Below, piece by piece: positions 1-64,000 of a stretch of 64,000 nucleotides of DNA. Origin of the DNA: Raoultibacter timonensis (GTDB lineage: Bacteria; Actinomycetota; Coriobacteriia; Coriobacteriales; Eggerthellaceae); contig NZ_LT964679.1 in assembly GCF_900240215.1 (NCBI RefSeq), forward strand, positions 1,332,089 to 1,396,088. The letters are read 5' to 3'. Numbering within the stretch: the first letter of the stretch is position 1; each line of letters starts with the position of its first letter. The notes beneath the pieces were generated by a model. The model was given only the letters and a program-made list of their open reading frames with translations, did no database searches and had not been told where the DNA came from. Both the position numbers and the translations under genes were made by a program.

Positions 1-466
1 ATTCGATCAGAACCTCGCCCGCCACGAGAAAACTCATGACACCGACTACGATACCGAATACCGTGGGGGTCCTCTCCCCGTAGAACTCAGCGAGTACGCC
101 CGCTGCCGCCGCATGCGCGCCAATGGCGAGCACCACTCCGTTGATGACGTTCGCCACGTACCAGAGCGCCGTGCTCGTAGCCGAAGCGATGAGGCACAGC
201 ACTGCGCACACGCAGATCGTTCCGATGAGCAGGCAGCGCCGCGCTCCGATCTTCGTGATGAATTTCGCACCGATCAGGCTTCCGACGAACGCGAAGATCG
301 TTGCGAGCATGGGTCCGAACGAATAATCGGTGACGGTAGCCCCCATGCCCTCAATGAGCAACGGAGCGATCGCGTTGAGGACAGAGGTTGATCCGATGCC
401 GACTGCGAGGATGATCGCGCACCCCGCGGCGGCCATAGCAGGTCGTTTGCTTCGTGTTTCTTCCAT
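1..466 (-). CDS. MFS transporter, partial (N-terminal part)
   Basis: The first 155 residues of a membrane carrier whose 3' end lies outside the window. The start ATG at 466 follows a GGAAAGG ribosome binding site. The translated part begins with a short charged segment (MEETRSKRP) and then shows about five hydrophobic helices separated by short loops, with a basic loop (TKIGARRC) after the second helix where MFS carriers have their loop 2-3 signature. It is the third gene of a leftward group behind a molybdoenzyme and its ferredoxin subunit, so it probably moves that enzyme's substrate or product. Substrate cannot be read from the sequence. Confidence 0.8.
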   Translation of the reverse strand, partial: MEETRSKRPAMAAAGCAIILAVGIGSTSVLNAIAPLLIEGMGATVTDYSFGPMLATIFAFVGSLIGAKFITKIGARRCLLIGTICVCAVLCLIASATSTALWYVANVINGVVLAIGAHAAAAGVLAEFYGERTPTVFGIVVGVMSFLVAGEVLIE

Positions 467-635
467 AATCAAGCCTTTCCTTCGTCGTGCGAGGAATTGA
501 GATATGGGATTTCGAACCCGGACGATGGCAGCAGCCATCCGCAGGACGCCGCCGCCCGTCTATCGGATGGAAGCCGCCGCGCCCAGCAGGCAACAGCGGC
601 TTCCGTTCTTATGGTGAAGCAGTCTACGAACGCGA

Positions 636-971
636 TTACGCCGTGAAGATGGTGCAGTGCCGTCCTTCGGCTTCGCGCACCATGTCCATGAGCGAGCCTA
701 TCTTGAGCGCTCCCGCGGGACAGCCCGTCACGCACAGGGGGTTCGGATCGTCGTTGTAGCAGGCGCGGCACTTGTCGAGCACCGGCGCGACCAGGTGGTA
801 CTGGCGCAGCTTGCCGTCGACGAGGAACGGGGCGCGTCGCTCGGTCTTCATCCAGTCTTCGTCGTACGGGTAGCGATGCGTCTCGCGACAGGCCGATTCG
901 CACCCGAAGCAGCCGGTGCAGTCGTCGAGGTCGAGGAGCAGGGCGATGCCTTCGCCGTCGATCCTTTTCAT
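636..971 (-). CDS. Short 4Fe-4S ferredoxin subunit of a molybdoenzyme
   Basis: A 111-residue iron-sulfur protein with a first cysteine group CTGCFGCESAC (Cys18, 21, 24, 28) and a second group at CRAC (68, 71) and CVTGC (80, 84). This is enough for two 4Fe-4S clusters, so it is a shortened relative of DmsB-type electron-transfer subunits, which usually carry four. Its ATG shares one base with the TGA of the molybdoenzyme gene upstream, so the two are translationally coupled and probably form a complex. There is no signal peptide or membrane helix, so the complex should be cytoplasmic. Confidence 0.85.
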   Translation of the reverse strand: MKRIDGEGIALLLDLDDCTGCFGCESACRETHRYPYDEDWMKTERRAPFLVDGKLRQYHLVAPVLDKCRACYNDDPNPLCVTGCPAGALKIGSLMDMVREAEGRHCTIFTA

Positions 972-3151
972 CACAGATCCCCCCTTCCGGATTCGATCTT
1001 GCACAGAGACGAACGCATGGGCGTGGCGCCGTATCCCGGCTCGGCCGGCACCGAGGGAACAAGGATGTTGCCGTTCGCCTTGTCCCAGCCGTAGCCGGGC
1101 AACCCGAGCTCGGGGCATTCGTCGCGCCATCCGGGGCGCGGCACCGCGACAACGCCCTTCTTGATCTCGCGCGTCACTTCGGCTTTCGAGATGATATGCC
1201 CGCGCGGCGACGAGATGGTGACCCACTCCCCGTCGGTGATGCCGTAGGCGCGCGCATCGTCGGGATGCACGAGTACGAACGGATCGGGGTAGAGCTTGCG
1301 CTGCGAGGGAATGTTCGTCCACGCGGAATGGAAGAACGAGTACACGCGATGGCCCGTGATGAGCGTGAGCGGGTACTCCTTCGCGAGCTCGGGCTGGCTG
1401 ATCGGGCTCTCCGCCGGCTCGGTGTAATCGGGCAGGGGGTCGTAGCCGAACGCCGCCATGGTCGCGCAGTAGAACTCGACGCGCCCGGAAGGCGTCGGGA
1501 ACCCAGGGCTCCCATCGGGGCGCAGCATGCCCTTTTCGTACTTCTTGAACACGGGCTCGCCCGCCTGGCCGCCCGGCTCGGTGGATCGCACGGGAACCGC
1601 CTGGAACTCGTCCCACGTCACATCGAAGCCGTAGAACTCCCTCAGGCGCCAGAGCACCATCTCCTTCTCGTTTTCCCACGGCCAATCCTCGGGGCTCATG
1701 CGCTTGCCCCATTGGAGGAAGAAGCGCCAATCGTCCCAGCACTCCCCCGGCGCCTCGACCGCCTGGTCGAACGCCAAGATGAGGTTGCCGTCGAGTTCCT
1801 CGTCGTACGTGCAGCGCTCGGACCAGTCTGCCGAGGGCAGCACGATATCGGCGAGCTTGGCCGTCGGAGAGAAGTAGAAATCCTTTACGGCTATGAATTC
1901 GAGGTTCGGAGACGTCATGGCCTCGTAGGTGAGGTTCGTGTTCTCGTAGCACAGAAGCGGGTCGTTCGCGATGGCGATGAACGCCTTCACGGGTCGGGGT
2001 TCGCCGGTGATCATGGCCTCGAAGGTGGCGTGCGGGTCGTTCGAGCGGCCGAACGACTTGTACAGCGGATGCTCCTCGCCGCCGAACGTGAACAGATCGG
2101 GGCGCCCGGGGTCTTTGCCGTCCCACAGCGTGATCCTGTCGTCGAGCATGACCGAGAACGAAAGCGGCACGCTCACGCCGCCCGGCACGTCGATCCAGCC
2201 GAGCAGCCCCTGCAAGCAGGCGAGCGCGCGGCCGTTCTGGATGGCATTCGAGTGCATGCAACCCGGCCCAAGGCCTATCATCATGCCAACAGGGCCTTGC
2301 GTTCCCATCATTCGGGCGGCGGAGATAACCTCCTCGGGTGTTATCTCGCACACCGCCGCCGTCTTCTCGGGCGTCCATTCCTCGACGCGCTCGGCAAGCT
2401 CGGCGAAACCGTAGGTCCAGTTGTCGATCCACTCCTGGTCATACCACTTGTTGCGGATGATCTCGCGCATGATGCCCAGAGCGAGCGCCGCATCGGTGCC
2501 CGGGCGCGGCTGGATGGCGAGGTCGGCGTGCTTCGACATGTCCTGGTAGCGCGTGTCGATGACGATGAGGTTCGCACCGGCTGCCTGGTTGTCGTACATG
2601 ATCTTGGTGAAGGCGCGCTCCATGGCGGGGTTCTGCCCCCAGAGCACCATGGTCTTGGAGTTACCGAGATCCCCCGCTGCGGGGCTGTAGATGCCGAGGC
2701 TGATGGCGTTCGGGAGGATGTGGGGCATGAGGCACACGTGCGTCGGCACGAGCGACCAGCCCTCGAGCCCGAGCGACGAGTTCAGGCGGCAGTGCCAATG
2801 GTTCGACGTGCGACCGGTGCCCTGCCCGGTGATGATGGCCTCGGGGCCGTATTCTGCAATGATGCGCTTGCAGTTGTCGGCGATGGCGTCGAGCGCCTCG
2901 TCCCACGTGATGCGCTCCCACTCCCCCGATCCGCGCTCGCCGACGCGTTTCATCGGGTAGAGGATGCGCCCCTCGGTGTTGTTGTGTATCTCGCGCTGGG
3001 ACATGCCTGCACCGCATATGACGCCGGCTGATTTGGGATTGTCGGGATTCCCCTCGACCTTGATGATCTCGTTGTCCTCGTCGGAGTACACGATCACCCC
3101 GCATCGCGCGTGGCACGTCGTGCACATGGTCTTGGTCTTCTTAACTCCCAT
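971..3151 (-). CDS. Molybdopterin oxidoreductase, acetylene-hydratase-like clade
   Basis: A 726-residue DMSO-reductase-superfamily protein. It has an N-terminal 4Fe-4S motif CTTCHARC (Cys10, 13, 17) with Cys46 as likely fourth ligand, the FeS-to-Moco link ILYPMKRVG, and a C-terminal molybdopterin dinucleotide domain (LTLITGHR...HPDDARAYG). Length and layout match acetylene hydratase (about 730 aa), and Cys140 (THVC) falls where that enzyme has its metal-ligand cysteine at 141. The catalytic Asp after the second cluster Cys of acetylene hydratase is His14 here, so a hydratase reaction is not supported. No Tat signal is present, so it is cytoplasmic. A strong RBS (AAAGGAG) precedes the ATG. It heads an operon with the ferredoxin and MFS genes; the divergent LysR gene probably controls it. 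Substrate unknown. Confidence 0.85.
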   Translation of the reverse strand: MGVKKTKTMCTTCHARCGVIVYSDEDNEIIKVEGNPDNPKSAGVICGAGMSQREIHNNTEGRILYPMKRVGERGSGEWERITWDEALDAIADNCKRIIAEYGPEAIITGQGTGRTSNHWHCRLNSSLGLEGWSLVPTHVCLMPHILPNAISLGIYSPAAGDLGNSKTMVLWGQNPAMERAFTKIMYDNQAAGANLIVIDTRYQDMSKHADLAIQPRPGTDAALALGIMREIIRNKWYDQEWIDNWTYGFAELAERVEEWTPEKTAAVCEITPEEVISAARMMGTQGPVGMMIGLGPGCMHSNAIQNGRALACLQGLLGWIDVPGGVSVPLSFSVMLDDRITLWDGKDPGRPDLFTFGGEEHPLYKSFGRSNDPHATFEAMITGEPRPVKAFIAIANDPLLCYENTNLTYEAMTSPNLEFIAVKDFYFSPTAKLADIVLPSADWSERCTYDEELDGNLILAFDQAVEAPGECWDDWRFFLQWGKRMSPEDWPWENEKEMVLWRLREFYGFDVTWDEFQAVPVRSTEPGGQAGEPVFKKYEKGMLRPDGSPGFPTPSGRVEFYCATMAAFGYDPLPDYTEPAESPISQPELAKEYPLTLITGHRVYSFFHSAWTNIPSQRKLYPDPFVLVHPDDARAYGITDGEWVTISSPRGHIISKAEVTREIKKGVVAVPRPGWRDECPELGLPGYGWDKANGNILVPSVPAEPGYGATPMRSSLCKIESGRGDL

Positions 3152-3670
3152 AACCGCTCCTTTCGCATGCTCGTCTTACGTACGCCTCAAAGCTTCCTTT
3201 CTCTTCGGTTCGTGCGGATCGCATCGGGCAGCCCCCGCCCGATGCATCTGGTACCTTCATCCTACGATCCTCGAAACCGCCCGTCCAACACAGAACGGTT
3301 CGCAACGTACAACCTTCCGTTGTGGATCGATGCCGGCATCCGGCCCACCGCCTTACCCGAATGGCAAACCCCAAGCTTGTGGCAGAAAACGGAAGTTTTT
3401 CGTCATCGAAAAGAAGCAAACCGCTCTCGACGGGCCCTCGGTGGGCCGTTCCTGACCGAACGGTTACGTTTTTCCTGATCATCGACGCGTCTCCGCATAC
3501 GTTTCTCTTCGAGCGACCACAGAACGACGAAAAACTTCCGTTTTCTGCCAACTTGAGGGCCGCCGCCTGCCTGCTACCGTTTCACGGGCTCCAACGTCTC
3601 GGGCGAACCGCGCACGCAGCGCGAAATTTTGCTATCATGGCACAAGGTTCGGTGGGGTTTGGGGGCGCAC
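3152..3670. promoter_or_regulatory. Divergent intergenic region with two inverted repeats
   Basis: This 519-base gap separates the leftward molybdoenzyme operon from the rightward LysR gene. No convincing gene is present. It holds a 9-bp inverted repeat (3221-3229 with 3237-3245, 7-base spacer) close to the molybdoenzyme start and a perfect 25-bp inverted repeat (3380-3404 with 3526-3550) 121 bases apart. A TATCAT hexamer at about 3632 could be the -10 of the LysR gene. The repeats are seen directly; a role as operators of the LysR protein is inference. Confidence 0.6.
3380..3550. repeat. Perfect 25-bp inverted repeat, arms 121 bases apart
   Basis: Bases 3380-3404 and 3526-3550 are exact reverse complements. 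The arms contain ACGGAAGTTTTTCGTC. No open frame of note lies between them. They could be distant operator sites for the divergent regulator, or the ends of a small non-coding mobile element. Confidence 0.85.
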
Positions 3671-4669
3671 ATGCGAATCGAATCTCTTCACTACTTTCTC
3701 GAAGTCGCACGGATCGGCTCATTTTCGCTTGCCGCCCGCCAGCTCTACGTTTCCCAGCAAGGGCTCAGCAAAGCCGTACAGTCGCTCGAAAAGGAACTCG
3801 GAACAGCGCTGTTCGAACGAACGGGCAAACGCATTCGCCTGACCGAGGCGGGGTTCGATCTCGTACCTCTCGCCACCGCATGCGTCGAAGACTACGCCGC
3901 CCTTGAAAAGACCATGCGCAAGCACGCCGAAGCATCCCGCTCATGCGAAACCATCAAGCTGACAGCTATGCCGTTTGTAGCAGGACTGTTCACGCTTATG
4001 AGAGATTCGCTTGACGAATACGATCTCAGAAACGTCATACTCGCCGAAAAGAGCATGCCCGAAATACTCGAGGACATCGCCGACCCCACCCAAAGCCCCG
4101 AAACGGCGGCCATGGTCGTCGTACCCGATGCGGCCCTCGGCCGCATCGCCGAAAGCCGAGCAGCGGCCTACGTCCCCCTGTTCAGATCGAGCATCGTGCT
4201 CGTAGGCACGAAAGCCCTGCTCTCGCCTCGAAAGCGATGCTATACGATCGAGGAGGTTGCCGGGCTTCCCATCGCCTACTACAACGAACCCGTTCTCGAA
4301 AGCATCCTGAAGAGCATGTTCGTACGCCATCCGTTCGAAAACGTCATCATGCACGCATCGAACCTCTCGATGATAAACGAGTACATCGAATCGGGACGGG
4401 CGGTCACGTTCAGCGATGCCTTCAGCGCCTATCTGAGCGCCGGAGCCGAAGACGCGCTGTATCTGCCCATACGACACGCAGCCACCTTCACCGTCGGGTT
4501 TCTCTACTCGTCCGTCGAGCAGGTAGACGCGGCTACCCTCGCCTACATCGACCGCTTTAAAGCCTGCATCGAGGAAACATGCAGCCCGTATCTCGCCAAA
4601 CACCCCCTCGTCGACGCGCGCCCCCGCCCCGAAGGGGAACATCCCGCAAGCGGGGCAACGCAGTCGTAG
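3671..4669 (+). CDS. LysR-family transcriptional regulator
   Basis: A 332-residue regulator. The start ATG at 3671 was chosen over an in-frame start at 3629 because it gives the canonical N-terminus (MRIESLHYFLEVAR) and has a G-rich stretch upstream. The winged helix-turn-helix occupies about residues 1-60 (SFSLAARQLYVSQQGLSKAVQSLEKELG, positions about 17-44, is the helix pair), followed by the linker helix and a substrate-binding domain from about residue 90. The gene is divergent from the molybdoenzyme operon, the usual arrangement for LysR proteins controlling their neighbour. The effector is unknown. Confidence 0.9.
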   Translation: MRIESLHYFLEVARIGSFSLAARQLYVSQQGLSKAVQSLEKELGTALFERTGKRIRLTEAGFDLVPLATACVEDYAALEKTMRKHAEASRSCETIKLTAMPFVAGLFTLMRDSLDEYDLRNVILAEKSMPEILEDIADPTQSPETAAMVVVPDAALGRIAESRAAAYVPLFRSSIVLVGTKALLSPRKRCYTIEEVAGLPIAYYNEPVLESILKSMFVRHPFENVIMHASNLSMINEYIESGRAVTFSDAFSAYLSAGAEDALYLPIRHAATFTVGFLYSSVEQVDAATLAYIDRFKACIEETCSPYLAKHPLVDARPRPEGEHPASGATQS

Positions 4670-4705
4670 TACAATCGAGGCCGAAAGAAAACCGAAGGGA
4701 ACCCC

Positions 4706-5722
4706 ATGTTCGAACAAGCCAGCCTCGAAGACCTTGCCTCGTTTCGTTTCGGCCATGCCGCCGATGCCGAACTCGCAACCGGATGCACCGTCGTCATCGC
4801 ACCCGAAGGGGCCGTGTGCGGCATCGACGTGCGCGGCGGCGGACCCGCTACCCGGGAAACCGATCTGCTCAAACCAGAGAACATGGTCGAGGCCGTGCAT
4901 GCAGTCGTCCTTTCGGGCGGTTCGGCATTCGGACTCGAAGCGAGCTCGGGCGTTATGGACGCCCTCGCCGAACGGGGCGTCGGCTTCCCCGTCGAAACCG
5001 CACGGGTACCCATCGTTACCAGTGCGTGCCTGTTCGATCTGCTGATCGGAAAACCGGGTCACCCCGACAAAGCCATGGGCCGCCGCGCCGCCGAAGCGGC
5101 GTTTGCGTGCGAGCCGTTTGGAGAAGGCAACGTTGGAGCGGGAACCGGCGCAACCGTCGGCAAGCTCCTCGGGAGCGAACGCGCTATGAAATCGGGGTTC
5201 GGCATCAACGCGATGCGATTCGGCGACCTCGTCGTAGCGGCGCTCGTAGCGGTCAACGCGCTCGGCAACGTTCGAAACAAGGATGGGGTCTGGATCGCCG
5301 GATGCCGCGATGATGATGGATCAGTCATGGACGGGACTACGGCATTCGAATTCGCCGCGCAGGCGATGGCGGCTCAGGCCGCCGCTCAAACGGCGGCGGA
5401 AGCGCCGGAGTCGCCGGCAGAACCGGGCGGCCCCCCCTGCGCCAACACGACGATCCGCGTCGTCGTCACCAATGCGCGCCTGACCAAGGCGCAGGCGACC
5501 AAAGTCTCGTCAACCTGCCATGACGCCTACGCGCGCGCCATCAAGCCGGTTCACACCTCAAACGACGGCGACACGATCTTCACGTTCGCTTCCGGCGATA
5601 TCGCCGCCCCGAGCGATCTTGTAGCCGTCATGGGAACCGAGGCGATGCAGCAGGCCATCTGCCGAGCCGTCACCTCGGCTGCATCGGCGTACGGCCTGCC
5701 CGCTGCCGACGATATCGCGTGA
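4706..5722 (+). CDS. P1 (DmpA/ThnT-type) Ntn-hydrolase peptidase
   Basis: A 338-residue protein of the self-cleaving P1 peptidase family, which includes D- and beta-aminopeptidases. Family hallmarks seen are VLSGGSAFGLEA (69-80), GNVGAGTGATVGK (141-153), FEFAAQA and CANTTI. In the family the chain cleaves itself just before a Ser/Thr nucleophile, and Thr248 in NTTI is the best candidate. An Ala/Pro/Glu-rich linker (about 220-245) sits just before this point. A TACAAT box (4670-4675), directly after the LysR stop, and an RBS-like GAAGGGAA give it a possible own promoter. It is followed after 8 bases by the channel gene. Physiological substrate unknown. Confidence 0.85.
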   Translation: MFEQASLEDLASFRFGHAADAELATGCTVVIAPEGAVCGIDVRGGGPATRETDLLKPENMVEAVHAVVLSGGSAFGLEASSGVMDALAERGVGFPVETARVPIVTSACLFDLLIGKPGHPDKAMGRRAAEAAFACEPFGEGNVGAGTGATVGKLLGSERAMKSGFGINAMRFGDLVVAALVAVNALGNVRNKDGVWIAGCRDDDGSVMDGTTAFEFAAQAMAAQAAAQTAAEAPESPAEPGGPPCANTTIRVVVTNARLTKAQATKVSSTCHDAYARAIKPVHTSNDGDTIFTFASGDIAAPSDLVAVMGTEAMQQAICRAVTSAASAYGLPAADDIA

Positions 5723-5730
5723 GGACGGCC

Positions 5731-7053
5731 ATGGACTCGCATAAGATCAGAAACCGCACGCTCTTTCTTGCGGCGGTCATCTTCACCGGCGCCCTCGCCG
5801 GTGCGTTCGTATGGGCGTTCTTCCTCGTTATGAACATCGGGTTGAACTTCGTCTGGAAAACGCTTCCCGACCGCATAGGATTCGCGTTCTTCCCGCTCGT
5901 GGTCTGCACGATCGGAGGCCTCGTCATCGGCCTGTACCAAAAGAGGTTCGGCCCCTATCCCGAAGAGCTGAACTCGGTTATGAAGAAGGTGAAGCAGAAC
6001 GGGCGCTACGAGTACGACGATATCGGCATCTCGTCGGTTGCGGCGCTTCTACCGCTCCTGTTCGGGGGCAGCATCGGGCCCGAAGCCGGGCTCACCGGCG
6101 CCATCGCAGGCTTATGCACGTGGGTCGGCGACCGTATGAAGCGCTTCGGCTCCGACTTCAAGAACCTCACCTCGATCGGCACCTCGGCGGCGCTCTCCGC
6201 CATATTCACCGCGCCGCTGTTCGGATTCGCAGCGCCCCTCTACGGAAGCTGCGAGGAGAACGGCGACGATGACGACACGCTCGTGTTACCGAAAACCTCG
6301 AAGATCATCGTGTACCTGTGCGCCATCGCCGGAGCCCTCGGCGCGTTCATGGGGCTCGGCGCCCTGTTCGGCGGCGGCATGGGCCTGCCCCGCTTCACCG
6401 AGATACACATCGGAACAACCGAACTCGTCTGGCTGATTCCCATCACGCTCGTCGGCGCAGCCGGGGGATGGCTCTACCACCTGTTCGACCGCTTCTCGCT
6501 CGGGTTCAGCACGCTTTTAGGCAATCGCCCGGTCATCAAAGCGGTCATCGGCGGCATGGTGCTCGCCTCGTGCGGCATGGTGCTGCCGTTCACGATGTTC
6601 GCGGGCGAAAGCCAGACCCATACCCTATCCGGCATCTGGACGACGATGCCCGCCATCGTGCTTTTGCTGACCGGGTTCGCAAAGCTGTTCACCACGCCCT
6701 TCTGCATCCATACCGGGTGGCGCGGCGGCCACTTCTTCCCCGTCATCTTCTCGGGAATCTCGATCGGCTACGGCTGTGCGCTGCTCACCGGGGCCGATCC
6801 CGTGTTCTGCCTCTGTGCCAGCACGGCCGCCGTCTGCGGCGGCGTTATGCGCCAGCCGCTCATGGCGGTGCTGCTGCTATTCCTGTGCTTCCCCGTGAAA
6901 GGCGTCGTCATCATGCTCGTGGGGGCCATCATCGGCTCGGCTATCCCCCTGCCGAAGTTCCTTCAGCCCGAGGATGGGTCCCTTGCGAAACCGAGCGAGA
7001 AGGCCAATGAAGGGGACGGGGCGAAACCGGTCGGGAAAACCGGCACCTCGTAG
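5731..7053 (+). CDS. ClC-family chloride channel/transporter-like protein
   Basis: A 440-residue polytopic membrane protein of the ClC superfamily. The first conserved anion-pore segment reads GGSIGPEAG (about residue 110) and the second reads GGHFFPVIF in the C-terminal half. The family's gating glutamate (GREGP in the E. coli antiporter) is replaced: the corresponding position is Ile, which in characterised ClCs uncouples proton exchange. It may therefore be a passive channel. The ATG at 5731 has GAGGA upstream; a GTG at 5719 overlapping the peptidase stop is an alternative. No CBS domains follow; the C-terminus is a short charged tail. Probably co-transcribed with the peptidase. Confidence 0.85.
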   Translation: MDSHKIRNRTLFLAAVIFTGALAGAFVWAFFLVMNIGLNFVWKTLPDRIGFAFFPLVVCTIGGLVIGLYQKRFGPYPEELNSVMKKVKQNGRYEYDDIGISSVAALLPLLFGGSIGPEAGLTGAIAGLCTWVGDRMKRFGSDFKNLTSIGTSAALSAIFTAPLFGFAAPLYGSCEENGDDDDTLVLPKTSKIIVYLCAIAGALGAFMGLGALFGGGMGLPRFTEIHIGTTELVWLIPITLVGAAGGWLYHLFDRFSLGFSTLLGNRPVIKAVIGGMVLASCGMVLPFTMFAGESQTHTLSGIWTTMPAIVLLLTGFAKLFTTPFCIHTGWRGGHFFPVIFSGISIGYGCALLTGADPVFCLCASTAAVCGGVMRQPLMAVLLLFLCFPVKGVVIMLVGAIIGSAIPLPKFLQPEDGSLAKPSEKANEGDGAKPVGKTGTS

Positions 7054-7175
7054 CACCGGACGCGCTCATCCCCTTGCAGCCGCCAAGCGTCCAGTCGGAC
7101 CCCCGAAGCGCCGATCCGACAACGCGGGCGGACGCGTGCACCCGATCGGCTTTGCTTGAGCGGGCCCCGAGCACG

Positions 7176-7207
7176 AAAAAGGGGCGCAGCTTGCGCAAGC
7201 TGCGCCC
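7176..7207 (-). terminator. Rho-independent terminator after rsfS
   Basis: A perfect 26-bp palindrome (7182-7207, core CAGCTTGCGCAAGCTG) is followed on the minus strand by five T residues (7176-7180). It lies 30 bases past the rsfS stop. Confidence 0.85.
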
Positions 7208-7236
7208 GACTTCGCTTCAACGAGGTGAGCGGGGTC

Positions 7237-7674
7237 TTACGATTCGATGCGGGAACGAGCCTCTTTGAGCAGCTTGGCGATGCGCTCGGAGTATTCCACA
7301 TCGACAAGGCCCGCCTCCTTGGCCAAATCGATGATCGGCGCATCGTTCCAGAGCGCTTCGAGGCGGTAGTATTCGCGCGTTTCAGGCTGGAACACGTGTA
7401 CGACGAACTCGCCGTAGTCGAGCAGCGCCCACAACCCGTCGGCTGTACCCTCGCGATGTAGGGGCTTCACGCCAGCGATCTTTCGTTCCTGCTCTTCTAT
7501 CTCATCGATAATCGATTCTACTTGGCGGCTGTTCGCCGCAGTTGCGATCACGAAGTAGTCGGTCACGGAAATGAGGTCTTTGACCTCCTGGACCATGATA
7601 TCGGTCGCCTTCTTTTCATCGGCTGCGCGCGCTGCGATGAGCGCGCACTCTTTTGCGGTCGGCGTTTGCGTCAC
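7237..7674 (-). CDS. rsfS: Ribosome silencing factor RsfS
   Basis: A 145-residue RsfS/Iojap protein that binds ribosomal protein uL14 and blocks subunit joining in slow growth. Typical family stretches are DYFVIATAANSRQVESI, the HREGTADGLWALLDYGEFVVHVF block (about residues 78-100) and YYRLEALWNDAP. The GTG at 7674 was chosen because it has AGAAAGGA upstream and overlaps the yqeK stop (GTGA), the normal coupling of this pair; the longer frame to 7749 would overlap yqeK by 79 bases. A strong terminator ends the transcript. Confidence 0.93.
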   Translation of the reverse strand: MTQTPTAKECALIAARAADEKKATDIMVQEVKDLISVTDYFVIATAANSRQVESIIDEIEEQERKIAGVKPLHREGTADGLWALLDYGEFVVHVFQPETREYYRLEALWNDAPIIDLAKEAGLVDVEYSERIAKLLKEARSRIES

Positions 7675-8315
7675 TTGCTTCCTTTCTTCTGTTCCGCTTT
7701 TCGCGGTTTTTTCCTCACGTCGCGCGAACGCTCGACGTAGTAATTCCATACGTTTACGGTATCGGGGTGCATCCTGCGCTTCTTCTCAACGAGAAACGCG
7801 ATCACATGCTGAAACGTCGCGAGGAACAGCTCTTCGAGGCTTACCTGGCCGATCCGCTCCCGCACGGCCGCCATGCCGTCGAAGGGGCGAAGCGGCTCGA
7901 TGGCATCGGCGGTGTACACCACCATGTCGAGATCCGTCATGCCGACCTCGGCCGACGTATGACGGGCGATCGCCTGCAGCACATCGTCGCCGATTTCGGG
8001 ATACGCCCGTGCGAGATCGAGCGCGGCGGTCGGCCCGTGCAGAAGACGCGGCATGCTCTCGAGTACGACGGGATTCGTCTGCACGCCGAGTTCGCGAGCA
8101 CGCATGCGCGCGTCGTCGTCGGAATAATCTTTGTCCCAATCGTGGAGAAGGCCCGCGAGGCGGGCTTTTCTCTCGTCGACGCCATAGGCCCGTGCAAGAC
8201 GGACGGCCATGTCCGAAACGCTGAGCGAATGCTCGTACCGCTGGGGGGCAAGGCGCTGCCTCAGGCTCTTTTTCGCCTGTTCGTAAAACTCATCGGTCAG
8301 AGATTCTTCGGCCAC
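7671..8315 (-). CDS. yqeK: HD-domain hydrolase YqeK (Ap4A hydrolase family)
   Basis: A 214-residue HD-superfamily metal phosphohydrolase; characterised YqeK proteins split diadenosine tetraphosphate to two ADP. Metal-binding residues are visible in RYEHSLSV, GLLHDWDK and LLHGPTAA...ARHTSAEVGM. The GTG at 8315 follows AAGGAGG. YqeK is normally directly behind nadD; here a regulator/flavoprotein pair separates them, and yqeK has its own likely promoter at 8351-8379. It overlaps rsfS downstream. The C-terminus is unusually basic (RKKPRKAEQKKG). Confidence 0.9.
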   Translation of the reverse strand: MAEESLTDEFYEQAKKSLRQRLAPQRYEHSLSVSDMAVRLARAYGVDERKARLAGLLHDWDKDYSDDDARMRARELGVQTNPVVLESMPRLLHGPTAALDLARAYPEIGDDVLQAIARHTSAEVGMTDLDMVVYTADAIEPLRPFDGMAAVRERIGQVSLEELFLATFQHVIAFLVEKKRRMHPDTVNVWNYYVERSRDVRKKPRKAEQKKGSK

Positions 8316-8350
8316 GGGATCCTCCTTCCTCGCCGATCGCGCATCTGCCC

Positions 8351-8379
8351 AGTATCGGGCAATCGTGCGATTCCCGCAA
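8351..8379 (-). promoter_or_regulatory. Sigma70-type promoter of yqeK-rsfS
   Basis: On the minus strand TTGCGG (8374-8379), 17 bases, then GATACT (8351-8356), about 36 bases before the yqeK start. Confidence 0.6.
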
Positions 8380-8428
8380 GCAGGCTCACGACATGTTCGC
8401 AAGAATGTTCCCCGTTCGCAACCGCGTT

Positions 8429-9940
8429 TCAGTCAACGCGAGATTCGATATCCTCGCCTGCATCAACGACTGAAACGTCAAGCGATTCGATAGCATCGAT
8501 CATTTCCTGTCGGCTCTCGACTCCTATCTTCTGGTAAATACGCGTGATATGGGTCTTTACGGTACTCCGCGCAATATAGAGCCGCTCGGCGATATGAGGT
8601 ACGCTTCTCCCCCGAACCAAAAGGCTCAACACCTCCGCTTCCCGAGCCGAAAGAGCATACACGTCTATCGCCTTCTCGCATTGGCGCGCGAAAACGATAA
8701 CTTCCGCCCGAGGATACTCAATCGAGGGATTCAGGTGCGCACGCTCGAATATGCCGTTTTTCTCCAGTATTACAGAAGCGCTCATGACGACGATGCAGGC
8801 GATTGCAAAGAGATAGATGAGGGTGTTCTCTTCGACTCCGAATACGTTCTGGGCAATGAAGATTATGCCGATCGAGAGTAGGGGAAGGCTGCTCTCGATC
8901 GCGCGGCACCAACCAAATACCCTGATAGGGTTTGCTTTCGTTTTGTTGGCGGCATCGGCAATCATGACAAAGCAAAACAAATCGAAGCAGGTAAACCCCG
9001 TAGATACGAAGGCTGGTCCTATGCTCCGCTCGAAGCTGAACACGATAATCAGGGCAACCCCGGCCATCACCATCGGCAGAACCAGTTTGTAGATATAGGA
9101 AAGGGAGAATGTCGATCCGAGAACCAGCGAGACGACGAGAAGCACGAAAACGACGGCAAAGCTCGCCATCGCAACAATCGAGCCCATCGGTTCACCGTAC
9201 CCAAGTCGAGCTTGCGAGTTCAAGATCACTATCCAGGTAACAACACCGAACATGTAGAACACGAGAAGAACTCGCCATGTCGTGGAGATGAAGGAACGAG
9301 GATGCTCTAGATCGGTAGCCTTCGGAGCGGAAGATCGTTGAACCCTGAAAAGCAGAACCATCGATGCGGGGAGCAATAGGGAGATAAGCGCTACCCTCAG
9401 AAATCCCTCCGTCGCATCAACGGCAAGGTACGCTACGCAGGCTATGAGAAACGAAGCGAGCGTGAATACGGTTATGCGTACCGAACCGAGCGAGCTGAAC
9501 TTCGATCCCCATACCACGATCACGCATGCGGCGCAGATCCTGCTGATCCCCCGATATCCGAAGAAAAACGCCTCACCGTACTCGGGAAGCCCCATCGACA
9601 GCGCATACACCGCAATTCCGCTGATTCCCGCAATAAAGGCAGCCGCGAGCGCAATCACCTTGAAACGTCTCGCGCGGAACAGCAGCAGGGCTATGGCTAC
9701 GTACCCCGCAGTATTGCAAACCGACGAGACCACCGTCGATCCCCATAGGCTCCAGCCAGCGCCAATCGTTGAAACGGCTATGGGCTGAGCGTAGATATCG
9801 ATCAGGTTCCATGCGTAGAACGAAGCGAGGCCAAAAATATAAAGCAAAGCGTTTCCGCTGATGAGAAGCTTATGAATTTCCATTCCTACCTTTTGGTGGA
9901 CAGGAATGCCCTCATGTTTGGCCGTTTCGTAGGATGCCAT
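8429..9940 (-). CDS. LuxR-type regulator with polytopic membrane N-terminus
   Basis: A 503-residue protein. The first about 420 residues are a chain of roughly twelve hydrophobic helices, resembling an MFS-like sensor. The last about 65 residues are a LuxR/GerE helix-turn-helix (LSAREAEVLSLLVRGRS ... STVKTHITRIYQKIG). This architecture is abundant in Eggerthellaceae next to respiratory reductase genes. The ATG at 9940 gives MASYETAKHEG; the RBS (GAAAGCGAG) is weak, and Met at residue 18 is an alternative. It is divergent from the flavoprotein gene and shares an intergenic region with a 13-bp inverted repeat. It probably senses a ligand at the membrane and controls that gene. Confidence 0.9.
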   Translation of the reverse strand: MASYETAKHEGIPVHQKVGMEIHKLLISGNALLYIFGLASFYAWNLIDIYAQPIAVSTIGAGWSLWGSTVVSSVCNTAGYVAIALLLFRARRFKVIALAAAFIAGISGIAVYALSMGLPEYGEAFFFGYRGISRICAACVIVVWGSKFSSLGSVRITVFTLASFLIACVAYLAVDATEGFLRVALISLLLPASMVLLFRVQRSSAPKATDLEHPRSFISTTWRVLLVFYMFGVVTWIVILNSQARLGYGEPMGSIVAMASFAVVFVLLVVSLVLGSTFSLSYIYKLVLPMVMAGVALIIVFSFERSIGPAFVSTGFTCFDLFCFVMIADAANKTKANPIRVFGWCRAIESSLPLLSIGIIFIAQNVFGVEENTLIYLFAIACIVVMSASVILEKNGIFERAHLNPSIEYPRAEVIVFARQCEKAIDVYALSAREAEVLSLLVRGRSVPHIAERLYIARSTVKTHITRIYQKIGVESRQEMIDAIESLDVSVVDAGEDIESRVD

Positions 9941-9985
9941 TGTACGCACTCGCTTTCTATACTCGCTACGCCCGGTAAGCAGGGC

Positions 9986-10049
9986 GGGGGCAATGCGAAA
10001 CGACTTTTTCGGCGACAAACGAAAGTATAGCACCGATCGCATTGCCCCC
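9986..10049. repeat. 13-bp perfect inverted repeat in divergent promoter region
   Basis: Bases 9986-9998 (GGGGGCAATGCGA) and 10037-10049 are exact reverse complements, 38 bases apart. The right arm lies just downstream of a TATAGC box (10026-10031) that could serve the flavoprotein gene. A LuxR operator is likely but unproven. Confidence 0.75.
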
Positions 10050-10078
10050 TCAGCTCATACTACAAGGAGGGTGGCACC

Positions 10079-11767
10079 ATGAAACGAAACGAATCAGACA
10101 AGCCAAAGCACCGCAGCGCAAAGAGCATATCGCGCCGTGGGTTTGTCGGCGCAACCGCCATCGCGGCAATGTCACTTGCGGGAGGATTGTCGGGATGCTC
10201 GTCGCAAGCGAATTCGCAAGGAGGAGCATCCGAAACGCCAGTTAATGACAGCACCCAAACAAGCAGCTCCGGTTCGAACGAGACGTTGCTCCCCAATCCT
10301 TGCGGCTTGGAGTTTTCCCGACCGCAAGGATCCGAGGTGTCGTTCGTTTCGCAAGAAATCGACCCTAGCGAGATTACGGAAACCATCGAATGCGACGTAG
10401 TTGTTTGCGGGGCCGGCATCTCCGGATCGACGGTCGCCGCCTCAGCGGCTCAAAACGGGCTCAAGGTGGTTGTCCTCGAAAAAGGCAACACGTTTGCCGC
10501 CCGTGGAACTGAAATCGGGGCGATAGGCGACCGGGCGCACAAAGCAGCCGGGATTGAACTTGACGGCAATGATTTCCTCAACGATGCGCTCGAGACGGCG
10601 CATTTTCGCTGCGATCGCACCGTTTGGGAAACATGGGTCGAACGATCGGGCGAAGCGCTCGACTGGGGCATGGACACAGTAGGCGACGCATGCGGCGATT
10701 TTTATTGTACCAGCGACAATTCGGTATTCGCCGGAGTAACCACATGGGGGACCGGCGTACGCGTCGAAAAGGGCATCGCCTCATTCGTCGAAGCAATGGT
10801 GTCGTCAGCCGAGGAAGCTGGTGCCGAGTTCCGTTACCAAACCCCAGCGTGCAAACTCGCAAGCGATGATTCCGGCGCCGTCGCAGGAGTCGTTGCCAAG
10901 ACATCCGACGGCTACGTTCAGTTCACCGCATCGAAAGGCGTCGTGCTCGCCACGGGCGGCTACGAGTACAACTGGGACATCATGAGCAAGACCATCCGCC
11001 CCCGCGATTTAGCTGTTTATGCCTGGATCAATCCGACGCTGACCAACACTGGCGACGGCCATCTTATGGGCCTCGAGGCGGGTGCCGCAGAAGACGACTA
11101 CCCGCATATCCTCATGAACGATCCCGCTGGAGCGAAAACCGGCAACCGAGCAAACGGAGCCATGCTTGCGTTTCTGAGAGTGAACGAGAACGGAGAGCGC
11201 TTTGTAAACGAAAACCTTTCTTTCGAGTACATGTCAAACGCAATCATGTACCAGCCCGGAGCGCATGGATTCGTCATTATGTCCGGAGACATCCTCTCGG
11301 CGCTCGACAAAGCAAAAGGCGGCGCCCCCTGGACGCCCGAGGACATGTACGACTCGATCAAGGACGTGCTCATCGAAGGCGATTCCCTCGAAGACCTTGC
11401 AAGCAAGTGCGGTATTGATTACGAAAACCTCGAGAAGACCGTAGCCCGGTACAACGAACTATGCGAACTCGGAGAAGATGTCGATTTCGGCAAGAACCCA
11501 ACCGCGCTTCTGCCCATCGAAGAGGGGCCCTACTATGCGGTTGACGAAAGCGGGTGCTGCCTCGTCAGCGTCAACGGACTGAGAACGAATGCTCGCGCGC
11601 AAGTCCTCGGCGTGGACGGTTCGGTCATCCCGAACCTCTACGCGCTCGGAAACGTCAGCGGGAGCATGTTCAACGGAACGTATCCGCATCACTTAAGCGC
11701 TGTCAGCCACGGGCGGTGCGTCACATGGGGTTACCTCGTGGGACGCGAGCTCGCCGGATTGGAATAA
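10079..11767 (+). CDS. Tat-exported FAD reductase, fumarate-reductase flavoprotein family
   Basis: A 562-residue flavoprotein. The N-terminus carries a twin-arginine motif (SRRGFVG, about 20-26) and a lipobox-like LSGC near residue 40, so it should be exported folded and anchored as a lipoprotein. A Ser/Thr/Gln-rich linker leads to the FAD-binding domain starting CDVVVCGAGISGS (about 103). The conserved tail HLSAVSHGRCVTWG matches the active-site/FAD region of fumarate- and urocanate-type reductases. No FMN-bind or heme motif is present, so electrons must come from another protein. RBS AAGGAGG. It likely reduces an alpha,beta-unsaturated acceptor as a terminal step of anaerobic respiration. 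Substrate unknown; the divergent LuxR gene probably regulates it. Confidence 0.88.
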   Translation: MKRNESDKPKHRSAKSISRRGFVGATAIAAMSLAGGLSGCSSQANSQGGASETPVNDSTQTSSSGSNETLLPNPCGLEFSRPQGSEVSFVSQEIDPSEITETIECDVVVCGAGISGSTVAASAAQNGLKVVVLEKGNTFAARGTEIGAIGDRAHKAAGIELDGNDFLNDALETAHFRCDRTVWETWVERSGEALDWGMDTVGDACGDFYCTSDNSVFAGVTTWGTGVRVEKGIASFVEAMVSSAEEAGAEFRYQTPACKLASDDSGAVAGVVAKTSDGYVQFTASKGVVLATGGYEYNWDIMSKTIRPRDLAVYAWINPTLTNTGDGHLMGLEAGAAEDDYPHILMNDPAGAKTGNRANGAMLAFLRVNENGERFVNENLSFEYMSNAIMYQPGAHGFVIMSGDILSALDKAKGGAPWTPEDMYDSIKDVLIEGDSLEDLASKCGIDYENLEKTVARYNELCELGEDVDFGKNPTALLPIEEGPYYAVDESGCCLVSVNGLRTNARAQVLGVDGSVIPNLYALGNVSGSMFNGTYPHHLSAVSHGRCVTWGYLVGRELAGLE

Positions 11768-11787
11768 ACCGGCACGATACGACGCAA

Positions 11788-11815
11788 GGGAAGCCCGGCC
11801 ATCGTCGGGCTTCCC
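11788..11815. terminator. Hairpin between convergent flavoprotein and nadD genes
   Basis: GGGAAGCCCG (11788-11797) pairs perfectly with 11806-11815 around an 8-base loop. It lies 20 bases past the flavoprotein stop and just before the nadD stop on the other strand. U-tracts on both sides are poor, so it may act as a weak two-way terminator. Confidence 0.6.
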
Positions 11816-11818
11816 CGT

Positions 11819-12475
11819 TCAGCTCCGGTAGAGCCCGTGCTCGGCGACGTAATCGAACACGGACTGCATGGTGAGGTAGCGAATGGACCTGCCCTCGCGC
11901 ACGCGAGCGCGCAGATCGCTCGAGGATATCGCGAGCGCCGTGATTTCGGTGTAGGACACCGAGAAATCGGACTGCTCGGCGAGGAAGCGCTTCTTCTCAT
12001 CCGAGAGCGCGTACCCCGGCCTCGTCACGCCGATCAGCTTAGCAAGCTTGGCGATCTTTGAGCTTTCCCGCCACTTCACGATACTGAACACCGCATCGGC
12101 ACCCGTAATGAAGTACAGCTCGACGTTGTCGGGATAGTGGGATCGAAGCTGCCTGAGAGTGTCGACCGTGTAGGTGTCGCCGCCCCGTTCGATCTCGATC
12201 GCGCTCGCATCGAACGCGGGGTTGCTGCGCACCGCAAGGCGGCACATCTCCAAACGGTCGGCCGCCGCGGTCACCTTCTGATTGCGCTTGAACACCGGGT
12301 TTCCCGCGGGAACGAAGATGACGGCGTCGAGGCCGTACGCCTCGCGCACCTGCTCCGCGCAAGCAAGATGTCCGATATGGATGGGGTCGAACGTGCCGCC
12401 CATGACACCGAGGCGAAACGTCTTCTCGGGATCGTCGAGTCCGAGCCCATCGAAGCGCTCTGATACGACCGCCAT
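11819..12475 (-). CDS. nadD: Nicotinate-nucleotide adenylyltransferase NadD
   Basis: A 218-residue nucleotidyltransferase making deamido-NAD from nicotinate mononucleotide and ATP. The family motif GGTFDPIHIGH (26-36) with the HxxH pair His33/His36 and the C-terminal ISSSDLR motif are intact. The ATG at 12475 lies three bases after the proA stop (TAGCATG), which implies coupled translation; the longer frame would run into proA. In related genomes yqeK and rsfS normally follow directly; here they lie 3.5 kb further on, after an inserted pair. Confidence 0.94.
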   Translation of the reverse strand: MAVVSERFDGLGLDDPEKTFRLGVMGGTFDPIHIGHLACAEQVREAYGLDAVIFVPAGNPVFKRNQKVTAAADRLEMCRLAVRSNPAFDASAIEIERGGDTYTVDTLRQLRSHYPDNVELYFITGADAVFSIVKWRESSKIAKLAKLIGVTRPGYALSDEKKRFLAEQSDFSVSYTEITALAISSSDLRARVREGRSIRYLTMQSVFDYVAEHGLYRS

Positions 12476-12476
12476 G

Positions 12477-13784
12477 CTACGCACGCACCTGCCCCGAGCC
12501 GTTGAGTACGTATTTGTACGAGGTAAGGGCCTCGAGTGCGAACGGGCCGCGCGCATGGAGCTTCTGCGTGGAAATGCCGATTTCGGCACCCATGCCGAAC
12601 TCTCCCCCGTCAGTGAAAGCCGTCGAAGCGTTCACGTACACCGCCGCCGCATCGACGCCGGCCGTAAAGCGATTCGCAGCGTTCTCGTCGGTTGCGACGA
12701 TGGCCTCAGAATGCATGGTTCCGTACCGGTTGATGTGCTCGATCGCCTCATCGACGCCCTCGACGCACTTAACCGCGATCTCAGGGGCTAAATACTCGGT
12801 CGCCCAATCGTCGTCGGTCGCCTCGACGAAACGTATCCCCGCGTCTGCTCGGCCGTCCGCATCCCGAAGCTGCACCGCGCAGTCGTACGACTCCCTGTCG
12901 CAGTGCAGCAGCACGTTTTCGTTTGCCAAAGCAGTGAACAGTCCAGGCAGGAAATCGTGCGCGATCGAGCGATCCACGAGCAGCGTCTCAGCGGCGTTGC
13001 ACACCCCGTAGCGGCGGCATTTCGCATTCAGCACGATAGCGCGGGCCATAGCCGAATCGGCCGATTCGTGCACGTATACGTGGCAGTTGCCCGTTCCCGT
13101 TTCGATGACGGGCACCTTGGAATGCTCGACGCAGTGCCGAATAAGGCCTGCTCCCCCGCGGGGAATGAGCACGTCGACGATACCGTGAAGTGCCATGAGC
13201 TCATCGGTTGCCGCACGGTCGGTCGTCTCTATCGCGCGGATGCAGTTTGCAGGCATGCCCGCACCGATCGTCGCATCATGGAGTACGTGCGCAATGATCG
13301 CATTGGAGCGGGCTGCAAGGGATCCGCCGCGAAGCACGCAGGCGTTGCCCGTTTTGATGCAGATGCCCGCAGCGTCAGCCGTCACGTTCGGACGCGCTTC
13401 GTATACCATGCCGACCACCCCGAGCGGTACGCTCACGCGCTTCAAATCGATGCCGCTTTCCAGTTCTCTCTGCATCTGCACCGCACCCAACGGATCCGGC
13501 AGGCGCATGAGATCCTCGAGCGCCGCCGCCATCGCCTCGATGCGCGAAGCGTCGAGCATGAGGCGATCGAGCAGGCTCTCGCTCGTATTCGCCCTGCGCG
13601 CCGCATCCATATCGGCTTCGTTCTCGGCCACGATCTCGCCTGTATGCTCGCGCAGCGCGCGAGCCATGGCATCGAGCGCGGCGTTGCGCTCGACTCCCGA
13701 TGTCGTCGCGAGCTTCTGCGCGGCAGCCTTCGCCGCAAGGGCGATGTCGCGCACCGATTCCGCCATACGCATCTGATCCGTCAT
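12477..13784 (-). CDS. proA: Glutamate-5-semialdehyde dehydrogenase ProA
   Basis: A 435-residue NADPH-dependent aldehyde dehydrogenase-fold enzyme, second step of proline synthesis (gamma-glutamyl phosphate to glutamate semialdehyde). Diagnostic segments are VYEARPNVTADAAG, LRGGSLAARSN, LIPRGGAGLI and YGVCNAAETLL, with catalytic Cys near residue 259. Its ATG overlaps the proB TGA (ATGA), so the two enzymes are translationally coupled. Confidence 0.96.
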   Translation of the reverse strand: MTDQMRMAESVRDIALAAKAAAQKLATTSGVERNAALDAMARALREHTGEIVAENEADMDAARRANTSESLLDRLMLDASRIEAMAAALEDLMRLPDPLGAVQMQRELESGIDLKRVSVPLGVVGMVYEARPNVTADAAGICIKTGNACVLRGGSLAARSNAIIAHVLHDATIGAGMPANCIRAIETTDRAATDELMALHGIVDVLIPRGGAGLIRHCVEHSKVPVIETGTGNCHVYVHESADSAMARAIVLNAKCRRYGVCNAAETLLVDRSIAHDFLPGLFTALANENVLLHCDRESYDCAVQLRDADGRADAGIRFVEATDDDWATEYLAPEIAVKCVEGVDEAIEHINRYGTMHSEAIVATDENAANRFTAGVDAAAVYVNASTAFTDGGEFGMGAEIGISTQKLHARGPFALEALTSYKYVLNGSGQVRA

Positions 13785-14896
13785 TCGAACACCACCAATT
13801 CATCTCGATGAACCACCGGTTTATGGGAAAGACCGGCAAGCAACCGGTTCGCTTTGAGCGCCTGCTGGGACAGGCCCTGCGCAAGCTCGAGTTCGTCGCT
13901 TGAGGCCGACACCTTGCCGCGGGCGAACAGATGGCCCGCCACATCTTTGATATCCACGATGTCGCCCGCTTCGAAGCCCCCCTCGACCGCAGCGATGCCG
14001 ACGGGAAGAAGAGAGCTGCCTCTTTCGATGAGCGCCGTTTTCGCACCCGCATCGACGATAAGCGCGCCGCGCGCGGAATCGCCGAGCGCAATCCAGAGCT
14101 TCTTAGGTGTGATCTCATGCGGCTTTTTCGCCGCCACGAATCTCGTCCCCACCGATTCGCCGCCGACGATGCGAGGCAGCGCTTCGGGCTCCCGCCCGTT
14201 GCAGATGACCATCTGGATACCCGCAACCATGAGCACGCGCGCCGCTTTGATCTTGGTTATCATCCCGCCGGACCCGACGGTGGTTCCCGCCTCGCCGGCA
14301 ACGCCCATGATCGACTCGTCGATCTTCTCGACGCACTCGATGAGCTTCGCATCACTGTTGAAATGCGGGTTCGCATCGTAGAGTCCGTCGATATCGGAGA
14401 GGATCACCATGAGGTCGGCATTGACCAGGCAGGCTACGAGCGCCGCGAGCGTGTCGTTATCGCCGAAACGTATCTGCTCGACCGACACCGTATCGTTCTC
14501 GTTCACGATCGGTACGACATCGAGTTCGAGCAGGCGCGACAGCGTATCGCGAGCATGGAGGTACGCGCTTCGATCGGCCGTATCGCGCCTGGTTAAAAGC
14601 ACGATAGACGTCGTGATGCCGTAGGCCCGAAACGCCTCCGCGTACGCGGTTGAAAGAACGCTCTGCCCCACCGAAGCCGCCGCCTGCAAGCTCGGCATGT
14701 CGCTCGGCCGCCGCTTGATCCCGAGCGCCTCGAGTCCGCAGGCGATCGCGGCAGAGGTCACCACGATGGGCTGCCAGCCGCGTGCGCGCACGCGGGCAAC
14801 TTGGTCGACGAGCGCGTTCATGAACTCGTAGTCGATCGAGCTTTCGCTTGTGGTCAGCGTCGACGATCCGATTTTTATGACGACTTTCCTACCCAC
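13781..14896 (-). CDS. proB: Glutamate 5-kinase ProB with PUA domain
   Basis: A 371-residue amino-acid kinase, first step of proline synthesis, normally feedback-inhibited by proline. The kinase domain starts VVIKIGSSTLT and includes VNENDTVSVEQIRFGDND and the GSGGM loop (about residues 207-211). A PUA domain follows from about residue 280. The GTG at 14896 was chosen because the family N-terminus (GRKVVIKIG) begins there and AGGA lies upstream; the nearby ATG is out of frame. It sits 12 bases after the obgE stop. Confidence 0.95.
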   Translation of the reverse strand: MGRKVVIKIGSSTLTTSESSIDYEFMNALVDQVARVRARGWQPIVVTSAAIACGLEALGIKRRPSDMPSLQAAASVGQSVLSTAYAEAFRAYGITTSIVLLTRRDTADRSAYLHARDTLSRLLELDVVPIVNENDTVSVEQIRFGDNDTLAALVACLVNADLMVILSDIDGLYDANPHFNSDAKLIECVEKIDESIMGVAGEAGTTVGSGGMITKIKAARVLMVAGIQMVICNGREPEALPRIVGGESVGTRFVAAKKPHEITPKKLWIALGDSARGALIVDAGAKTALIERGSSLLPVGIAAVEGGFEAGDIVDIKDVAGHLFARGKVSASSDELELAQGLSQQALKANRLLAGLSHKPVVHRDELVVFE

Positions 14897-14908
14897 GCAA
14901 ACCGCATC

Positions 14909-16683
<1,775 letters not shown>

Positions 16684-16702
16684 GTCGAATCCTCCTCCTT
16701 AC

Positions 16703-17272
16703 TTATTCAGCGTCTTCGGACTTGGCTGCGGTCTTCTTCGCTGCCGGTTTTTTCTCGGCTGCGGGCTTCTCGGCCGCGTCGTCTTTCTTAGCTGCGGTCT
16801 TCTTGGCCGCAGGCTTCTTTTCGGCAGTCGCCTTAGCTGCGGGCTTGCTTTCCGCCGCCGCGGTCTTCGCTGCCGTCTTCTTCTCTGCAGCGGGCTTCTC
16901 CTCGGCTTTCTTGGCGGGAGCCTCCTTCTTGGCTGCAGGCTTGTCGGCCTTGACATCCGCCTTAGCGGAGCCGACGGCCGCAATCTGAATGCGGGTCAGG
17001 TTCTGGCGATGGCCGCGCATCTTCTTGTAGTTCTTGCGCTTCTTGAACTTGAAGACGAGCTGCTTTTCACCCTTGAACTGTTCGAGCACGACAGCTTCGA
17101 CCTTGGTCTTGGCAGCCTTGGCCGGATCGGCCTCGACCTTGTCGCCGTCGACGACGCAGATGGCCTCAAGCTCGACCTTTTTGCCCGGCTCGACTTCGAG
17201 TTTTTCAACTTCCAGAATGTCTCCGGGAGCAACTTTGTATTGCTTTCCACCGGTTTTCACAATAGCGTACAT
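16703..17272 (-). CDS. rplU: 50S ribosomal protein L21 with long Lys/Ala-rich tail
   Basis: A 189-residue bL21. Residues 1-101 form the normal protein ([28 protein letters not shown]-type 23S-binding loop near 77-90). Residues 102-189 are a low-complexity tail built from repeats such as [16 protein letters not shown], like the C-terminal tails of histone H1. Normal bL21 is about 100-105 residues. The tail is in frame with no sign of frameshift. A strong promoter lies upstream at 17313-17341. Confidence 0.95.
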
Positions 17273-17312
17273 TAGTTATTTCTCCTTGAAATGTGTCAAA
17301 ACGCAAGGCGAT

Positions 17313-17341
17313 ATCTTATCAGCCGCCAATGCCCAAGTCAA
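17313..17341 (-). promoter_or_regulatory. Promoter of rplU-rpmA
   Basis: Minus strand TTGACT (17336-17341), 17 bases, TAAGAT (17313-17318). This is close to the sigma70 consensus. The expected leader is about 30 bases with AAGGAGAAA before the rplU ATG. Confidence 0.85.
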
Positions 17342-17465
17342 TAAAACGAGCGGCATTTATTCCGAAGACCCACAAAACTCGGATGCCGAGCGAGATCTTG
17401 GCTTCCGCATCCCGCATAAGCCGTGAAAATACTGCCGTTTTGGGCGGTGCCTATCATACCAGGGG

Positions 17466-17486
17466 AAAACACTTGCGCACCGCAAG
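17466..17486 (-). terminator. Possible weak terminator after polA
   Basis: CTTGCG/CGCAAG (17472-17486) form a 6-bp stem with a 3-base loop; TGTTTT follows on the minus strand. It lies about 160 bases past the polA stop. Confidence 0.4.
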
Positions 17487-17642
17487 ATGGCAAGCAGCAC
17501 AATACTGACATGTTTTCGCAGTTCAAAGCAATCGGCGACACCGGGCGGAGAGCACCGTCCGGGCAAAGCCGCCGCAACGGGCGAACAGCCGTCAAGGCAG
17601 CGGGCGAAACCCGTGTCGCCGGATGCCGCCCACCGAAGGAGC

Positions 17643-20264
17643 TCAGTGGGCTTCGGCCCAGTTATCGCCGAAAGAAACGTCGACGTCGAGGGGAACCCTG
17701 AGCTCGGCTGCATGTTCCATGATATCCCGCACCATGGCCGACAGGGCCTCGATCTCGTCTTCGGGTACCGAGAAGTCCAGTTCGTCATGCACCTGCAAGA
17801 GGAGCTTCGCTTTGAAGCCGCCTTCCGCCAAGCGCCGCTCGACGCGGCTCATCGCCAGCTTGATGATATCGGCAGCCGAACCTTGCATGGGATGGTTCAT
17901 GGCCGTGCGCTCGCCGAATCCGCGCTGCACTTGATTTCCCGAAGTGAGCTCGGGGATATGGCGCTTACGGCCGAACATCGTCACGGCGAAGCCCGTTTCC
18001 GTTGCATCCTTGATCGTTTGATCGAGGTAGGTCCGCACGCCCGGATACGCCGCGAAATAGCGCTCGATCATCTCCTTGGCCTCGGCATACGGGATATCAA
18101 GGCTCTGGGCGAGCCCGAACGCCTGCTGCCCGTACACGATACCGAAGTTGACGGCCTTAGCCCTGCTGCGAAGCTCTGGAGTGATCTCGTCGACGGGGAT
18201 GTCGAATACGCGAGACGCGGTGCGGGCGTGAAAATCCTCACCCGAGCAAAACGCTTCGATGAGCCCCTCGTCACCCGAAAGGTGAGCCAAGAGCCTCAGC
18301 TCGATCTGCGAGTAGTCGGCCGAGAGGAACTTGTGCGCCGGATCGAGCGGCACGAAGCACTCGCGGATGTGCCTGCCGAATTCGGTACGCACCGGAATGT
18401 TCTGCAGGTTCGGATCGGACGACGAGAGGCGCCCCGTGGTCGTAACCGTCTGGTTGAACGACGTATGGAGCCGCCCGTCGCCGCCGCGCATCCGCGGCAG
18501 AGCATCGATGTAGGTCGACTTGATTTTGGCAAGTTCGCGATACCTGATGATGAGATCGGGAAGCTCGTGGACCTTGGCAAGCTCTTTGAGCACCGTTGCG
18601 TTCGTGGAATAGCCCCGCTGCGTCTTCTTCATCGGCGTAAGGCCGAGAACGTCGAACAGGATGTGGGCGAGCTGTTTCGGGGAGTCGATGTTGAACTCTT
18701 CGCCCGCAATGCGGTATATCTGCGCGGAAAGCTCGTCGAGATCCTCCTGCGTGCCGCTTCCGAGACGGTTGAGGCGCTCCACGTCGATCGCGGCACCAGT
18801 GCGCTCGACGATAGCGAGCACCGCAACGAGCGGGAAGTCGATCTCGCCGCACGCCTCCCAGCCCCCGTCCTCTTCGAGCGCCTTTTTCAAAGGCCCGATC
18901 AAGGCCCGTGCGGCGGCCGCGCTCATAGCGGCAGCCTGCTCGTCGTTCTCCGCTTCGGGCATAACACCGCCGCAGTACCCGTCAAGCAGGGCGTTATAGG
19001 TATACTCGCTAACCGACGAGTTCATAACGTAGGCAGCGAGCCCCAGGTCGAACGCATCCATCGCAAGCAGGTCCCGATCGTCGACGAGCCCTTTGGCGGA
19101 GGTGTCGGCGGGATAGACGTACTGCACGGTTTTCTTCACGTCGAGCGCCGCGAACGATCCCTCGCGTACGATGCGGGCAAACACCGCGAGCGCATCGTCC
19201 TGCTCGAACAACGCCGTTCCCCCCGACGTCCCGACAGCCAACGTCAACCCTGCGTCGAACAACGACGCCTGATCGCTCTCCTCGAAAGCGACGCCGACCC
19301 GCTCGCCCGCCCTCAGAGCCTCATCGACGAGGACAAGCGCTTCGCCCCCGCGCGTAATCGGCTCCCAGCTCAAATCAACCTGGCTGCGCCCGCCGCCTGC
19401 AAGGGCGAGCACCTTTTTCAGGTGAGCGTTGAAGCGCAGCGCGCCGAACGCCTCCGACACCTTCGCCTCGTCGAACGAGGGAAACGATACCGCTTCGAGG
19501 TCGAGCGGGAAATCGAGGTCGCGCACGATGGTCGCAACCTTGCGGCTCGCGAACGCCGCATCCTCGTTGTCGCGGAGGTTCTCGAGCTGCTTGCCGCGAA
19601 ACTTATCGAGATTCGCGTACACCTCCTCGAGCGATCCGTACTGTTGCAGGATCTTCGAAGCGGTTTTCTCGCCGATGCCGGGCACGCCCGGAATGTTGTC
19701 GGACGGGTCGCCCTTGAGACCGAGGTAATCCGGTACCTGAGAAGGCTCGATGCCGTAGCGATCCACAACCTCTGCGGGCCCGTACACGGCAACGTCGGAA
19801 ATGCCCTTCTTGGTGGTTACGATACGGGTGAGCTCGCTTGCCAGTTGATAGGCGTCCTTATCGCCCGTCACGAGCAGCGTCTCGAAGCCGAGAGCCTCGT
19901 CGCGCGACGCGATGGTTCCGAGGATGTCGTCGCCCTCCCAGCCTTTGACGCGCACGACGGGGATGCCCATCGCATCGAGCAAGCCTTCGATCATAGGGAA
20001 CTGCACCTTGAGGTCGTCGTCCATCGGCGGACGCTGCGCCTTGTACGCTTCGATTGCCTCCATGCGAAACGCCGGGCGGCCCTCGTCGAACGCGCAGACG
20101 ATCGCATCGGGCTGCTCGGTTTCGACGAACTTCAGCAGCATGGAGATGAAGCCGAACACGGCATTGGTGGGCCTGCCGTCGGGGGCGTTCATGGTCGGGG
20201 GCACCGCATGATAGGCTCGGTGCATCAGCGAGTTTCCGTCGATGACGGCGATCTTTTTCGACAT
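17643..20264 (-). CDS. polA: DNA polymerase I
   Basis: An 873-residue polymerase for gap repair and Okazaki-fragment processing. It has an N-terminal 5'-3' nuclease (LMHRAYHAVPP, VTGDKDAYQL, GIGEKTASKIL) over residues 1-300, and a polymerase domain with motif A SADYSQIELR (about 645), motif B KAVNFGIVYG (about 705) and motif C QVHDEL (about 827). In the middle domain the DxE proofreading residues of the 3'-5' exonuclease are not recognisable, so it is probably proofreading-deficient, as in Taq and Bst enzymes. The ATG at 20264 follows GGAGGA; the longer frame to 20333 lacks support. Confidence 0.95.
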   Translation of the reverse strand: MSKKIAVIDGNSLMHRAYHAVPPTMNAPDGRPTNAVFGFISMLLKFVETEQPDAIVCAFDEGRPAFRMEAIEAYKAQRPPMDDDLKVQFPMIEGLLDAMGIPVVRVKGWEGDDILGTIASRDEALGFETLLVTGDKDAYQLASELTRIVTTKKGISDVAVYGPAEVVDRYGIEPSQVPDYLGLKGDPSDNIPGVPGIGEKTASKILQQYGSLEEVYANLDKFRGKQLENLRDNEDAAFASRKVATIVRDLDFPLDLEAVSFPSFDEAKVSEAFGALRFNAHLKKVLALAGGGRSQVDLSWEPITRGGEALVLVDEALRAGERVGVAFEESDQASLFDAGLTLAVGTSGGTALFEQDDALAVFARIVREGSFAALDVKKTVQYVYPADTSAKGLVDDRDLLAMDAFDLGLAAYVMNSSVSEYTYNALLDGYCGGVMPEAENDEQAAAMSAAAARALIGPLKKALEEDGGWEACGEIDFPLVAVLAIVERTGAAIDVERLNRLGSGTQEDLDELSAQIYRIAGEEFNIDSPKQLAHILFDVLGLTPMKKTQRGYSTNATVLKELAKVHELPDLIIRYRELAKIKSTYIDALPRMRGGDGRLHTSFNQTVTTTGRLSSSDPNLQNIPVRTEFGRHIRECFVPLDPAHKFLSADYSQIELRLLAHLSGDEGLIEAFCSGEDFHARTASRVFDIPVDEITPELRSRAKAVNFGIVYGQQAFGLAQSLDIPYAEAKEMIERYFAAYPGVRTYLDQTIKDATETGFAVTMFGRKRHIPELTSGNQVQRGFGERTAMNHPMQGSAADIIKLAMSRVERRLAEGGFKAKLLLQVHDELDFSVPEDEIEALSAMVRDIMEHAAELRVPLDVDVSFGDNWAEAH

Positions 20265-20448
20265 CTGTGCGTCCTCCGTTATCTTGTGTCCCGAGAAAGT
20301 ATAGAACAGATTCGAATCGTGGCGATACCGCATTGCCGAAAAGAGCCGTGGATCACACGACCGCGTCGCTTACGGCGGCGTCGTTCGGCGGCAAGCCGAT
20401 GGAGCCGCCAAGGCTGCGACAGATCGCGATACGCGGCCCCGACCGATC

Positions 20449-21123
20449 CTACATGGACCAAAGATAGCCCACCCCGCGTACCGTCTCGAGTCTTTGCGCC
20501 AGATCGGGGCCGAGCTTCGCCCTCACGCGCCGCACGTGCACGTCGACCGTTCGCGAGCCGCCGTAGTAATCGAAACCCCACACGCGCCGCAGGAGCGCGT
20601 CGCGCGAATAGGTGCGCCCCGGATGCGTGACGAGGAATGCAAGCAGCGCGTATTCGAGATACGTCAAATCGAGCGGCTCCCCGTTGACCTTTACCTGATA
20701 GGTTGCCAGATTGATGGTCATCGCATCGACGGCGATGTAATCCGACGTCGAGCTCTCGTTGCCCGGCCATAGAAGCTGACGGATGCGCGCCGAGCACTCG
20801 TCGGGGCTCGCTCCGTGCACGACGAAATCGCTCTTCACCTGAACGGGAAGCCGAAACTCCGAGAGCTGATCCTCGTTGACGATCGCCAAAAGCGATCCGC
20901 AGCCGTCCTCAAGCAACGTCGACTCGGCACGCGATACGTTTTGCAGCGCATCGCCGCGCGCCTCGAACACAACGAGATCGCATCCGGGATGCTGTTCGAG
21001 CAACCGCTTGAACTGCACCGACGACCCAGCCGCCACATCGACATCGAGAGCCGAAAGCACCGCTTGGAATTTGTGGGCGTTATCGAGGCTGTCCGCGATA
21101 AATATGACCTGTTTTCTCTGCAT
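20449..21123 (-). CDS. Orphan OmpR-type regulator, GlnR-like
   Basis: A 224-residue protein with a degenerate receiver domain (1-120) and an OmpR/PhoB winged helix (about 140-222, LTYLEYALLAFLV, SRDALLRRVWG, RTVDVHVRRVRAKLG). At the phospho-acceptor position of the receiver (CDLVVFEARGD) residue 54 is Glu, so normal phosphorylation is unlikely, and no histidine kinase is nearby. It follows glnA by 9 bases with its own AGGAGG, and the glnA promoter has two spaced GAAAC sites like actinobacterial GlnR boxes. A GlnR-type nitrogen regulator is therefore likely, but inferred from context. Confidence 0.82.
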   Translation of the reverse strand: MQRKQVIFIADSLDNAHKFQAVLSALDVDVAAGSSVQFKRLLEQHPGCDLVVFEARGDALQNVSRAESTLLEDGCGSLLAIVNEDQLSEFRLPVQVKSDFVVHGASPDECSARIRQLLWPGNESSTSDYIAVDAMTINLATYQVKVNGEPLDLTYLEYALLAFLVTHPGRTYSRDALLRRVWGFDYYGGSRTVDVHVRRVRAKLGPDLAQRLETVRGVGYLWSM

Positions 21124-21132
21124 GCGCGCCTC

Positions 21133-22476
21133 CTATAGGGCAGCCAGATAGCGATCGCGCTCCCATTGGGTCACGTTGCGCTGATAGCTGTTCCACTCTT
21201 CGCGCTTCGCCTCGACCAGGTATCCGTGGATGTGTTCGCCAAGCACTTCGCGCATGAAGTCGGACGACGCGAACAGCTCGACGGCTTCGCCGAGGCTGTC
21301 GGGTAACGTCGCGAAACCGAGCTTGCGCAGCTCCTGGCGCGAGAGCCGGAACAGATCGCGATCCTCGGTCGGAGGCTGCAGCTCGAGCTCGTCTTCAATG
21401 CCCTTGAGTCCCGCCGCAAGCATCGCGGCGAAGGCAAGGTAGGGGTTAGCAGCGGGATCGGGGCTCCTCAACTCGATGCGGCACGCGCTTTCCTTACCGG
21501 GTTTGTAACCGGGAATGCGCACGAGCGTAGAGCGGTTTCGCTGCGCCCACGAGATGTAGAGGGGCGCTTCCCCGCCATCGACCAAGCGTTTGTACGAGTT
21601 CACGTACTGGTTCGTAATGGCGCAGAACTCGGGGGCGTATTTCAAAAGGCCCGCGATATAGTGCTTGGCCACCTTCGACAGATTGTAGCCCTGCGCGTCG
21701 TCGGGATCGAAGAAGGCGTTGTTGCCGTCCATGTCGAACAGGCTTTGGTGCACATGCATGCCGCTTCCCGCTTCGCCGGCCATCGGCTTGGGCATGAACG
21801 AAGCGTGGACGCCGTGCTTCATCGCGATCTCCTTCACGACGAGCTTGTAGGTCATGACGGCGTCGGCCATGGAAAGGGCATCGGAGTAACGCAGATCGAT
21901 CTCGTGCTGGGAGGGGCCGTTCTCATGATGGGAGTACTCGACGGGAATGCCCATCTTCTCGAGCGTGAGCACGGTATCGCGGCGCAGATCGCTCGCCGAA
22001 TCAAGGCAGGTCAAATCGAAGTATCCGCCGCGGTCGAGCACTTCGGTGCCTTCCGAATCCTTGAAATAGTAGTATTCGAGCTCGGGGCCTACGTTGAACG
22101 CGTAGCCCATCTGGGCGGCCTGATCGACGACCCGCTTGAGCACGCTGCGCGTATCGCCCTCGAACGCCTCGCCCGAAGGCGTCTTGATCGTGCAGAACAT
22201 ACGTGCAACGGCATTCGAGTCGGGGCGCCACGGAAGCACCTGGAACGTCGAGGCTTCGGGAAAGGCGAGCATGTCGGACTCCTGCGTACGGCAGAAGCCC
22301 TCGACGCAACTGCCGTCGAAACCCATCCCCTCGGCAAACGCGTTCTCGAGCTCGCTTGGAATAACGGCGAACGATTTCATCGTGCCGAGCACATCGGTGA
22401 ACCAGAAGCGGACGAAATGGACGTCGCGGCTCTTGATGGTTTTGAGCACGAAATCCTGATCGGGGTTTGTCGCCAT
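21133..22476 (-). CDS. glnA: Glutamine synthetase type I
   Basis: A 447-residue GSI that condenses ammonia with glutamate using ATP. Signatures are FDGSCVEGF, ENGPSQHEIDLRY, the ATP-binding KPMAGEAGSGMHVHQS block (about residues 245-260) and the RIELRSPDPAANPYLAFAAML segment. Length and the short C-terminal part fit the GSI-alpha type, which lacks the adenylylation tyrosine loop, so control is probably transcriptional and by feedback. The gene has its own promoter with TATAAT at 22544-22549 and a GlnR-like regulator gene behind it. Confidence 0.96.
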   Translation of the reverse strand: MATNPDQDFVLKTIKSRDVHFVRFWFTDVLGTMKSFAVIPSELENAFAEGMGFDGSCVEGFCRTQESDMLAFPEASTFQVLPWRPDSNAVARMFCTIKTPSGEAFEGDTRSVLKRVVDQAAQMGYAFNVGPELEYYYFKDSEGTEVLDRGGYFDLTCLDSASDLRRDTVLTLEKMGIPVEYSHHENGPSQHEIDLRYSDALSMADAVMTYKLVVKEIAMKHGVHASFMPKPMAGEAGSGMHVHQSLFDMDGNNAFFDPDDAQGYNLSKVAKHYIAGLLKYAPEFCAITNQYVNSYKRLVDGGEAPLYISWAQRNRSTLVRIPGYKPGKESACRIELRSPDPAANPYLAFAAMLAAGLKGIEDELELQPPTEDRDLFRLSRQELRKLGFATLPDSLGEAVELFASSDFMREVLGEHIHGYLVEAKREEWNSYQRNVTQWERDRYLAAL

Positions 22477-22543
22477 GGTTGCCTTCTTTCGGTCGCGGTA
22501 CGGCGCGTCGCCAAAGTACGATGCTGCTTTCTATGGTGATTCC

Positions 22544-22574
22544 ATTATAGCGAGGATCGTTTCGAGCGTGTTTC
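22544..22574 (-). promoter_or_regulatory. glnA promoter with paired GAAAC sites
   Basis: Minus strand: TATAAT at 22544-22549 with no good -35 hexamer. In the -35 region GAAAC (22570-22574) and GAAAC (22559-22563) are separated by six bases, matching the GAAAC-n6 spacing described for actinobacterial GlnR sites. A poor -35 with an activator site fits activation under nitrogen limitation. Confidence 0.65.
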
Positions 22575-22614
22575 AAGGAGCGGTATCCGGAATGCCAACC
22601 GGAAAGCACACGAG

Positions 22615-22645
22615 AAGAAAGGGCCGATCCCCGCGAGATCGGCCC
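22615..22645 (-). terminator. Terminator of metNIQ operon
   Basis: GGGCCGATC/GATCGGCCC (22621-22645) form a 9-bp stem with a 7-base loop; TTTCTTCT follows on the minus strand, about 85 bases past the metQ stop. Confidence 0.75.
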
Positions 22646-22730
22646 TTGATTTCAGGTATGGCATTCGACATCAGCCTCGCCGGGAGACGCCCACAAGCGC
22701 CCATCCGGCATCGCAACTCCGTGCTCGGCG

Positions 22731-23582
22731 CTAGAACGTTGCGACAACCGCCCCGTTGTAGGTGGCGTCGATGTACTGCTTGACCGTATCGCTCTGAAGC
22801 GCCTTCACGAGCGCTTGGATCTTCTCGGAGCTCTCCTCGCCCGAGCGCACGGCGACCACGTTGACGTACTTCTCGGCAGCTTCGGAATCCGTTTCCTCGC
22901 TCGCAATGGCGGTCGAAGGATCGAGGCCGGCGCCGATAGCGTAGTTGCCGTTGATGACGGCCAGATCGACGTCGTCGAGCGTGCGCGGAAGCGCTGCGGC
23001 TTCAGCTTCGATGATCTCGATGTTCTTCGGGTTTTCGGCGATATCGTTCTTCGTCGCCGTCAGGCCGGCGCCGTCCTTGAGCTTGATGAGGCCCTCATCC
23101 TGAAGCAGAAGAAGAGCGCGCGCCTCGTTGGTCGCATCGTTGGGCACGGCGATCTTCGCACCGTCGGCAAGCGCATCGAAGCTCGCGCTCTTGCCGGGAT
23201 AGACGCACAGAGGCTCGAAGTGAATGCCGCCCGCAGAGGCAAGATCGGTGCCGCGCTCGGCATTGAAGTCTTCGAGGTAGGTGATGTGCTGGAAGTAGTT
23301 CGCATCGAGCTCGCCATCGGACAGCGCGGTGTTCGGCGTAACGTAATCGGAGAATTCCTGGATCTCGAGCGTATAGCCTTCATCGGCTAGCTGGGCCTTG
23401 ATCTGCTCGAGGATTTCGGCATGGGGTGCCGGAGAAGCCCCGACCTTGATAACCTTGTCGTCTGCAGAGCCGTTCGAGGCGGAATCCCCCGAACCGTTCG
23501 ATCCGCAGCCGGCAAGCACCCCAAGCGTTGCGCATGCCAATGCGGCAGCAAGGCCGATCTTTACAACATTTTTCAGTTTCAT
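22731..23582 (-). CDS. metQ: Methionine ABC transporter substrate-binding lipoprotein MetQ
   Basis: A 283-residue NlpA/MetQ family lipoprotein. A signal peptide ends in the lipobox VLAGC (Cys26). Family segments include VGASPAPHAEIL, PNTALSDGELDANYFQHITYL (around residues 83-105) and the KIAVPNDATNEARAL loop. It binds D/L-methionine outside the cell and delivers it to MetI. It is the last gene of the operon, 116 bases after metI, with its own GGGAAGGG RBS, which fits the need for more binding protein than transporter. Confidence 0.92.
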   Translation of the reverse strand: MKLKNVVKIGLAAALACATLGVLAGCGSNGSGDSASNGSADDKVIKVGASPAPHAEILEQIKAQLADEGYTLEIQEFSDYVTPNTALSDGELDANYFQHITYLEDFNAERGTDLASAGGIHFEPLCVYPGKSASFDALADGAKIAVPNDATNEARALLLLQDEGLIKLKDGAGLTATKNDIAENPKNIEIIEAEAAALPRTLDDVDLAVINGNYAIGAGLDPSTAIASEETDSEAAEKYVNVVAVRSGEESSEKIQALVKALQSDTVKQYIDATYNGAVVATF

Positions 23583-23698
23583 GGTATAACCCTTCCCTTT
23601 TCAAAAAAACGGTACACGAATGCTGTGTACGAATCTCGGATTCTAGTACATGTACGAAGTAAAACCCAGTCTGACGACGGACGATAACGGTGAACGCG

Positions 23699-24376
23699 CT
23701 ATCTGCTCCGCTTGTCGACACGACGAACGACCACGTTCATGATGCTTTGGATGATCTGAACGAGCACGATGCAGATGAGGACTGCGGCGATCATGACTTC
23801 GACTTCATAGCGCTGGTAGCCGTACCTGACCGCCACGTCGCCCAAGCCGCCGGCGCCGATCATGCCCGCAATAGCCGAATAGCCCAGAAGCGTAATGAGG
23901 GAGATCGCCGCCCCGCGAAGCAGCGAAGGCACGCTTTCCTTGAGGTACACCTTCATGACGATCTGCCAAATATTCGCGCCGAAGCTTTGAGCCGCTTCGA
24001 TGAGCCCGCTATCGACTTCCGCCAAGCTCTGCTCCACCATGCGCGCCACGAACGGAATCGCCGCGACGGCGAGCGGAAAGATCGCGCCGGCAACGCCGAG
24101 CGACGTGCCCATAACGATACGGGTTGCAGGAATGAGCACGACGATGAAGATGACGAACGGAATGGAGCGCCCGATGTTGACGATCCATCCGAGCACCGCG
24201 TTGAGGACACGATGCGGGCGCAGACCCCCGGGGGCAGAAACGAGCAGCAGTACGCCGATCGGGATGCCCACCAGATAGGCGACCGCCGTCGGAACGAGCA
24301 TCATCAGGATGGTGTTCCACGTCTCCTGAGCAAGCATGACCCCGTAATCGGCGAAGAACCCCTGAAGCCACTCCAT
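23699..24376 (-). CDS. metI: Methionine ABC transporter permease MetI
   Basis: A 225-residue permease with about five membrane helices and the ABC permease coupling motif near EAAQSFGANIWQIVMKVYL (about 142-160). Its length and the IGRSIPFVI and GYSAIAGMIGAGGLGD segments are those of MetI. Its ATG follows the metN stop by one base (TAGCATG). It pairs as a homodimer with MetN. Confidence 0.93.
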   Translation of the reverse strand: MEWLQGFFADYGVMLAQETWNTILMMLVPTAVAYLVGIPIGVLLLVSAPGGLRPHRVLNAVLGWIVNIGRSIPFVIFIVVLIPATRIVMGTSLGVAGAIFPLAVAAIPFVARMVEQSLAEVDSGLIEAAQSFGANIWQIVMKVYLKESVPSLLRGAAISLITLLGYSAIAGMIGAGGLGDVAVRYGYQRYEVEVMIAAVLICIVLVQIIQSIMNVVVRRVDKRSR

Positions 24377-24377
24377 G

Positions 24378-25295
24378 CTACTTCACCCGCCTTCCGGCAG
24401 GTTTGCCCTCGGACGTCGAGGCGTGAACCTCGGGCCTCCCCGCGTTGACGAACGGATTCGAAGCCGCATCGATCGCGTCGGCGAGAATCGTCGAGGCGGA
24501 TCTCCCGCGCGCGTCGGTTCCGGACGCCGACGTCCCGGCAGACCCGTCGAAATCGCCGGGCAGGTAGTCGCTTCCCAAGAGCTCGCGGGTTACCGCGCTT
24601 TGCGGGTTCGAGAACACGGCGGCGGTTTCGCCCGTTTCCACGATGCGGCCCTTGTCGATGACCGCAATCTTGTTGCATATCTTTTCGGCTACGGCAAGCG
24701 AATGCGTAATCACCACCATCGTCACCCCGAGCTCCTCGTTGATGTCCTTCAGGAGCTTGAGGATCGATATGGTCGTACGCGTGTCAAGCGCGCTCGTTGC
24801 CTCGTCGCAGAGCATGACGCGCGGGTTGTTCGCAAGGGCGCGGGCTATGGCAACGCGCTGTTGCTGGCCGCCCGAGAGCTGACTCGGATAGCTCTTCGCC
24901 TTCTCGGTCAAGCCGACCAGCTCCAAAAGCTCGTACGCGCGCTTCTCGCGATGCTCCCGCTTCTCGTGGACGAGCTCGAGCGGAAACGTCACGTTCTTCA
25001 GAACCGTGCGCTGCTGGAACAGGCTGAAGTTCTGGAATATCATGCCGATCGAGCTGCGCAGCTCGAGCAGCTGCTTGCCTGAATAGCCCGTCACGTCTTC
25101 GCCGTCGATGACGATACGGCCCGACGTGGGTCTCTCGAGCAGGTTGATGCAGCGAACAAGCGTCGATTTGCCCGCACCGGATTCACCGATGATGCCGAAA
25201 ATATCGCCATCCTCGATCGTCAGATCGACGTCGATCAACGCATGGTGCTTCGATGCGCCATCGTATGTTTTAGACAGATGCTCTATCTGGATCAT
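24378..25295 (-). CDS. metN: Methionine ABC transporter ATPase MetN, without NIL domain
   Basis: A 305-residue ATPase. Walker A is GESGAGKST (37-45), the Q-loop is IFQNFSLF, the signature is LSGGQQQR (140-147) and Walker B is VMLCDEATSALD (160-171). The nucleotide-binding domain ends near residue 242. The C-terminal NIL/ACT-like domain of normal MetN (about 80 residues), which binds methionine and shuts the transporter off, is missing. In its place is a disordered Ser/Ala/Gly/Asp-rich tail of about 60 residues. Feedback by transinhibition is therefore not expected. Confidence 0.92.
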   Translation of the reverse strand: MIQIEHLSKTYDGASKHHALIDVDLTIEDGDIFGIIGESGAGKSTLVRCINLLERPTSGRIVIDGEDVTGYSGKQLLELRSSIGMIFQNFSLFQQRTVLKNVTFPLELVHEKREHREKRAYELLELVGLTEKAKSYPSQLSGGQQQRVAIARALANNPRVMLCDEATSALDTRTTISILKLLKDINEELGVTMVVITHSLAVAEKICNKIAVIDKGRIVETGETAAVFSNPQSAVTRELLGSDYLPGDFDGSAGTSASGTDARGRSASTILADAIDAASNPFVNAGRPEVHASTSEGKPAGRRVK

Positions 25296-25368
25296 TGTTC
25301 AGATTACCTCGTACAGAATAACTAACATGATATGCGGCCGTACATGGTTGAGATATGGCCGCGTGAAG

Positions 25369-25452
25369 CTAGGCCTGAGTGTCCGCGCGCACGCCGACGA
25401 ACCCAGGCTTGGGCATGCACATCATCATGCTATGTACGAATTCGAAATTCAT
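25369..25452 (-). CDS. Met-rich leader peptide upstream of metNIQ
   Basis: A 27-codon open frame (ATG 25452 to TAG 25369) inside the metN leader. Codons 9-13 read Met-Met-Met-Cys-Met; five of the first thirteen residues are Met. The ATG lies 9 bases after the -10 hexamer, so the transcript probably starts at or within a few bases of it and the peptide would be read from a leaderless mRNA. An internal start at 25428 would still contain the MMMCM run. The arrangement resembles amino-acid attenuation leaders of trp, leu and his operons, but for methionine. Translation and function are inferred. Confidence 0.6.
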   Translation of the reverse strand: MNFEFVHSMMMCMPKPGFVGVRADTQA

Positions 25453-25461
25453 AACGGGTCA

Positions 25462-25489
25462 ATATTAGACGAAGCTCTCGGGATGTCAA
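25462..25489 (-). promoter_or_regulatory. Promoter of the metNIQ operon
   Basis: Minus strand TTGACA (25484-25489), 16 bases, TAATAT (25462-25467). Close to consensus; expected start of transcription about 25452-25456. Confidence 0.85.
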
Positions 25490-25657
25490 GCGTTAAACCG
25501 CAATTCGGAGCGATCCGACCTGATCTGGAACCGATATCGGAAGCAATCGAGACGGCGAAGCGACCCGCAGCGGGGAAAGGCATTCGGCTTATCCCGGCAC
25601 CATGCCCGCCCGACGAACCTCGAGCCACGAGCCTGCGGCCCGATATCTCGAATCCGC

Positions 25658-26896
25658 TCAGAATCGCTTCCCCGCCTCTACGATTCCAAGCAACTGGTTT
25701 TGCGAATGAATGCCGAGCTTCTTGTAAATGCTGTAGATATGGCTTTTGGCTGTGGCAGTCGATATGTAGAGCTTGTCGGCTATCGCCATGGCCGTATCGC
25801 CTTCGGCCAAGCACTCGAACACATCGCGCTCGCGCGGAGATATCCCGAACCGGTCTTCGATGGCGTTGAGCGATTCGGCATCCGAGCGCTCGTCGAACGT
25901 CCCGTCCGGGCGGTACACGGTCAAATCGCTCGTGATCAGCGTCATGTACTGGGAGTTGGAGAAAGCGAGGTAATACGAGTTGAGCTTGGAGAAGAAATCT
26001 TTGATGAACAGGCTGTCGAGCACCTCGGGACGGGCGGCAAACCCGATTTCCAGATAGTACGGATCCTTCATGGGAACGGTGGCTAAATCGTTGTCGCGCA
26101 TGATGTTGAGCGGGTCGAGCAGCTTGTAAAACGCAGGTACCACCGAGATGGCCTCGTCGGCAGCGACCACCTTGAAGCGAAAGGAGTTGTCGCTCGTAAC
26201 CATCGATATCGCGTCGCTTCCGAATTTCGATTCCACAACGCGCCGAATGTCTCCCTTCGGCACGATCAACCGCTTCGACAGGATATCGGCTCTCGACAAT
26301 GCCGGCCGCTTGGCGAGATCGGACCCCTTCGAAACCAGCACCTCATCGTAGGAATGCAGGTACGGCTGGTATTTGAACCCCTGCTGCTGCAAAGAGCGGA
26401 CGAAGTGCGCGTTTCGCTCCTCGTCGATGCTGAACAGGCACAGCAACCCGATGACGGGATCGCCCTCATCCGACGACAAGAGCTTTTCCACCACCTCGTC
26501 GTTGTCGCACTGAAAGTACCGGGCACGCGCGGAGACCTCGTCGAAGCTGTCTACCAACGGGCCGAAGAACGCGGAATCGAAGCACACGTTGTTCAGGTAG
26601 GCGACCACCCCATCGTCTTCGCCGCGTTGCTCGTCCGCACTGAGTTCGGCGACGCATGCGAGCATGTCCGCTTGCGCACGCAGCATTTCGCTGGCATACG
26701 GCAACAGCGCCTCGCCGTAGCGGTTCAGCACCATTTTGTTCGACGTGCGCCGAAACAGCTTGCAACCCAACTCGGTTTCCAGAACCCCGAGCGACCGGCT
26801 CATCCCCTGCGAAGATATGAAATTGATATTGGCCGCAGCCGAAATGGACCCGTGCCGAGCAACGTCGACAAAGTACTTCAGATAGTTCGTCTGCAT
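25658..26896 (-). CDS. LysR-LuxR fusion transcriptional regulator
   Basis: A 412-residue protein with two different DNA-binding domains. Residues 1-65 are a LysR winged helix (YLKYFVDVARHGSISAAANINF, GMSRSLGVLETELGCKLFRR). The middle (about 90-320) looks like a diverged LysR effector domain. Residues about 350-408 are a LuxR/GerE helix-turn-helix (ISPRERDVFECLAEG, STATAKSHIYSIYKKLG). The ATG at 26896 follows AGGGGG. The frame is uninterrupted across the fusion. It is downstream of the DASS/transhydroxylase genes and has its own palindromic promoter at 26991-27031. It probably controls that operon and itself. Confidence 0.88.
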   Translation of the reverse strand: MQTNYLKYFVDVARHGSISAAANINFISSQGMSRSLGVLETELGCKLFRRTSNKMVLNRYGEALLPYASEMLRAQADMLACVAELSADEQRGEDDGVVAYLNNVCFDSAFFGPLVDSFDEVSARARYFQCDNDEVVEKLLSSDEGDPVIGLLCLFSIDEERNAHFVRSLQQQGFKYQPYLHSYDEVLVSKGSDLAKRPALSRADILSKRLIVPKGDIRRVVESKFGSDAISMVTSDNSFRFKVVAADEAISVVPAFYKLLDPLNIMRDNDLATVPMKDPYYLEIGFAARPEVLDSLFIKDFFSKLNSYYLAFSNSQYMTLITSDLTVYRPDGTFDERSDAESLNAIEDRFGISPRERDVFECLAEGDTAMAIADKLYISTATAKSHIYSIYKKLGIHSQNQLLGIVEAGKRF

Positions 26897-26990
26897 GACA
26901 ACCCCCTGAGAGCCGCTATCCGCGCGCGAAGGGTTTGCACCGAGAAGCCTTCGTCGAAGGCAGGCAAGCAGCTCGCGCGCAGATGCCCCG

Positions 26991-27031
26991 ATGCCCGATT
27001 GCGATTATAACCGCAATCGGGCATGAAACAA
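26991..27031 (-). promoter_or_regulatory. Promoter with -10 box inside a perfect palindrome
   Basis: Bases 26991-27003 and 27012-27024 are perfect 13-bp inverted arms around 8 bases. The minus-strand TATAAT (27004-27009) sits exactly in the centre, and TTGTTT (27026-27031) lies 16 bases upstream as -35. This fits an autoregulatory operator of the LysR-LuxR gene. No U-tract follows, so termination of the DASS transcript is less likely. Confidence 0.75.
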
Positions 27032-27083
27032 CACCTCGGACCGATATCCCGCCTACGCGGGCCACCCTGAAAGCCCGAAGGCT

Positions 27084-28496
27084 TTACGGAAGGCCGAGCA
27101 AGCCGGCGGTCATCGGAGTGATGGTCACCGTGATGACGACCATCACCAAACTGGGAGCCCAGCCGACTTTCACCATGTCGCCGAAACTGAAGTACTTGCG
27201 GTCGCTCGAGTAGGACAGCAGCGGCACGCCGTCGAGCGGGAGCATGAGCGCAATGGCAGACCAGAAACCGACCATGGCACACGTTGCGGCAATGGAGCCT
27301 CCCATGCTTGCCACGATGGTCGCAAACGGTACGGCGATAAGGCCGGCGCATGCGGGACCTGCGGGAATAACGTTATGCAGAAGGCAGCCAAGCACAGACA
27401 GCGCGATGAGCGTAACGATGAGCGGCCATGCGGTCATCGGCGCCATCACGACGCTCACAAGCCAAGCGGTGGCGCCCGTGCCCATCAGCGCGGCCACCAA
27501 AACGTTGACAGCCATCATGAGCAGCATCATGCCCCAAGGCGAATCTTCCAAAAAGTGATTGAACTTGATGGCTTCGACGCCGGGGAAGAACATGAGGCCA
27601 AGGGCGAGCAGGCTGACGACCGTGATGTCGATAGCGGTGACCCAAGAGCTTGCGATCCAGATAACCATGGTGACCAGCATAACGACCAAGCCGGCAATCT
27701 CGTGGCGAGGCAGCTTTCCCAACGAGGAAGCGCGCTTGATGCCGGTATCGACCGCCTCCTGACTCAAGGCTTCGGGCTTGAAGATCTTGATGAGCGCGAA
27801 CCAGCCGGCCGGAATGGTGATAAGGGCGAGCGGCACGCCGAAGGCCATCCATTGAACGAAACTGATGTGCACGCCGAAATTCTGCTCGATCAGCGACATG
27901 GCCAACACGTTGATGATGCAGCCGGAAGGAGTCATGGCACCGCCCAGAGCGGCAGCCCACGGAATGCCGATCGCTATGCACTTGGCAAAAGCGGATTTAC
28001 CGCCCGTGGGGGTGTTGTTGGCATCGAGTACCGCATACGCGATGGGCAACATGACAGCCGTCAGCGGCAAGTTGTCCATAAGCGTAGAGATGAGCGCCGT
28101 GCCAACCATAAAACCCAGCAGAACGCGCGAAGAGTTCGTGCCGGCCCACCTGAGGATAACACCCGTCAAACGCACGGCGAACGAAGACCGAGCAACGAAG
28201 CATGCGAATGCGAAACAGCACAGGTAGAAGATGATCGCATTGTTTATCGAGGCCGTCCAAGCATCCGCTGCGGGTAGAATGCCCAGCAGGGGAACCAGAC
28301 CGACCATAGCCCACCCCGTTATCGCGATGGGCATGACCTCGGTAACCCAGAACACGATCGCCACCACGAAAATGCCCAGCGACATCTTCCCAGCCCAGCT
28401 CAATCCCTCTGGTGTTGGGGTCACACCAAGCGCCACGAGCACGATGACTCCCAGTGCGATAATCCCGAAGCGGATAACCGCCGATTTCTCCTTCAT
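27084..28496 (-). CDS. DASS (SLC13/CitT-type) anion transporter
   Basis: A 470-residue membrane protein with about 12 helices of the divalent anion:sodium symporter family, which moves dicarboxylates, citrate or sulfate. Family marks are FWVTEVMPIAITGWAMVGLVPLLG near residues 49-72, the SNT-like LMDNLPLTAVMLPIA (about 138-152), the GGAMTPSGCIINVLA loop in the first half, and the related GGSIAATCAMV loop near the C-terminus. The RBS GGGGAAGAA precedes the ATG. It follows the transhydroxylase beta gene by 44 bases on the same strand, so it may import a carboxylated aromatic or an electron-acceptor dicarboxylate. Substrate not determinable. Confidence 0.88.
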   Translation of the reverse strand: MKEKSAVIRFGIIALGVIVLVALGVTPTPEGLSWAGKMSLGIFVVAIVFWVTEVMPIAITGWAMVGLVPLLGILPAADAWTASINNAIIFYLCCFAFACFVARSSFAVRLTGVILRWAGTNSSRVLLGFMVGTALISTLMDNLPLTAVMLPIAYAVLDANNTPTGGKSAFAKCIAIGIPWAAALGGAMTPSGCIINVLAMSLIEQNFGVHISFVQWMAFGVPLALITIPAGWFALIKIFKPEALSQEAVDTGIKRASSLGKLPRHEIAGLVVMLVTMVIWIASSWVTAIDITVVSLLALGLMFFPGVEAIKFNHFLEDSPWGMMLLMMAVNVLVAALMGTGATAWLVSVVMAPMTAWPLIVTLIALSVLGCLLHNVIPAGPACAGLIAVPFATIVASMGGSIAATCAMVGFWSAIALMLPLDGVPLLSYSSDRKYFSFGDMVKVGWAPSLVMVVITVTITPMTAGLLGLP

Positions 28497-28540
28497 TTCT
28501 TCCCCTTCGATCGTTTGCCAATGAAAGCTGTTGGGAGACG

Positions 28541-29356
28541 CTAGCGCAGCATGTCCACGAATACGTCATCGAGCACAACGTCTCGATCGGCGCAGTCGGC
28601 ATCGAACTCGACCGCATCGTAGCCCGGCGCCTCTATGCGTACGCGATATGACGCTTTCTCGCACTCGCAATAGCGAAAATCACCGAACTCGTCGGTCTCC
28701 ACCTGCGCAACAACCTCGCCATCCGCATCGAAGATGGTTACGGGTACGCCGATGATCACCTCGTTCTCACCGCGATTCGCCACCGTGCCGGCAATCCAGC
28801 GCTTCGGACGGTTGACGTAGTACACATGCGAGCCCAGGCCTTCCAGACGCTCGTCCGCAGCACCCGCGGCAATCTCGTCGGCGAAGTCCTCGATATCGCC
28901 CCAACGCAGTGCATCGGTCGCGCAAGCATCGACACAGCGCGGCTGCGACCAGCCACTATCCAGCAAATGCGCGCAACCCGTGCACTTCTGGGCAACTTGG
29001 GCGTCGCCGTTGAAGTACACCATGCCCAGAGGGCAAGCCTCGGCAAGGTCGCGGCGTCCACGCGCCTTTTCGGGGTCGATGACCACCAATCCGTCTTCGC
29101 GACGATAAACCGCTTCGGGTGCCAACCCGATCAGGGGACACGCGTCGCAATGCCCGCAGAACGTGGGCGTATACGCCACGCGCACGACCGGCATGCGACC
29201 GCGCTCCTCCTCGTCCACGCGGCACCAAAACTGCCCGGTCTGGGGCTGCGCGAGGGCGATAGGAGCCCAATCGTTTTCGCAATGTTCGTCTTTGCAAGCA
29301 AGCTGGCAGTTGTAGCAGCCGTTGCACCTGTTCAGATCAACTATCAGTGCCTTCAT
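28541..29356 (-). CDS. Transhydroxylase-type iron-sulfur beta subunit
   Basis: A 271-residue electron-transfer subunit. Twelve cysteines in ferredoxin spacing fit three 4Fe-4S clusters: Cys11/14/17/21, Cys67/70/73/108, and Cys125/128/141/145. Residues about 188-262 form a beta-rich carboxypeptidase-regulatory (Cna-B-like) domain with a DGEVVAQVETDEFGDFRY strand pair. Three clusters plus this extra domain at about 275 residues is the layout of the beta subunit of pyrogallol-phloroglucinol transhydroxylase. It starts 5 bases after the alpha subunit stop and surely forms a complex with it. No signal peptide. Confidence 0.9.
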   Translation of the reverse strand: MKALIVDLNRCNGCYNCQLACKDEHCENDWAPIALAQPQTGQFWCRVDEEERGRMPVVRVAYTPTFCGHCDACPLIGLAPEAVYRREDGLVVIDPEKARGRRDLAEACPLGMVYFNGDAQVAQKCTGCAHLLDSGWSQPRCVDACATDALRWGDIEDFADEIAAGAADERLEGLGSHVYYVNRPKRWIAGTVANRGENEVIIGVPVTIFDADGEVVAQVETDEFGDFRYCECEKASYRVRIEAPGYDAVEFDADCADRDVVLDDVFVDMLR

Positions 29357-29361
29357 ACCCG

Positions 29362-31971
29362 TTATGCCCCCTCGATGTAATCACGTACGTCCTGGCCGTA
29401 GGAAGCGTCGTAGTACCGGTTCCTGTTGAATTCTTCGGGATACTTCGCGGCGAGCTCGAACACGTCGACCTTCTCCACGCCCACCAAATAGCCGCTTGTC
29501 ACTTCACCGTCAGCGTTTTTCGATGTCGTCGCCGTCGGGCAGATGAGGTTGATGGCGCCTCCGCGATCGAGTCCGCCCACACCCGACACGATAACGTCGG
29601 AGTTTGCGCCGTGATCCATGTATACGACTTCGGGACGAATGCGCTCGGTCACGCGAACGCCGCCCAGCACGCTGCCGCGCTCGTTGTACACCTTCACCAC
29701 ATCGCCGTCGGCCACGCCCACGCTCGCCGCGTCAGTCGGATGCATCCACAGCGGCTCGTATGCATAGCCGTCAGGGCCGATGACCTTGCACGTTTGAATC
29801 TCGCGCAACCATTCGACATCGTCGAACTCCGCATGCACGCGCCAACGCGGATGGTTCGACACGATGAGGAACGGGTATTTTTTCGCACGATCGGAGCTGC
29901 GGCGGTCATCATGGCCGTCGCCCGATTCGCGCCAATGCGCAACCGGACCGCGCAGCTCGTCGTCAGGAAACATCGTCGCCAACGGCTGCGAGTAGAATTC
30001 GATCAAGCCCGTCGGCGTCTCGAGCGGATTAGCTGCCGGATCCTCCGCAAACGGGGCCAGGCCGACCGGCTGGTCTTCCCACCCCTCTTCGGTGGGAATC
30101 AATTGGTAGCCTCGCTTTTTGAACGCCTCGAAGTCGCGATCTTCCTCGGGAATGCCGCAAGCTTCGTAGCCCTCCTTCACCTGCTGTTCGATGGTTTTGC
30201 CCTTCGTCATGCGCTGCACGACGCCCTCGTACACCCCGCCGAATTTTTCGAGCGCTCGGCCGATCTCCTGCACGGCGATCCAATCCGACTTCGCCTCCCC
30301 AACCGCATCGATTGCGGCCTCCTCAAACGTGACGGCGCTCCATTGCCCGGAGTCGTTGTCGGTACCGAAATCGCTGACCTCGAACTTCGTGCAGATAGGC
30401 AGTACGATATCGGCAAAACGGGCGTCGTCTTCAAACCACGGGGCCTGCACCAGATAGAACTCCAGATTCTCGCTCTTCAGGGCATCCTGGAACTCGTAGC
30501 CGCCGTTGAGGCTGGTCGTGAATGCCGGGTTGTCCGACCACAACATCTTCACGCCCGCATCGCCCTCGAGCGGGAACCGGAAGTGCTTGAACTGGTCTGC
30601 GCGCGGATCGGCAGCCGTCCCGTGCCCGTACCACTCCAGCTTCTCGCCGCGCAGAGCCTTGTGAATATGCACCTTCGGAACGAAACTGTCGCCGCCCTGG
30701 CCGATGAGGGGGCCGTTGTAGCAGGCTGCCGTGTTGGGGATAACCTTCGAAAGGGGCAGCGGGCTGCACGACGACATGCCGAACAGAACCCATTCGATGT
30801 ACTTGATGGAAATGCGGCCCGGTTTGCCCACGCCCTGCATGGCCAGCAGATACACTTCCAAGCGAGCGGGCTCGTGGGCGAACGCCGCACGGATAAACGA
30901 GCCGCCGTTGCAGTGCGCGATGGAGACCGCATGGCTCGCCCAGTAACGAGCGAGCGCCTTGATGCGGTACGCGGGAATTCCGCAGATGGGCTCGGCCCAT
31001 TCAGGCGACTTAGGTACGCCGTCTTCATTGCCGAGCACGTAGTACTCGAACCAGTCGAAGCCGTCGGAGTGCGTTTCGATGTATTCGCGATCGTACGTGT
31101 TCTCGGTCATCCACACATACGCGATAGCCAGCTGCAGCGCGGCATCGGTATTCGGAAACACGGGGAACCATTTGTCGGCGTGCACGACAGCCGTGTAGTT
31201 GCAATCGGGAGCGATGGCGATGTTTTTGATGCCGCAGTCCTCGAACCAAAACGCCATGCGAGAAGCCATCTGGCCGCCCCAGCCCCACGTGGTGGTCTCG
31301 AGATCGCACCCCCAGTACAGAAGCGCATCGCAATGCTGCGCGATATCCTGAGCAGTATTCGTAGAATGGGTGTTCTGCCCGACGGGATCCATGCCCCACG
31401 CATGTTTCGCCCCCCAGTACCAGCCCTCCCAGCTGTCGGGGTTGCGGTTCTGGATGGTGAAGCCGCCGCATTCCCCCAAAAGACGCGTCATGCAGCCGTG
31501 CGGAGTATTGATCGCCTTGCTCTCGCCGTGGCCGTCCGCTTGGCAAAGGATGGAATTCGGGCCGTATTCGTCGTGCACGCGCTTTATTTCTTTTGCGATG
31601 ATCTCGCATGCCTCGTCCCAGCTGATACGCTCGTACTTGCTGGTACCGCGCATCTCCGGATGCCGATCGCCCCCCGGATTCCAGTCGACGCGCTTCATCG
31701 GATACGGAATGCGGTTCTTGGAATACGTGCGCCGCTTGTACACCAGCGGAAACGGTGGCATATACGACTTCATTCCCGGCTCGAGCGTCTTGCCGCCGCG
31801 ACCGGTGATGGTCCAGTAATTAAGCTCTTCTTTCGTATAGTCGTTTTCAAAGTGAACGGGGCGAATGCGCGCAAGCCTGCCATCCAGCACATCGGCGGCG
31901 ACGATGTTCGCACCTCCCCCGAACGACTCCAACCCGAGGTTGTGCACGACGGTTTTCTCGGAAATTATCAA
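29362..31971 (-). CDS. Transhydroxylase-like molybdenum enzyme, alpha subunit
   Basis: An 869-residue bis-MGD molybdoenzyme without an N-terminal 4Fe-4S motif and without a Tat signal, both features of pyrogallol-phloroglucinol transhydroxylase alpha (875 aa). The block NPDSWEGWYWG (177-187) matches the transhydroxylase active site, where the Ser (here 180) ligates Mo and the Asp (here 179) is catalytic; His148 fits the third catalytic residue. The TTG start at 31971 follows AAAGGGA at good spacing, and no better ATG exists. It is encoded with a matching beta subunit, an MFS carrier and a DASS transporter. Likely chemistry is hydroxyl transfer or removal on a polyphenol; the exact substrate is unknown. 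Confidence 0.9.
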   Translation of the reverse strand: MIISEKTVVHNLGLESFGGGANIVAADVLDGRLARIRPVHFENDYTKEELNYWTITGRGGKTLEPGMKSYMPPFPLVYKRRTYSKNRIPYPMKRVDWNPGGDRHPEMRGTSKYERISWDEACEIIAKEIKRVHDEYGPNSILCQADGHGESKAINTPHGCMTRLLGECGGFTIQNRNPDSWEGWYWGAKHAWGMDPVGQNTHSTNTAQDIAQHCDALLYWGCDLETTTWGWGGQMASRMAFWFEDCGIKNIAIAPDCNYTAVVHADKWFPVFPNTDAALQLAIAYVWMTENTYDREYIETHSDGFDWFEYYVLGNEDGVPKSPEWAEPICGIPAYRIKALARYWASHAVSIAHCNGGSFIRAAFAHEPARLEVYLLAMQGVGKPGRISIKYIEWVLFGMSSCSPLPLSKVIPNTAACYNGPLIGQGGDSFVPKVHIHKALRGEKLEWYGHGTAADPRADQFKHFRFPLEGDAGVKMLWSDNPAFTTSLNGGYEFQDALKSENLEFYLVQAPWFEDDARFADIVLPICTKFEVSDFGTDNDSGQWSAVTFEEAAIDAVGEAKSDWIAVQEIGRALEKFGGVYEGVVQRMTKGKTIEQQVKEGYEACGIPEEDRDFEAFKKRGYQLIPTEEGWEDQPVGLAPFAEDPAANPLETPTGLIEFYSQPLATMFPDDELRGPVAHWRESGDGHDDRRSSDRAKKYPFLIVSNHPRWRVHAEFDDVEWLREIQTCKVIGPDGYAYEPLWMHPTDAASVGVADGDVVKVYNERGSVLGGVRVTERIRPEVVYMDHGANSDVIVSGVGGLDRGGAINLICPTATTSKNADGEVTSGYLVGVEKVDVFELAAKYPEEFNRNRYYDASYGQDVRDYIEGA

Positions 31972-32016
31972 CGTCTGATCCCTTTCTCTCTTCTCTCGTT
32001 CGCTTTCGATGTAAGG

Positions 32017-33315
32017 CTATTGCTCGAGACGAGCGCGTTCTTCGGCTCGCACCTCGGAAATCTTTCTGTCGGACTTGACGAACACGATGACGGCTGCAGC
32101 GGCAAGCACGGCGAGCGGCGCCAAAACGAACTGCGCGTTCGCCTGCCACCCCGCGTTCGCAACGATGGGCGAAACGATGTAGCCGCCCACAACCTGCGCC
32201 ACGCCCGTGGCAAACGCCATGGTGGCCAGCACGAGATCGGTTTTTTTCGGTTCGGGGACAAGCACCGGGGCAATGGCACGGGTTCCCGTGGGCACAAGCG
32301 CGCCGCACAAACCCATGAGGATGCTTGCAATCCAGGGGCCCGTCATGTCGGTACCGGGGGTAAAGTAGAAGAACGCCATGCACAGGGCCACCAGAAGATA
32401 ACCGCCGGCGATCATCCACTTGCGAAAGTTAAGCCTGTCGGCAACCACGCCGAACGCGATGCCGAGCGGTATGGAAATGATAGCCGTCCAATTGGGAAGC
32501 ATGGCCGAATCGAATACGCTCAGGCCTTTGACGTTCTGCAGGAACGTCGGATACAAAGTGTTGATGTTCGCAACGTAGTCGAACACCCATACGAAAAAGA
32601 ACGCGCACACCACGAAACCGGCCAGCATGTAGTTGCGGCCCGGCTTTTTGCGGCGGGTGGGATCACCGTCGACCAACTCGTTTTCAGGAATGGCGGGCAT
32701 CTTACAGCAAGCCAGCAGCCACACGATGGATACGATTTCCATGGCGATGGAAACGTACCAGATGGGTCTCCACGAGAACGCAAGCGCGGCCCCGCCGGCA
32801 GCATCGAAGATCATCGGAGCCGTAAAGAACGCGATAACCACGCCAACGGGCGTCCACTGCGACCAGACGCCCATGCACAGACCCTGATCCTTCAAGGGAA
32901 ACAGACGGGGCATGATGTTGGGGCCGATGACGCAAATCAAGCCGTAGGCTACGCCCTCGAGCGTGCGTCCCACCAAGAACAACGCCGTATCGGGCGCGAA
33001 TACGCAGATGAGAGAACCGACCAGCTGCAACACCGACGTAACGACGATGGAGAATTTTACACCCAGGCGCTGCATGACGAACATGCCGGGAAAGGCCAGC
33101 AGCATACCGGCAATGGAGAACACGCCCATGATCTGGCTGAGCATCTCAACGGACATTCCCAAATCGGCACCGATGAACTGGATAGCAGGTGCGGCTTTGA
33201 ACTGGTTGAACGTCGCAGTAAAGCCGAGGAAGAACAACGCAGCGAAGCACAGCCAACGCTCCGTCGAGTCGAGCTGGCGACTCTGCACGCCATAACGAGA
33301 AACGGATGATGCCAT
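32017..33315 (-). CDS. MFS transporter of the transhydroxylase operon
   Basis: A 432-residue carrier with about 12 membrane helices. Typical MFS marks are QFKAAPAIQFIGADLG early, GRTLEGVAYGLICVIGPNIMPRLFP near residues 105-128 and the ADRLNFRKW loop in the middle. The ATG at 33315 has AGGGGG upstream and starts MASSVSRYG; an upstream in-frame region lacks an RBS. It is the first gene of the operon, 45 bases ahead of the molybdoenzyme, so it likely brings in the aromatic substrate. A 6-bp hairpin (33342-33358) lies in its 5' untranslated region. Confidence 0.88.
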   Translation of the reverse strand: MASSVSRYGVQSRQLDSTERWLCFAALFFLGFTATFNQFKAAPAIQFIGADLGMSVEMLSQIMGVFSIAGMLLAFPGMFVMQRLGVKFSIVVTSVLQLVGSLICVFAPDTALFLVGRTLEGVAYGLICVIGPNIMPRLFPLKDQGLCMGVWSQWTPVGVVIAFFTAPMIFDAAGGAALAFSWRPIWYVSIAMEIVSIVWLLACCKMPAIPENELVDGDPTRRKKPGRNYMLAGFVVCAFFFVWVFDYVANINTLYPTFLQNVKGLSVFDSAMLPNWTAIISIPLGIAFGVVADRLNFRKWMIAGGYLLVALCMAFFYFTPGTDMTGPWIASILMGLCGALVPTGTRAIAPVLVPEPKKTDLVLATMAFATGVAQVVGGYIVSPIVANAGWQANAQFVLAPLAVLAAAAVIVFVKSDRKISEVRAEERARLEQ

Positions 33316-33571
33316 AAATCCCCCTAACCTGATGAATGCCTGGCCGACCCGTTCGGCCACACCCAATCGAGCAACGGCGCAACTCGGCCGTTTCAAGAAC
33401 AATTCTGACAGGCAGCCAGCCTCGGGAACATAAACAAGCAGGTATGCAGACCCGCAACGATTTGTTGACCGCTCATACTTGCGAGAGTCCCGACACCCGA
33501 TCCCGGCCCTTACCGCCGTCGCACCCGATAACGCGTTTTAGGATCGGAGGCGAAGATGGGGCGCATCTGTG

Positions 33572-33587
33572 TATAATGGTTCGGATG
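33572..33587 (+). promoter_or_regulatory. -10 box next to start codon (leaderless gene)
   Basis: TATAAT at 33572-33577 lies 7 bases before the ATG at 33585; transcription should begin at or next to the A of the start codon. No clear -35 or RBS is present. Confidence 0.6.
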
Positions 33588-34811
33588 AACAGCACAAGGA
33601 AAAAAATAGCGGTCGTGACCATGGGGGTGAAGCTCGGCGACGAGACGCGGGGCTACACCCGATTCCGTTTTCTTTCGGAACTGCTCGTCCGCGAGGGGTT
33701 CGAAGTCGACCTCATCACCTCGAGCTTCCAGCATTGGGACAAAGCCCCCCGAGACACGTCTCGCAGCTGCTATCGCGACCTCCCTTATTCGATCGTTTTC
33801 ATCGACGAGCCGGGGTACAAGAAGAACCTCGACCTCTCGCGCATCAAAAGCCATGCGGTCGCAGCGAAGAACCTCCGGTCTCATTTCGACGAGCACGGAT
33901 CCGAATACGCGCTCGTCTACGCGGAGATCCCGCCCAACGACGTGGCGCGCGTATGCGCGGAGTACGCCCACGAACAGGGAATTCCCTTTGTGGCGGACAT
34001 CAACGATCTATGGCCCGAAGCCATGCGCATGGTTGTCAACGTGCCCCTCGTGAGCGATATCGCCTTCTATCCGTTCGCCCGCGATGCAAAACGCGTGTAC
34101 ACCCTGCTTTCGGGAGCTGTCGGCACCTCCGACGAGTATGCGATGCGTCCCGCCCAAGACCGCTCAGAGCCGTACCCGAAAACCACCGTATATGTGGGAA
34201 ACGTACTTGCCGACTTCGACGCAGGCGTCGCCGAGCATCGAAGCGAAATCGAGAAACCCGAAGGCGAAGTATGGATCGTTTACGCGGGCACGCTCGGAGC
34301 GAGCTATGACCTTTCCACGCTCATCGAAGCGGCATCTCTGCTCGAAAAGACGGGCGTTGCCGCCCGCGTGAAGATTCTCGGCGACGGCCCCGATCGCAAA
34401 AAACTCGAGGAGCTCGCCTCCGAGCTCGCAGCGCCTGTCGACTTCCTCGGATACATGGACTACCCCCATATGGCGGCCTACCTCGATGCGTCCGACATCA
34501 CCGTGAACTCGCTCGTAAAATCAGCCGTCCAGAGCATCGTGACCAAGATCGGCGATTACCTTGCAAGCGGACATCCCCTGATCAACACCGGCACGAGCCC
34601 TGAGTTCAGAAATCTCGTCAGCGAAAGCGGTTTCGGCGTGAACGTCGAGGCCGAAAACGCCGAAGCGCTTGCCGAAGCAATCGAAAGGCTTGCGGTCAAT
34701 CCGAGCCTTCGTAAGATCATGGGCGCGAAAGCGCGCGCGGTTGCCGAAAGCGAATTCGATCAATCCCGCTCTTACCTGCGCATCGTCGACATGATCCGCA
34801 AGCTGATTTGA
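33585..34811 (+). CDS. Glycosyltransferase family 4 (WbuB-like)
   Basis: A 408-residue GT-B glycosyltransferase. The N-terminal half has GYTRFRFLSELLVREGFEVDLITSSF (around residues 22-47) for the acceptor side. The C-terminal half has YAGTLGASYDLSTLIEAA, ILGDGPDRKKLEELA and a terminal KIGDYLASGHPLI...GFGVNVE segment for the nucleotide sugar. The ATG at 33585 was chosen because a TATAAT box ends 7 bases before it. It heads a three-gene rightward unit with an aminotransferase and a PglC-like transferase, so it probably adds the second sugar of a lipid-linked glycan. Confidence 0.88.
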   Translation: MNSTRKKIAVVTMGVKLGDETRGYTRFRFLSELLVREGFEVDLITSSFQHWDKAPRDTSRSCYRDLPYSIVFIDEPGYKKNLDLSRIKSHAVAAKNLRSHFDEHGSEYALVYAEIPPNDVARVCAEYAHEQGIPFVADINDLWPEAMRMVVNVPLVSDIAFYPFARDAKRVYTLLSGAVGTSDEYAMRPAQDRSEPYPKTTVYVGNVLADFDAGVAEHRSEIEKPEGEVWIVYAGTLGASYDLSTLIEAASLLEKTGVAARVKILGDGPDRKKLEELASELAAPVDFLGYMDYPHMAAYLDASDITVNSLVKSAVQSIVTKIGDYLASGHPLINTGTSPEFRNLVSESGFGVNVEAENAEALAEAIERLAVNPSLRKIMGAKARAVAESEFDQSRSYLRIVDMIRKLI

Positions 34812-34849
34812 TTTCTTTGCGCAAGCGCACCGCAAAGGCCCGCTTGCCC

Positions 34850-34866
34850 TATAATGAATGCCCATG
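34850..34866 (+). promoter_or_regulatory. -10 box next to start codon (leaderless gene)
   Basis: TATAAT at 34850-34855 lies 8 bases before the ATG at 34864. No -35 hexamer and no Shine-Dalgarno are visible. Confidence 0.55.
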
Positions 34867-36099
34867 GACGACAAGCGAAACATAGCATTCTCCCCGCCCG
34901 ATATCGGCCAGGCCGAAATCGACGCCGTCGCCGACGCGATGCGCTCGGGCTGGATAACCACCGGACCGAAGACGAAGGAGCTCGAGCGAAAGCTCACCGA
35001 GTTCACGGGAGCCGCAGGCGTCGCTTGCCTCTCTTCGGCGACCGCTGCGCTCGAATGCGCCCTGCGGGCGCTGGGGATCGGCGAGGGAGACGAGGTTATC
35101 ACTTCGGCGTACACCTACACCGCCTCATGCTCCCCCATCTGCCACGTGGGAGCCACCCCCGTGCTCGTCGACACCGCACCCGGCTCGTTCGAAATGAACT
35201 ACGCCGAACTCGGCGACCTCATCACCGAACGCACGAAGGCGATCGTTCCTGTCGATATCGCCGGAAGGATGTGCGACTACGATCGCATCGAGGGGGTGCT
35301 TGCAACAAAACGGGTGCTCTGGAAGCCGGAAAACGACCTCCAGCGCCTCTTCGACCGCGTCATCATCGTCGCCGACGCGGCCCACTCGCTCGGAGCCGAC
35401 TACCACGGCAGAAAGAGCGGCTCGGTCGCCGATTTCACGACGTTCTCGTTTCATGCCGTCAAAAACTTCACCACAGCCGAGGGAGGCGCTCTCGCCTGGC
35501 GCGATGCCGGTTTCGATTCAGATGAGTTCTACCGGGGAATCATGCTGCAATCGCTTCACGGACAGACGAAGGATGCGCTGGCGAAAACGCAGGCTTCCGC
35601 CTGGGAGTACGACATCGCCTTCCCGGGCTGGAAATGCAACATGACCGACATCCAAGCCGCAATCGGCCTCGTACAGCTCGAGCGCTACCCCGCCCTGCTC
35701 GCCCGCAGGCGCGAGATCATCGCCCGCTACGAAAAGGGCCTCGCCGACACCGATGCGATCCTGCTCGGGCATTACGGCGGCTGGGCTAATTCAAGCGGCC
35801 ATCTCATGCTCGTGCGGATGCCGGGAAAAAGCGAGGCGTTCCGCAACGCGGTCATCGAGGTCATGGCCGAAGACGGCGTCGCGACGAACGTGCACTACAA
35901 ACCGCTCCCCCTGTTCACCGCCTACCGCACGCTCGGGTTCGACATCGCCGACTACCCGAACGCCTACAGGCAGTACTGCTGCGAGATCACGCTGCCGCTT
36001 CATACGAAGCTTTCCGACGACGACGTCGACTACGTGGTCGCCTCGTTCAAACGCGCCCTCATCGAGGCGGATAGCAGAGTTTTGCAGGAGTCCGATTGA
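34864..36099 (+). CDS. DegT/DnrJ/EryC1 aminotransferase
   Basis: A 411-residue PLP-dependent sugar aminotransferase converting a 4-keto nucleotide sugar to the 4-amino form, as PglE and ArnB do. The PLP lysine is Lys200 in FSFHAVKNFTTAEGG; DAAHSLGADYHG supplies the cofactor-binding Asp, and GWITTGPKTKELE and ALECALRALGIG are typical N-terminal marks. The ATG at 34864 agrees with a -10 box just upstream; an ATG two codons earlier (34858) is possible. No dehydratase or acetyltransferase partner (PglF, PglD) lies in this unit; they must be elsewhere. Confidence 0.93.
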   Translation: MDDKRNIAFSPPDIGQAEIDAVADAMRSGWITTGPKTKELERKLTEFTGAAGVACLSSATAALECALRALGIGEGDEVITSAYTYTASCSPICHVGATPVLVDTAPGSFEMNYAELGDLITERTKAIVPVDIAGRMCDYDRIEGVLATKRVLWKPENDLQRLFDRVIIVADAAHSLGADYHGRKSGSVADFTTFSFHAVKNFTTAEGGALAWRDAGFDSDEFYRGIMLQSLHGQTKDALAKTQASAWEYDIAFPGWKCNMTDIQAAIGLVQLERYPALLARRREIIARYEKGLADTDAILLGHYGGWANSSGHLMLVRMPGKSEAFRNAVIEVMAEDGVATNVHYKPLPLFTAYRTLGFDIADYPNAYRQYCCEITLPLHTKLSDDDVDYVVASFKRALIEADSRVLQESD

Positions 36100-36701
36100 T
36101 GTACGCCCGCTTCGGCAAGAGGCTGCTCGATATCCTGATCGGAATCGTCGCTTTACCCTTCGTTGCCATCATACTGCTCATCGTAGCCCCGTTCATCCAC
36201 TTCGAGGACAAGGGGCCCGTCTTCTACAACGCTCCGCGCATTGGCAAAGGCGGCCGCGAATTCAAGATGTACAAGCTGCGCTCCATGAAGGTGAATGCAC
36301 CCGACCTCACGATGCCCGACGGCTCGACCTACAACGGCGCCGACGATCCGCGCATGACCCGTATGGGTACGTTCATGCGCAAAACGAGCATCGACGAACT
36401 GCCCCAAATCCTCAACGTGATCAAAGGCGATATGAGCCTGATCGGCCCCCGCCCCGATCTCGAGAGGGAAACCGAGCTCTACGAAGGCGACGAGCGCGAG
36501 AAGCTCCTCGTAAGGCCGGGCATCACCGGATACGCCGCCGTGAGCGGCCGCAACTCGCTGCCTTGGCATGACCGGCTTGCGCTCGACGTCTACTACGTGC
36601 GCAACATCTCGTTCGCGCTCGATGCGAAGATATTCTTCAAGACGTTCGCGGTCGTCTTCGCCCGCGAAGGCGTCTTCGTCGACGAAGACGAGAACGCCTG
36701 A
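36099..36701 (+). CDS. PglC-like undecaprenyl-phosphate sugar phosphotransferase
   Basis: A 200-residue monotopic phosphoglycosyl transferase that starts glycan assembly on undecaprenyl phosphate. One hydrophobic re-entrant helix (about 10-33) precedes the catalytic domain; the Asp-Glu dyad is Asp99-Glu100 in SIDELPQ, and GPRPDLERE and RPGITGYAAVSGRN follow. Small size (no extra membrane helices) equals PglC rather than WbaP. The ATG overlaps the TGA of the aminotransferase and follows GCAGGAG. Together with its neighbours it fits a diacetamido- or amino-sugar-first glycan. Confidence 0.93.
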   Translation: MYARFGKRLLDILIGIVALPFVAIILLIVAPFIHFEDKGPVFYNAPRIGKGGREFKMYKLRSMKVNAPDLTMPDGSTYNGADDPRMTRMGTFMRKTSIDELPQILNVIKGDMSLIGPRPDLERETELYEGDEREKLLVRPGITGYAAVSGRNSLPWHDRLALDVYYVRNISFALDAKIFFKTFAVVFAREGVFVDEDENA

Positions 36702-36709
36702 ACCCCGGC

Positions 36710-37963
36710 CTATGCCGTTTCGGGAGCAGCCTCGAGAGCGCGGTTTTCGGCCTCTTCCGCATCGAGGAGCTTGTCCTCGGCTTCGAGCTGCTCTGCTTTC
36801 TTGACCGCGAGCAGCATGGCAAACGCGATCGCGCATATCCCCGCCGAGAGCTTGCCGATGAGCACCGGCACGATCATCGAAGGCTGGAAGTTGGCAGTGA
36901 AGGAAAGATGGTCGCCGAACAGAAACGCACAGCAGACCGCGAAGGCAAGCGTGATCACCTTATCGCGCGCCTTGAGGTCCTTGACCATGGCGAGCAGCGC
37001 AAGCACGTTTGCCGATGCAGCGAGCAGCCCGGTTGTCGCATCCGAGCTCAATCCGAAAACCCCACCTATTTTCGCAAGAGGCTTGGCAAGATACCTCCTG
37101 ATAAGGTACACCATCGGAAACGCCCCGCACAGCATCATGCCGATTGCACCCGATACCTCGAGAGCCCTGAATATATCCTCTTCGTCAGCGATGATCGGAT
37201 CGAATCCGAACGAGCCGAAAACAGTCGTAAACACGCCGGTAAAGTATTCGATGACAGCCAGCACGAACACGAGTTTGAGCACGCTTTCGAGTACGCGCCC
37301 AAATACGATGAAGCCTTTGATCATGGCATCCGGCGCAAACCGCAGCCCCAGGGCAAGGGCGACGCAGATGATGATGAGGGGAACAAGGTTCAATCCTATT
37401 TGTGCGAAACTCAAAGCAAGCTGATACGTCGCTTCGGAGTTGGTCGAAACAACCTCGCGAATAACGGGGTTCGCAACGGCGATGATGACGCTTCCCACCA
37501 GCACGCCGATCGGAATGGCCAAAAGCCCGCTCATAACGCCGAGGGCCAGGTACTTGCGATCTTTTTTCTGCAGCATCTTCAAAGCAACGGGAATGGTGAA
37601 CACGATGGTCGCACCGGCCATATACCCCGTGATCATAGCCATCATCCAGCTCTCACGCGTTTGCGCAAGGGCGTCGGCGAGCTGATAGCCCCCCATATCG
37701 ACGGCGATGAACGTTGTGGCCGCCATCGCAGGATCGGCGCCGAGCGCCCCGTACACCGGACCGAATACCGAACTCACGAATGCAGTCAAATACGGTGCAG
37801 CAGCCATGATGCCTGCGACGGGCAAAAAGATAGGCCCGATGGAATCGATGCCCGCCACAAACTGCTGCCCAAGCTCGCTTTCGGGCTTGATTACCGACGC
37901 AACGGCACCTGCAAAGGCACATGCCATGATGATGTAGACCACGATGGTCCCGAACAGTTCCAT
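36710..37963 (-). CDS. eutH: EutH-like ethanolamine transporter
   Basis: A 417-residue membrane protein with about 10-11 helices. It aligns by eye with EutH along its length: FIAVDMGGYQLA, TIVFTIPVALKML, DRKYLALGVMSGLLAIPIG (near residues 134-152), RALEVSGAIGMMLCGAFPMV and FLFGDHLSFTA. EutH lets ethanolamine into the cell. No other eut genes or microcompartment genes are present. Instead it is the last gene of the lic-like operon, 101 bases after the LicCA fusion, so it may feed ethanolamine (or choline) to that kinase rather than to catabolism. The C-terminus has an extra acidic tail. Confidence 0.85.
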   Translation of the reverse strand: MELFGTIVVYIIMACAFAGAVASVIKPESELGQQFVAGIDSIGPIFLPVAGIMAAAPYLTAFVSSVFGPVYGALGADPAMAATTFIAVDMGGYQLADALAQTRESWMMAMITGYMAGATIVFTIPVALKMLQKKDRKYLALGVMSGLLAIPIGVLVGSVIIAVANPVIREVVSTNSEATYQLALSFAQIGLNLVPLIIICVALALGLRFAPDAMIKGFIVFGRVLESVLKLVFVLAVIEYFTGVFTTVFGSFGFDPIIADEEDIFRALEVSGAIGMMLCGAFPMVYLIRRYLAKPLAKIGGVFGLSSDATTGLLAASANVLALLAMVKDLKARDKVITLAFAVCCAFLFGDHLSFTANFQPSMIVPVLIGKLSAGICAIAFAMLLAVKKAEQLEAEDKLLDAEEAENRALEAAPETA

Positions 37964-38064
37964 ATTGCTTCCCTCTCTCGCATGCCGCGGCGGCGGCAGA
38001 ACAAACTAAAGCCGTTGATGCATGTATGCTAGAAGACGATCCCGCGATGCCCGTCCAGAGCTGC

Positions 38065-39837
38065 CTACAAAGCCGCCTCGTAAAGCCCGATGGCATACCT
38101 GCCATACGTCTTCGCGGCGCGATACCACAGGTAGAGCCATTCCCCCACGGGATCGCCCGACGACTCTTTGTAAAGAGCCCAGACAAACCAGTAGTACGCA
38201 CTTATCGCCGTATATGCGAGACAATGGCGCATCTCCGCTTCCGTCGGCTTCCCTTTGAAATACTCGGAAATCACGCCTCTCGCTTCATCGAGCGTGTAAT
38301 CGGAACAGCAGATAAACGTACCGAGATCACTCGCGTAATCGGACATAGCCGAGTATTCCCAATCGATAAGGTACATGAAGTCGTCGCGGACGAGGAAGTT
38401 CGGATTGTAGAAATCGTTGTGGCACAAGCAAGGCTCAACTCGATCCGACTTCACGAACCGATCGAGAGCATGTGCTCGATCGGACAGCTCATCGAAATCG
38501 GGGAACGACGGATATGCCCGCTCTCCGAGCAGAACAACGATTTCCTGCGCCTTCTCGTACACATCAAAGTACCACTCGGACTTCTCTCCGCTTCCATGAA
38601 GCCTGCGTGCAAGAGCTAATCCTCTCTCAACATGCGAAGGATTGTGGTAGTCGAAATCTACGCAATCAGGCAGATACCGAGACAGCTTCCACCCCTTGCG
38701 AGGATCTTCGTATATGAACGTATCGTCGATGCCGAGCCTTTTGGCGACCTCCTGCGAATACGCTTCGCTTTCCCGGTTGATGATCTCAGCGGTTCCTGCG
38801 CCGGGATGTCGGTAGACGTACAGCCCGCCAAGGCACCCAAATCGAAACGAGAGGTTGGTGAGGCCCTCTTTAAGCGGAGCAATATCGACTATATCGATAC
38901 GCTCGCACTCGAGAACGCTGCATATGTTGTCAAGAATCTCCGAATCGACGTTGTCGATAAAATCATGATCGAAGTCCCTCAGATCATCAAGGGAGTCGAA
39001 CTCGAAAATAACACCGGGCTCGAAGGGGCGCATAACCATATCGAGATCTTTGATATGGTCGATGTAAATGTCCTCCCAAAGCTTTCCTGCGGTTTCGGGT
39101 TTTCCATAATCATCTTCCAAGAACCTCTTGAAGCGGTTTGAAAAATCCCGATCGAAATACACATGCCCAAGCATGCCGTAGGAATCGACGCCACCCACCG
39201 TAACCTTGACGATCCGGTTCCCCGGTCCGACCGTCAAGCAGTATTCGTCGGTCTCGCCTTCAAAATACTGGGCCGAATAGTACGCCTGATACTCGTACGG
39301 AGAAAAGACGTTCTCGGTGAAGTAGTCATCGGAAGAGCAGATGTACGTATTGCCAAGCTGCTCCTTCACCAGCATCAACGTAGAGTTGTTGTTTCTCGTC
39401 ACGTAGTCGTCGTTCACTTTGATGGTAACGCCGAACGTATCCTCTAGATAGAAAAACGCTTCTTTCATGTACCCGACAACCACCGTTATGTCGTCTATGC
39501 CGGCCTCTTGGAGCTGACGTATCTGCCGCTCGATGAGCACCTCCCCCCGAACCTTTAAAACCCCTTTGGGCTTATCGTAGGAAATAGGGGCAAACCGCGA
39601 CGAGAAACCCGCCGCCATGATGATCGCGTTATCGACGCGATACGGCTCCAATGCGGCAAATCCCGCAGGCGTAACCTCGTAAGATTTATCGAGAAGCCCC
39701 GCATCCAGAAGATTCTTGCACGCCGCGTTGGCCGTTCCAAGCGACGCGCCGATCGCTTCGGCGATATCGCGCTGCGACCCGACCTCGCGCAAAGCGCACG
39801 TCGAAAGAATCGAAAATTCGTTCTTCAGTAACTGCAT
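38065..39837 (-). CDS. HTH + phosphocholine cytidylyltransferase + choline kinase fusion (LicCA)
   Basis: A 590-residue three-part protein. Residues 1-64 are a winged helix (EVGSQRDIAEAIGASLGTANAACKNLLDAG). Residues about 68-300 are a LicC-type nucleotidyltransferase (IIMAAGFSSRFAPIS, KPKGVLKVRGE). Residues about 305-590 are a LicA-type kinase with catalytic HNDFYNPN (from about 473) and LIDWEYS. The last two parts would phosphorylate choline or ethanolamine and make its CDP derivative; the first could bind DNA and control the genes. The layout mirrors NadR. The RBS is weak and a very AT-rich gap with symmetric TTGAAC sites precedes it. Base composition looks lower in GC than its neighbours. 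Confidence 0.9.
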   Translation of the reverse strand: MQLLKNEFSILSTCALREVGSQRDIAEAIGASLGTANAACKNLLDAGLLDKSYEVTPAGFAALEPYRVDNAIIMAAGFSSRFAPISYDKPKGVLKVRGEVLIERQIRQLQEAGIDDITVVVGYMKEAFFYLEDTFGVTIKVNDDYVTRNNNSTLMLVKEQLGNTYICSSDDYFTENVFSPYEYQAYYSAQYFEGETDEYCLTVGPGNRIVKVTVGGVDSYGMLGHVYFDRDFSNRFKRFLEDDYGKPETAGKLWEDIYIDHIKDLDMVMRPFEPGVIFEFDSLDDLRDFDHDFIDNVDSEILDNICSVLECERIDIVDIAPLKEGLTNLSFRFGCLGGLYVYRHPGAGTAEIINRESEAYSQEVAKRLGIDDTFIYEDPRKGWKLSRYLPDCVDFDYHNPSHVERGLALARRLHGSGEKSEWYFDVYEKAQEIVVLLGERAYPSFPDFDELSDRAHALDRFVKSDRVEPCLCHNDFYNPNFLVRDDFMYLIDWEYSAMSDYASDLGTFICCSDYTLDEARGVISEYFKGKPTEAEMRHCLAYTAISAYYWFVWALYKESSGDPVGEWLYLWYRAAKTYGRYAIGLYEAAL

Positions 39838-39860
39838 GAAATATCCCTATCGTATTAAGC

Positions 39861-39956
39861 GTTCACAATAAGATATTTTACGATAATTTTGAACAATATT
39901 TACCAATAATTGATAAATATTTGTTCAATTCATATAAACTGTATTAATAATTGAAC
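39861..39956. promoter_or_regulatory. AT-rich 96-bp dyad with four TTGAAC-type half-sites
   Basis: Half-sites GTTCAC (39861-39866), TTGAAC (39889-39894), GTTCAA (39923-39928) and TTGAAC (39951-39956) lie symmetrically about position 39908.5 at spacings of 28, 34 and 28. The inner pair extends to near-identical 14/15-bp arms containing TTGAACAA and TATTTA. This is the best candidate operator for the HTH domains of the LicC-type proteins; binding is inferred. Confidence 0.65.
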
Positions 39957-40853
39957 CTATGATACATAGGCGGCATCGATTTCCTGGAGTTCTCGGAATG
40001 TATCTATCTCGGCGATATCGTCAAACGAGCATTCCCTGATGCGCACGGTATAGTGCTCCGAGAAGTACCTCAACGCAACCTCGTCCCAATAACGCTCTTT
40101 ACCGCCCGGCATTTCATAGGTTGCAACGATATCTCGAGAGAGCTTTTTCCCGTCCTCTGCAGTCCAGTACGAAATCCCGAACATATGATGGCAATCAACT
40201 CCCCCAACCGTCAGGTTGGTGATGACGCCGCGCTTCGTTTCGAAGCACCAATCATCGGTAACCTCTACGGGAACGCCGAGATAGTTGGAATCGTACTGGT
40301 ACTTGGAAACGAGCTTGGGATTCGAAAGCAAAAGATCGGATTCGAGCACATAGGCGTTCTCGAGAAGGTCTTTAGCCGCCAAAGCAGACGATATGTTGTT
40401 TGCTTCGTTGTACTGGGGATTCTCTATGAATCGAATGTTCGGGTACTGATAGAGAAGCTGATCGAACTGCTCGGCAAGATAGCCGCGAACAACGTATACC
40501 TCCTCGATACCGGCCGCGTACACCGCATCGAGAAGCGAATCGATAATGCGTCGGCCATGCACGCGAATAAGGGGCTTGGGGGTATTGAGCGTAATGGGAA
40601 CGAGCCTCGTGCCAAACCCGGCCGCAACAAGCACAGCCCGTTTTACCCGATACGGCTCCAACTCCTCGAGCCCACGCGAAGTAAGCGCAGCTTCATCGAT
40701 AAGGTTGCGCTCGACAAGCTCCGACACAACCTTGTTTACCGTTCCAACCGAAAAGCCAACCGCTGCCGCAATCTCCCTTTGAGTCATGGGCGAATCGCTC
40801 GCCTCGAGGGTTGATAGTATCTTGAACTCTTTATACTCTAGCGAACCGCGCAT
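39957..40853 (-). CDS. HTH + LicC-type nucleotidyltransferase
   Basis: A 298-residue two-part protein. Residues 1-66 form a winged helix (SPMTQREIAAAVGFSVGTVNKVVSELVERN). Residues about 70-298 form a LicC-type cytidylyltransferase with VLVAAGFGTRLVPITLNTPKPLI, AGIEEVYVVRGYL and an acidic metal site near YVLESDLLL. It is a shorter paralogue of the LicCA fusion behind it and lacks the kinase. Its ATG overlaps the permease end by 16 bases, so it belongs to the transporter operon. It may be a second cytidylyltransferase with different substrate, or mainly a regulator. Confidence 0.88.
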   Translation of the reverse strand: MRGSLEYKEFKILSTLEASDSPMTQREIAAAVGFSVGTVNKVVSELVERNLIDEAALTSRGLEELEPYRVKRAVLVAAGFGTRLVPITLNTPKPLIRVHGRRIIDSLLDAVYAAGIEEVYVVRGYLAEQFDQLLYQYPNIRFIENPQYNEANNISSALAAKDLLENAYVLESDLLLSNPKLVSKYQYDSNYLGVPVEVTDDWCFETKRGVITNLTVGGVDCHHMFGISYWTAEDGKKLSRDIVATYEMPGGKERYWDEVALRYFSEHYTVRIRECSFDDIAEIDTFRELQEIDAAYVS

Positions 40854-42436
40854 TCCTGCCTGCTCCTTATTGCCCTTTTAATACCCGCCATTATCAGTTT
40901 AAGCACAACGTTCGTGCCGAGAATCATCAGAGAAACAAACGCCGTGCATTCGGTAAGCCGTTGCGCATCAAGGTCGGTGATGAGCAGCGCAAGCGGCATA
41001 TCGAGCGTCGTGGCCAAAAACGCCACCGCCGAAATGGTCACCATGCAGTTAACGAAAAAGTACGAAAACATTTCAACGATGGTCTCGGACGTCTGAGGAA
41101 TGAGAACATCCTTCAGAATGCTCGCCCGACTGATCCCCATGGTCGAGCCGACGGCTTCGAGATTTTCATTTACCTTGCCGAGCGAATTGTAGGCCATGAG
41201 GTACGGCGACGCAAAGAAGTGCACCAGATTTGCAAGAATGAGTATCGCAAACGTGCCATAGATGAAGGTCCCCTTGAAGAACAGCACATAAGACAAGCCG
41301 AGAACGATGCCGGGGATGGCGAGCGTTGTTATGGCAACGAGATGCAGGATCTTCGCCGAGCGACCCTTTATCCGCGCCGTAATATAGCCGGCGAAATAAG
41401 CAAGCAGCGTACCGATCACCGATACCGCAAGGGCGATCAGCAACGAGTTCACCCAATAGTCGCCAGCGTTCATATTGAAGGATCGCCCGACGTTTGCAAA
41501 GGTAAACGATAGGTCGATCGGATACTTGGTCACGAACGACACGATTGCAAACGAGCAGAGCGGCAGCAGAATGAACAAGGACATGCCCAAGCTCATCAAG
41601 TAGCCGAGCGCATCGCGTACCCGGTTTTTCGCAATGGCAAACCCCCTTGATACAAAAGAGAGCTTTCCCTTGTCGGCATTGAGCATATCGACGAGAAACG
41701 CTACCACGGCGGGAATGAGCAGTACGAAACCGATAGCAACACCGGTATCAAAATTCATCAGACCAATGACCTCCTGATACATGAGTACCGGAAGCGTCGT
41801 GCATTTGCCTCCCACCATAAGAGGAACGCCGTAATCGGTTACCACGAGCGTGAACGTGGCGAACACGGCCGATATGAGGGGCTTGCGAAGATACGGCAAC
41901 GTGATGCTCAGAAACTGGTGCGTCTTGGGAATACCGAGAATATCCGCCGCCTCGTAAGGCAGCGCGTCCTCGTATTTGAGCACATCGTAAACAATAAGGA
42001 AAGCCGAGGGAAACGAATAGAGCACCGAACCCATAACGATGCCCCAGAACCCGTAGATGGACCCGTCAAGGAAAAACAGGTTCGTGATGATGCCGTTCGA
42101 GCCGAAAAGAAACACCAAACCCATTCCATGGGCGAGCGACGGAATGAGCATCGGCAGCGTCATGAGCACGCCGATCGCCGCCTTCCCGCGAATATTGGTG
42201 CGGCAGAGCACCCAGGCCATGGCGATCGCCAGCCCGACCGCGATAACCGTCGACGTCAACGCCACCGCAACCGAGTTGATGCATGCGGTAATAAACTGTT
42301 CGGTACCGAAAACCGCCTGGGCTCCGGGGTTCGCGAGGTTCGCAAACAGCCCCAGCAACGGCAGGATAGCCGCAAACAAAAAGAAAAGCGCAAGCACAAT
42401 GCGCGTTACCGTGAGCCTTGCCTTTCCTCCTCCCAC
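40838..42436 (-). CDS. ABC transporter permease, fused two-domain type
   Basis: A 532-residue permease with about 12 helices, made of two binding-protein-dependent permease halves in one chain, as in AfuB/FbpB-type iron and 2-aminoethylphosphonate-type importers. Coupling loops are visible near YEAADILGIPKTHQFLSITLP (about 181-201) and LEAVGSTMGISRASILKDVLIP (about 428-449). The GTG at 42436 follows TAGGATATC next to the stop of the ATPase gene. With the linked LicC/LicA genes it may carry choline, a choline ester or a phosphonate; the substrate is not set by sequence. Confidence 0.87.
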   Translation of the reverse strand: MGGGKARLTVTRIVLALFFLFAAILPLLGLFANLANPGAQAVFGTEQFITACINSVAVALTSTVIAVGLAIAMAWVLCRTNIRGKAAIGVLMTLPMLIPSLAHGMGLVFLFGSNGIITNLFFLDGSIYGFWGIVMGSVLYSFPSAFLIVYDVLKYEDALPYEAADILGIPKTHQFLSITLPYLRKPLISAVFATFTLVVTDYGVPLMVGGKCTTLPVLMYQEVIGLMNFDTGVAIGFVLLIPAVVAFLVDMLNADKGKLSFVSRGFAIAKNRVRDALGYLMSLGMSLFILLPLCSFAIVSFVTKYPIDLSFTFANVGRSFNMNAGDYWVNSLLIALAVSVIGTLLAYFAGYITARIKGRSAKILHLVAITTLAIPGIVLGLSYVLFFKGTFIYGTFAILILANLVHFFASPYLMAYNSLGKVNENLEAVGSTMGISRASILKDVLIPQTSETIVEMFSYFFVNCMVTISAVAFLATTLDMPLALLITDLDAQRLTECTAFVSLMILGTNVVLKLIMAGIKRAIRSRQECAVR

Positions 42437-42442
42437 GATATC

Positions 42443-43207
42443 CTACGCCTCCATGAATCGCGCGAGAGAATCCATCTTGATGCGAAGGTTCTCGACCACG
42501 AAATCGGACACGTACTTGTCAGCCGGATTCGCTATGATCTCCTCGGGAGTCGCCAGCTGGTGGATCCTTCCTTCGCCCATCACCATAACGCGATCGGACA
42601 AAGCGAACGCCTCTTCCTGATCATGGGTGATATATATCATCGTCGTGCCAAACTCACGCTGAATGCGCTTGAGCTCGCCGCGCAGCGATAACCTTGTTTC
42701 CACATCGAGAGCGCTCATGGGCTCGTCGAACAGAATAATGTCCGGATTGAGCGCCAGCGTACGCGCAATGCTCACCCGTTGCTGCTGGCCTCCGGATAGC
42801 TGGTGGATCTTTTTGTCGAGGTGCTCCGAAAGCCCCAACTGATCGAGTACCGCGGTAGCGACTTCACGACGCCGAGACTTGAGTTCGGCATTGAACCTGA
42901 GCGCATACTCGACATTGCCTAAAACCGTCATGTTCTCGAAGAGTGCATAGTCCTGGAATACAATGCCCATATGCCGCTCATCCGGCCTTGCGCGCGTGAT
43001 GTCCATCCCGTCAAGCGATACCGTACCCTCGTCAGGGGCAAGTAGACCGATGAGAATCCTCAGCGTAGTCGTTTTACCGCACCCCGACGGGCCGAGAATC
43101 GAAAGGAATTCTCCGTCATACACATCGAAATCAAGACCGTGAAGCGTATCGGACCCATCGAATCGCTTGGTAAGTCCCCTAATGGACAGCTTGGTCGTTT
43201 CGCTCAT
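42443..43207 (-). CDS. ABC transporter ATPase (PotA/FbpC-like)
   Basis: A 254-residue importer ATPase. Walker A is GPSGCGKTT (38-46), the signature is LSGGQQQR, Walker B is IILFDEPMSALD and the H-loop is ITHDQEEA. The C-terminal TOBE sensor domain of PotA-like proteins is absent, so the protein is shorter than the usual 350 residues. It follows the binding-protein gene by three bases. It energises the two-domain permease. Confidence 0.92.
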   Translation of the reverse strand: MSETTKLSIRGLTKRFDGSDTLHGLDFDVYDGEFLSILGPSGCGKTTTLRILIGLLAPDEGTVSLDGMDITRARPDERHMGIVFQDYALFENMTVLGNVEYALRFNAELKSRRREVATAVLDQLGLSEHLDKKIHQLSGGQQQRVSIARTLALNPDIILFDEPMSALDVETRLSLRGELKRIQREFGTTMIYITHDQEEAFALSDRVMVMGEGRIHQLATPEEIIANPADKYVSDFVVENLRIKMDSLARFMEA

Positions 43208-43210
43208 GGT

Positions 43211-44215
43211 TCAGTACTTCCACCTCTCTAGGAGCCGCTTCTTCTCGTCGATATCGAAAATGCCCGTCATATCGGCGTACTCGGCATCGGTTGGATAGTT
43301 CTCGATGGAGGTATCCTGCTCAACAAATACCCGATCGGGAACAAACTCCTGCTTATCGAGCAATATCCCCTTCTCGTACATCCAATCCATAACAGCTCGA
43401 ACGGCCGGCTTGCCTTCCTTGCCCTCGATCACGGCAACTCCGTTCATCGTCCAAGGAGACCCCTCTTCGAATTCGACTATCTCGATCGGAACGCCTTGGT
43501 TGATCTCGGAAACAGCCTGATACGTAAGCCCCATGCCAATAAGCGCCTCGCCCTGGACGAGCGCGTTGACAGGACCCGAACCCGAAGAGGTGAACTGGTA
43601 AACGTTTTCCGCAAGAGCATCGAAATAGGCGAACGCCTCATCCTCTCCCCGTTCGTTCACGAGGCTTTTCACAAAATTGTAGCCAGTACCCGATGATTTG
43701 GGGTTCGGCATGCAGATGAGCCCTTTGTACTGGGGATCGAGCAGATCGTCATACGATTGCGGCACCGAAAGCCCGCGCGACTCAAGAGCCTCTGCGTTCA
43801 CGGCGATACAGGCGCTCTCTCGCCTGAACGGAAGATATTTGCCCGTTCCGTCAAGGAGGTCGTCCTCGAATACGCTGAAATCGTAATCAAGGGGAGCAAG
43901 AACATCCTCGATCTGGCGAAGATACCCTCCCTCAAGCATGAGAATGATGTCCGCCTCGCTCTGAACGCCCTCGTTCTTGATGCGGGCGGCACCAGATCCC
44001 GTCGAGACGTAATGCAATCGGATATCGTACTCCGAAAGATCCTCGTGCATGGCGGCGAGCAGGAGCTCGTTGGCTTCGCCCTCCCCGCATGAGTAAATGA
44101 CGACCGTGTTCTCGTTAGCCGAGCCGCAACCTGGCAACAGCATAGAAGCGGCGAACAGGCAACCGACGGCTATCGCCCCTCGACGGGTTATGGATCGCCC
44201 GGAATAACGACGCAT
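43211..44215 (-). CDS. ABC transporter substrate-binding lipoprotein (family 1)
   Basis: A 334-residue periplasmic-type binding lipoprotein. The N-terminus carries a Tat-like TRRGAIAVG and a lipobox LLPGC (Cys about 30), then VVIYSCGEGEANELL, DIILMLEGGYLRQIE and MPNPKSSGTGYNFVKSLV, typical of the iron/phosphonate/thiamine binding group. The ATG at 44215 was chosen for its CAGGG RBS; the longer TTG frame would begin inside the promoter. It is the first gene of the operon and has a promoter with a palindrome between -35 and -10. Confidence 0.88.
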   Translation of the reverse strand: MRRYSGRSITRRGAIAVGCLFAASMLLPGCGSANENTVVIYSCGEGEANELLLAAMHEDLSEYDIRLHYVSTGSGAARIKNEGVQSEADIILMLEGGYLRQIEDVLAPLDYDFSVFEDDLLDGTGKYLPFRRESACIAVNAEALESRGLSVPQSYDDLLDPQYKGLICMPNPKSSGTGYNFVKSLVNERGEDEAFAYFDALAENVYQFTSSGSGPVNALVQGEALIGMGLTYQAVSEINQGVPIEIVEFEEGSPWTMNGVAVIEGKEGKPAVRAVMDWMYEKGILLDKQEFVPDRVFVEQDTSIENYPTDAEYADMTGIFDIDEKKRLLERWKY

Positions 44216-44258
44216 TTCAAAACCCTGTTCTGTACATGTTTGAATAAGCATGCCAGTA

Positions 44259-44287
44259 AGTGTAGCGTGAACGTTCAATTATGTAAA
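44259..44287 (-). promoter_or_regulatory. Promoter of the lic-like operon with TGAACGTTCA operator in the spacer
   Basis: Minus strand TTTACA (44282-44287), 17 bases, TACACT (44259-44264). The perfect 10-bp palindrome TGAACGTTCA (44268-44277) fills the spacer, the usual position for a repressor site. A further TGAAC lies at 44302-44306. The same half-site recurs in the gap before the LicCA gene. Confidence 0.75.
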
Positions 44288-44376
44288 GGAAAAGTCAAAT
44301 CTGAACATGATAGGGAGCTAAAACCTGCACATCCCTTCGAAGGAAGCCGACAGGCTGCGGCCTCGCGAACACGGAG

Positions 44377-45513
44377 CTACCGTATGGCGCCGCAGCCTCC
44401 CCCGCTCTCGACAACCGATCGGTAGAACCGCTCGAGCCACCGAGCCGATTCCCCGATGCCGAACCCCCGCTCGCCAACCTCCGCAACATGATCGTGTCGC
44501 GCGTTCGCTTCGCGAAGAAGGGCAACGACCTCTAACGCCCACGCATCCGCACCGGCATCGAGCGGCATGCGCTTTGCCGAATCGACGAGCATTGCAGCCT
44601 GCGGCACACCCGTCGATGCCACAACGGGAAGGCCGGTCGCCTGCGCTTCGATAACGGCTATGGCCAACCCCTCCTTGAACGACGGGAACACGAATGCATC
44701 GAACGCCTTGAGCAGACCCGGCACGTCCTCCCTCACACCGAAAAAATCGACTGCATCCGCTATGCCGAGCTCGCATGCCTCCCGCTCGATCTCCTCGGCA
44801 AGGGAACCCCGGCCAACGCATGCGAGTCGCGCGCGCGGAAGTTCTTTTCTCACCCCCGAGAACACCTGCAACAAAAACCGATGGTTCTTTACCGGATCGA
44901 GCCTCCCCACGTGGCCTACGAGCGGTATCTCTTCATCGTAGCCGTACGCCTTCTTGCATGCCTTATGCATGGCGTCGTCGCAACGGTATAGATCAAGGTC
45001 TATTCCGTTTTTAAGGATGCTGAAGTTCGGGCCTTCCGTAACAAAGCGACCGAACCGATCACGGCCGGCCTCCTGCGAGCAGGCCATAAAGTAATCGGCA
45101 ACGTACCGAGTTGGATACGAGAGGGCGCGAAACGCTATCTCGGAAAGGCTCACGGGGTATTTCTGGGCATGGCTATGGGCTATCGCGAAGCGATCCGCCC
45201 GTCTTGCCTCCGACAAATAGAGCGCCGCGCTACTCCCGATATGGCCATGGACGATCGGATGCTCGCCGTGCTCTGCAAAGAACGCGCGGAACGCCTTTCG
45301 ATACGCGCGCGCGTTCGTCCCCTTGAACCTCGGAACACGAAAGATCCGTCCGCCCAGCGCTTCTATTTCCGCGTCGTAATCGCACGCCCTCTCTTCATGC
45401 ACGACGAAGTCGAACTGTATAAGGGAGCGGTCGATCGCCCGGTACAGGTTCATGATCATCGTTTCGGCGCCGCCTCGGTCCATCGCGCCGATCACATGCA
45501 GGACCCTGATCAT
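44377..45513 (-). CDS. Glycosyltransferase family 4
   Basis: A 378-residue GT-B enzyme. Acceptor side: IGAMDRGGAETMIMNLYRAID (about 8-28) and VHGHIGSSAALYLSEARR. Donor side: GHVGRLDPVKNHRFLLQVF, the EGLAIAVIEAQATGLPVVAS block with the conserved Glu pair. Its ATG overlaps the flippase stop (ATGA). It is the last gene of the leftward group that begins near 49604, just before the promoter of the lic-like operon. Confidence 0.9.
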   Translation of the reverse strand: MIRVLHVIGAMDRGGAETMIMNLYRAIDRSLIQFDFVVHEERACDYDAEIEALGGRIFRVPRFKGTNARAYRKAFRAFFAEHGEHPIVHGHIGSSAALYLSEARRADRFAIAHSHAQKYPVSLSEIAFRALSYPTRYVADYFMACSQEAGRDRFGRFVTEGPNFSILKNGIDLDLYRCDDAMHKACKKAYGYDEEIPLVGHVGRLDPVKNHRFLLQVFSGVRKELPRARLACVGRGSLAEEIEREACELGIADAVDFFGVREDVPGLLKAFDAFVFPSFKEGLAIAVIEAQATGLPVVASTGVPQAAMLVDSAKRMPLDAGADAWALEVVALLREANARHDHVAEVGERGFGIGESARWLERFYRSVVESGGGCGAIR

Positions 45514-46823
45514 CGCCGTGTCGCCTCCCTTGGATCCGACTCAGCCCCATCATCCGTTTGCTCGGCGGCGATGCCCTTTTCCACGGCGGATCCACCATCC
45601 CCGATCCCCGCACGAGACCTCCTCACAAGCGCCACCAGGAGCACCGCAACACCGACAAGGCACGCGGCGGCGCCGGCAAAGCTCACGCCGTTCATGCCCC
45701 ACAAGTTCACGCACAGAAAGCTCAGCGGAATCACGACTGCGAACGCCGCCACGTTGCCGAGGAAGTTCGCTTTGAAATCACGCAGAGCTATGAGCAAATC
45801 GCCGAAAAACCAAAGATAGGCCGTCATGATCGTCGAGAGGATGATAGGCTGCAACAGGTAAACGTAAGGAGCGATACTCTCGCCGTATAGCAGCTGAAGA
45901 ACCCATGAACCGAAAAATTCAAGTGCAACCGAGCAAACGATCCCCACGCACGCAACGCCTGCGACGGTTTTGAGGAGCAAGAGTCTGAATCCCGCCCTGT
46001 CGCCACCGAAGAATAGTTTCGGGAATATATCCAGAAGGGGGCCGTACAGATAGACAGCGCCCATCTGTATGACGAGCGCAGGCGCGGCAACCGCTTGGTA
46101 TATGCCGAGCGCCTCGTCTCCAACCGCCCAGAAGAGGTATTGCTTCGGCACCATGAAAATGGCGCTCGCCGCCACCGAGGCGAGGACCGCCGGGAACAAC
46201 GTTTTAAAGAAGAACAGGGCCTTCTTTCGACCGATACCGATCCTGAGCTTCTCGAATTGGCTAGCCTTCGGGATATCGAACAAGAACAGAACGCCAAGGG
46301 AAAGCACCGTCATCGCGATGATGGCGATATCGAGGCTGCTCGTAGCCAAATAAGCCCCAACAAAACCCGCAAGAAGAGCCACCCCCTGTGCAATGAACGA
46401 TTTGCCAATGTAGTCCATCCGACGGTTCTGCTGGTCGAGCCCGTGCAATATGTCGATCAGAAGTCCAACCGACTTGTAGATGAAAAAGAGGGCAATGGTA
46501 AGGAGCGCCTGCGGGTTCGTAAGACACGAGTACGCCATGCAGGCAACGAACGCAATCCCAAGCGTTATGCAGCGAAAGCCAAAGTACTCCCCTAGCTCGT
46601 TTTCCCGCTTGATGTCGGAAATCTGATACGTACCCATCTTGTAGTTGGCGAACGTACCGAACGTCCCGACGACCGTCATAGCAATGCCGAGCAAGCCGCT
46701 GTCGGCAAAACCGCCCATCCTCACAATCAGGACGGTCATGAGCCACTGGCAGCCAAGGTAAGTCAGCGATCCGACCGAATTCCAGATCATGTTCGCTTTG
46801 ATCGACAATTGCTTAACGCTCAT
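45510..46823 (-). CDS. Wzx-type lipid-linked glycan flippase
   Basis: A 437-residue MOP/Wzx-family membrane protein with about 12-14 helices; it would flip undecaprenyl-linked repeat units outward. The conserved N-terminal QLSIKANMIWNSVGSLTYLGCQWL (about residues 5-28) and the DIKRENELGEYFGFRC loop are typical. The ATG at 46823 has AAAGGGTG upstream; a TTG six codons earlier is less likely. It lies 57 bases after licD. An ABC exporter is also present in the cluster (59080-60666), so two export routes coexist. Confidence 0.87.
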   Translation of the reverse strand: MSVKQLSIKANMIWNSVGSLTYLGCQWLMTVLIVRMGGFADSGLLGIAMTVVGTFGTFANYKMGTYQISDIKRENELGEYFGFRCITLGIAFVACMAYSCLTNPQALLTIALFFIYKSVGLLIDILHGLDQQNRRMDYIGKSFIAQGVALLAGFVGAYLATSSLDIAIIAMTVLSLGVLFLFDIPKASQFEKLRIGIGRKKALFFFKTLFPAVLASVAASAIFMVPKQYLFWAVGDEALGIYQAVAAPALVIQMGAVYLYGPLLDIFPKLFFGGDRAGFRLLLLKTVAGVACVGIVCSVALEFFGSWVLQLLYGESIAPYVYLLQPIILSTIMTAYLWFFGDLLIALRDFKANFLGNVAAFAVVIPLSFLCVNLWGMNGVSFAGAAACLVGVAVLLVALVRRSRAGIGDGGSAVEKGIAAEQTDDGAESDPREATRR

Positions 46824-46880
46824 CGTTGCACCCTTTTGCAAAGCTGTCCGAACGGGCCCGAAGCGGATCCAATAGCGTCG

Positions 46881-47672
46881 TCACAGGGCATACGCCTCGA
46901 ATACATGCACGTCCCTGTCTTCCTCCGCGGGAGGTGTGCGCCAATCGCCATACGTTTTCGTCAGGTATTCCTCATAGCTTTTCGGAATGAAGTAGCGGCG
47001 ATCCTCGAACGGCACTTCAAGCGGCTCGAACCATGCTTTGGGAAGCAGCGTGCCGGCAACGTACTCCCCAATGATGTCACCGTAGAAATCGGTCTCGCGC
47101 GCACATGCGTTGCGCGCGTTCTCGTCGATCTTCCGAGCGGCAGCATAGGGATCCATACGCGAGAAGAACGGATGGGCGATGCGCTTCACCAACTTCACGA
47201 ACGGACTCGAACCCACCGACGGGTCCGCCACCATCAGGCTTCGCACGAGCGCGAGCCGCGTTCCCCGCACATACGCCCTATCGCGAGCGTTGGGGGCTTC
47301 GTCAAGCGGGAAAATATCGACCCATACCCCTGTCGCATAGGTTTTTTGCACGAAATTCTCGTATACCTTCGTCGTCTTGTCGACCACCTTTACGAACGGG
47401 TAGATTCCGCTTTTGTCACGGTATGTCGCAAGGCCGAAGCGATCGGATGCTTTCGCTGCATCGAACTCCGCGATCAAACGCTCGTAGTCCGCTCGGGGCA
47501 TCAAGATGTCCATATCGTCGTCCCATGGTATGAAACCGCCGTGACGCACAGCGCCAAGGCAGCTGCCGTATGCGAGAAAGTACGAAAGGCCCTTCTCTCT
47601 GCAAATGCGATCGATTTCATCCATGATTTCGAGCTCGATGCGCTTCATGTCATCGGTGGTGATTCGCTCCAT
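46881..47672 (-). CDS. licD: LicD-family phosphocholine (phospho-alcohol) transferase 1
   Basis: A 263-residue LicD protein that transfers phosphocholine or a similar phospho-group from a CDP carrier to a sugar. The hallmark YGSCLGAVRHGGFIPWDDDMDI (about 33-54) with its Asp cluster is intact, followed by VWVDIFPLDEAP. The ATG at 47672 (MERITTDDMKRIE) lies 13 bases after the stop of the second LicD gene with AAGGACGAGG upstream. It links the glycan cluster with the LicC/LicA genes 7 kb away. Confidence 0.9.
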   Translation of the reverse strand: MERITTDDMKRIELEIMDEIDRICREKGLSYFLAYGSCLGAVRHGGFIPWDDDMDILMPRADYERLIAEFDAAKASDRFGLATYRDKSGIYPFVKVVDKTTKVYENFVQKTYATGVWVDIFPLDEAPNARDRAYVRGTRLALVRSLMVADPSVGSSPFVKLVKRIAHPFFSRMDPYAAARKIDENARNACARETDFYGDIIGEYVAGTLLPKAWFEPLEVPFEDRRYFIPKSYEEYLTKTYGDWRTPPAEEDRDVHVFEAYAL

Positions 47673-47685
47673 CCTCGTCCTTCCG

Positions 47686-48549
47686 TCAAACCGAAGCATG
47701 CGCATCGATGGCGCCGCTGCCAAAATCGAGAACAAGGGGCGCGTGGTTCGTTCTCAGCTCCACGGGGGGTATTTCCCTATACGTCGGACCGTACCACGTC
47801 TCAAGATACGTTTTAGAATCATGGGGTATGGGCAGCGCAATTCCCTCGAACTCGCAGATAGCGGGAGGCAAAAGCGTCTCGATCGCGAACGGCGGATCGG
47901 GAGGATACGACATGGCGGCATAGCAGCCAGCCACCCCCCCTCCCTCGGCAGCTCGCGCTGACTCGTCGAAGGATCGGGCGATCCTCTCCGGCTCGAACAG
48001 CATCCGGCATATCCGGTGAGCAACAGCACAGGCGGCTCGCTCGAAAGACCCGAGCAGACCCCCATGAGGCACCTGCACGCTCTTCGCGTGATAAAGATAC
48101 GACACACGCTGCCAAAACGTGCAGCGTGAAAACTGCTTCTTTCTGGCTTTTCCATCGGGAAAAACAGGGTCATACGGAAACACGTCGACGAATATGCCCT
48201 GATCGAATGAGGCCTCGATCGTCTCTTGCGTGTAAAACTTCGTTCCCCGTTTCCAGACCTTGGCAAAAAGAGGAGCGTAGCCCGGGGTAACGCCCGGAAT
48301 GCCGATCTCGTATTCATCGCCAAGATCCTCTTTCGCCGCTTGGAGGAATCGCTCGTAATCGTCTCGGAGCATGCCGATGTCGATATCATCGTCCCACGGT
48401 ATGAAACCGCCGTGACGTACCGCGCCCAAGGCGGTACCGGAATCAAGAAAATAGACAATATCGCGAGCGGCGCACAGCTCGTCGATTCGTTTGAGTATCG
48501 CAAGCTCTTCAAGCTGCAGAGCTCTCAGCACTTCGTCATCGTACGTCAT
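47686..48549 (-). CDS. licD: LicD-family phospho-alcohol transferase 2
   Basis: A 287-residue LicD paralogue with LDSGTALGAVRHGGFIPWDDDIDIGM (about residues 33-58) and QGIFVDVFPYDPV. Identity with the first LicD is clear in the catalytic part and low elsewhere, so the two may decorate different sugars. The ATG at 48549 with GGGAAAG upstream overlaps the end of the DUF2304 gene by 14 bases; a start at 48585 would overlap more. Confidence 0.9.
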   Translation of the reverse strand: MTYDDEVLRALQLEELAILKRIDELCAARDIVYFLDSGTALGAVRHGGFIPWDDDIDIGMLRDDYERFLQAAKEDLGDEYEIGIPGVTPGYAPLFAKVWKRGTKFYTQETIEASFDQGIFVDVFPYDPVFPDGKARKKQFSRCTFWQRVSYLYHAKSVQVPHGGLLGSFERAACAVAHRICRMLFEPERIARSFDESARAAEGGGVAGCYAAMSYPPDPPFAIETLLPPAICEFEGIALPIPHDSKTYLETWYGPTYREIPPVELRTNHAPLVLDFGSGAIDAHASV

Positions 48550-48916
48550 TATCGACGCTTTCCCGCTTCGTCTTATAGCGCTCATGCCGATCCTTGTCGC
48601 GCAAGGCTATCTCCTGAGCAAGAACGTCAAGTCTCTCCCTCAAGCTGGAAACCTCGACGGTGAGAGTAAAGCATTTGATAAGCAGAAGAGCGATGACGCA
48701 GAGGAAGATAAAATTCGAAGGCGACTCGATGCCGATGAGACCCGAGAAGAAGAACACAACCGAGGGGAACACCGCCGCGATAACCAACGCCACGGCGAAA
48801 AGGAGCCAGAATACGGAATTAGCAACGCTCATCTCGGTTTTCTTCAGCTTGCGAAGCACGAACGCAAAGACGACAATCGCGCCGAGAACAAGGACGATAC
48901 GATAGTTAATGCTCAT
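48536..48916 (-). CDS. DUF2304 small membrane protein
   Basis: A 126-residue protein with three to four hydrophobic helices (near 7-21, 33-56, 67-84) and a basic C-terminal coiled segment (SSLRERLDVLAQEIALRDKDRHERYK). This matches DUF2304 proteins, which usually sit behind a DPM1-like glycosyltransferase, exactly as here (7 bases after it). It may anchor or modulate that enzyme; function is not established. Confidence 0.8.
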   Translation of the reverse strand: MSINYRIVLVLGAIVVFAFVLRKLKKTEMSVANSVFWLLFAVALVIAAVFPSVVFFFSGLIGIESPSNFIFLCVIALLLIKCFTLTVEVSSLRERLDVLAQEIALRDKDRHERYKTKRESVDNDVR

Positions 48917-48923
48917 AGGCGCA

Positions 48924-49604
48924 TCACCTGAGCCACTGTACGATCAGAATCGACACGAACGCGCGTGCCATGTACATAATCGATTTCGAGAAGCTCAGAT
49001 AGCTTTCGCCCGTCTCGCGCTCCCTCATCTCCACCTGGACCTCCACGACCTTAAACCCCTTGCGAATGAGGTTGGCGAGCGTATCGGGCTCGGGACCGAA
49101 ATCGTAGCGCTTCACGAACTCGGCCATCGCCCTTCGGTTGTACATGCGCATACCCGACGTTGGATCAGAAAGCCTCTTGCCCGTTGTGAGTCTGATGAGA
49201 AACGATATGAGGGCCGAACCGGCCATGCGAGCAGAAACGTCTTTTTTCTTCGTTACGAACCGCGAGCCGATGACGATATCGGCACCCGACTGCTCCATCG
49301 CTTCGAGCAGGGGCTTGATGTATTCGGGACGATGCTGTCCGTCGGCATCGAACTGGATGGCGCAATCGTATCCTTGGCGGTCGGCATACTTCATGCCCGC
49401 CTGGAAGCCGCTCGACAAACCGACGTTCACGGGAAGATCGAGAAAGTTATAGCCCTCTCGGCGGCACAGATCGCCCGTCCCGTCCGTTGACCCGTCGTTG
49501 ATGACGAGGATATCGACATCGGGTGCAACCCGATCGAGCTCTCGTATCGTTTCGACAATACAGTCCTGCTCGTTGTAGGCAGGTATGATCGCAAGTAGTT
49601 TCAT
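48924..49604 (-). CDS. Glycosyltransferase family 2 (polyprenyl-phosphate sugar synthase-like)
   Basis: A 226-residue GT-A enzyme like dolichyl-phosphate mannose synthase. Motifs are IIPAYNEQDCIVETI, LVINDGSTDGT, FDADGQHRPEYIKPLLEAM (DxD metal site near residues 94-96) and SDPTSGMRMYN. No membrane helices follow; the neighbouring DUF2304 protein may supply them. It probably charges undecaprenyl phosphate with a sugar. TATAAT lies only 6 bases before the ATG at 49604, suggesting a leaderless mRNA, though GGAG in between could act as an RBS. Confidence 0.88.
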   Translation of the reverse strand: MKLLAIIPAYNEQDCIVETIRELDRVAPDVDILVINDGSTDGTGDLCRREGYNFLDLPVNVGLSSGFQAGMKYADRQGYDCAIQFDADGQHRPEYIKPLLEAMEQSGADIVIGSRFVTKKKDVSARMAGSALISFLIRLTTGKRLSDPTSGMRMYNRRAMAEFVKRYDFGPEPDTLANLIRKGFKVVEVQVEMRERETGESYLSFSKSIMYMARAFVSILIVQWLR

Positions 49605-49610
49605 GGCTCC

Positions 49611-49616
49611 ATTATA
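49611..49616 (-). promoter_or_regulatory. -10 box next to start of GT2 gene
   Basis: Minus strand TATAAT (49611-49616), 6 bases before the ATG at 49604; no clear -35. Confidence 0.55.
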
Positions 49617-49693
49617 GTCTACGTACCCGATGCCTCACCGCGCAGAACAGCATCTGCACGAATAGCATCGCACCATCCGCAAAGAAGAACAAG

Positions 49694-49699
49694 TATAAT
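49694..49699 (+). promoter_or_regulatory. -10 box of the rightward GT4 gene
   Basis: TATAAT at 49694-49699, 63 bases before the GTG at 49763; weak -35. It is divergent from the -10 box at 49611-49616. Confidence 0.5.
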
Positions 49700-49762
49700 G
49701 CTTGTCGGCGCTCGTGGCGAACGAACGCGCCCTGAACCCGATCAACTGCACAGGAGGAACCC

Positions 49763-50944
49763 GTGCCAACCGAGACAAAGCCCTGTATCTGCATCTTCTC
49801 GGCGCTGTACTCGCCAGCCGTCGGCGGAGTCGAAACCTATACGGGCAACCTGGCACGCGCGATTGCCGATCTCGGGTACCGCGTCATCATCGTCACATCG
49901 AACACCCACGATGCCGCCCCAAGGGAAAACGACGGAACCATCGAAATCGTCAGGTTGCCGTGTCGGCCGCTTTTGGGTGGACGCTACCCCGTGCCGCGCG
50001 CAGATCGTTCGTTCAAGGAGCTGTGGTCGTGGCTCGGACAACAGCAGATCGACTACATCATAGTGAACACGCGATTCTACCTGCTGTCGAATCGCGGTCT
50101 CCGCTTTTCCCGAGAACGCGGCATCACCCCGATTCTCATCGAGCACGGGTCCGCGCATCTCACCATGGGAAACCCCCTGATCGACAAAGGCGTTGCATTC
50201 GTCGAACACGCGCTGACAAGCATCGGCAAGCGCTACCGCGCATCGTACTGGGCGGTATCGGCAAAATCGAGCGCTTGGCTCAAGCACTTCGGCATAGCGT
50301 CGCAGGGAGAACTGTCGAACTCGATCGATGCCGACGCGTACTGCGCGCAGGCAAGCAAGCGGTCGTACAAGGACGAGCTCGGCTTATCCGCCAGCGATTT
50401 CGTCGTCGCATTCGTCGGACGACTTGTGCCGGAAAAGGGGGTAAAGGAACTCGCCCAGGCCTCCCGCCTGCTCGAAGACAGAACCGACATATCGTTCATC
50501 GTCGCCGGAGACGGCCCCCTGAGCGAAGCGGCGTCGCAGCAGGCATCAAGCAGGATGCACCTTCTCGGTCGCCTCGATCCCCCCGACATCGCGGCTCTGC
50601 TCGCGCAATCCGACATTCTCTGCCTCCCCTCGCGCTCCGAGGGATTCGCAACTTCGCTGCTCGAGGCGGCGGCATGCTGCACGACCGCCGTCGCCACCGA
50701 AGTCGGAGGCGGAAGAGAACTGATGCCCGACGAAGCTTACGGCACCATAATCCCGAACGCAGAGCCTCAGACAATCGCGGATGCCATTCGCCGAGCAGCC
50801 GATCACCCCGGGCAAACCGCCGACAAAGGCCGACTGCTGGGAAAACTCGTACGAACCGATTATTCCTGGGAAAAAACAGCGAGAAGGGCAATCTCCGCAT
50901 GCGAGAGGGCTCAGCGGGAAGCGGCCGGCGAAGCGACGGAATAG
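49763..50944 (+). CDS. Glycosyltransferase family 4
   Basis: A 393-residue GT-B enzyme. Acceptor side: SALYSPAVGGVETYTGNLARAI (about residues 13-34). Donor side: VGRLVPEKGVKELAQA, VAGDGPLSEAA and the SEGFATSLLEAAACCTTAVAT block. The GTG at 49763 follows a clear CAGGAGGA. It is the only rightward gene of the polysaccharide cluster and ends one base before the stop of the UDP-sugar dehydrogenase read from the other strand; no terminator separates them. Confidence 0.9.
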   Translation: MPTETKPCICIFSALYSPAVGGVETYTGNLARAIADLGYRVIIVTSNTHDAAPRENDGTIEIVRLPCRPLLGGRYPVPRADRSFKELWSWLGQQQIDYIIVNTRFYLLSNRGLRFSRERGITPILIEHGSAHLTMGNPLIDKGVAFVEHALTSIGKRYRASYWAVSAKSSAWLKHFGIASQGELSNSIDADAYCAQASKRSYKDELGLSASDFVVAFVGRLVPEKGVKELAQASRLLEDRTDISFIVAGDGPLSEAASQQASSRMHLLGRLDPPDIAALLAQSDILCLPSRSEGFATSLLEAAACCTTAVATEVGGGRELMPDEAYGTIIPNAEPQTIADAIRRAADHPGQTADKGRLLGKLVRTDYSWEKTARRAISACERAQREAAGEATE

Positions 50945-50945
50945 C

Positions 50946-52259
50946 CTATTCGACGACAGGCCTTCCTATCGAAACATAGCGCACGCTGGTGCCCCGAAAC
51001 GCATCGAGGGAATACATGTTGCGTCCGTCGTATATCTCGGGAGTACCCATGAGGCTTTGATACTGATCGGCAGTGATCGAAGCGAACTCTTCCCACTCGG
51101 TAAGGATGAACGCCATATCGGAATCCCGCAATGCCTCGTACGGATCTCCAGCGTATTCGAGAACGCCCAAAGATGCCGGATAGCGCCCCTCGAACGCAGG
51201 CATGCCGCACGGATCGTACAGCACCGTTTGCGCACCTTCGTCAAGAAGCATGCGCACTACGTCAAGAGACGGAGCGTCTCGAAGATCGTCGGTATCGGGC
51301 TTGAACGTGAGACCGAGCACCGCAATCCGCTTGCCCGCAAGAGATCCGTAACGCTCCTTGGCTTTCGCTACGAGCATCGTCTTTTGGGCGGTATTCACCT
51401 CGATGGCCGCCTTGATCGTCTTGATTTCGTGCCCGTGGCACGTGCTCAGCCAATGGAGGGCCTTCGTATCTTTGGGAAAGCACGAGCCGCCGTAACCGAT
51501 ACCCGCCCGTAAAAACTTATCGCCGATACGGGGATCTGCCCCCATACCCGCAGCAACGCGCTCGATATCGGCGCCGACCACATCGCACAGGTTGGCTATC
51601 TCGTTGATATAGGATATTTTGAGTGCCAGAAAATCGTTGCTCGCGTACTTGACCAACTCGGCGCTGCGGAGATCCATGACCATCACCGGGGCATCGAACG
51701 GCTGATACAGAGCACGCATGAGATCAGCGGCGTCGTCGTCCTGAACACCGACAACGATGCGGGCGGGATACAGCATGTCGCGTAGCGCAGTTCCCTGCGA
51801 GAGGAATTCGGGGTTCGATACCACGTTGAACCGTCGACCCGGGGCAGAGCCCGCTATATCGTCGAAATAGGCCTGGATGCGATCATTCGTCCCCGGCGGA
51901 ACGGTTGACTTGACGACAACGATGCATCCCCGCTCTCTACTTTCGGCTATCTGGTCGCACGCCTGCATGACATACGACAGCTCGGCAGAACCGTCGGCTT
52001 TCTCGGGCGTCGGCACTGCAACGAAGATAACATCGGCGCTCTCGTACGCTTTGCGATAATCGGCAGTGAACTCGAGATTGCACGACGATTTCGCCATAAG
52101 TTCCTCGAGGCCCGGCTCGAACAGCGGCGATGCACCGCCTCTCAGCAACGAAATCTTGCACTCGTCGATATCGAGACCGATTACGCGATGGCCCTTCGAA
52201 GCGAAAACAACTGCAGCGACAAGGCCTACGTACCCGGTTCCGCATACGGTGATGTTCAT
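50946..52259 (-). CDS. ugd: UDP-glucose 6-dehydrogenase family protein
   Basis: A 437-residue nucleotide-sugar dehydrogenase that oxidises UDP-glucose (or a related sugar) to the uronic acid. The NAD-binding CGTGYVGLV (about 6-14), VPTPEKADGSAELSYV, NPEFLSQGTA, the active-site GYGGSCFPKDT with Cys260, and the UDP-binding domain GLTFKPDTDDLRDAPSLDVV are all intact. The ATG at 52259 overlaps the stop of the upstream glycosyltransferase. It suggests a uronic acid in the surface glycan. GDP-mannose as substrate is not excluded. Confidence 0.93.
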   Translation of the reverse strand: MNITVCGTGYVGLVAAVVFASKGHRVIGLDIDECKISLLRGGASPLFEPGLEELMAKSSCNLEFTADYRKAYESADVIFVAVPTPEKADGSAELSYVMQACDQIAESRERGCIVVVKSTVPPGTNDRIQAYFDDIAGSAPGRRFNVVSNPEFLSQGTALRDMLYPARIVVGVQDDDAADLMRALYQPFDAPVMVMDLRSAELVKYASNDFLALKISYINEIANLCDVVGADIERVAAGMGADPRIGDKFLRAGIGYGGSCFPKDTKALHWLSTCHGHEIKTIKAAIEVNTAQKTMLVAKAKERYGSLAGKRIAVLGLTFKPDTDDLRDAPSLDVVRMLLDEGAQTVLYDPCGMPAFEGRYPASLGVLEYAGDPYEALRDSDMAFILTEWEEFASITADQYQSLMGTPEIYDGRNMYSLDAFRGTSVRYVSIGRPVVE

Positions 52260-53473
52260 CCTGATTCCTTCTTCGACAATACGTCTTTTATCGCACAGGG
52301 AACGGCCATGACCCTCCGCCCGACCGCATACGTATGCGAGTCCAGCACCTCTTGCTTTTCGCGCTGAAGCCGATCGATCGCCTCGTCGCGCCACGCTAGC
52401 TCGCCGTTCAACGCAGCAGTATGCTCGCGCAACCAGGCAACATCGCTCTTCAAGTGAGCGACTTCGGATGCGAGCAGCAAACCCCTGCACTGCGCTCCAA
52501 GGCGATCGGTCTGCAAGATTTCGGCCGCCGTTCGCTCCCTCTCATCGAAATAGAACCCCCTTGAGGCGTCCAGGGGCAACTTTGGCGCAAGCCGCTCTCC
52601 CATCTCTCTCACAAGCCCGTTGCGTGCGTCGTCTTCAAGCGTCTCAAGGTTCCACAGGGAGAAGTTGAGACACCAATTGACATAGCTCCGCTCGAAAATG
52701 TCGTACATATCGCGGTCTTCGAGTCCCTCGCCGATGGCTATAGCAGCTTTGATCGCATTGGCCCACGATTTGCTCCTCGTGCGTTCAAGCGATGCGGCAT
52801 TGTTCGTTCGATGCATGACAAGCGGCTCGTCGACAAACGCAATAGCATCCGCAAGCATGAGCGCCATGAATACGAAATACGCGTCGTTCGTGGTCCGCAG
52901 ATCCTGGAATGCCAGATCGTGCTCCCGAACAAAAGCGGATCGAAACAGCTTGTCCCACGGCCAACCGACGCAAAAACGGAACATGACATCCCGAAGCGAA
53001 CGTCCCGAATACACCTTGGCGGGATCGACGAAAAGCAAGCTGAAGTCGATTGGTTTGACTTCTTCGGTTATATCGTCGAAATAATTCGAGCGGCATATTG
53101 CAACATCGGCACTCGTTTCGATGGCCCGCGCAACCAAGCTTTCAATCATGCTCGGCTCGAAAAAATCATCTGCGTCGAGAAACGCCGCATATTCGCCGCG
53201 GGCGTGAGCGAACCCATGGTTTCGAGCTACGCCCGCATAGCGATTCTCTTGAGTGAGAACCGTTATGCGGGCGTCTCCTGCCGCATGTAGGCGTATCCGA
53301 TCAAGCGTATCGTCGCTCGAACCATCGTCTACGACGATGATTTCAAGATTAGCGTACGTTTGGGCTTCGATGCTTGCCAGGCATCGATCGATGTACGAAC
53401 CCACGTTGTATGCGGGAACGATTACCGATACGAGCGGAAACTCCGCTCCCGGCGATTGACCGTCATCAACCAT
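52256..53473 (-). CDS. Glycosyltransferase family 2 with C-terminal coiled coil
   Basis: A 405-residue GT-A enzyme. SVIVPAYNVGSYIDRCL, VDDGSSDDT and AFLDADDFFEP (DxD) mark the catalytic domain (about 12-230). A segment NWCLNFSLWNLETL near residue 275 is shared with the GT2 at 54598-55824, showing close paralogy. Residues about 345-385 form a predicted coiled coil (VAHLKSDVAWLREHTAAL...RLQREKQEVLD). The ATG at 53473 overlaps the upstream gene by a few bases; RBS GATAGGTAG. Confidence 0.88.
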   Translation of the reverse strand: MVDDGQSPGAEFPLVSVIVPAYNVGSYIDRCLASIEAQTYANLEIIVVDDGSSDDTLDRIRLHAAGDARITVLTQENRYAGVARNHGFAHARGEYAAFLDADDFFEPSMIESLVARAIETSADVAICRSNYFDDITEEVKPIDFSLLFVDPAKVYSGRSLRDVMFRFCVGWPWDKLFRSAFVREHDLAFQDLRTTNDAYFVFMALMLADAIAFVDEPLVMHRTNNAASLERTRSKSWANAIKAAIAIGEGLEDRDMYDIFERSYVNWCLNFSLWNLETLEDDARNGLVREMGERLAPKLPLDASRGFYFDERERTAAEILQTDRLGAQCRGLLLASEVAHLKSDVAWLREHTAALNGELAWRDEAIDRLQREKQEVLDSHTYAVGRRVMAVPCAIKDVLSKKESG

Positions 53474-53477
53474 GCTG

Positions 53478-54611
53478 CTACCTATCTTCCCCAAGTCTCC
53501 TCGCAACGATCTTCAGAGTTTCCGCAAGCCCATCGTACTTCGCGTGAAAGCGGAACAATGCAAGAGAGCCGCCGCTCTGCGCCTTATTATAAGCCGCCTG
53601 CTTTTCGATTTGGAAGTTGTATTCGGCACAATACGCTTGCGGGTCGGCCATAATCTTATTGACAGCCGTCCACTCCTCGGGCCAGAACAGCGATTCGTCA
53701 AGCTCGCCTTTGGCGGATGCCTCCCGATATTCGGCCGCATAGCGTTCGAGAAACGGCATTTGGAACTCGGGGGCCAAAAGCGAGAAGGCGAAGTTCAGGT
53801 TGTGCATCTTCTTGTAATGGAACACCCCGATGAAGCGTTGCTCAAGCGCGGGATGAGCAGCCAGAAAGTCTCTGATCCACGCATACTCGTCGGGCATGCA
53901 GAACACTTTGTTGTTCTGGTTGATCGACGACGCCGCATTGTCCTGGCGGTAGCAGTAAAATGCCTCGGGCACCGCGTATATCCGCTTCGCCCAGCAAAAC
54001 GTCTGGAACCAAAACCCATTATCCTGGTACGAGGCGCCGGGGCTTTCATGGTGCCTTATGTTGTGCTCGCGGATAAAATCGGTGCGGTAGATGCCGGTCC
54101 AGTTAAGCATCTGCATATTGAACACGTCGAGATTATCGGCAGGGTTCATGACCGTATTGTAGTACTCGCTGTGCGGAGTCAGCTTCTCCTCCCAGAATAC
54201 GCGTTCGCCGTTTGCGCCCGTCTTGAACTTCGTGAAGTCGGAGCGAACGAAATCGACGTTGTTTTCTTCTGCGGCCGCATAGAGCTTTTCGTACATGGTT
54301 GGAAGAATGTAGTCGTCGGATTCAACGATGCCGATGTACTCGCCCGTCGCCATGTCCATTCCCTTGTTCATGCTATGGCCGTAGCCGCCATTGGGTTTGT
54401 CTATGATCACGATGCGCGAATCGCGCGCGGCGTAGGACTTGATAACATCGAGCGTGCCATCCGTCGATCCGTCGTTGACGCAAATCGCTTCTATGTTCTC
54501 CAAGGTTTGCCCCAAGACGCTATCGAGCACCTCAGGGAGGTATGCCTCGACGTTGTAGCAAGGAATCACAATCGAAACAGCTGGCCGTACGGCCCCTTTA
54601 CCCTCGCTCAT
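53478..54611 (-). CDS. Glycosyltransferase family 2
   Basis: A 377-residue GT-A enzyme with SIVIPCYNVEAYLPEVLDSVL (about 14-34), VNDGSTDGTLDV and VESDDYILPTMYE (DxD variant). It resembles the GT2 at 55938-57071 in YGHSMNKG, DDYILPTMYE and the following region, so the two form a second paralogue pair. The ATG at 54611 follows AAGGAGGA and lies within the end of the upstream gene; the longer frame to 54752 would overlap by over 150 bases. Confidence 0.88.
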   Translation of the reverse strand: MSEGKGAVRPAVSIVIPCYNVEAYLPEVLDSVLGQTLENIEAICVNDGSTDGTLDVIKSYAARDSRIVIIDKPNGGYGHSMNKGMDMATGEYIGIVESDDYILPTMYEKLYAAAEENNVDFVRSDFTKFKTGANGERVFWEEKLTPHSEYYNTVMNPADNLDVFNMQMLNWTGIYRTDFIREHNIRHHESPGASYQDNGFWFQTFCWAKRIYAVPEAFYCYRQDNAASSINQNNKVFCMPDEYAWIRDFLAAHPALEQRFIGVFHYKKMHNLNFAFSLLAPEFQMPFLERYAAEYREASAKGELDESLFWPEEWTAVNKIMADPQAYCAEYNFQIEKQAAYNKAQSGGSLALFRFHAKYDGLAETLKIVARRLGEDR

Positions 54612-55824
54612 AACCCGTCTTCCTCCTTGTCGTATCGGTCCGTTCCGCCTCTCGGGCATCCGCAAACAAAAGAAGTGCGCCGCGGTCCTTCGCAAGTCGC
54701 TTCTCGTCCCGCTCCTCGCCCTTGATCTTATCGATGGCCCAGTAGACCACATCGCCTATAGCGGATTTGAACCCCCTCTTCTGAGCTTCAGCGAAAAACG
54801 CCGTCACGTAGCTGAGGCGGGGATGCTTCTCATTCTCGCGCGGGTTGCAAGGCGCATTTCCCCCGAGCTCCGCGAGAAGGCTTTCGTATCGTTCGATGCA
54901 GTCGGGCATGAGAGTAAAATACGCTGTTCCATGATACGAAAGCTCGATCTCGGGAAATCCGCCGCCTGCCAGCTTCTCGATGAGTTCGCGGCGAACCGGC
55001 CCCTCGGGAAGCGTTTCGATATTCCAAAGAGTGTAGTCGAAAGCCCAATTGAGAAAACCCCACGACATTCGCTCGTAGCGAACGGGGTCTTCCTTCAGCT
55101 TTTCTTTTAGCAGGCATATCCCCCGATAAAACTCAGTCGGATTGGCGGTGCGGGTGTTTGACACCGACCCCGTGCGGTTGACGCGATGCCTGATGAGCAC
55201 TTCATCGAAAAAGCTCATTCGCTCAGCTAGCACGAGCGAGAGAAACACAAAATACAGATCCTCGCTATTGCTCATAGCGGGAAATCTGAGACTATGCGCT
55301 TCTATGAACGAACGCCGATACAGCTTATCCCAAGGCCACCCGATAAACGCCATGAGAACGTAGTCGTACATGTCCGAACACGAAAACGGGTCCTTTGCGG
55401 GAATCTGTTCGACCTTGGCTGTCCACGGAGCTTTCGAAACGGTTTTCGTACGATGATCGTACTCCGCCGAGCGGCACACGACAACATCGGCTGCCGTATC
55501 GATAGCCCGGCCGTGAAGCTTCTCGATCATCTCGCGGTCGTACAGGTCATCGGAATCGAGCAGCATAACGTATTCGCCGGTAGCCAGATCGAGGCCCCTA
55601 TTGCGAGATTGCGCTGGACCAGCGTTTTCCTGGGTGTAGACAGAAACCCGATCATCGTCGGAGGCATATGCTTCGAGAATCTCAAGCGACTTGTCCGTCG
55701 ATCCGTCGTCAATGCAGATAACCTCGAGGTCGCGATACGTCTGCTCAAGCACGGAGTCCATGGTTTCCCGCAGGCACGACTCCATGTTGTACACCGTAAG
55801 GACTACCGAAACTCTATCCGCCAC
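54598..55824 (-). CDS. Glycosyltransferase family 2
   Basis: A 408-residue GT-A enzyme: VVLTVYNMESCLRETMDSVL (about 7-26), IDDGSTDKSLEI, MLLDSDDLYDREM (DxD). The middle has AFIGWPWDKLYRRSFIEAHSL and NWAFDYTLWNIETL, shared with the GT2 at 52256-53473. The GTG at 55824 follows GAGGAGTTGGT. A promoter-like pair (55887-55916) precedes it, so it may start a separate transcript running to the ugd gene. Confidence 0.88.
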   Translation of the reverse strand: MADRVSVVLTVYNMESCLRETMDSVLEQTYRDLEVICIDDGSTDKSLEILEAYASDDDRVSVYTQENAGPAQSRNRGLDLATGEYVMLLDSDDLYDREMIEKLHGRAIDTAADVVVCRSAEYDHRTKTVSKAPWTAKVEQIPAKDPFSCSDMYDYVLMAFIGWPWDKLYRRSFIEAHSLRFPAMSNSEDLYFVFLSLVLAERMSFFDEVLIRHRVNRTGSVSNTRTANPTEFYRGICLLKEKLKEDPVRYERMSWGFLNWAFDYTLWNIETLPEGPVRRELIEKLAGGGFPEIELSYHGTAYFTLMPDCIERYESLLAELGGNAPCNPRENEKHPRLSYVTAFFAEAQKRGFKSAIGDVVYWAIDKIKGEERDEKRLAKDRGALLLFADAREAERTDTTRRKTGYERG

Positions 55825-55886
55825 ACCAACTCCTCAAATCAACATCGCTACGTCTGAGCGGGAATCGTATTTCCCGTTGACGTATG

Positions 55887-55916
55887 ATCTTAACAATACA
55901 AGGGGAACCTAGCCAA
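55887..55916 (-). promoter_or_regulatory. Possible internal promoter in glycan cluster
   Basis: Minus strand TTGGCT (55911-55916), 18 bases, TAAGAT (55887-55892), about 63 bases before the GTG at 55824. A 6-bp hairpin (CGGGAA/TTCCCG, about 55859-55876) lies in the leader. Confidence 0.5.
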
Positions 55917-55937
55917 CGAAAACGGGCAAAGAAACGC

Positions 55938-57071
55938 CTATTTCACCTTTTCAGCATCACGCCCCGAGGCCTTCTGCCTCGAGAAGCCCCCAAGGGCCCT
56001 GCATGCGCCAGCCAGCCCCTGTGCTCTCAACCGAACAGCGAACTCCCGAGCAAGATGGCGCATATAAGGCCATGATGACAGCTTTGGAGTATCGGTCCTC
56101 CCGATCTGCTCGAGGTAAAAGCGCTTTTTCGCAGGAGAGAGCTTGGGGTGGCCGAGCACGAGATCCTCCCTCATCGTGAGAAGGACATCGCGTATGCCCG
56201 CCTTGATGCGAGGGCTCTCCCAACCCCCTTGCGCAATGATATCGTCGATGTAGTTGAAACCCCGTTGGTAATGAGCCTGCCACACGAGTGGGTCGTCCAC
56301 CCCGCAAGCGGCAATGCCTTGAGTCATGTCCTGCCACCTGGCCAAAGGCATGGCAAGCCGCTCCTCGTCAACGGGCCTCCCCTTGCCCCCTGAAAGCTCG
56401 TTGCGATAGCAATAATGCATTGCATCGAGGTATACGATACGTTCAGCCTGGCAGAGGGTATCGACGAGAAACGGATTATCGGCCCAGCCGGCACCAGGAT
56501 AAGCGTGAAAGCGGATACCCCGTTGCGATAGGAACTCGCGCCGATACAACGCGGACCATATCGCGGGGTGCCCTTCGAGCAATTCGGGGAGCTCATCGAC
56601 GGTATGAACCGTGCGCGAGGTAGGAAGCCGTTTATACAGATACCCCGAAACGATACGTTCAACTGACGGATCGTCCCAATCGATCACATCGAACCACGCT
56701 TCCTTCGCCACGTCGATCTTCCCGGAAAACGAATCGACGAATGCGAGCAGGTCCTCGTACATGGTTGGCAAGAGATAGTCATCCGGCTCGACGATGGCAA
56801 CGTACTCCCCCCGCGCAAGGTCAATTCCGCGATTGCACGTCGCACCGTAGCCTTCGTTTTCCTTGTCGACAACGCGCAATCGCCCGTCACGGGCCGCATG
56901 ATGCTTCATGATAGCGAGGGAATCGTCGGTCGAACCATCGTTCAGGCAGATGATTTCCATATCGTTCATCGTTTGCGCACGAACGCTGCTCAGGCACTGA
57001 TCGAGAAAAGCGCCTACGTTGTACACGGGAACGATAACCGATATGCGGGGAGCCTTGCGCGACGTATCCAT
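55938..57071 (-). CDS. Glycosyltransferase family 2
   Basis: A 377-residue GT-A enzyme: SVIVPVYNVGAFLDQCLSSV (about 12-31), LNDGSTDDSLAI, VEPDDYLLPTMYEDL. Paralogue of the GT2 at 53478-54611. The ATG at 57071 lies one base past the stop of the preceding gene (TAGCATG). An upstream ATG at 57095 would overlap more. Confidence 0.88.
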   Translation of the reverse strand: MDTSRKAPRISVIVPVYNVGAFLDQCLSSVRAQTMNDMEIICLNDGSTDDSLAIMKHHAARDGRLRVVDKENEGYGATCNRGIDLARGEYVAIVEPDDYLLPTMYEDLLAFVDSFSGKIDVAKEAWFDVIDWDDPSVERIVSGYLYKRLPTSRTVHTVDELPELLEGHPAIWSALYRREFLSQRGIRFHAYPGAGWADNPFLVDTLCQAERIVYLDAMHYCYRNELSGGKGRPVDEERLAMPLARWQDMTQGIAACGVDDPLVWQAHYQRGFNYIDDIIAQGGWESPRIKAGIRDVLLTMREDLVLGHPKLSPAKKRFYLEQIGRTDTPKLSSWPYMRHLAREFAVRLRAQGLAGACRALGGFSRQKASGRDAEKVK

Positions 57072-57072
57072 G

Positions 57073-58065
57073 CTAGCGCCCCATGATCGCATCAAGCCTG
57101 GCTGCGTCGACGCCGAGATAATGCATACCGAGAGCCTGCCGATATCGCGCAGCGGTTAAGGCGGCAAATGCGGGGTATTCGCGCTTGAGCCACAAGCGAA
57201 ACTCTTTCGCACGTGAAGCGCCCCGCCGCCTGTCCTTGTCGAATATGAGCAGCACCTTGTAGTGGGTATTGATGAGCAGCTGGGTTTTCCTCACCAGGTA
57301 CTCGTGAATAGGTGCGCTGAAACCATCGGTTTCCGAGAATCGCAGCAACTCCTTCACGACCGTTTCGTGATGCGAATACCGCTTCACCCAATTCTCGGCA
57401 GCAACGCTTTGGTTCGCGTTGCCAACAAGATACTGGTAGATCTCAAGGGGAATAAACGTAACCGTATCGGCAAAACAAGTTGCTTTGACGATGTATTCGT
57501 AGTCGACGTAGAAGATGCCCTCGAGTATGCTGATGCCATGCTCTCGCAACAGGGAGGTCTTCACCGTCAGCGTATGAATGGCTATGAACGATTCCGTATC
57601 ATGCAGATTGCATATGTCGGCAAACTGCAATTCTTTGTCCACCTCGATATACGCTGGCAACTCCACGAGGCTACCGCTCATCGAGCCCATATCGACCTCG
57701 CGTTTCTCGTCGACAACGATATCGGAATCGATGGAGCGAAGCCTATCGAGCAAGGTGGCAAGATTGTCGGTGTCGACCCAGTCGTCTCCGTCCACAATGC
57801 GGAAATACGTTCCTGCCGCATGGGCGATACCGGCGTTGATGCCCGACCCATGACCGCCGTTCTCTTTATCGATGAGCCTGAAGATCGTCGGATGGGACTC
57901 GACGTAGCGCAAGGCGATCTCCTTGGTCGAATCGGTCGAGCCGTCGTTGACGATAAGAACCTCGAGATCGTCTGCAAACCGGTCATCCGCAAGAGAACCG
58001 AGACCTCGCTCAAGGTACGCTTCGACGTTGTAGCAGGGCATGGCGATGGTGAGAAGCTTTCCCAT
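57073..58065 (-). CDS. Glycosyltransferase family 2
   Basis: A 330-residue GT-A enzyme: TIAMPCYNVEAYLERGLGSL (about 6-25), VNDGSTDSTKEI, GHGSGINAGI and IVDGDDWVDT (DxD). A C-terminal helical part lacks membrane segments. Its start follows the stop of the upstream GT by two bases, so the array is a tight operon. Confidence 0.88.
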   Translation of the reverse strand: MGKLLTIAMPCYNVEAYLERGLGSLADDRFADDLEVLIVNDGSTDSTKEIALRYVESHPTIFRLIDKENGGHGSGINAGIAHAAGTYFRIVDGDDWVDTDNLATLLDRLRSIDSDIVVDEKREVDMGSMSGSLVELPAYIEVDKELQFADICNLHDTESFIAIHTLTVKTSLLREHGISILEGIFYVDYEYIVKATCFADTVTFIPLEIYQYLVGNANQSVAAENWVKRYSHHETVVKELLRFSETDGFSAPIHEYLVRKTQLLINTHYKVLLIFDKDRRRGASRAKEFRLWLKREYPAFAALTAARYRQALGMHYLGVDAARLDAIMGR

Positions 58066-58067
58066 GG

Positions 58068-59078
58068 CTAACTATCCCCCTTCCGGCCAAGCCGCGAAAG
58101 GGTGTCGTACGCCTTGAATTCGTACCGCACGAGCGACGGGCAATGCCTGAGCTGCCAAGCCACCGCCTTCTTTCCGAAAGACAGGGGGGATTCCATAAGA
58201 CGGCGATAGTTTTTCTCGAAGTCGTCGAACAACCGGGTCACCGTACCGTCTTCGTCGAGCGCCGGATCGACGACTCCGAACCGAGCCCATTTGACGAGAA
58301 GCGAAAACGAGCTTTTCGCCGCACGATCTTCGGCGAGCTTCAACACGCGGTCGCTGCCGAGCGCACGCGCAAGTTCGACCATGAGGCGATCCGCCTCGAT
58401 GAGATCGAGACCCCGCCTGTCGAGACCGCCGTTCGAGATGCTTCCGATATTTTGGAAGTAGAAGTATTCGATGCGATTCGAAACGGCAACTTGTTTTGCA
58501 TTCGGAAGAAGCTTGAAGTTGGCGACACGGTCCTCACACGTCTTGCCGACGGGAAAGCACTCGGGGCCGCATGCGTCGAACAGACTGCGACGATACAAAC
58601 GGTTCCACACCGCATAGCGCTCATCGAAAAGCATTTCGGCGAGCGCCTCCTCCGCAGTCAAGGTTCGCACGCACTCGTTCGGGTTATCAACCTGCCGCTC
58701 ACCCGAACAGAGCACGTATTGAATCTGAGCTACGTCGCTTTCGGTTTCCGTTGCGACGCGATGCAGGGTCTCGAACATAGTGGGGGCGATCCAGTCGTCA
58801 GAATCGACGAAGCCGATGAATTCCCCGATCGTTGCAGCCACCCCGTCGTTACGCGCCGCGGACAGGCCCTCGGTTCGCACATGACGCAAAACCCTCGCCC
58901 ACGGATGCCGCTGCGCAAAAGCATCGCACAACGCCGCAGAGCCGTCGGTCGAACCGTCGTCAACGAGAATGACCTCCTTGTCTTGGAACGTTTGCCGCTC
59001 AAGCGACGCCAAGCACCGAGGCAGAAAGCTTCCGGTGTTGTACACGGGTACTACAATGCTGACGGCAGGCGCAGACAT
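58068..59078 (-). CDS. Glycosyltransferase family 2
   Basis: A 336-residue GT-A enzyme: SIVVPVYNTGSFLPRCLASLERQ (about 7-29), VDDGSTDGSAAL, FVDSDDWIAP (DxD) and KTCEDRVANFKL. First of six GT2 genes in a row behind the ABC exporter genes; its ATG lies one base after the exporter ATPase stop. Confidence 0.88.
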   Translation of the reverse strand: MSAPAVSIVVPVYNTGSFLPRCLASLERQTFQDKEVILVDDGSTDGSAALCDAFAQRHPWARVLRHVRTEGLSAARNDGVAATIGEFIGFVDSDDWIAPTMFETLHRVATETESDVAQIQYVLCSGERQVDNPNECVRTLTAEEALAEMLFDERYAVWNRLYRRSLFDACGPECFPVGKTCEDRVANFKLLPNAKQVAVSNRIEYFYFQNIGSISNGGLDRRGLDLIEADRLMVELARALGSDRVLKLAEDRAAKSSFSLLVKWARFGVVDPALDEDGTVTRLFDDFEKNYRRLMESPLSFGKKAVAWQLRHCPSLVRYEFKAYDTLSRLGRKGDS

Positions 59079-59079
59079 G

Positions 59080-59871
59080 CTATTCCCTCATCGACCGATA
59101 AGCGGCGCATACCTCTTCGACCGTACCGTTCATACGCAGATGGCCCTTCTCGATCCAGATGGCTTTCTCGCACACCCGCTCCACCTGCTCGATGCTATGG
59201 GACACGAACAGGACCGTCGTGTTGTGCTTCTCGATAAGCTCGCCGATCCGCTTCTCGCACTTCTCCTGGAAGAACATATCACCGACCGAAAGCGCCTCGT
59301 CGACGATAAGGATATCGGGCACGATGACCGTAGCCACCGAAAAGGCGACGCGGGCGATCATACCCGACGAATAGTTTTTCATGGGAAGATCGAGGAATTC
59401 GCGTACTTCGGCAAAATCGACGATTTCCTCGAAATGCTCGTCGATATAGCTTTTGCGATAGCCGAGAAGCGCGCCGTTGAGGTAGATGTTCTCGCGCGCG
59501 GAGAGCTCCATATCGAAACCCGCCCCAAGCTCGATGAGCGGTGCGATGTTTCCGTTTATGCTGCAAGCACCCTTCGTCGGCTCGAGCACCCCGGCAACGA
59601 TCTTGAGCATGGTCGATTTGCCGGATCCGTTCGTGCCGACGATTCCGTACACGTCGCCTTTATGCACCTCGAAGCTCACGGTATCGAGCGCGATGAATTC
59701 TTTGAAGAAAAGCTCGCGGCGTGCAAAGGCGATGAAGAACTCTTTAAGGCTGTTGAGTTGCTGGCTCGCCATGTTGAACACCATGGTAACCGCATCGACC
59801 TTTACGGCAAGATCGAGCTCGTCCATTTCCTTGGAGCCGAGCGGGCGGGCTAGGTTCTTGTTTTTCTTCAT
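59080..59871 (-). CDS. Polysaccharide ABC exporter ATPase (Wzt/TagH-type, short)
   Basis: A 263-residue ATPase of the polysaccharide/teichoic acid export group: Walker A GTNGSGKST (about 80-88), signature NYSSGMIARVAF, Walker B ILIVDEALSVGD, H-loop FVSHS. The AFARRELFFKEFIALDTVSF lead-in is typical of this group. No carbohydrate-binding C-terminal domain follows, so export probably does not need recognition of a capped chain end. Works with the permease gene 18 bases upstream. Confidence 0.92.
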   Translation of the reverse strand: MKKNKNLARPLGSKEMDELDLAVKVDAVTMVFNMASQQLNSLKEFFIAFARRELFFKEFIALDTVSFEVHKGDVYGIVGTNGSGKSTMLKIVAGVLEPTKGACSINGNIAPLIELGAGFDMELSARENIYLNGALLGYRKSYIDEHFEEIVDFAEVREFLDLPMKNYSSGMIARVAFSVATVIVPDILIVDEALSVGDMFFQEKCEKRIGELIEKHNTTVLFVSHSIEQVERVCEKAIWIEKGHLRMNGTVEEVCAAYRSMRE

Positions 59872-59889
59872 ATCGACAACCCCACACGG

Positions 59890-60666
59890 TTAGACATAGA
59901 GGATGAATTTCTTCTGCGACCGGTTAAACACGGCAACGCCGACCACCAGCGTGATAGCCCCCATCGCAAAGCAAACGAGGTTCATCTCGAGGCTCGGCGT
60001 TTGAGCCCACAGAGCAATCTCGCGAAAATACGTCACGTACTGGTACATGGGATTGAACTCCATGATCGCAATCATAAATTCAGGCAGCCTCTGGATGGGA
60101 TAGAACAGAGGTGTGGCATAGGTCCAAGCGGTGATTACGACGCCCCACAGGTGAATGACATCGCGGAAGAACACCGTAAGCGTAGCAAGAATGAGGGCGA
60201 GCCCCGTGCAGAACATGATCATATAGACGAGCAGCAGCGGCAGGAACAGAATATTCCACGTTGGCGCCACCTGGAAAAACAACATGACGATGACAACCGC
60301 AATGAGCGATATGACGAAATTCACGAGTTCGAAAATAACCTTCTCGAGAGGGAACACCATCTTGTTGATACGAATCTTCTTAATGAGCGATGCCGACTCG
60401 ATGATCGACATCATGCCGCCGTTCGTTGCCGCAGCCATAAAGTTGAACAGCGTCGTCCCAAGAATGAGATAGAGCGGGAAGTTCTCGATATCGCCCCGAA
60501 ACACGAACGAGAACACCGCCGAAAGCACGATCATCATGAGCAAGGGGTTGAGAATGGACCATAGCACGCCCAGAACACTGCGACGGTACTTGAGTTTAAA
60601 GTCCTTCGAGACAAGCGATGAGAGGACGAAACCATCCCGTTTGAAATTGAGGTGCCTCGTATTCAT
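59890..60666 (-). CDS. Polysaccharide ABC exporter permease (Wzm/TagG-type)
   Basis: A 258-residue ABC-2 permease with six hydrophobic helices. Marks are KDFKLKYRRSVLGVLWSILNPLL near residues 20-42 and the FFRDVIHLWGVVITAWTYATPLFYP region near 166-190. It forms the channel that carries lipid-linked polysaccharide across the membrane with the ATPase behind it. The upstream gap (60667-60846) may contain a promoter but no consensus pair is clear. Confidence 0.92.
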   Translation of the reverse strand: MNTRHLNFKRDGFVLSSLVSKDFKLKYRRSVLGVLWSILNPLLMMIVLSAVFSFVFRGDIENFPLYLILGTTLFNFMAAATNGGMMSIIESASLIKKIRINKMVFPLEKVIFELVNFVISLIAVVIVMLFFQVAPTWNILFLPLLLVYMIMFCTGLALILATLTVFFRDVIHLWGVVITAWTYATPLFYPIQRLPEFMIAIMEFNPMYQYVTYFREIALWAQTPSLEMNLVCFAMGAITLVVGVAVFNRSQKKFILYV

Positions 60667-60846
60667 ATATGCTGCAAGCCTTCGCTTTCATCCAGTTCAT
60701 GCAAACGAATAACCAATTAATCATAGCATGCAAGCCTGCGACCCGAGAAGGTCTCCACGACTCCCACGCAAAGCGGCCGCCAACGCCCAAATACGCCCGT
60801 GCATCGTGTTGCATGCGGGCATCGGCGCACTTCGGAGCCGATCCGC

Positions 60847-62340
60847 TTACATAAAGAAGCGGATCACATACGCAAGCGAAAACACGTTCACAAGGACCAT
60901 CGCAATGCCGAAAAAGAGGTTCGGAAGCCTCGCTGCCGGCGTTTTCTCCCTCAATACGAGCGCGCACAGCACAAGGAAAACCGGGGGAATAAAGTAGCGA
61001 CCCTGCATCCAGGTAACGGCTGTAGGTCCCGCAAGCGCCTCCCACAACGCCAAGAACAACAAAAGCGATTCGATTGCGCCGAGAGCGATCAGGACAACCC
61101 GCTCCCATGGCCTGAAGAGATCCTTCCGCTCGCCGAAGCTCGCAAGGAACGCCACGAGCAGCACCGCGAGATACACGACCCAGGCGAAAGGAACCCTCAC
61201 GGTCACCGTGGCATCGGCGCCGTTCATATAGGGCCATCCAAGGTTCCCGCCCGCAAACTGCCAGAGAATCGTCCCGCCTTCCTGCGCAATCGTCGCGCCG
61301 AGCGAACCGAAGAAAGCATCGAAGCTAAACGACGAAAGCACGCGCTCGAGCATCGCCGAATACCCGATCATGTAAACGAACACCGCAGCAAGCACCATGA
61401 ACAACGCCGCTGCGAAAGGGAGCACCCATCTGATTTTTCGGCTTTCAATCCTCGGATACAGAATGACGGCTGCACATATCAGAGGAAGGTAGGCATATTT
61501 GCACAGCGCGACCAGCAACGCCAATCCGAGAAGAACGACCCACTCCCGCTTCGGAAGCGGATCGCACTGGCCGAAGCGCATGGCAAGCACCTGCACGATG
61601 AAACAGAGCGCCGCGATGTTGCAGAGCGCATCGGCCGAACACGACGCCTCCTGCTGAAGCAACATCGGATTCAAGAGAAAAACGAATGCAAGTTTTTTAC
61701 CGAAGGGCATCTTGCAAAGCATCCAGTAGCCCGCGAACAGGTACAGCATCGCGTTGATCAAACGGGCGGCGAATATGAGAACGTATGCGTTGATGCCCAG
61801 CGGAACGCCAATAAGCGTCGCGAGCGAAGGAAGCAGATAGTTAATGCTCGAATACGCGGCAGCGCAGTTTTCCGTCTCGCGTGTAAGCGAGTAGTCGAAC
61901 GGTATGTCGAAACACGCCTGAAGCCCCGAGTACGGCCCGATCCACGCCTCTGCATCCCTTAGCTGCTCCGGAACCGTGAGGGGGCACACCCCCGAGCGAT
62001 TGTCGAACACCCTGTTGATGTGAGTAAACTCGTCTGGTACGGCAAACGGCATCATGAACAGGGCAAAACCTATTAAGAGCGGAGGAGCCACAAGCAGAAA
62101 AATCGTCTCGATTTTTCGCACCGAACGGCTCCAGAGCCCAACCAACGCGGCGAGGGCAGCAAGGCACCCCATCGCCGCCCATCCCGTTTGCCATGTAAGC
62201 CATCCCGACTCGTAATGAGCGCAGACGCTTGCAAGCATCCCGGATTCGCCCGCAAAAAGGGCGCCAAGGTACACGGCGAACAATGCATAGAAAGAGCGGT
62301 TCTCTTTCCACGCAGAAGCTAGTTGAGTGGTTGATGACAT
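60847..62340 (-). CDS. DUF2142 polytopic membrane protein
   Basis: A 497-residue protein with about 12 membrane helices and a periplasmic-side acidic motif PDEFTHINRVFD near residue 100, as in DUF2142 proteins, whose fold resembles GT-C glycosyltransferases. Such proteins lie in many actinobacterial and streptococcal polysaccharide clusters. It could add a sugar outside the membrane or polymerise units; no Wzy-like gene is otherwise seen here. The ATG at 62340 (MSSTTQ) has GGGGAAAA upstream; the longer frame lacks an RBS. Confidence 0.82.
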   Translation of the reverse strand: MSSTTQLASAWKENRSFYALFAVYLGALFAGESGMLASVCAHYESGWLTWQTGWAAMGCLAALAALVGLWSRSVRKIETIFLLVAPPLLIGFALFMMPFAVPDEFTHINRVFDNRSGVCPLTVPEQLRDAEAWIGPYSGLQACFDIPFDYSLTRETENCAAAYSSINYLLPSLATLIGVPLGINAYVLIFAARLINAMLYLFAGYWMLCKMPFGKKLAFVFLLNPMLLQQEASCSADALCNIAALCFIVQVLAMRFGQCDPLPKREWVVLLGLALLVALCKYAYLPLICAAVILYPRIESRKIRWVLPFAAALFMVLAAVFVYMIGYSAMLERVLSSFSFDAFFGSLGATIAQEGGTILWQFAGGNLGWPYMNGADATVTVRVPFAWVVYLAVLLVAFLASFGERKDLFRPWERVVLIALGAIESLLLFLALWEALAGPTAVTWMQGRYFIPPVFLVLCALVLREKTPAARLPNLFFGIAMVLVNVFSLAYVIRFFM

Positions 62341-62460
62341 CGATTTTCCCCATATACTGCGAAACGAAACGAGCTGCCGCGCATGGCGGTGCGAAACCGC
62401 ATGATAGCACACGAACGGCTGAGGGAATATTTCATGATGAATTCCATAAGACCATCGTGC

Positions 62461-63600
62461 CTACGCGCCGACGAGCACACCCCTCACACCGCAAGCCGCT
62501 GCGGCCTGAAGATCGGTTTCCTTATCGCCGTACAGAACGCAGCATTCGGGATCGGCCTCGAAGTCGAACAAGGCCTTCTCGACCATGCCGCCCGCCGGCT
62601 TCCTGCAGGAGCACGGGCCGGTAACGGCGGGATGATGCGGGCAAAAATAGAACGCATCCACGCCGGCACCGAGCGCATCGAGCTTTTCGTTGAGTATGCG
62701 GTGCAGTCTATGCATGTCCTCTTCGGCATAAAGGCCCTTGGCGATGCCCGCTTGATTGGTGACCACGACGATACGGTACCCTTTGCGTCGGTAGGAGCGC
62801 ATAAGGCCGACCGTCGAGGGGATGAGTGCAAGCTTTTCCGGCTCGTACAAATGTCCCGTATCGACGTTGATCGTTCCATCACGATCGAAAAACGCTATGC
62901 GGGTGCCACGGGGAACCAGATCGAAAAATACCGTCTGCGCGCGCTCGTAGTCTTCGGGTATCCCGATATCGAGAAAGAGCCCGCCGCTCTCGCAAGCGAC
63001 AAACGCACCGTCCGAAACGAACCGCTCGAAATAGTCGTGCTCAATCGAGAAGGCGGGCGGCATCGCGGCAAGCGCGCTTCTCTTCAGGGCGTAAACCCCA
63101 CCGTTGACAAGGCCTTCTTCACAATACGACTTCTCCGCGAACGAGCTGATGATCCCGCCCTCGACCGTAAGAGACCCATAGCGGTCAAAGCGCTTCAACC
63201 GTCTAACGGCAAGCGCGGCGACAGCCTGCGGGCGAGCGCAAAGGGCTTCGTACAGAGCCCGATACCCAACGCGGAACAGCGAATCTCCGTTCAGTACGAT
63301 AACGACATCTTCGGAGCACATCCCGAGCGCCTGCTTGATTGCTCCCCCGGTTCCAAGCGGAGCATCTTCAACCGAATAGATAAGGCGCATACCCTTATAC
63401 GTCGAACCGAAATACTCGCTGATCCGGTTATGGAGATACCCTACGGCCAATACAACCGATTCGCATCCCTGGGAGAACAACTCATCGAGCACGAAGCGCA
63501 GAAACGGCCTTCCGCATACCGGAGCCATAGGTTTGGGCACGTCGGAGACAACATCGGCGAGTCTCGTACCGAATCCCCCCGCGAGGACGACAGCTTCCAT
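62461..63600 (-). CDS. Heptose-1-phosphate nucleotidyltransferase + heptose-bisphosphate phosphatase fusion (HddC-GmhB)
   Basis: A 379-residue fusion. Residues 1-225 are a sugar nucleotidyltransferase (AVVLAGGFGTRL, PKPMAPVCGRPFLRFVL, VIVLNGDSLF) like HddC. Residues about 232-379 are a GmhB-type HAD phosphatase with FFDRDGTINVD (nucleophile Asp), VVTNQAGIAKGLY and the zinc-binding CPHHPAVTGPCSCRKP. Together with the GmhA gene upstream it covers steps from sedoheptulose-7-phosphate to a nucleotide heptose except the kinase. The ATG at 63600 overlaps nothing and lies 5 bases after the gmhA stop. Confidence 0.9.
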   Translation of the reverse strand: MEAVVLAGGFGTRLADVVSDVPKPMAPVCGRPFLRFVLDELFSQGCESVVLAVGYLHNRISEYFGSTYKGMRLIYSVEDAPLGTGGAIKQALGMCSEDVVIVLNGDSLFRVGYRALYEALCARPQAVAALAVRRLKRFDRYGSLTVEGGIISSFAEKSYCEEGLVNGGVYALKRSALAAMPPAFSIEHDYFERFVSDGAFVACESGGLFLDIGIPEDYERAQTVFFDLVPRGTRIAFFDRDGTINVDTGHLYEPEKLALIPSTVGLMRSYRRKGYRIVVVTNQAGIAKGLYAEEDMHRLHRILNEKLDALGAGVDAFYFCPHHPAVTGPCSCRKPAGGMVEKALFDFEADPECCVLYGDKETDLQAAAACGVRGVLVGA

Positions 63601-63605
63601 GAGCG

Positions 63606-64000
63606 CTACTCCTCGAAGAACTCTGCTTCGAGGGCCAAACAAAGCGCATGGTAGAAAGGCAGGTGGAGCTCCTGAACCTTAAAGGCTTCGCGTTCGGGAA
63701 CGAGCACGCAGGCGTCGGCTGCAGCGGAAAGCCTGCCACCGTCCCCTCCCGACAAGGCCACCACGCCGACCCCCCGGGCCTTCGCTACGGCGCACGCCGC
63801 AAGTACGTTTTCAGAGTTACCCGACGTACTGATAGCCAGAAGCGCATCGCCTGCTGCGCCCAGCACATACACCTGCTGAGCGAACGAGTATTGCGGAACG
63901 CGATCGTTGGAGAAAGCCGTAAGCAATGCGGAGCTCTCCGTCAGCGTTACGGCCGGAAGACCCCCTTGCAGCGAATCGGCAAGCCTTTGACCGTCGATCC
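63606..64000 (-). CDS. gmhA: Phosphoheptose isomerase GmhA, partial
   Basis: The last about 130 residues of a SIS-domain isomerase converting sedoheptulose-7-phosphate to heptose-7-phosphate; the 5' end lies outside the window. Seen are DGQRLADSLQGGLPAV, YSFAQQVYVLGAAGDALLAIS (around the sugar-binding region), STSGNSENVL and the C-terminal ELHLPFYHALCLALEAEFF with the catalytic His region. The open frame runs to the window edge in the same frame, so it is incomplete rather than short. Confidence 0.9.
   Translation of the reverse strand, partial: IDGQRLADSLQGGLPAVTLTESSALLTAFSNDRVPQYSFAQQVYVLGAAGDALLAISTSGNSENVLAACAVAKARGVGVVALSGGDGGRLSAAADACVLVPEREAFKVQELHLPFYHALCLALEAEFFEE

Follow-up and report, generated by a model that had tools for sequence, protein, structure and literature searches.

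Winged-helix, LicC-type, and LicA-type domains combined in putative NadR-like enzyme-repressors that would control the import and activation of choline or another amino alcohol in Raoultibacter timonensis

NadR of Enterobacterales has an N-terminal DNA-binding domain, a nucleotidyltransferase, and a kinase in one chain and represses the genes of its own pathway, including that of the importer, pnuC; some homologues are without the DNA-binding domain (PMC12421817, PMC7221760). NAD is the corepressor in this system (PMC12421817). In the kinase LicA, the catalytic residues are D176, N181, D194, and E196, and the aromatic cage is composed of Y197, W251, W254, and Y268 (PMC4364537). The cytidylyltransferase Tde-PntC is specific for 2-aminoethylphosphonate (AEP) and has Glu104, Glu196, and a smaller pocket (PMC6697681).

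Two genes coding for LicC-type proteins with a DNA-binding domain were analysed on a 64,000-nucleotide stretch of the R. timonensis genome (contig NZ_LT964679.1), called here the window; both are on the minus strand, as are all the neighbouring genes described below. ORF A (38065-39837) codes for 590 aa and consists of a winged-helix domain (residues 5-66, 39640-39825), a LicC-type cytidylyltransferase domain (residues 70-290, 38968-39630), and a LicA-type kinase domain (residues 300-580, 38098-38940). ORF B (39957-40853) codes for 298 aa, with a winged-helix domain (residues 7-68, 40650-40835, recognition helix SVGTVN) followed by a LicC-type cytidylyltransferase, and overlaps the end of a permease gene by 16 bases. 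The order of Pfam matches is HTH_24 (residues 21-49, 1.7e-5), NTP_transferase/NTP_transf_3, and Choline_kinase/APH in ORF A, and HTH_24 (residues 6-52, 1.5e-9) and then NTP_transferase in ORF B. The HTH_24 match is above the cut-off in both proteins, and the NTP_transf_3 and Choline_kinase/APH matches of ORF A exceed the curated cut-offs. By sequence, the closest PDB relative of both proteins is LicC of Streptococcus pneumoniae (1jyk/1jyl), with 1jyk matching residues 64-290 of ORF A (1.6e-37) and 57-293 of ORF B (7e-26), and LicA (4r77) matches residues 301-580 of ORF A (1.4e-25). AlphaFold2 models, computed from alignments of homologues with each protein as a monomer, are confident along the whole chains (pLDDT 91.8 for ORF A and 93.4 for ORF B) and have a helix-turn-helix with a wing in both proteins. 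In ORF A, this domain has helices at residues 5-16, 22-29, and 33-45 and a small wing, and a helix at 57-66 leads nearly straight into the first cytidylyltransferase strand (70-75). Over 226 residues, the ORF B model fits LicC at Z 29.9 and 28% identity, and PntC (6pd1/6pd2) is the second-best fold match (Z 24.8); the VIA-align rows span residues 66-298 only, beyond the winged helix. The earlier note had read a winged-helix start on both LicC-type proteins and a LicA kinase extension on one of them, and Pfam, PDB relatives, and the confident models all bear this out. A genome search found no third winged-helix LicC protein.

The active sites are largely retained in alignments of relatives. The LicC metal-site residues Asp107 and Glu216 correspond to D170 (the invariant Asp170) and E279 in ORF A and to D173 and E282 in ORF B, and these residues, as well as those of the NTP loop in both proteins, are invariant or nearly so. 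The position of LicC D105 is occupied by Ser168 in ORF A and Glu171 in ORF B. The aromatic choline box of LicC (W136, Y190, and W191) is kept in ORF B (W202, Y255, and W256) and is poorer in ORF A (Y199, L253, and W254), judging from the aligned residues. In the kinase domain of ORF A, aligned to 4r77, the catalytic residues D475, N480, D492, and E494 and the counterparts of the LicA cage, Y495, W550, W553, and W567, are invariant or nearly so, the final cage Tyr having given way to Trp; Glu213 of LicA corresponds to Cys511.

Directly downstream of ORF A lies a gene for a EutH-family permease (36710-37963; Pfam and profile search). Upstream is an ABC importer operon that ends in ORF B and encodes a solute-binding lipoprotein (43211-44215, for which an internal ATG start is favoured over TTG at 44278), an ATPase (42443-43207), and a permease (40838-42436). 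The importer resembles the AEP set PhnSTU2, the lipoprotein being PhnS2-like and the permease PhnU2-like, but in the profile search every protein is far below the cut-off of that model. Two overlapping genes for LicD-family phosphotransferases (46881-47735 and 47686-48585) lie farther upstream, and their products likely consume the CDP product. No EutB and no PEP mutase were recognisable in the genome (3.93 Mb, 93% complete), so that EutH probably functions outside ethanolamine breakdown in this host, and the host is probably unable to make phosphonates itself. As a separate observation, the coupling of the PhnSTU2-like importer to ORF B (40838-44278), with PEP mutase not recognisable, may point to salvage of environmental AEP for surface decoration. 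Elsewhere in the window (29347-33309, plus strand), a 1320-codon open frame lies antisense to genes for a molybdopterin-type oxidoreductase and an MFS-type transporter; most likely it is an artefact of high GC content and not a gene.

The architecture recurs beyond the window. Searching a single genome for each species yielded 78 loci; 74 contain an ORF A relative, and all of these were examined. ORF A was found in Eggerthellaceae, other Coriobacteriia, Actinomyces, Bacilli, Erysipelotrichia, Clostridia, a Lactobacillus, and Bacteroidales, accompanied by ORF B in 43 loci and LicD in 23, and with EutH directly behind it in 15. Bacteroidales forms have no winged helix. In clostridial ORF A the N-terminus is still present but its helix-turn-helix is not significant in Pfam, while ORF B of the same group retains a helix-turn-helix. 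An ORF B-type gene with a decayed N-terminus lies behind ORF A in several Coriobacteriia. Some loci have further fusions. In a Mollicutes-like genome (locus L037, 7986-10685), winged helix, LicC, LicA, and LicC form one 900-aa chain, equal to ORF A and ORF B fused. An ORF B-type LicC is fused to an octopine-dehydrogenase domain in L038 (9742-11631), and in L052 a gene of its own between ORF B and ORF A codes for a similar dehydrogenase.

Sequences upstream of ORF A relatives have TGTTCA-N24/25-TGAACA in common. The candidate operator is the inverted repeat GTTCA-N24/25-TGAAC, which forms 34-base sites in the window. Over all loci, the pattern with a spacer of 24 or 25 bases had 20 and 23 matches, respectively, and about 1-2 with other spacers; the opposite arm order gave no spacer peak. 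The window contains four exact matches, compared with 0.08 expected, of which three are intergenic and one, taken as a chance match, is within the binding-protein gene. Two of the intergenic sites lie before ORF A (39861-39894 and 39923-39956, both GTTCA-N24-TGAAC, the latter with arms GTTCAATT/AATTGAAC), and the third (44273-44306) lies before the transporter operon ending in ORF B and overlaps the putative promoter TTTACA-N17-TACACT. A scan of the host's own genome gave 11 sites in 3.93 Mb, compared with about 7.5 expected by chance, and four of the 11 are at the ORF A/ORF B locus. A site within 250 bp upstream is present in 27 of the 39 ORF A relatives with an intact recognition helix (dinucleotide shuffles, 0.005). 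Of 502 control ORFs, 15 likewise have an upstream site; many of the ORFs listed overlap true genes or lie antisense to them. Among the matches listed in 79 family genomes, 20 of the 32 AT-rich sites are at the start of ORF A and eight more are within 8 kb of an ORF A, while all 43 GC-rich ones lie elsewhere and look like coding chance; the starts of ORF A were placed at fixed distances from matches to its C-terminal 71 residues.

Presence of the site is associated with the winged helix. The operator was found within 1.9 kb in 31 of 39 ORF A genes with an intact helix (S-L-G-T-V-N type) and in one of 31 with a decayed helix, classes that were fixed after the sequences had been inspected; Fisher's test gives 2.6e-11 for genes that are related to each other. 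In operator-bearing ORF A proteins, R23 and G34 are conserved in 22 of 22, S32 in 21, and Q22 and N37 in 20 each, and none of these residues is conserved in clostridial ORF A. Eight genes with an intact helix have no exact site within 1.9 kb; in one of them, L011, the site is 2.6 kb upstream, ahead of a three-gene run. A tree computed from only the enzyme domains has operator plus helix on either side of its midpoint root, which means that the two are old or travel as a pair. Just two helix losses in this tree, the clostridial group and L026, are also without the operator, and so few independent losses are the main limit of the helix-operator argument. The recognition helix of ORF B has the same S-x-G-T-x-N core as that of ORF A; for clostridial ORF B with a retained helix, a dyad search of upstream and intergenic DNA revealed no operator except in L047. 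Two loci deserve separate mention. L012 has an intact helix of the variant ALGTVN and, about 50 bp upstream of 8001, a symmetric site GTTCG-N24-CGAAC, possibly a co-change of helix and operator. In L027, the intact ORF A is preceded by a second copy (5049-6973) that is broken into three ORFs and has a near-match operator of its own.

The genes behind the site have import and activation as their common theme, as far as annotation of the loci tells. A site before the ABC importer operon is present also in L006, L014, L135, and L136. In L134, it lies between ORF A and a divergent pair of choline kinase and permease genes, the permease having pneumococcal LicB as its sole solved relative (5.9e-30, PDB search), and in L131 it is ahead of another LicB-like gene. 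Other sites lie ahead of NCS1 permeases (L128 and L133, with ORF A following directly in L128), a lone choline kinase (L130), an APC permease that heads a run with ORF B and ORF A (L047), an amidohydrolase that heads ORF A and ORF B (L038, L039, and L045), and a class V aminotransferase with a CTP-transferase-like gene that head ORF A (L011). A YtcJ-like amidohydrolase (Amidohydro_3) is itself conserved beside ORF A in Clostridia, Bacteroidales, and Bacilli (L043, 6400-7983; L049, 6407-7981; L067, 6414-7988; L038, 6393-7985). A -35/-10 pair with at least 8 of 12 positions matched starts inside 16 of 31 sites, compared with 2-10 of 31 at shifted positions, and a pair with at least 9 of 12 overlaps nine of 31 sites, compared with 0-3; about half of the 31 sites have no clear overlapping promoter. 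In the commonest arrangement, as at 44273-44306, TTTACA begins 10 bases ahead of the right arm, which places that arm between -35 and -10. For that subset at least, the overlap fits repression by blocking of the polymerase. The DNA that the earlier note had named for EMSA (44259-44287 and 39861-39956) proved to carry the conserved inverted repeat, and its suggestion that the enzymes control import gains independent support from a conserved operator that is linked to an intact winged helix and placed before importer genes.

We consider it probable that ORF A, and probably ORF B too, are NadR-like enzyme-repressors of the import and activation of choline or another amino alcohol. The kinase and cytidylyltransferase domains of ORF A would convert the imported amino alcohol, most likely choline, to its CDP form for the LicD transferases. 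Choline is the leading candidate for ORF A because its kinase keeps the LicA cage and LicB permeases share the operator. At two promoters, that of the ORF A-EutH operon itself and that of the importer operon ending in ORF B, the winged helix of ORF A would bind GTTCA-N24/25-TGAAC and block RNA polymerase; ORF B probably binds the same candidate sites, since the recognition helices share their core. The centres of the half-sites are 29-30 bp from each other, so that a dimer would have to keep its two winged helices about 100 angstroms apart on straight DNA. Regulation is proposed to follow the state of the pathway: abundant CDP product would bring about repression, which would be relieved when substrate runs short or the active sites stand empty. 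The CDP product is favoured as the repressing signal, by analogy with NAD, the corepressor in NadR, and because importers make up the predicted regulon; the alternative is that substrate causes release, and neither is put above about an even chance. Binding of the site and repression by ORF A, and probably by ORF B, are inferred, with good but indirect support from the conservation of operator and helix.

Readings of the inverted repeat as an RNA element, a chance match, or a low-complexity feature are very improbable. Such repeats arise readily in AT-rich intergenic DNA, but here the spacing is fixed across diverged spacers, the arm order is specific, the expected number in the window is far below one, and no Rfam match was found within 37500-45000. 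Somewhat less remote, though still unlikely, is a separate ordinary regulator that reads the operator, with the winged helix of ORF A and ORF B merely dimerising or stabilising the enzymes. Domains of the wHTH type can act as dimerisation modules, and L030 retains its operator although its helix is changed. Against such a regulator, the AT-rich sites of the family cluster at ORF A and seldom occur in other places, unlike the sites of a global regulator; conservation of recognition-helix residues, beyond those of the fold core, is confined to proteins whose genes have the site; and no other regulator common to the loci was recognised among the annotated genes.

For the enzymatic side, there is little likelihood that ORF A and ORF B are transcription regulators with their activity lost. 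Some substrate-side residues of LicC are indeed changed (D105 in both proteins and W136 to Tyr in ORF A), but the metal-site Asp, NTP-loop, kinase catalytic, and cage residues persist, and Bacteroidales keep versions without the helix-turn-helix as enzymes. A split of substrates, which is compatible with the enzyme-repressor explanation, is a doubtful but more realistic possibility: ORF A would act on ethanolamine from EutH or on choline, and ORF B on AEP brought in by the PhnSTU-like importer and salvaged for surface glycans. AEP salvage by ORF B is possible because it has Glu171 where Tde-PntC has Glu104 and LicC has Asp105, because its gene overlaps that of a permease in an AEP-like importer, and because a genome without a recognisable PEP mutase would depend on AEP import; EutB was not recognisable either. 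At the position of Tde-PntC Glu196, however, ORF B has D257, although most clostridial ORF B relatives have Glu at both positions. The importer proteins score well under the AEP model cut-offs, ORF B is nearer to LicC than to PntC (94 and 46 bits, respectively) and retains the aromatic choline box, and the choline cage in the ORF A kinase and the LicB-type permeases in the regulon of other genomes also speak against the split.

Phosphocholine on the bacterial surface determines how the cell meets host cells and immune proteins, and to our knowledge little is known about its regulation in commensals. If the enzyme-repressor explanation is true, the rule would be a one-component one, in which a choline-activating enzyme measures the level of its ligand and adjusts import, and the operator signature could help to locate loci for choline and similar pathways in Actinomycetota and Bacillota of the gut. 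More tentatively, a whole family of enzyme-repressors may serve choline, ethanolamine, or phosphonate surface decoration in these two phyla, with the cytidylyltransferase or kinase active site as the sensor that determines whether the operator, with its widely separated arms, is bound, and with duplicated ORF A and ORF B paralogues of different substrates sharing one operator, so that two substrates would compete for control of import.

Among described enzymes, LicC of S. pneumoniae has no DNA-binding domain and differs from ORF A and ORF B in substrate-side residues, and pneumococcal LicA is a single-domain enzyme, in contrast to the fused kinase domain of ORF A. PntC shares with ORF B a Glu at the amine-side position, but Tde-PntC is a fusion with a transaminase and ORF B with a winged helix. 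No description of LicC with a helix-turn-helix, winged helix, or other DNA-binding domain was found in the open-access literature, to which the search was confined, subscription papers lying outside it, and the fusions are not mentioned in a survey of ChoP pathways. ORF A resembles NadR in its domain order and in homologues that lost the DNA-binding part. A conserved candidate operator was found before pathway and importer genes, and repression through it would be a further parallel. Of the NadR layout proposed for it in the earlier note, the order of DNA-binding domain, nucleotidyltransferase, and kinase is real, but kinship is not: ORF A has a winged helix and LicC-type and LicA/APH-type domains instead of NMN adenylyltransferase and ribosylnicotinamide kinase, and cannot be counted as a NadR, because the two have no domain family in common. 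The pathway is another one, the operator is another with its half-sites 29-30 bp apart, and a two-domain version (ORF B) exists. If true, this would be a second, unrelated case of the NadR layout, with a bearing on how metabolic enzymes turn into repressors. Enzymes that double as repressors of their own pathway are already known from NadR; the version for choline-type surface decoration appears to be new.
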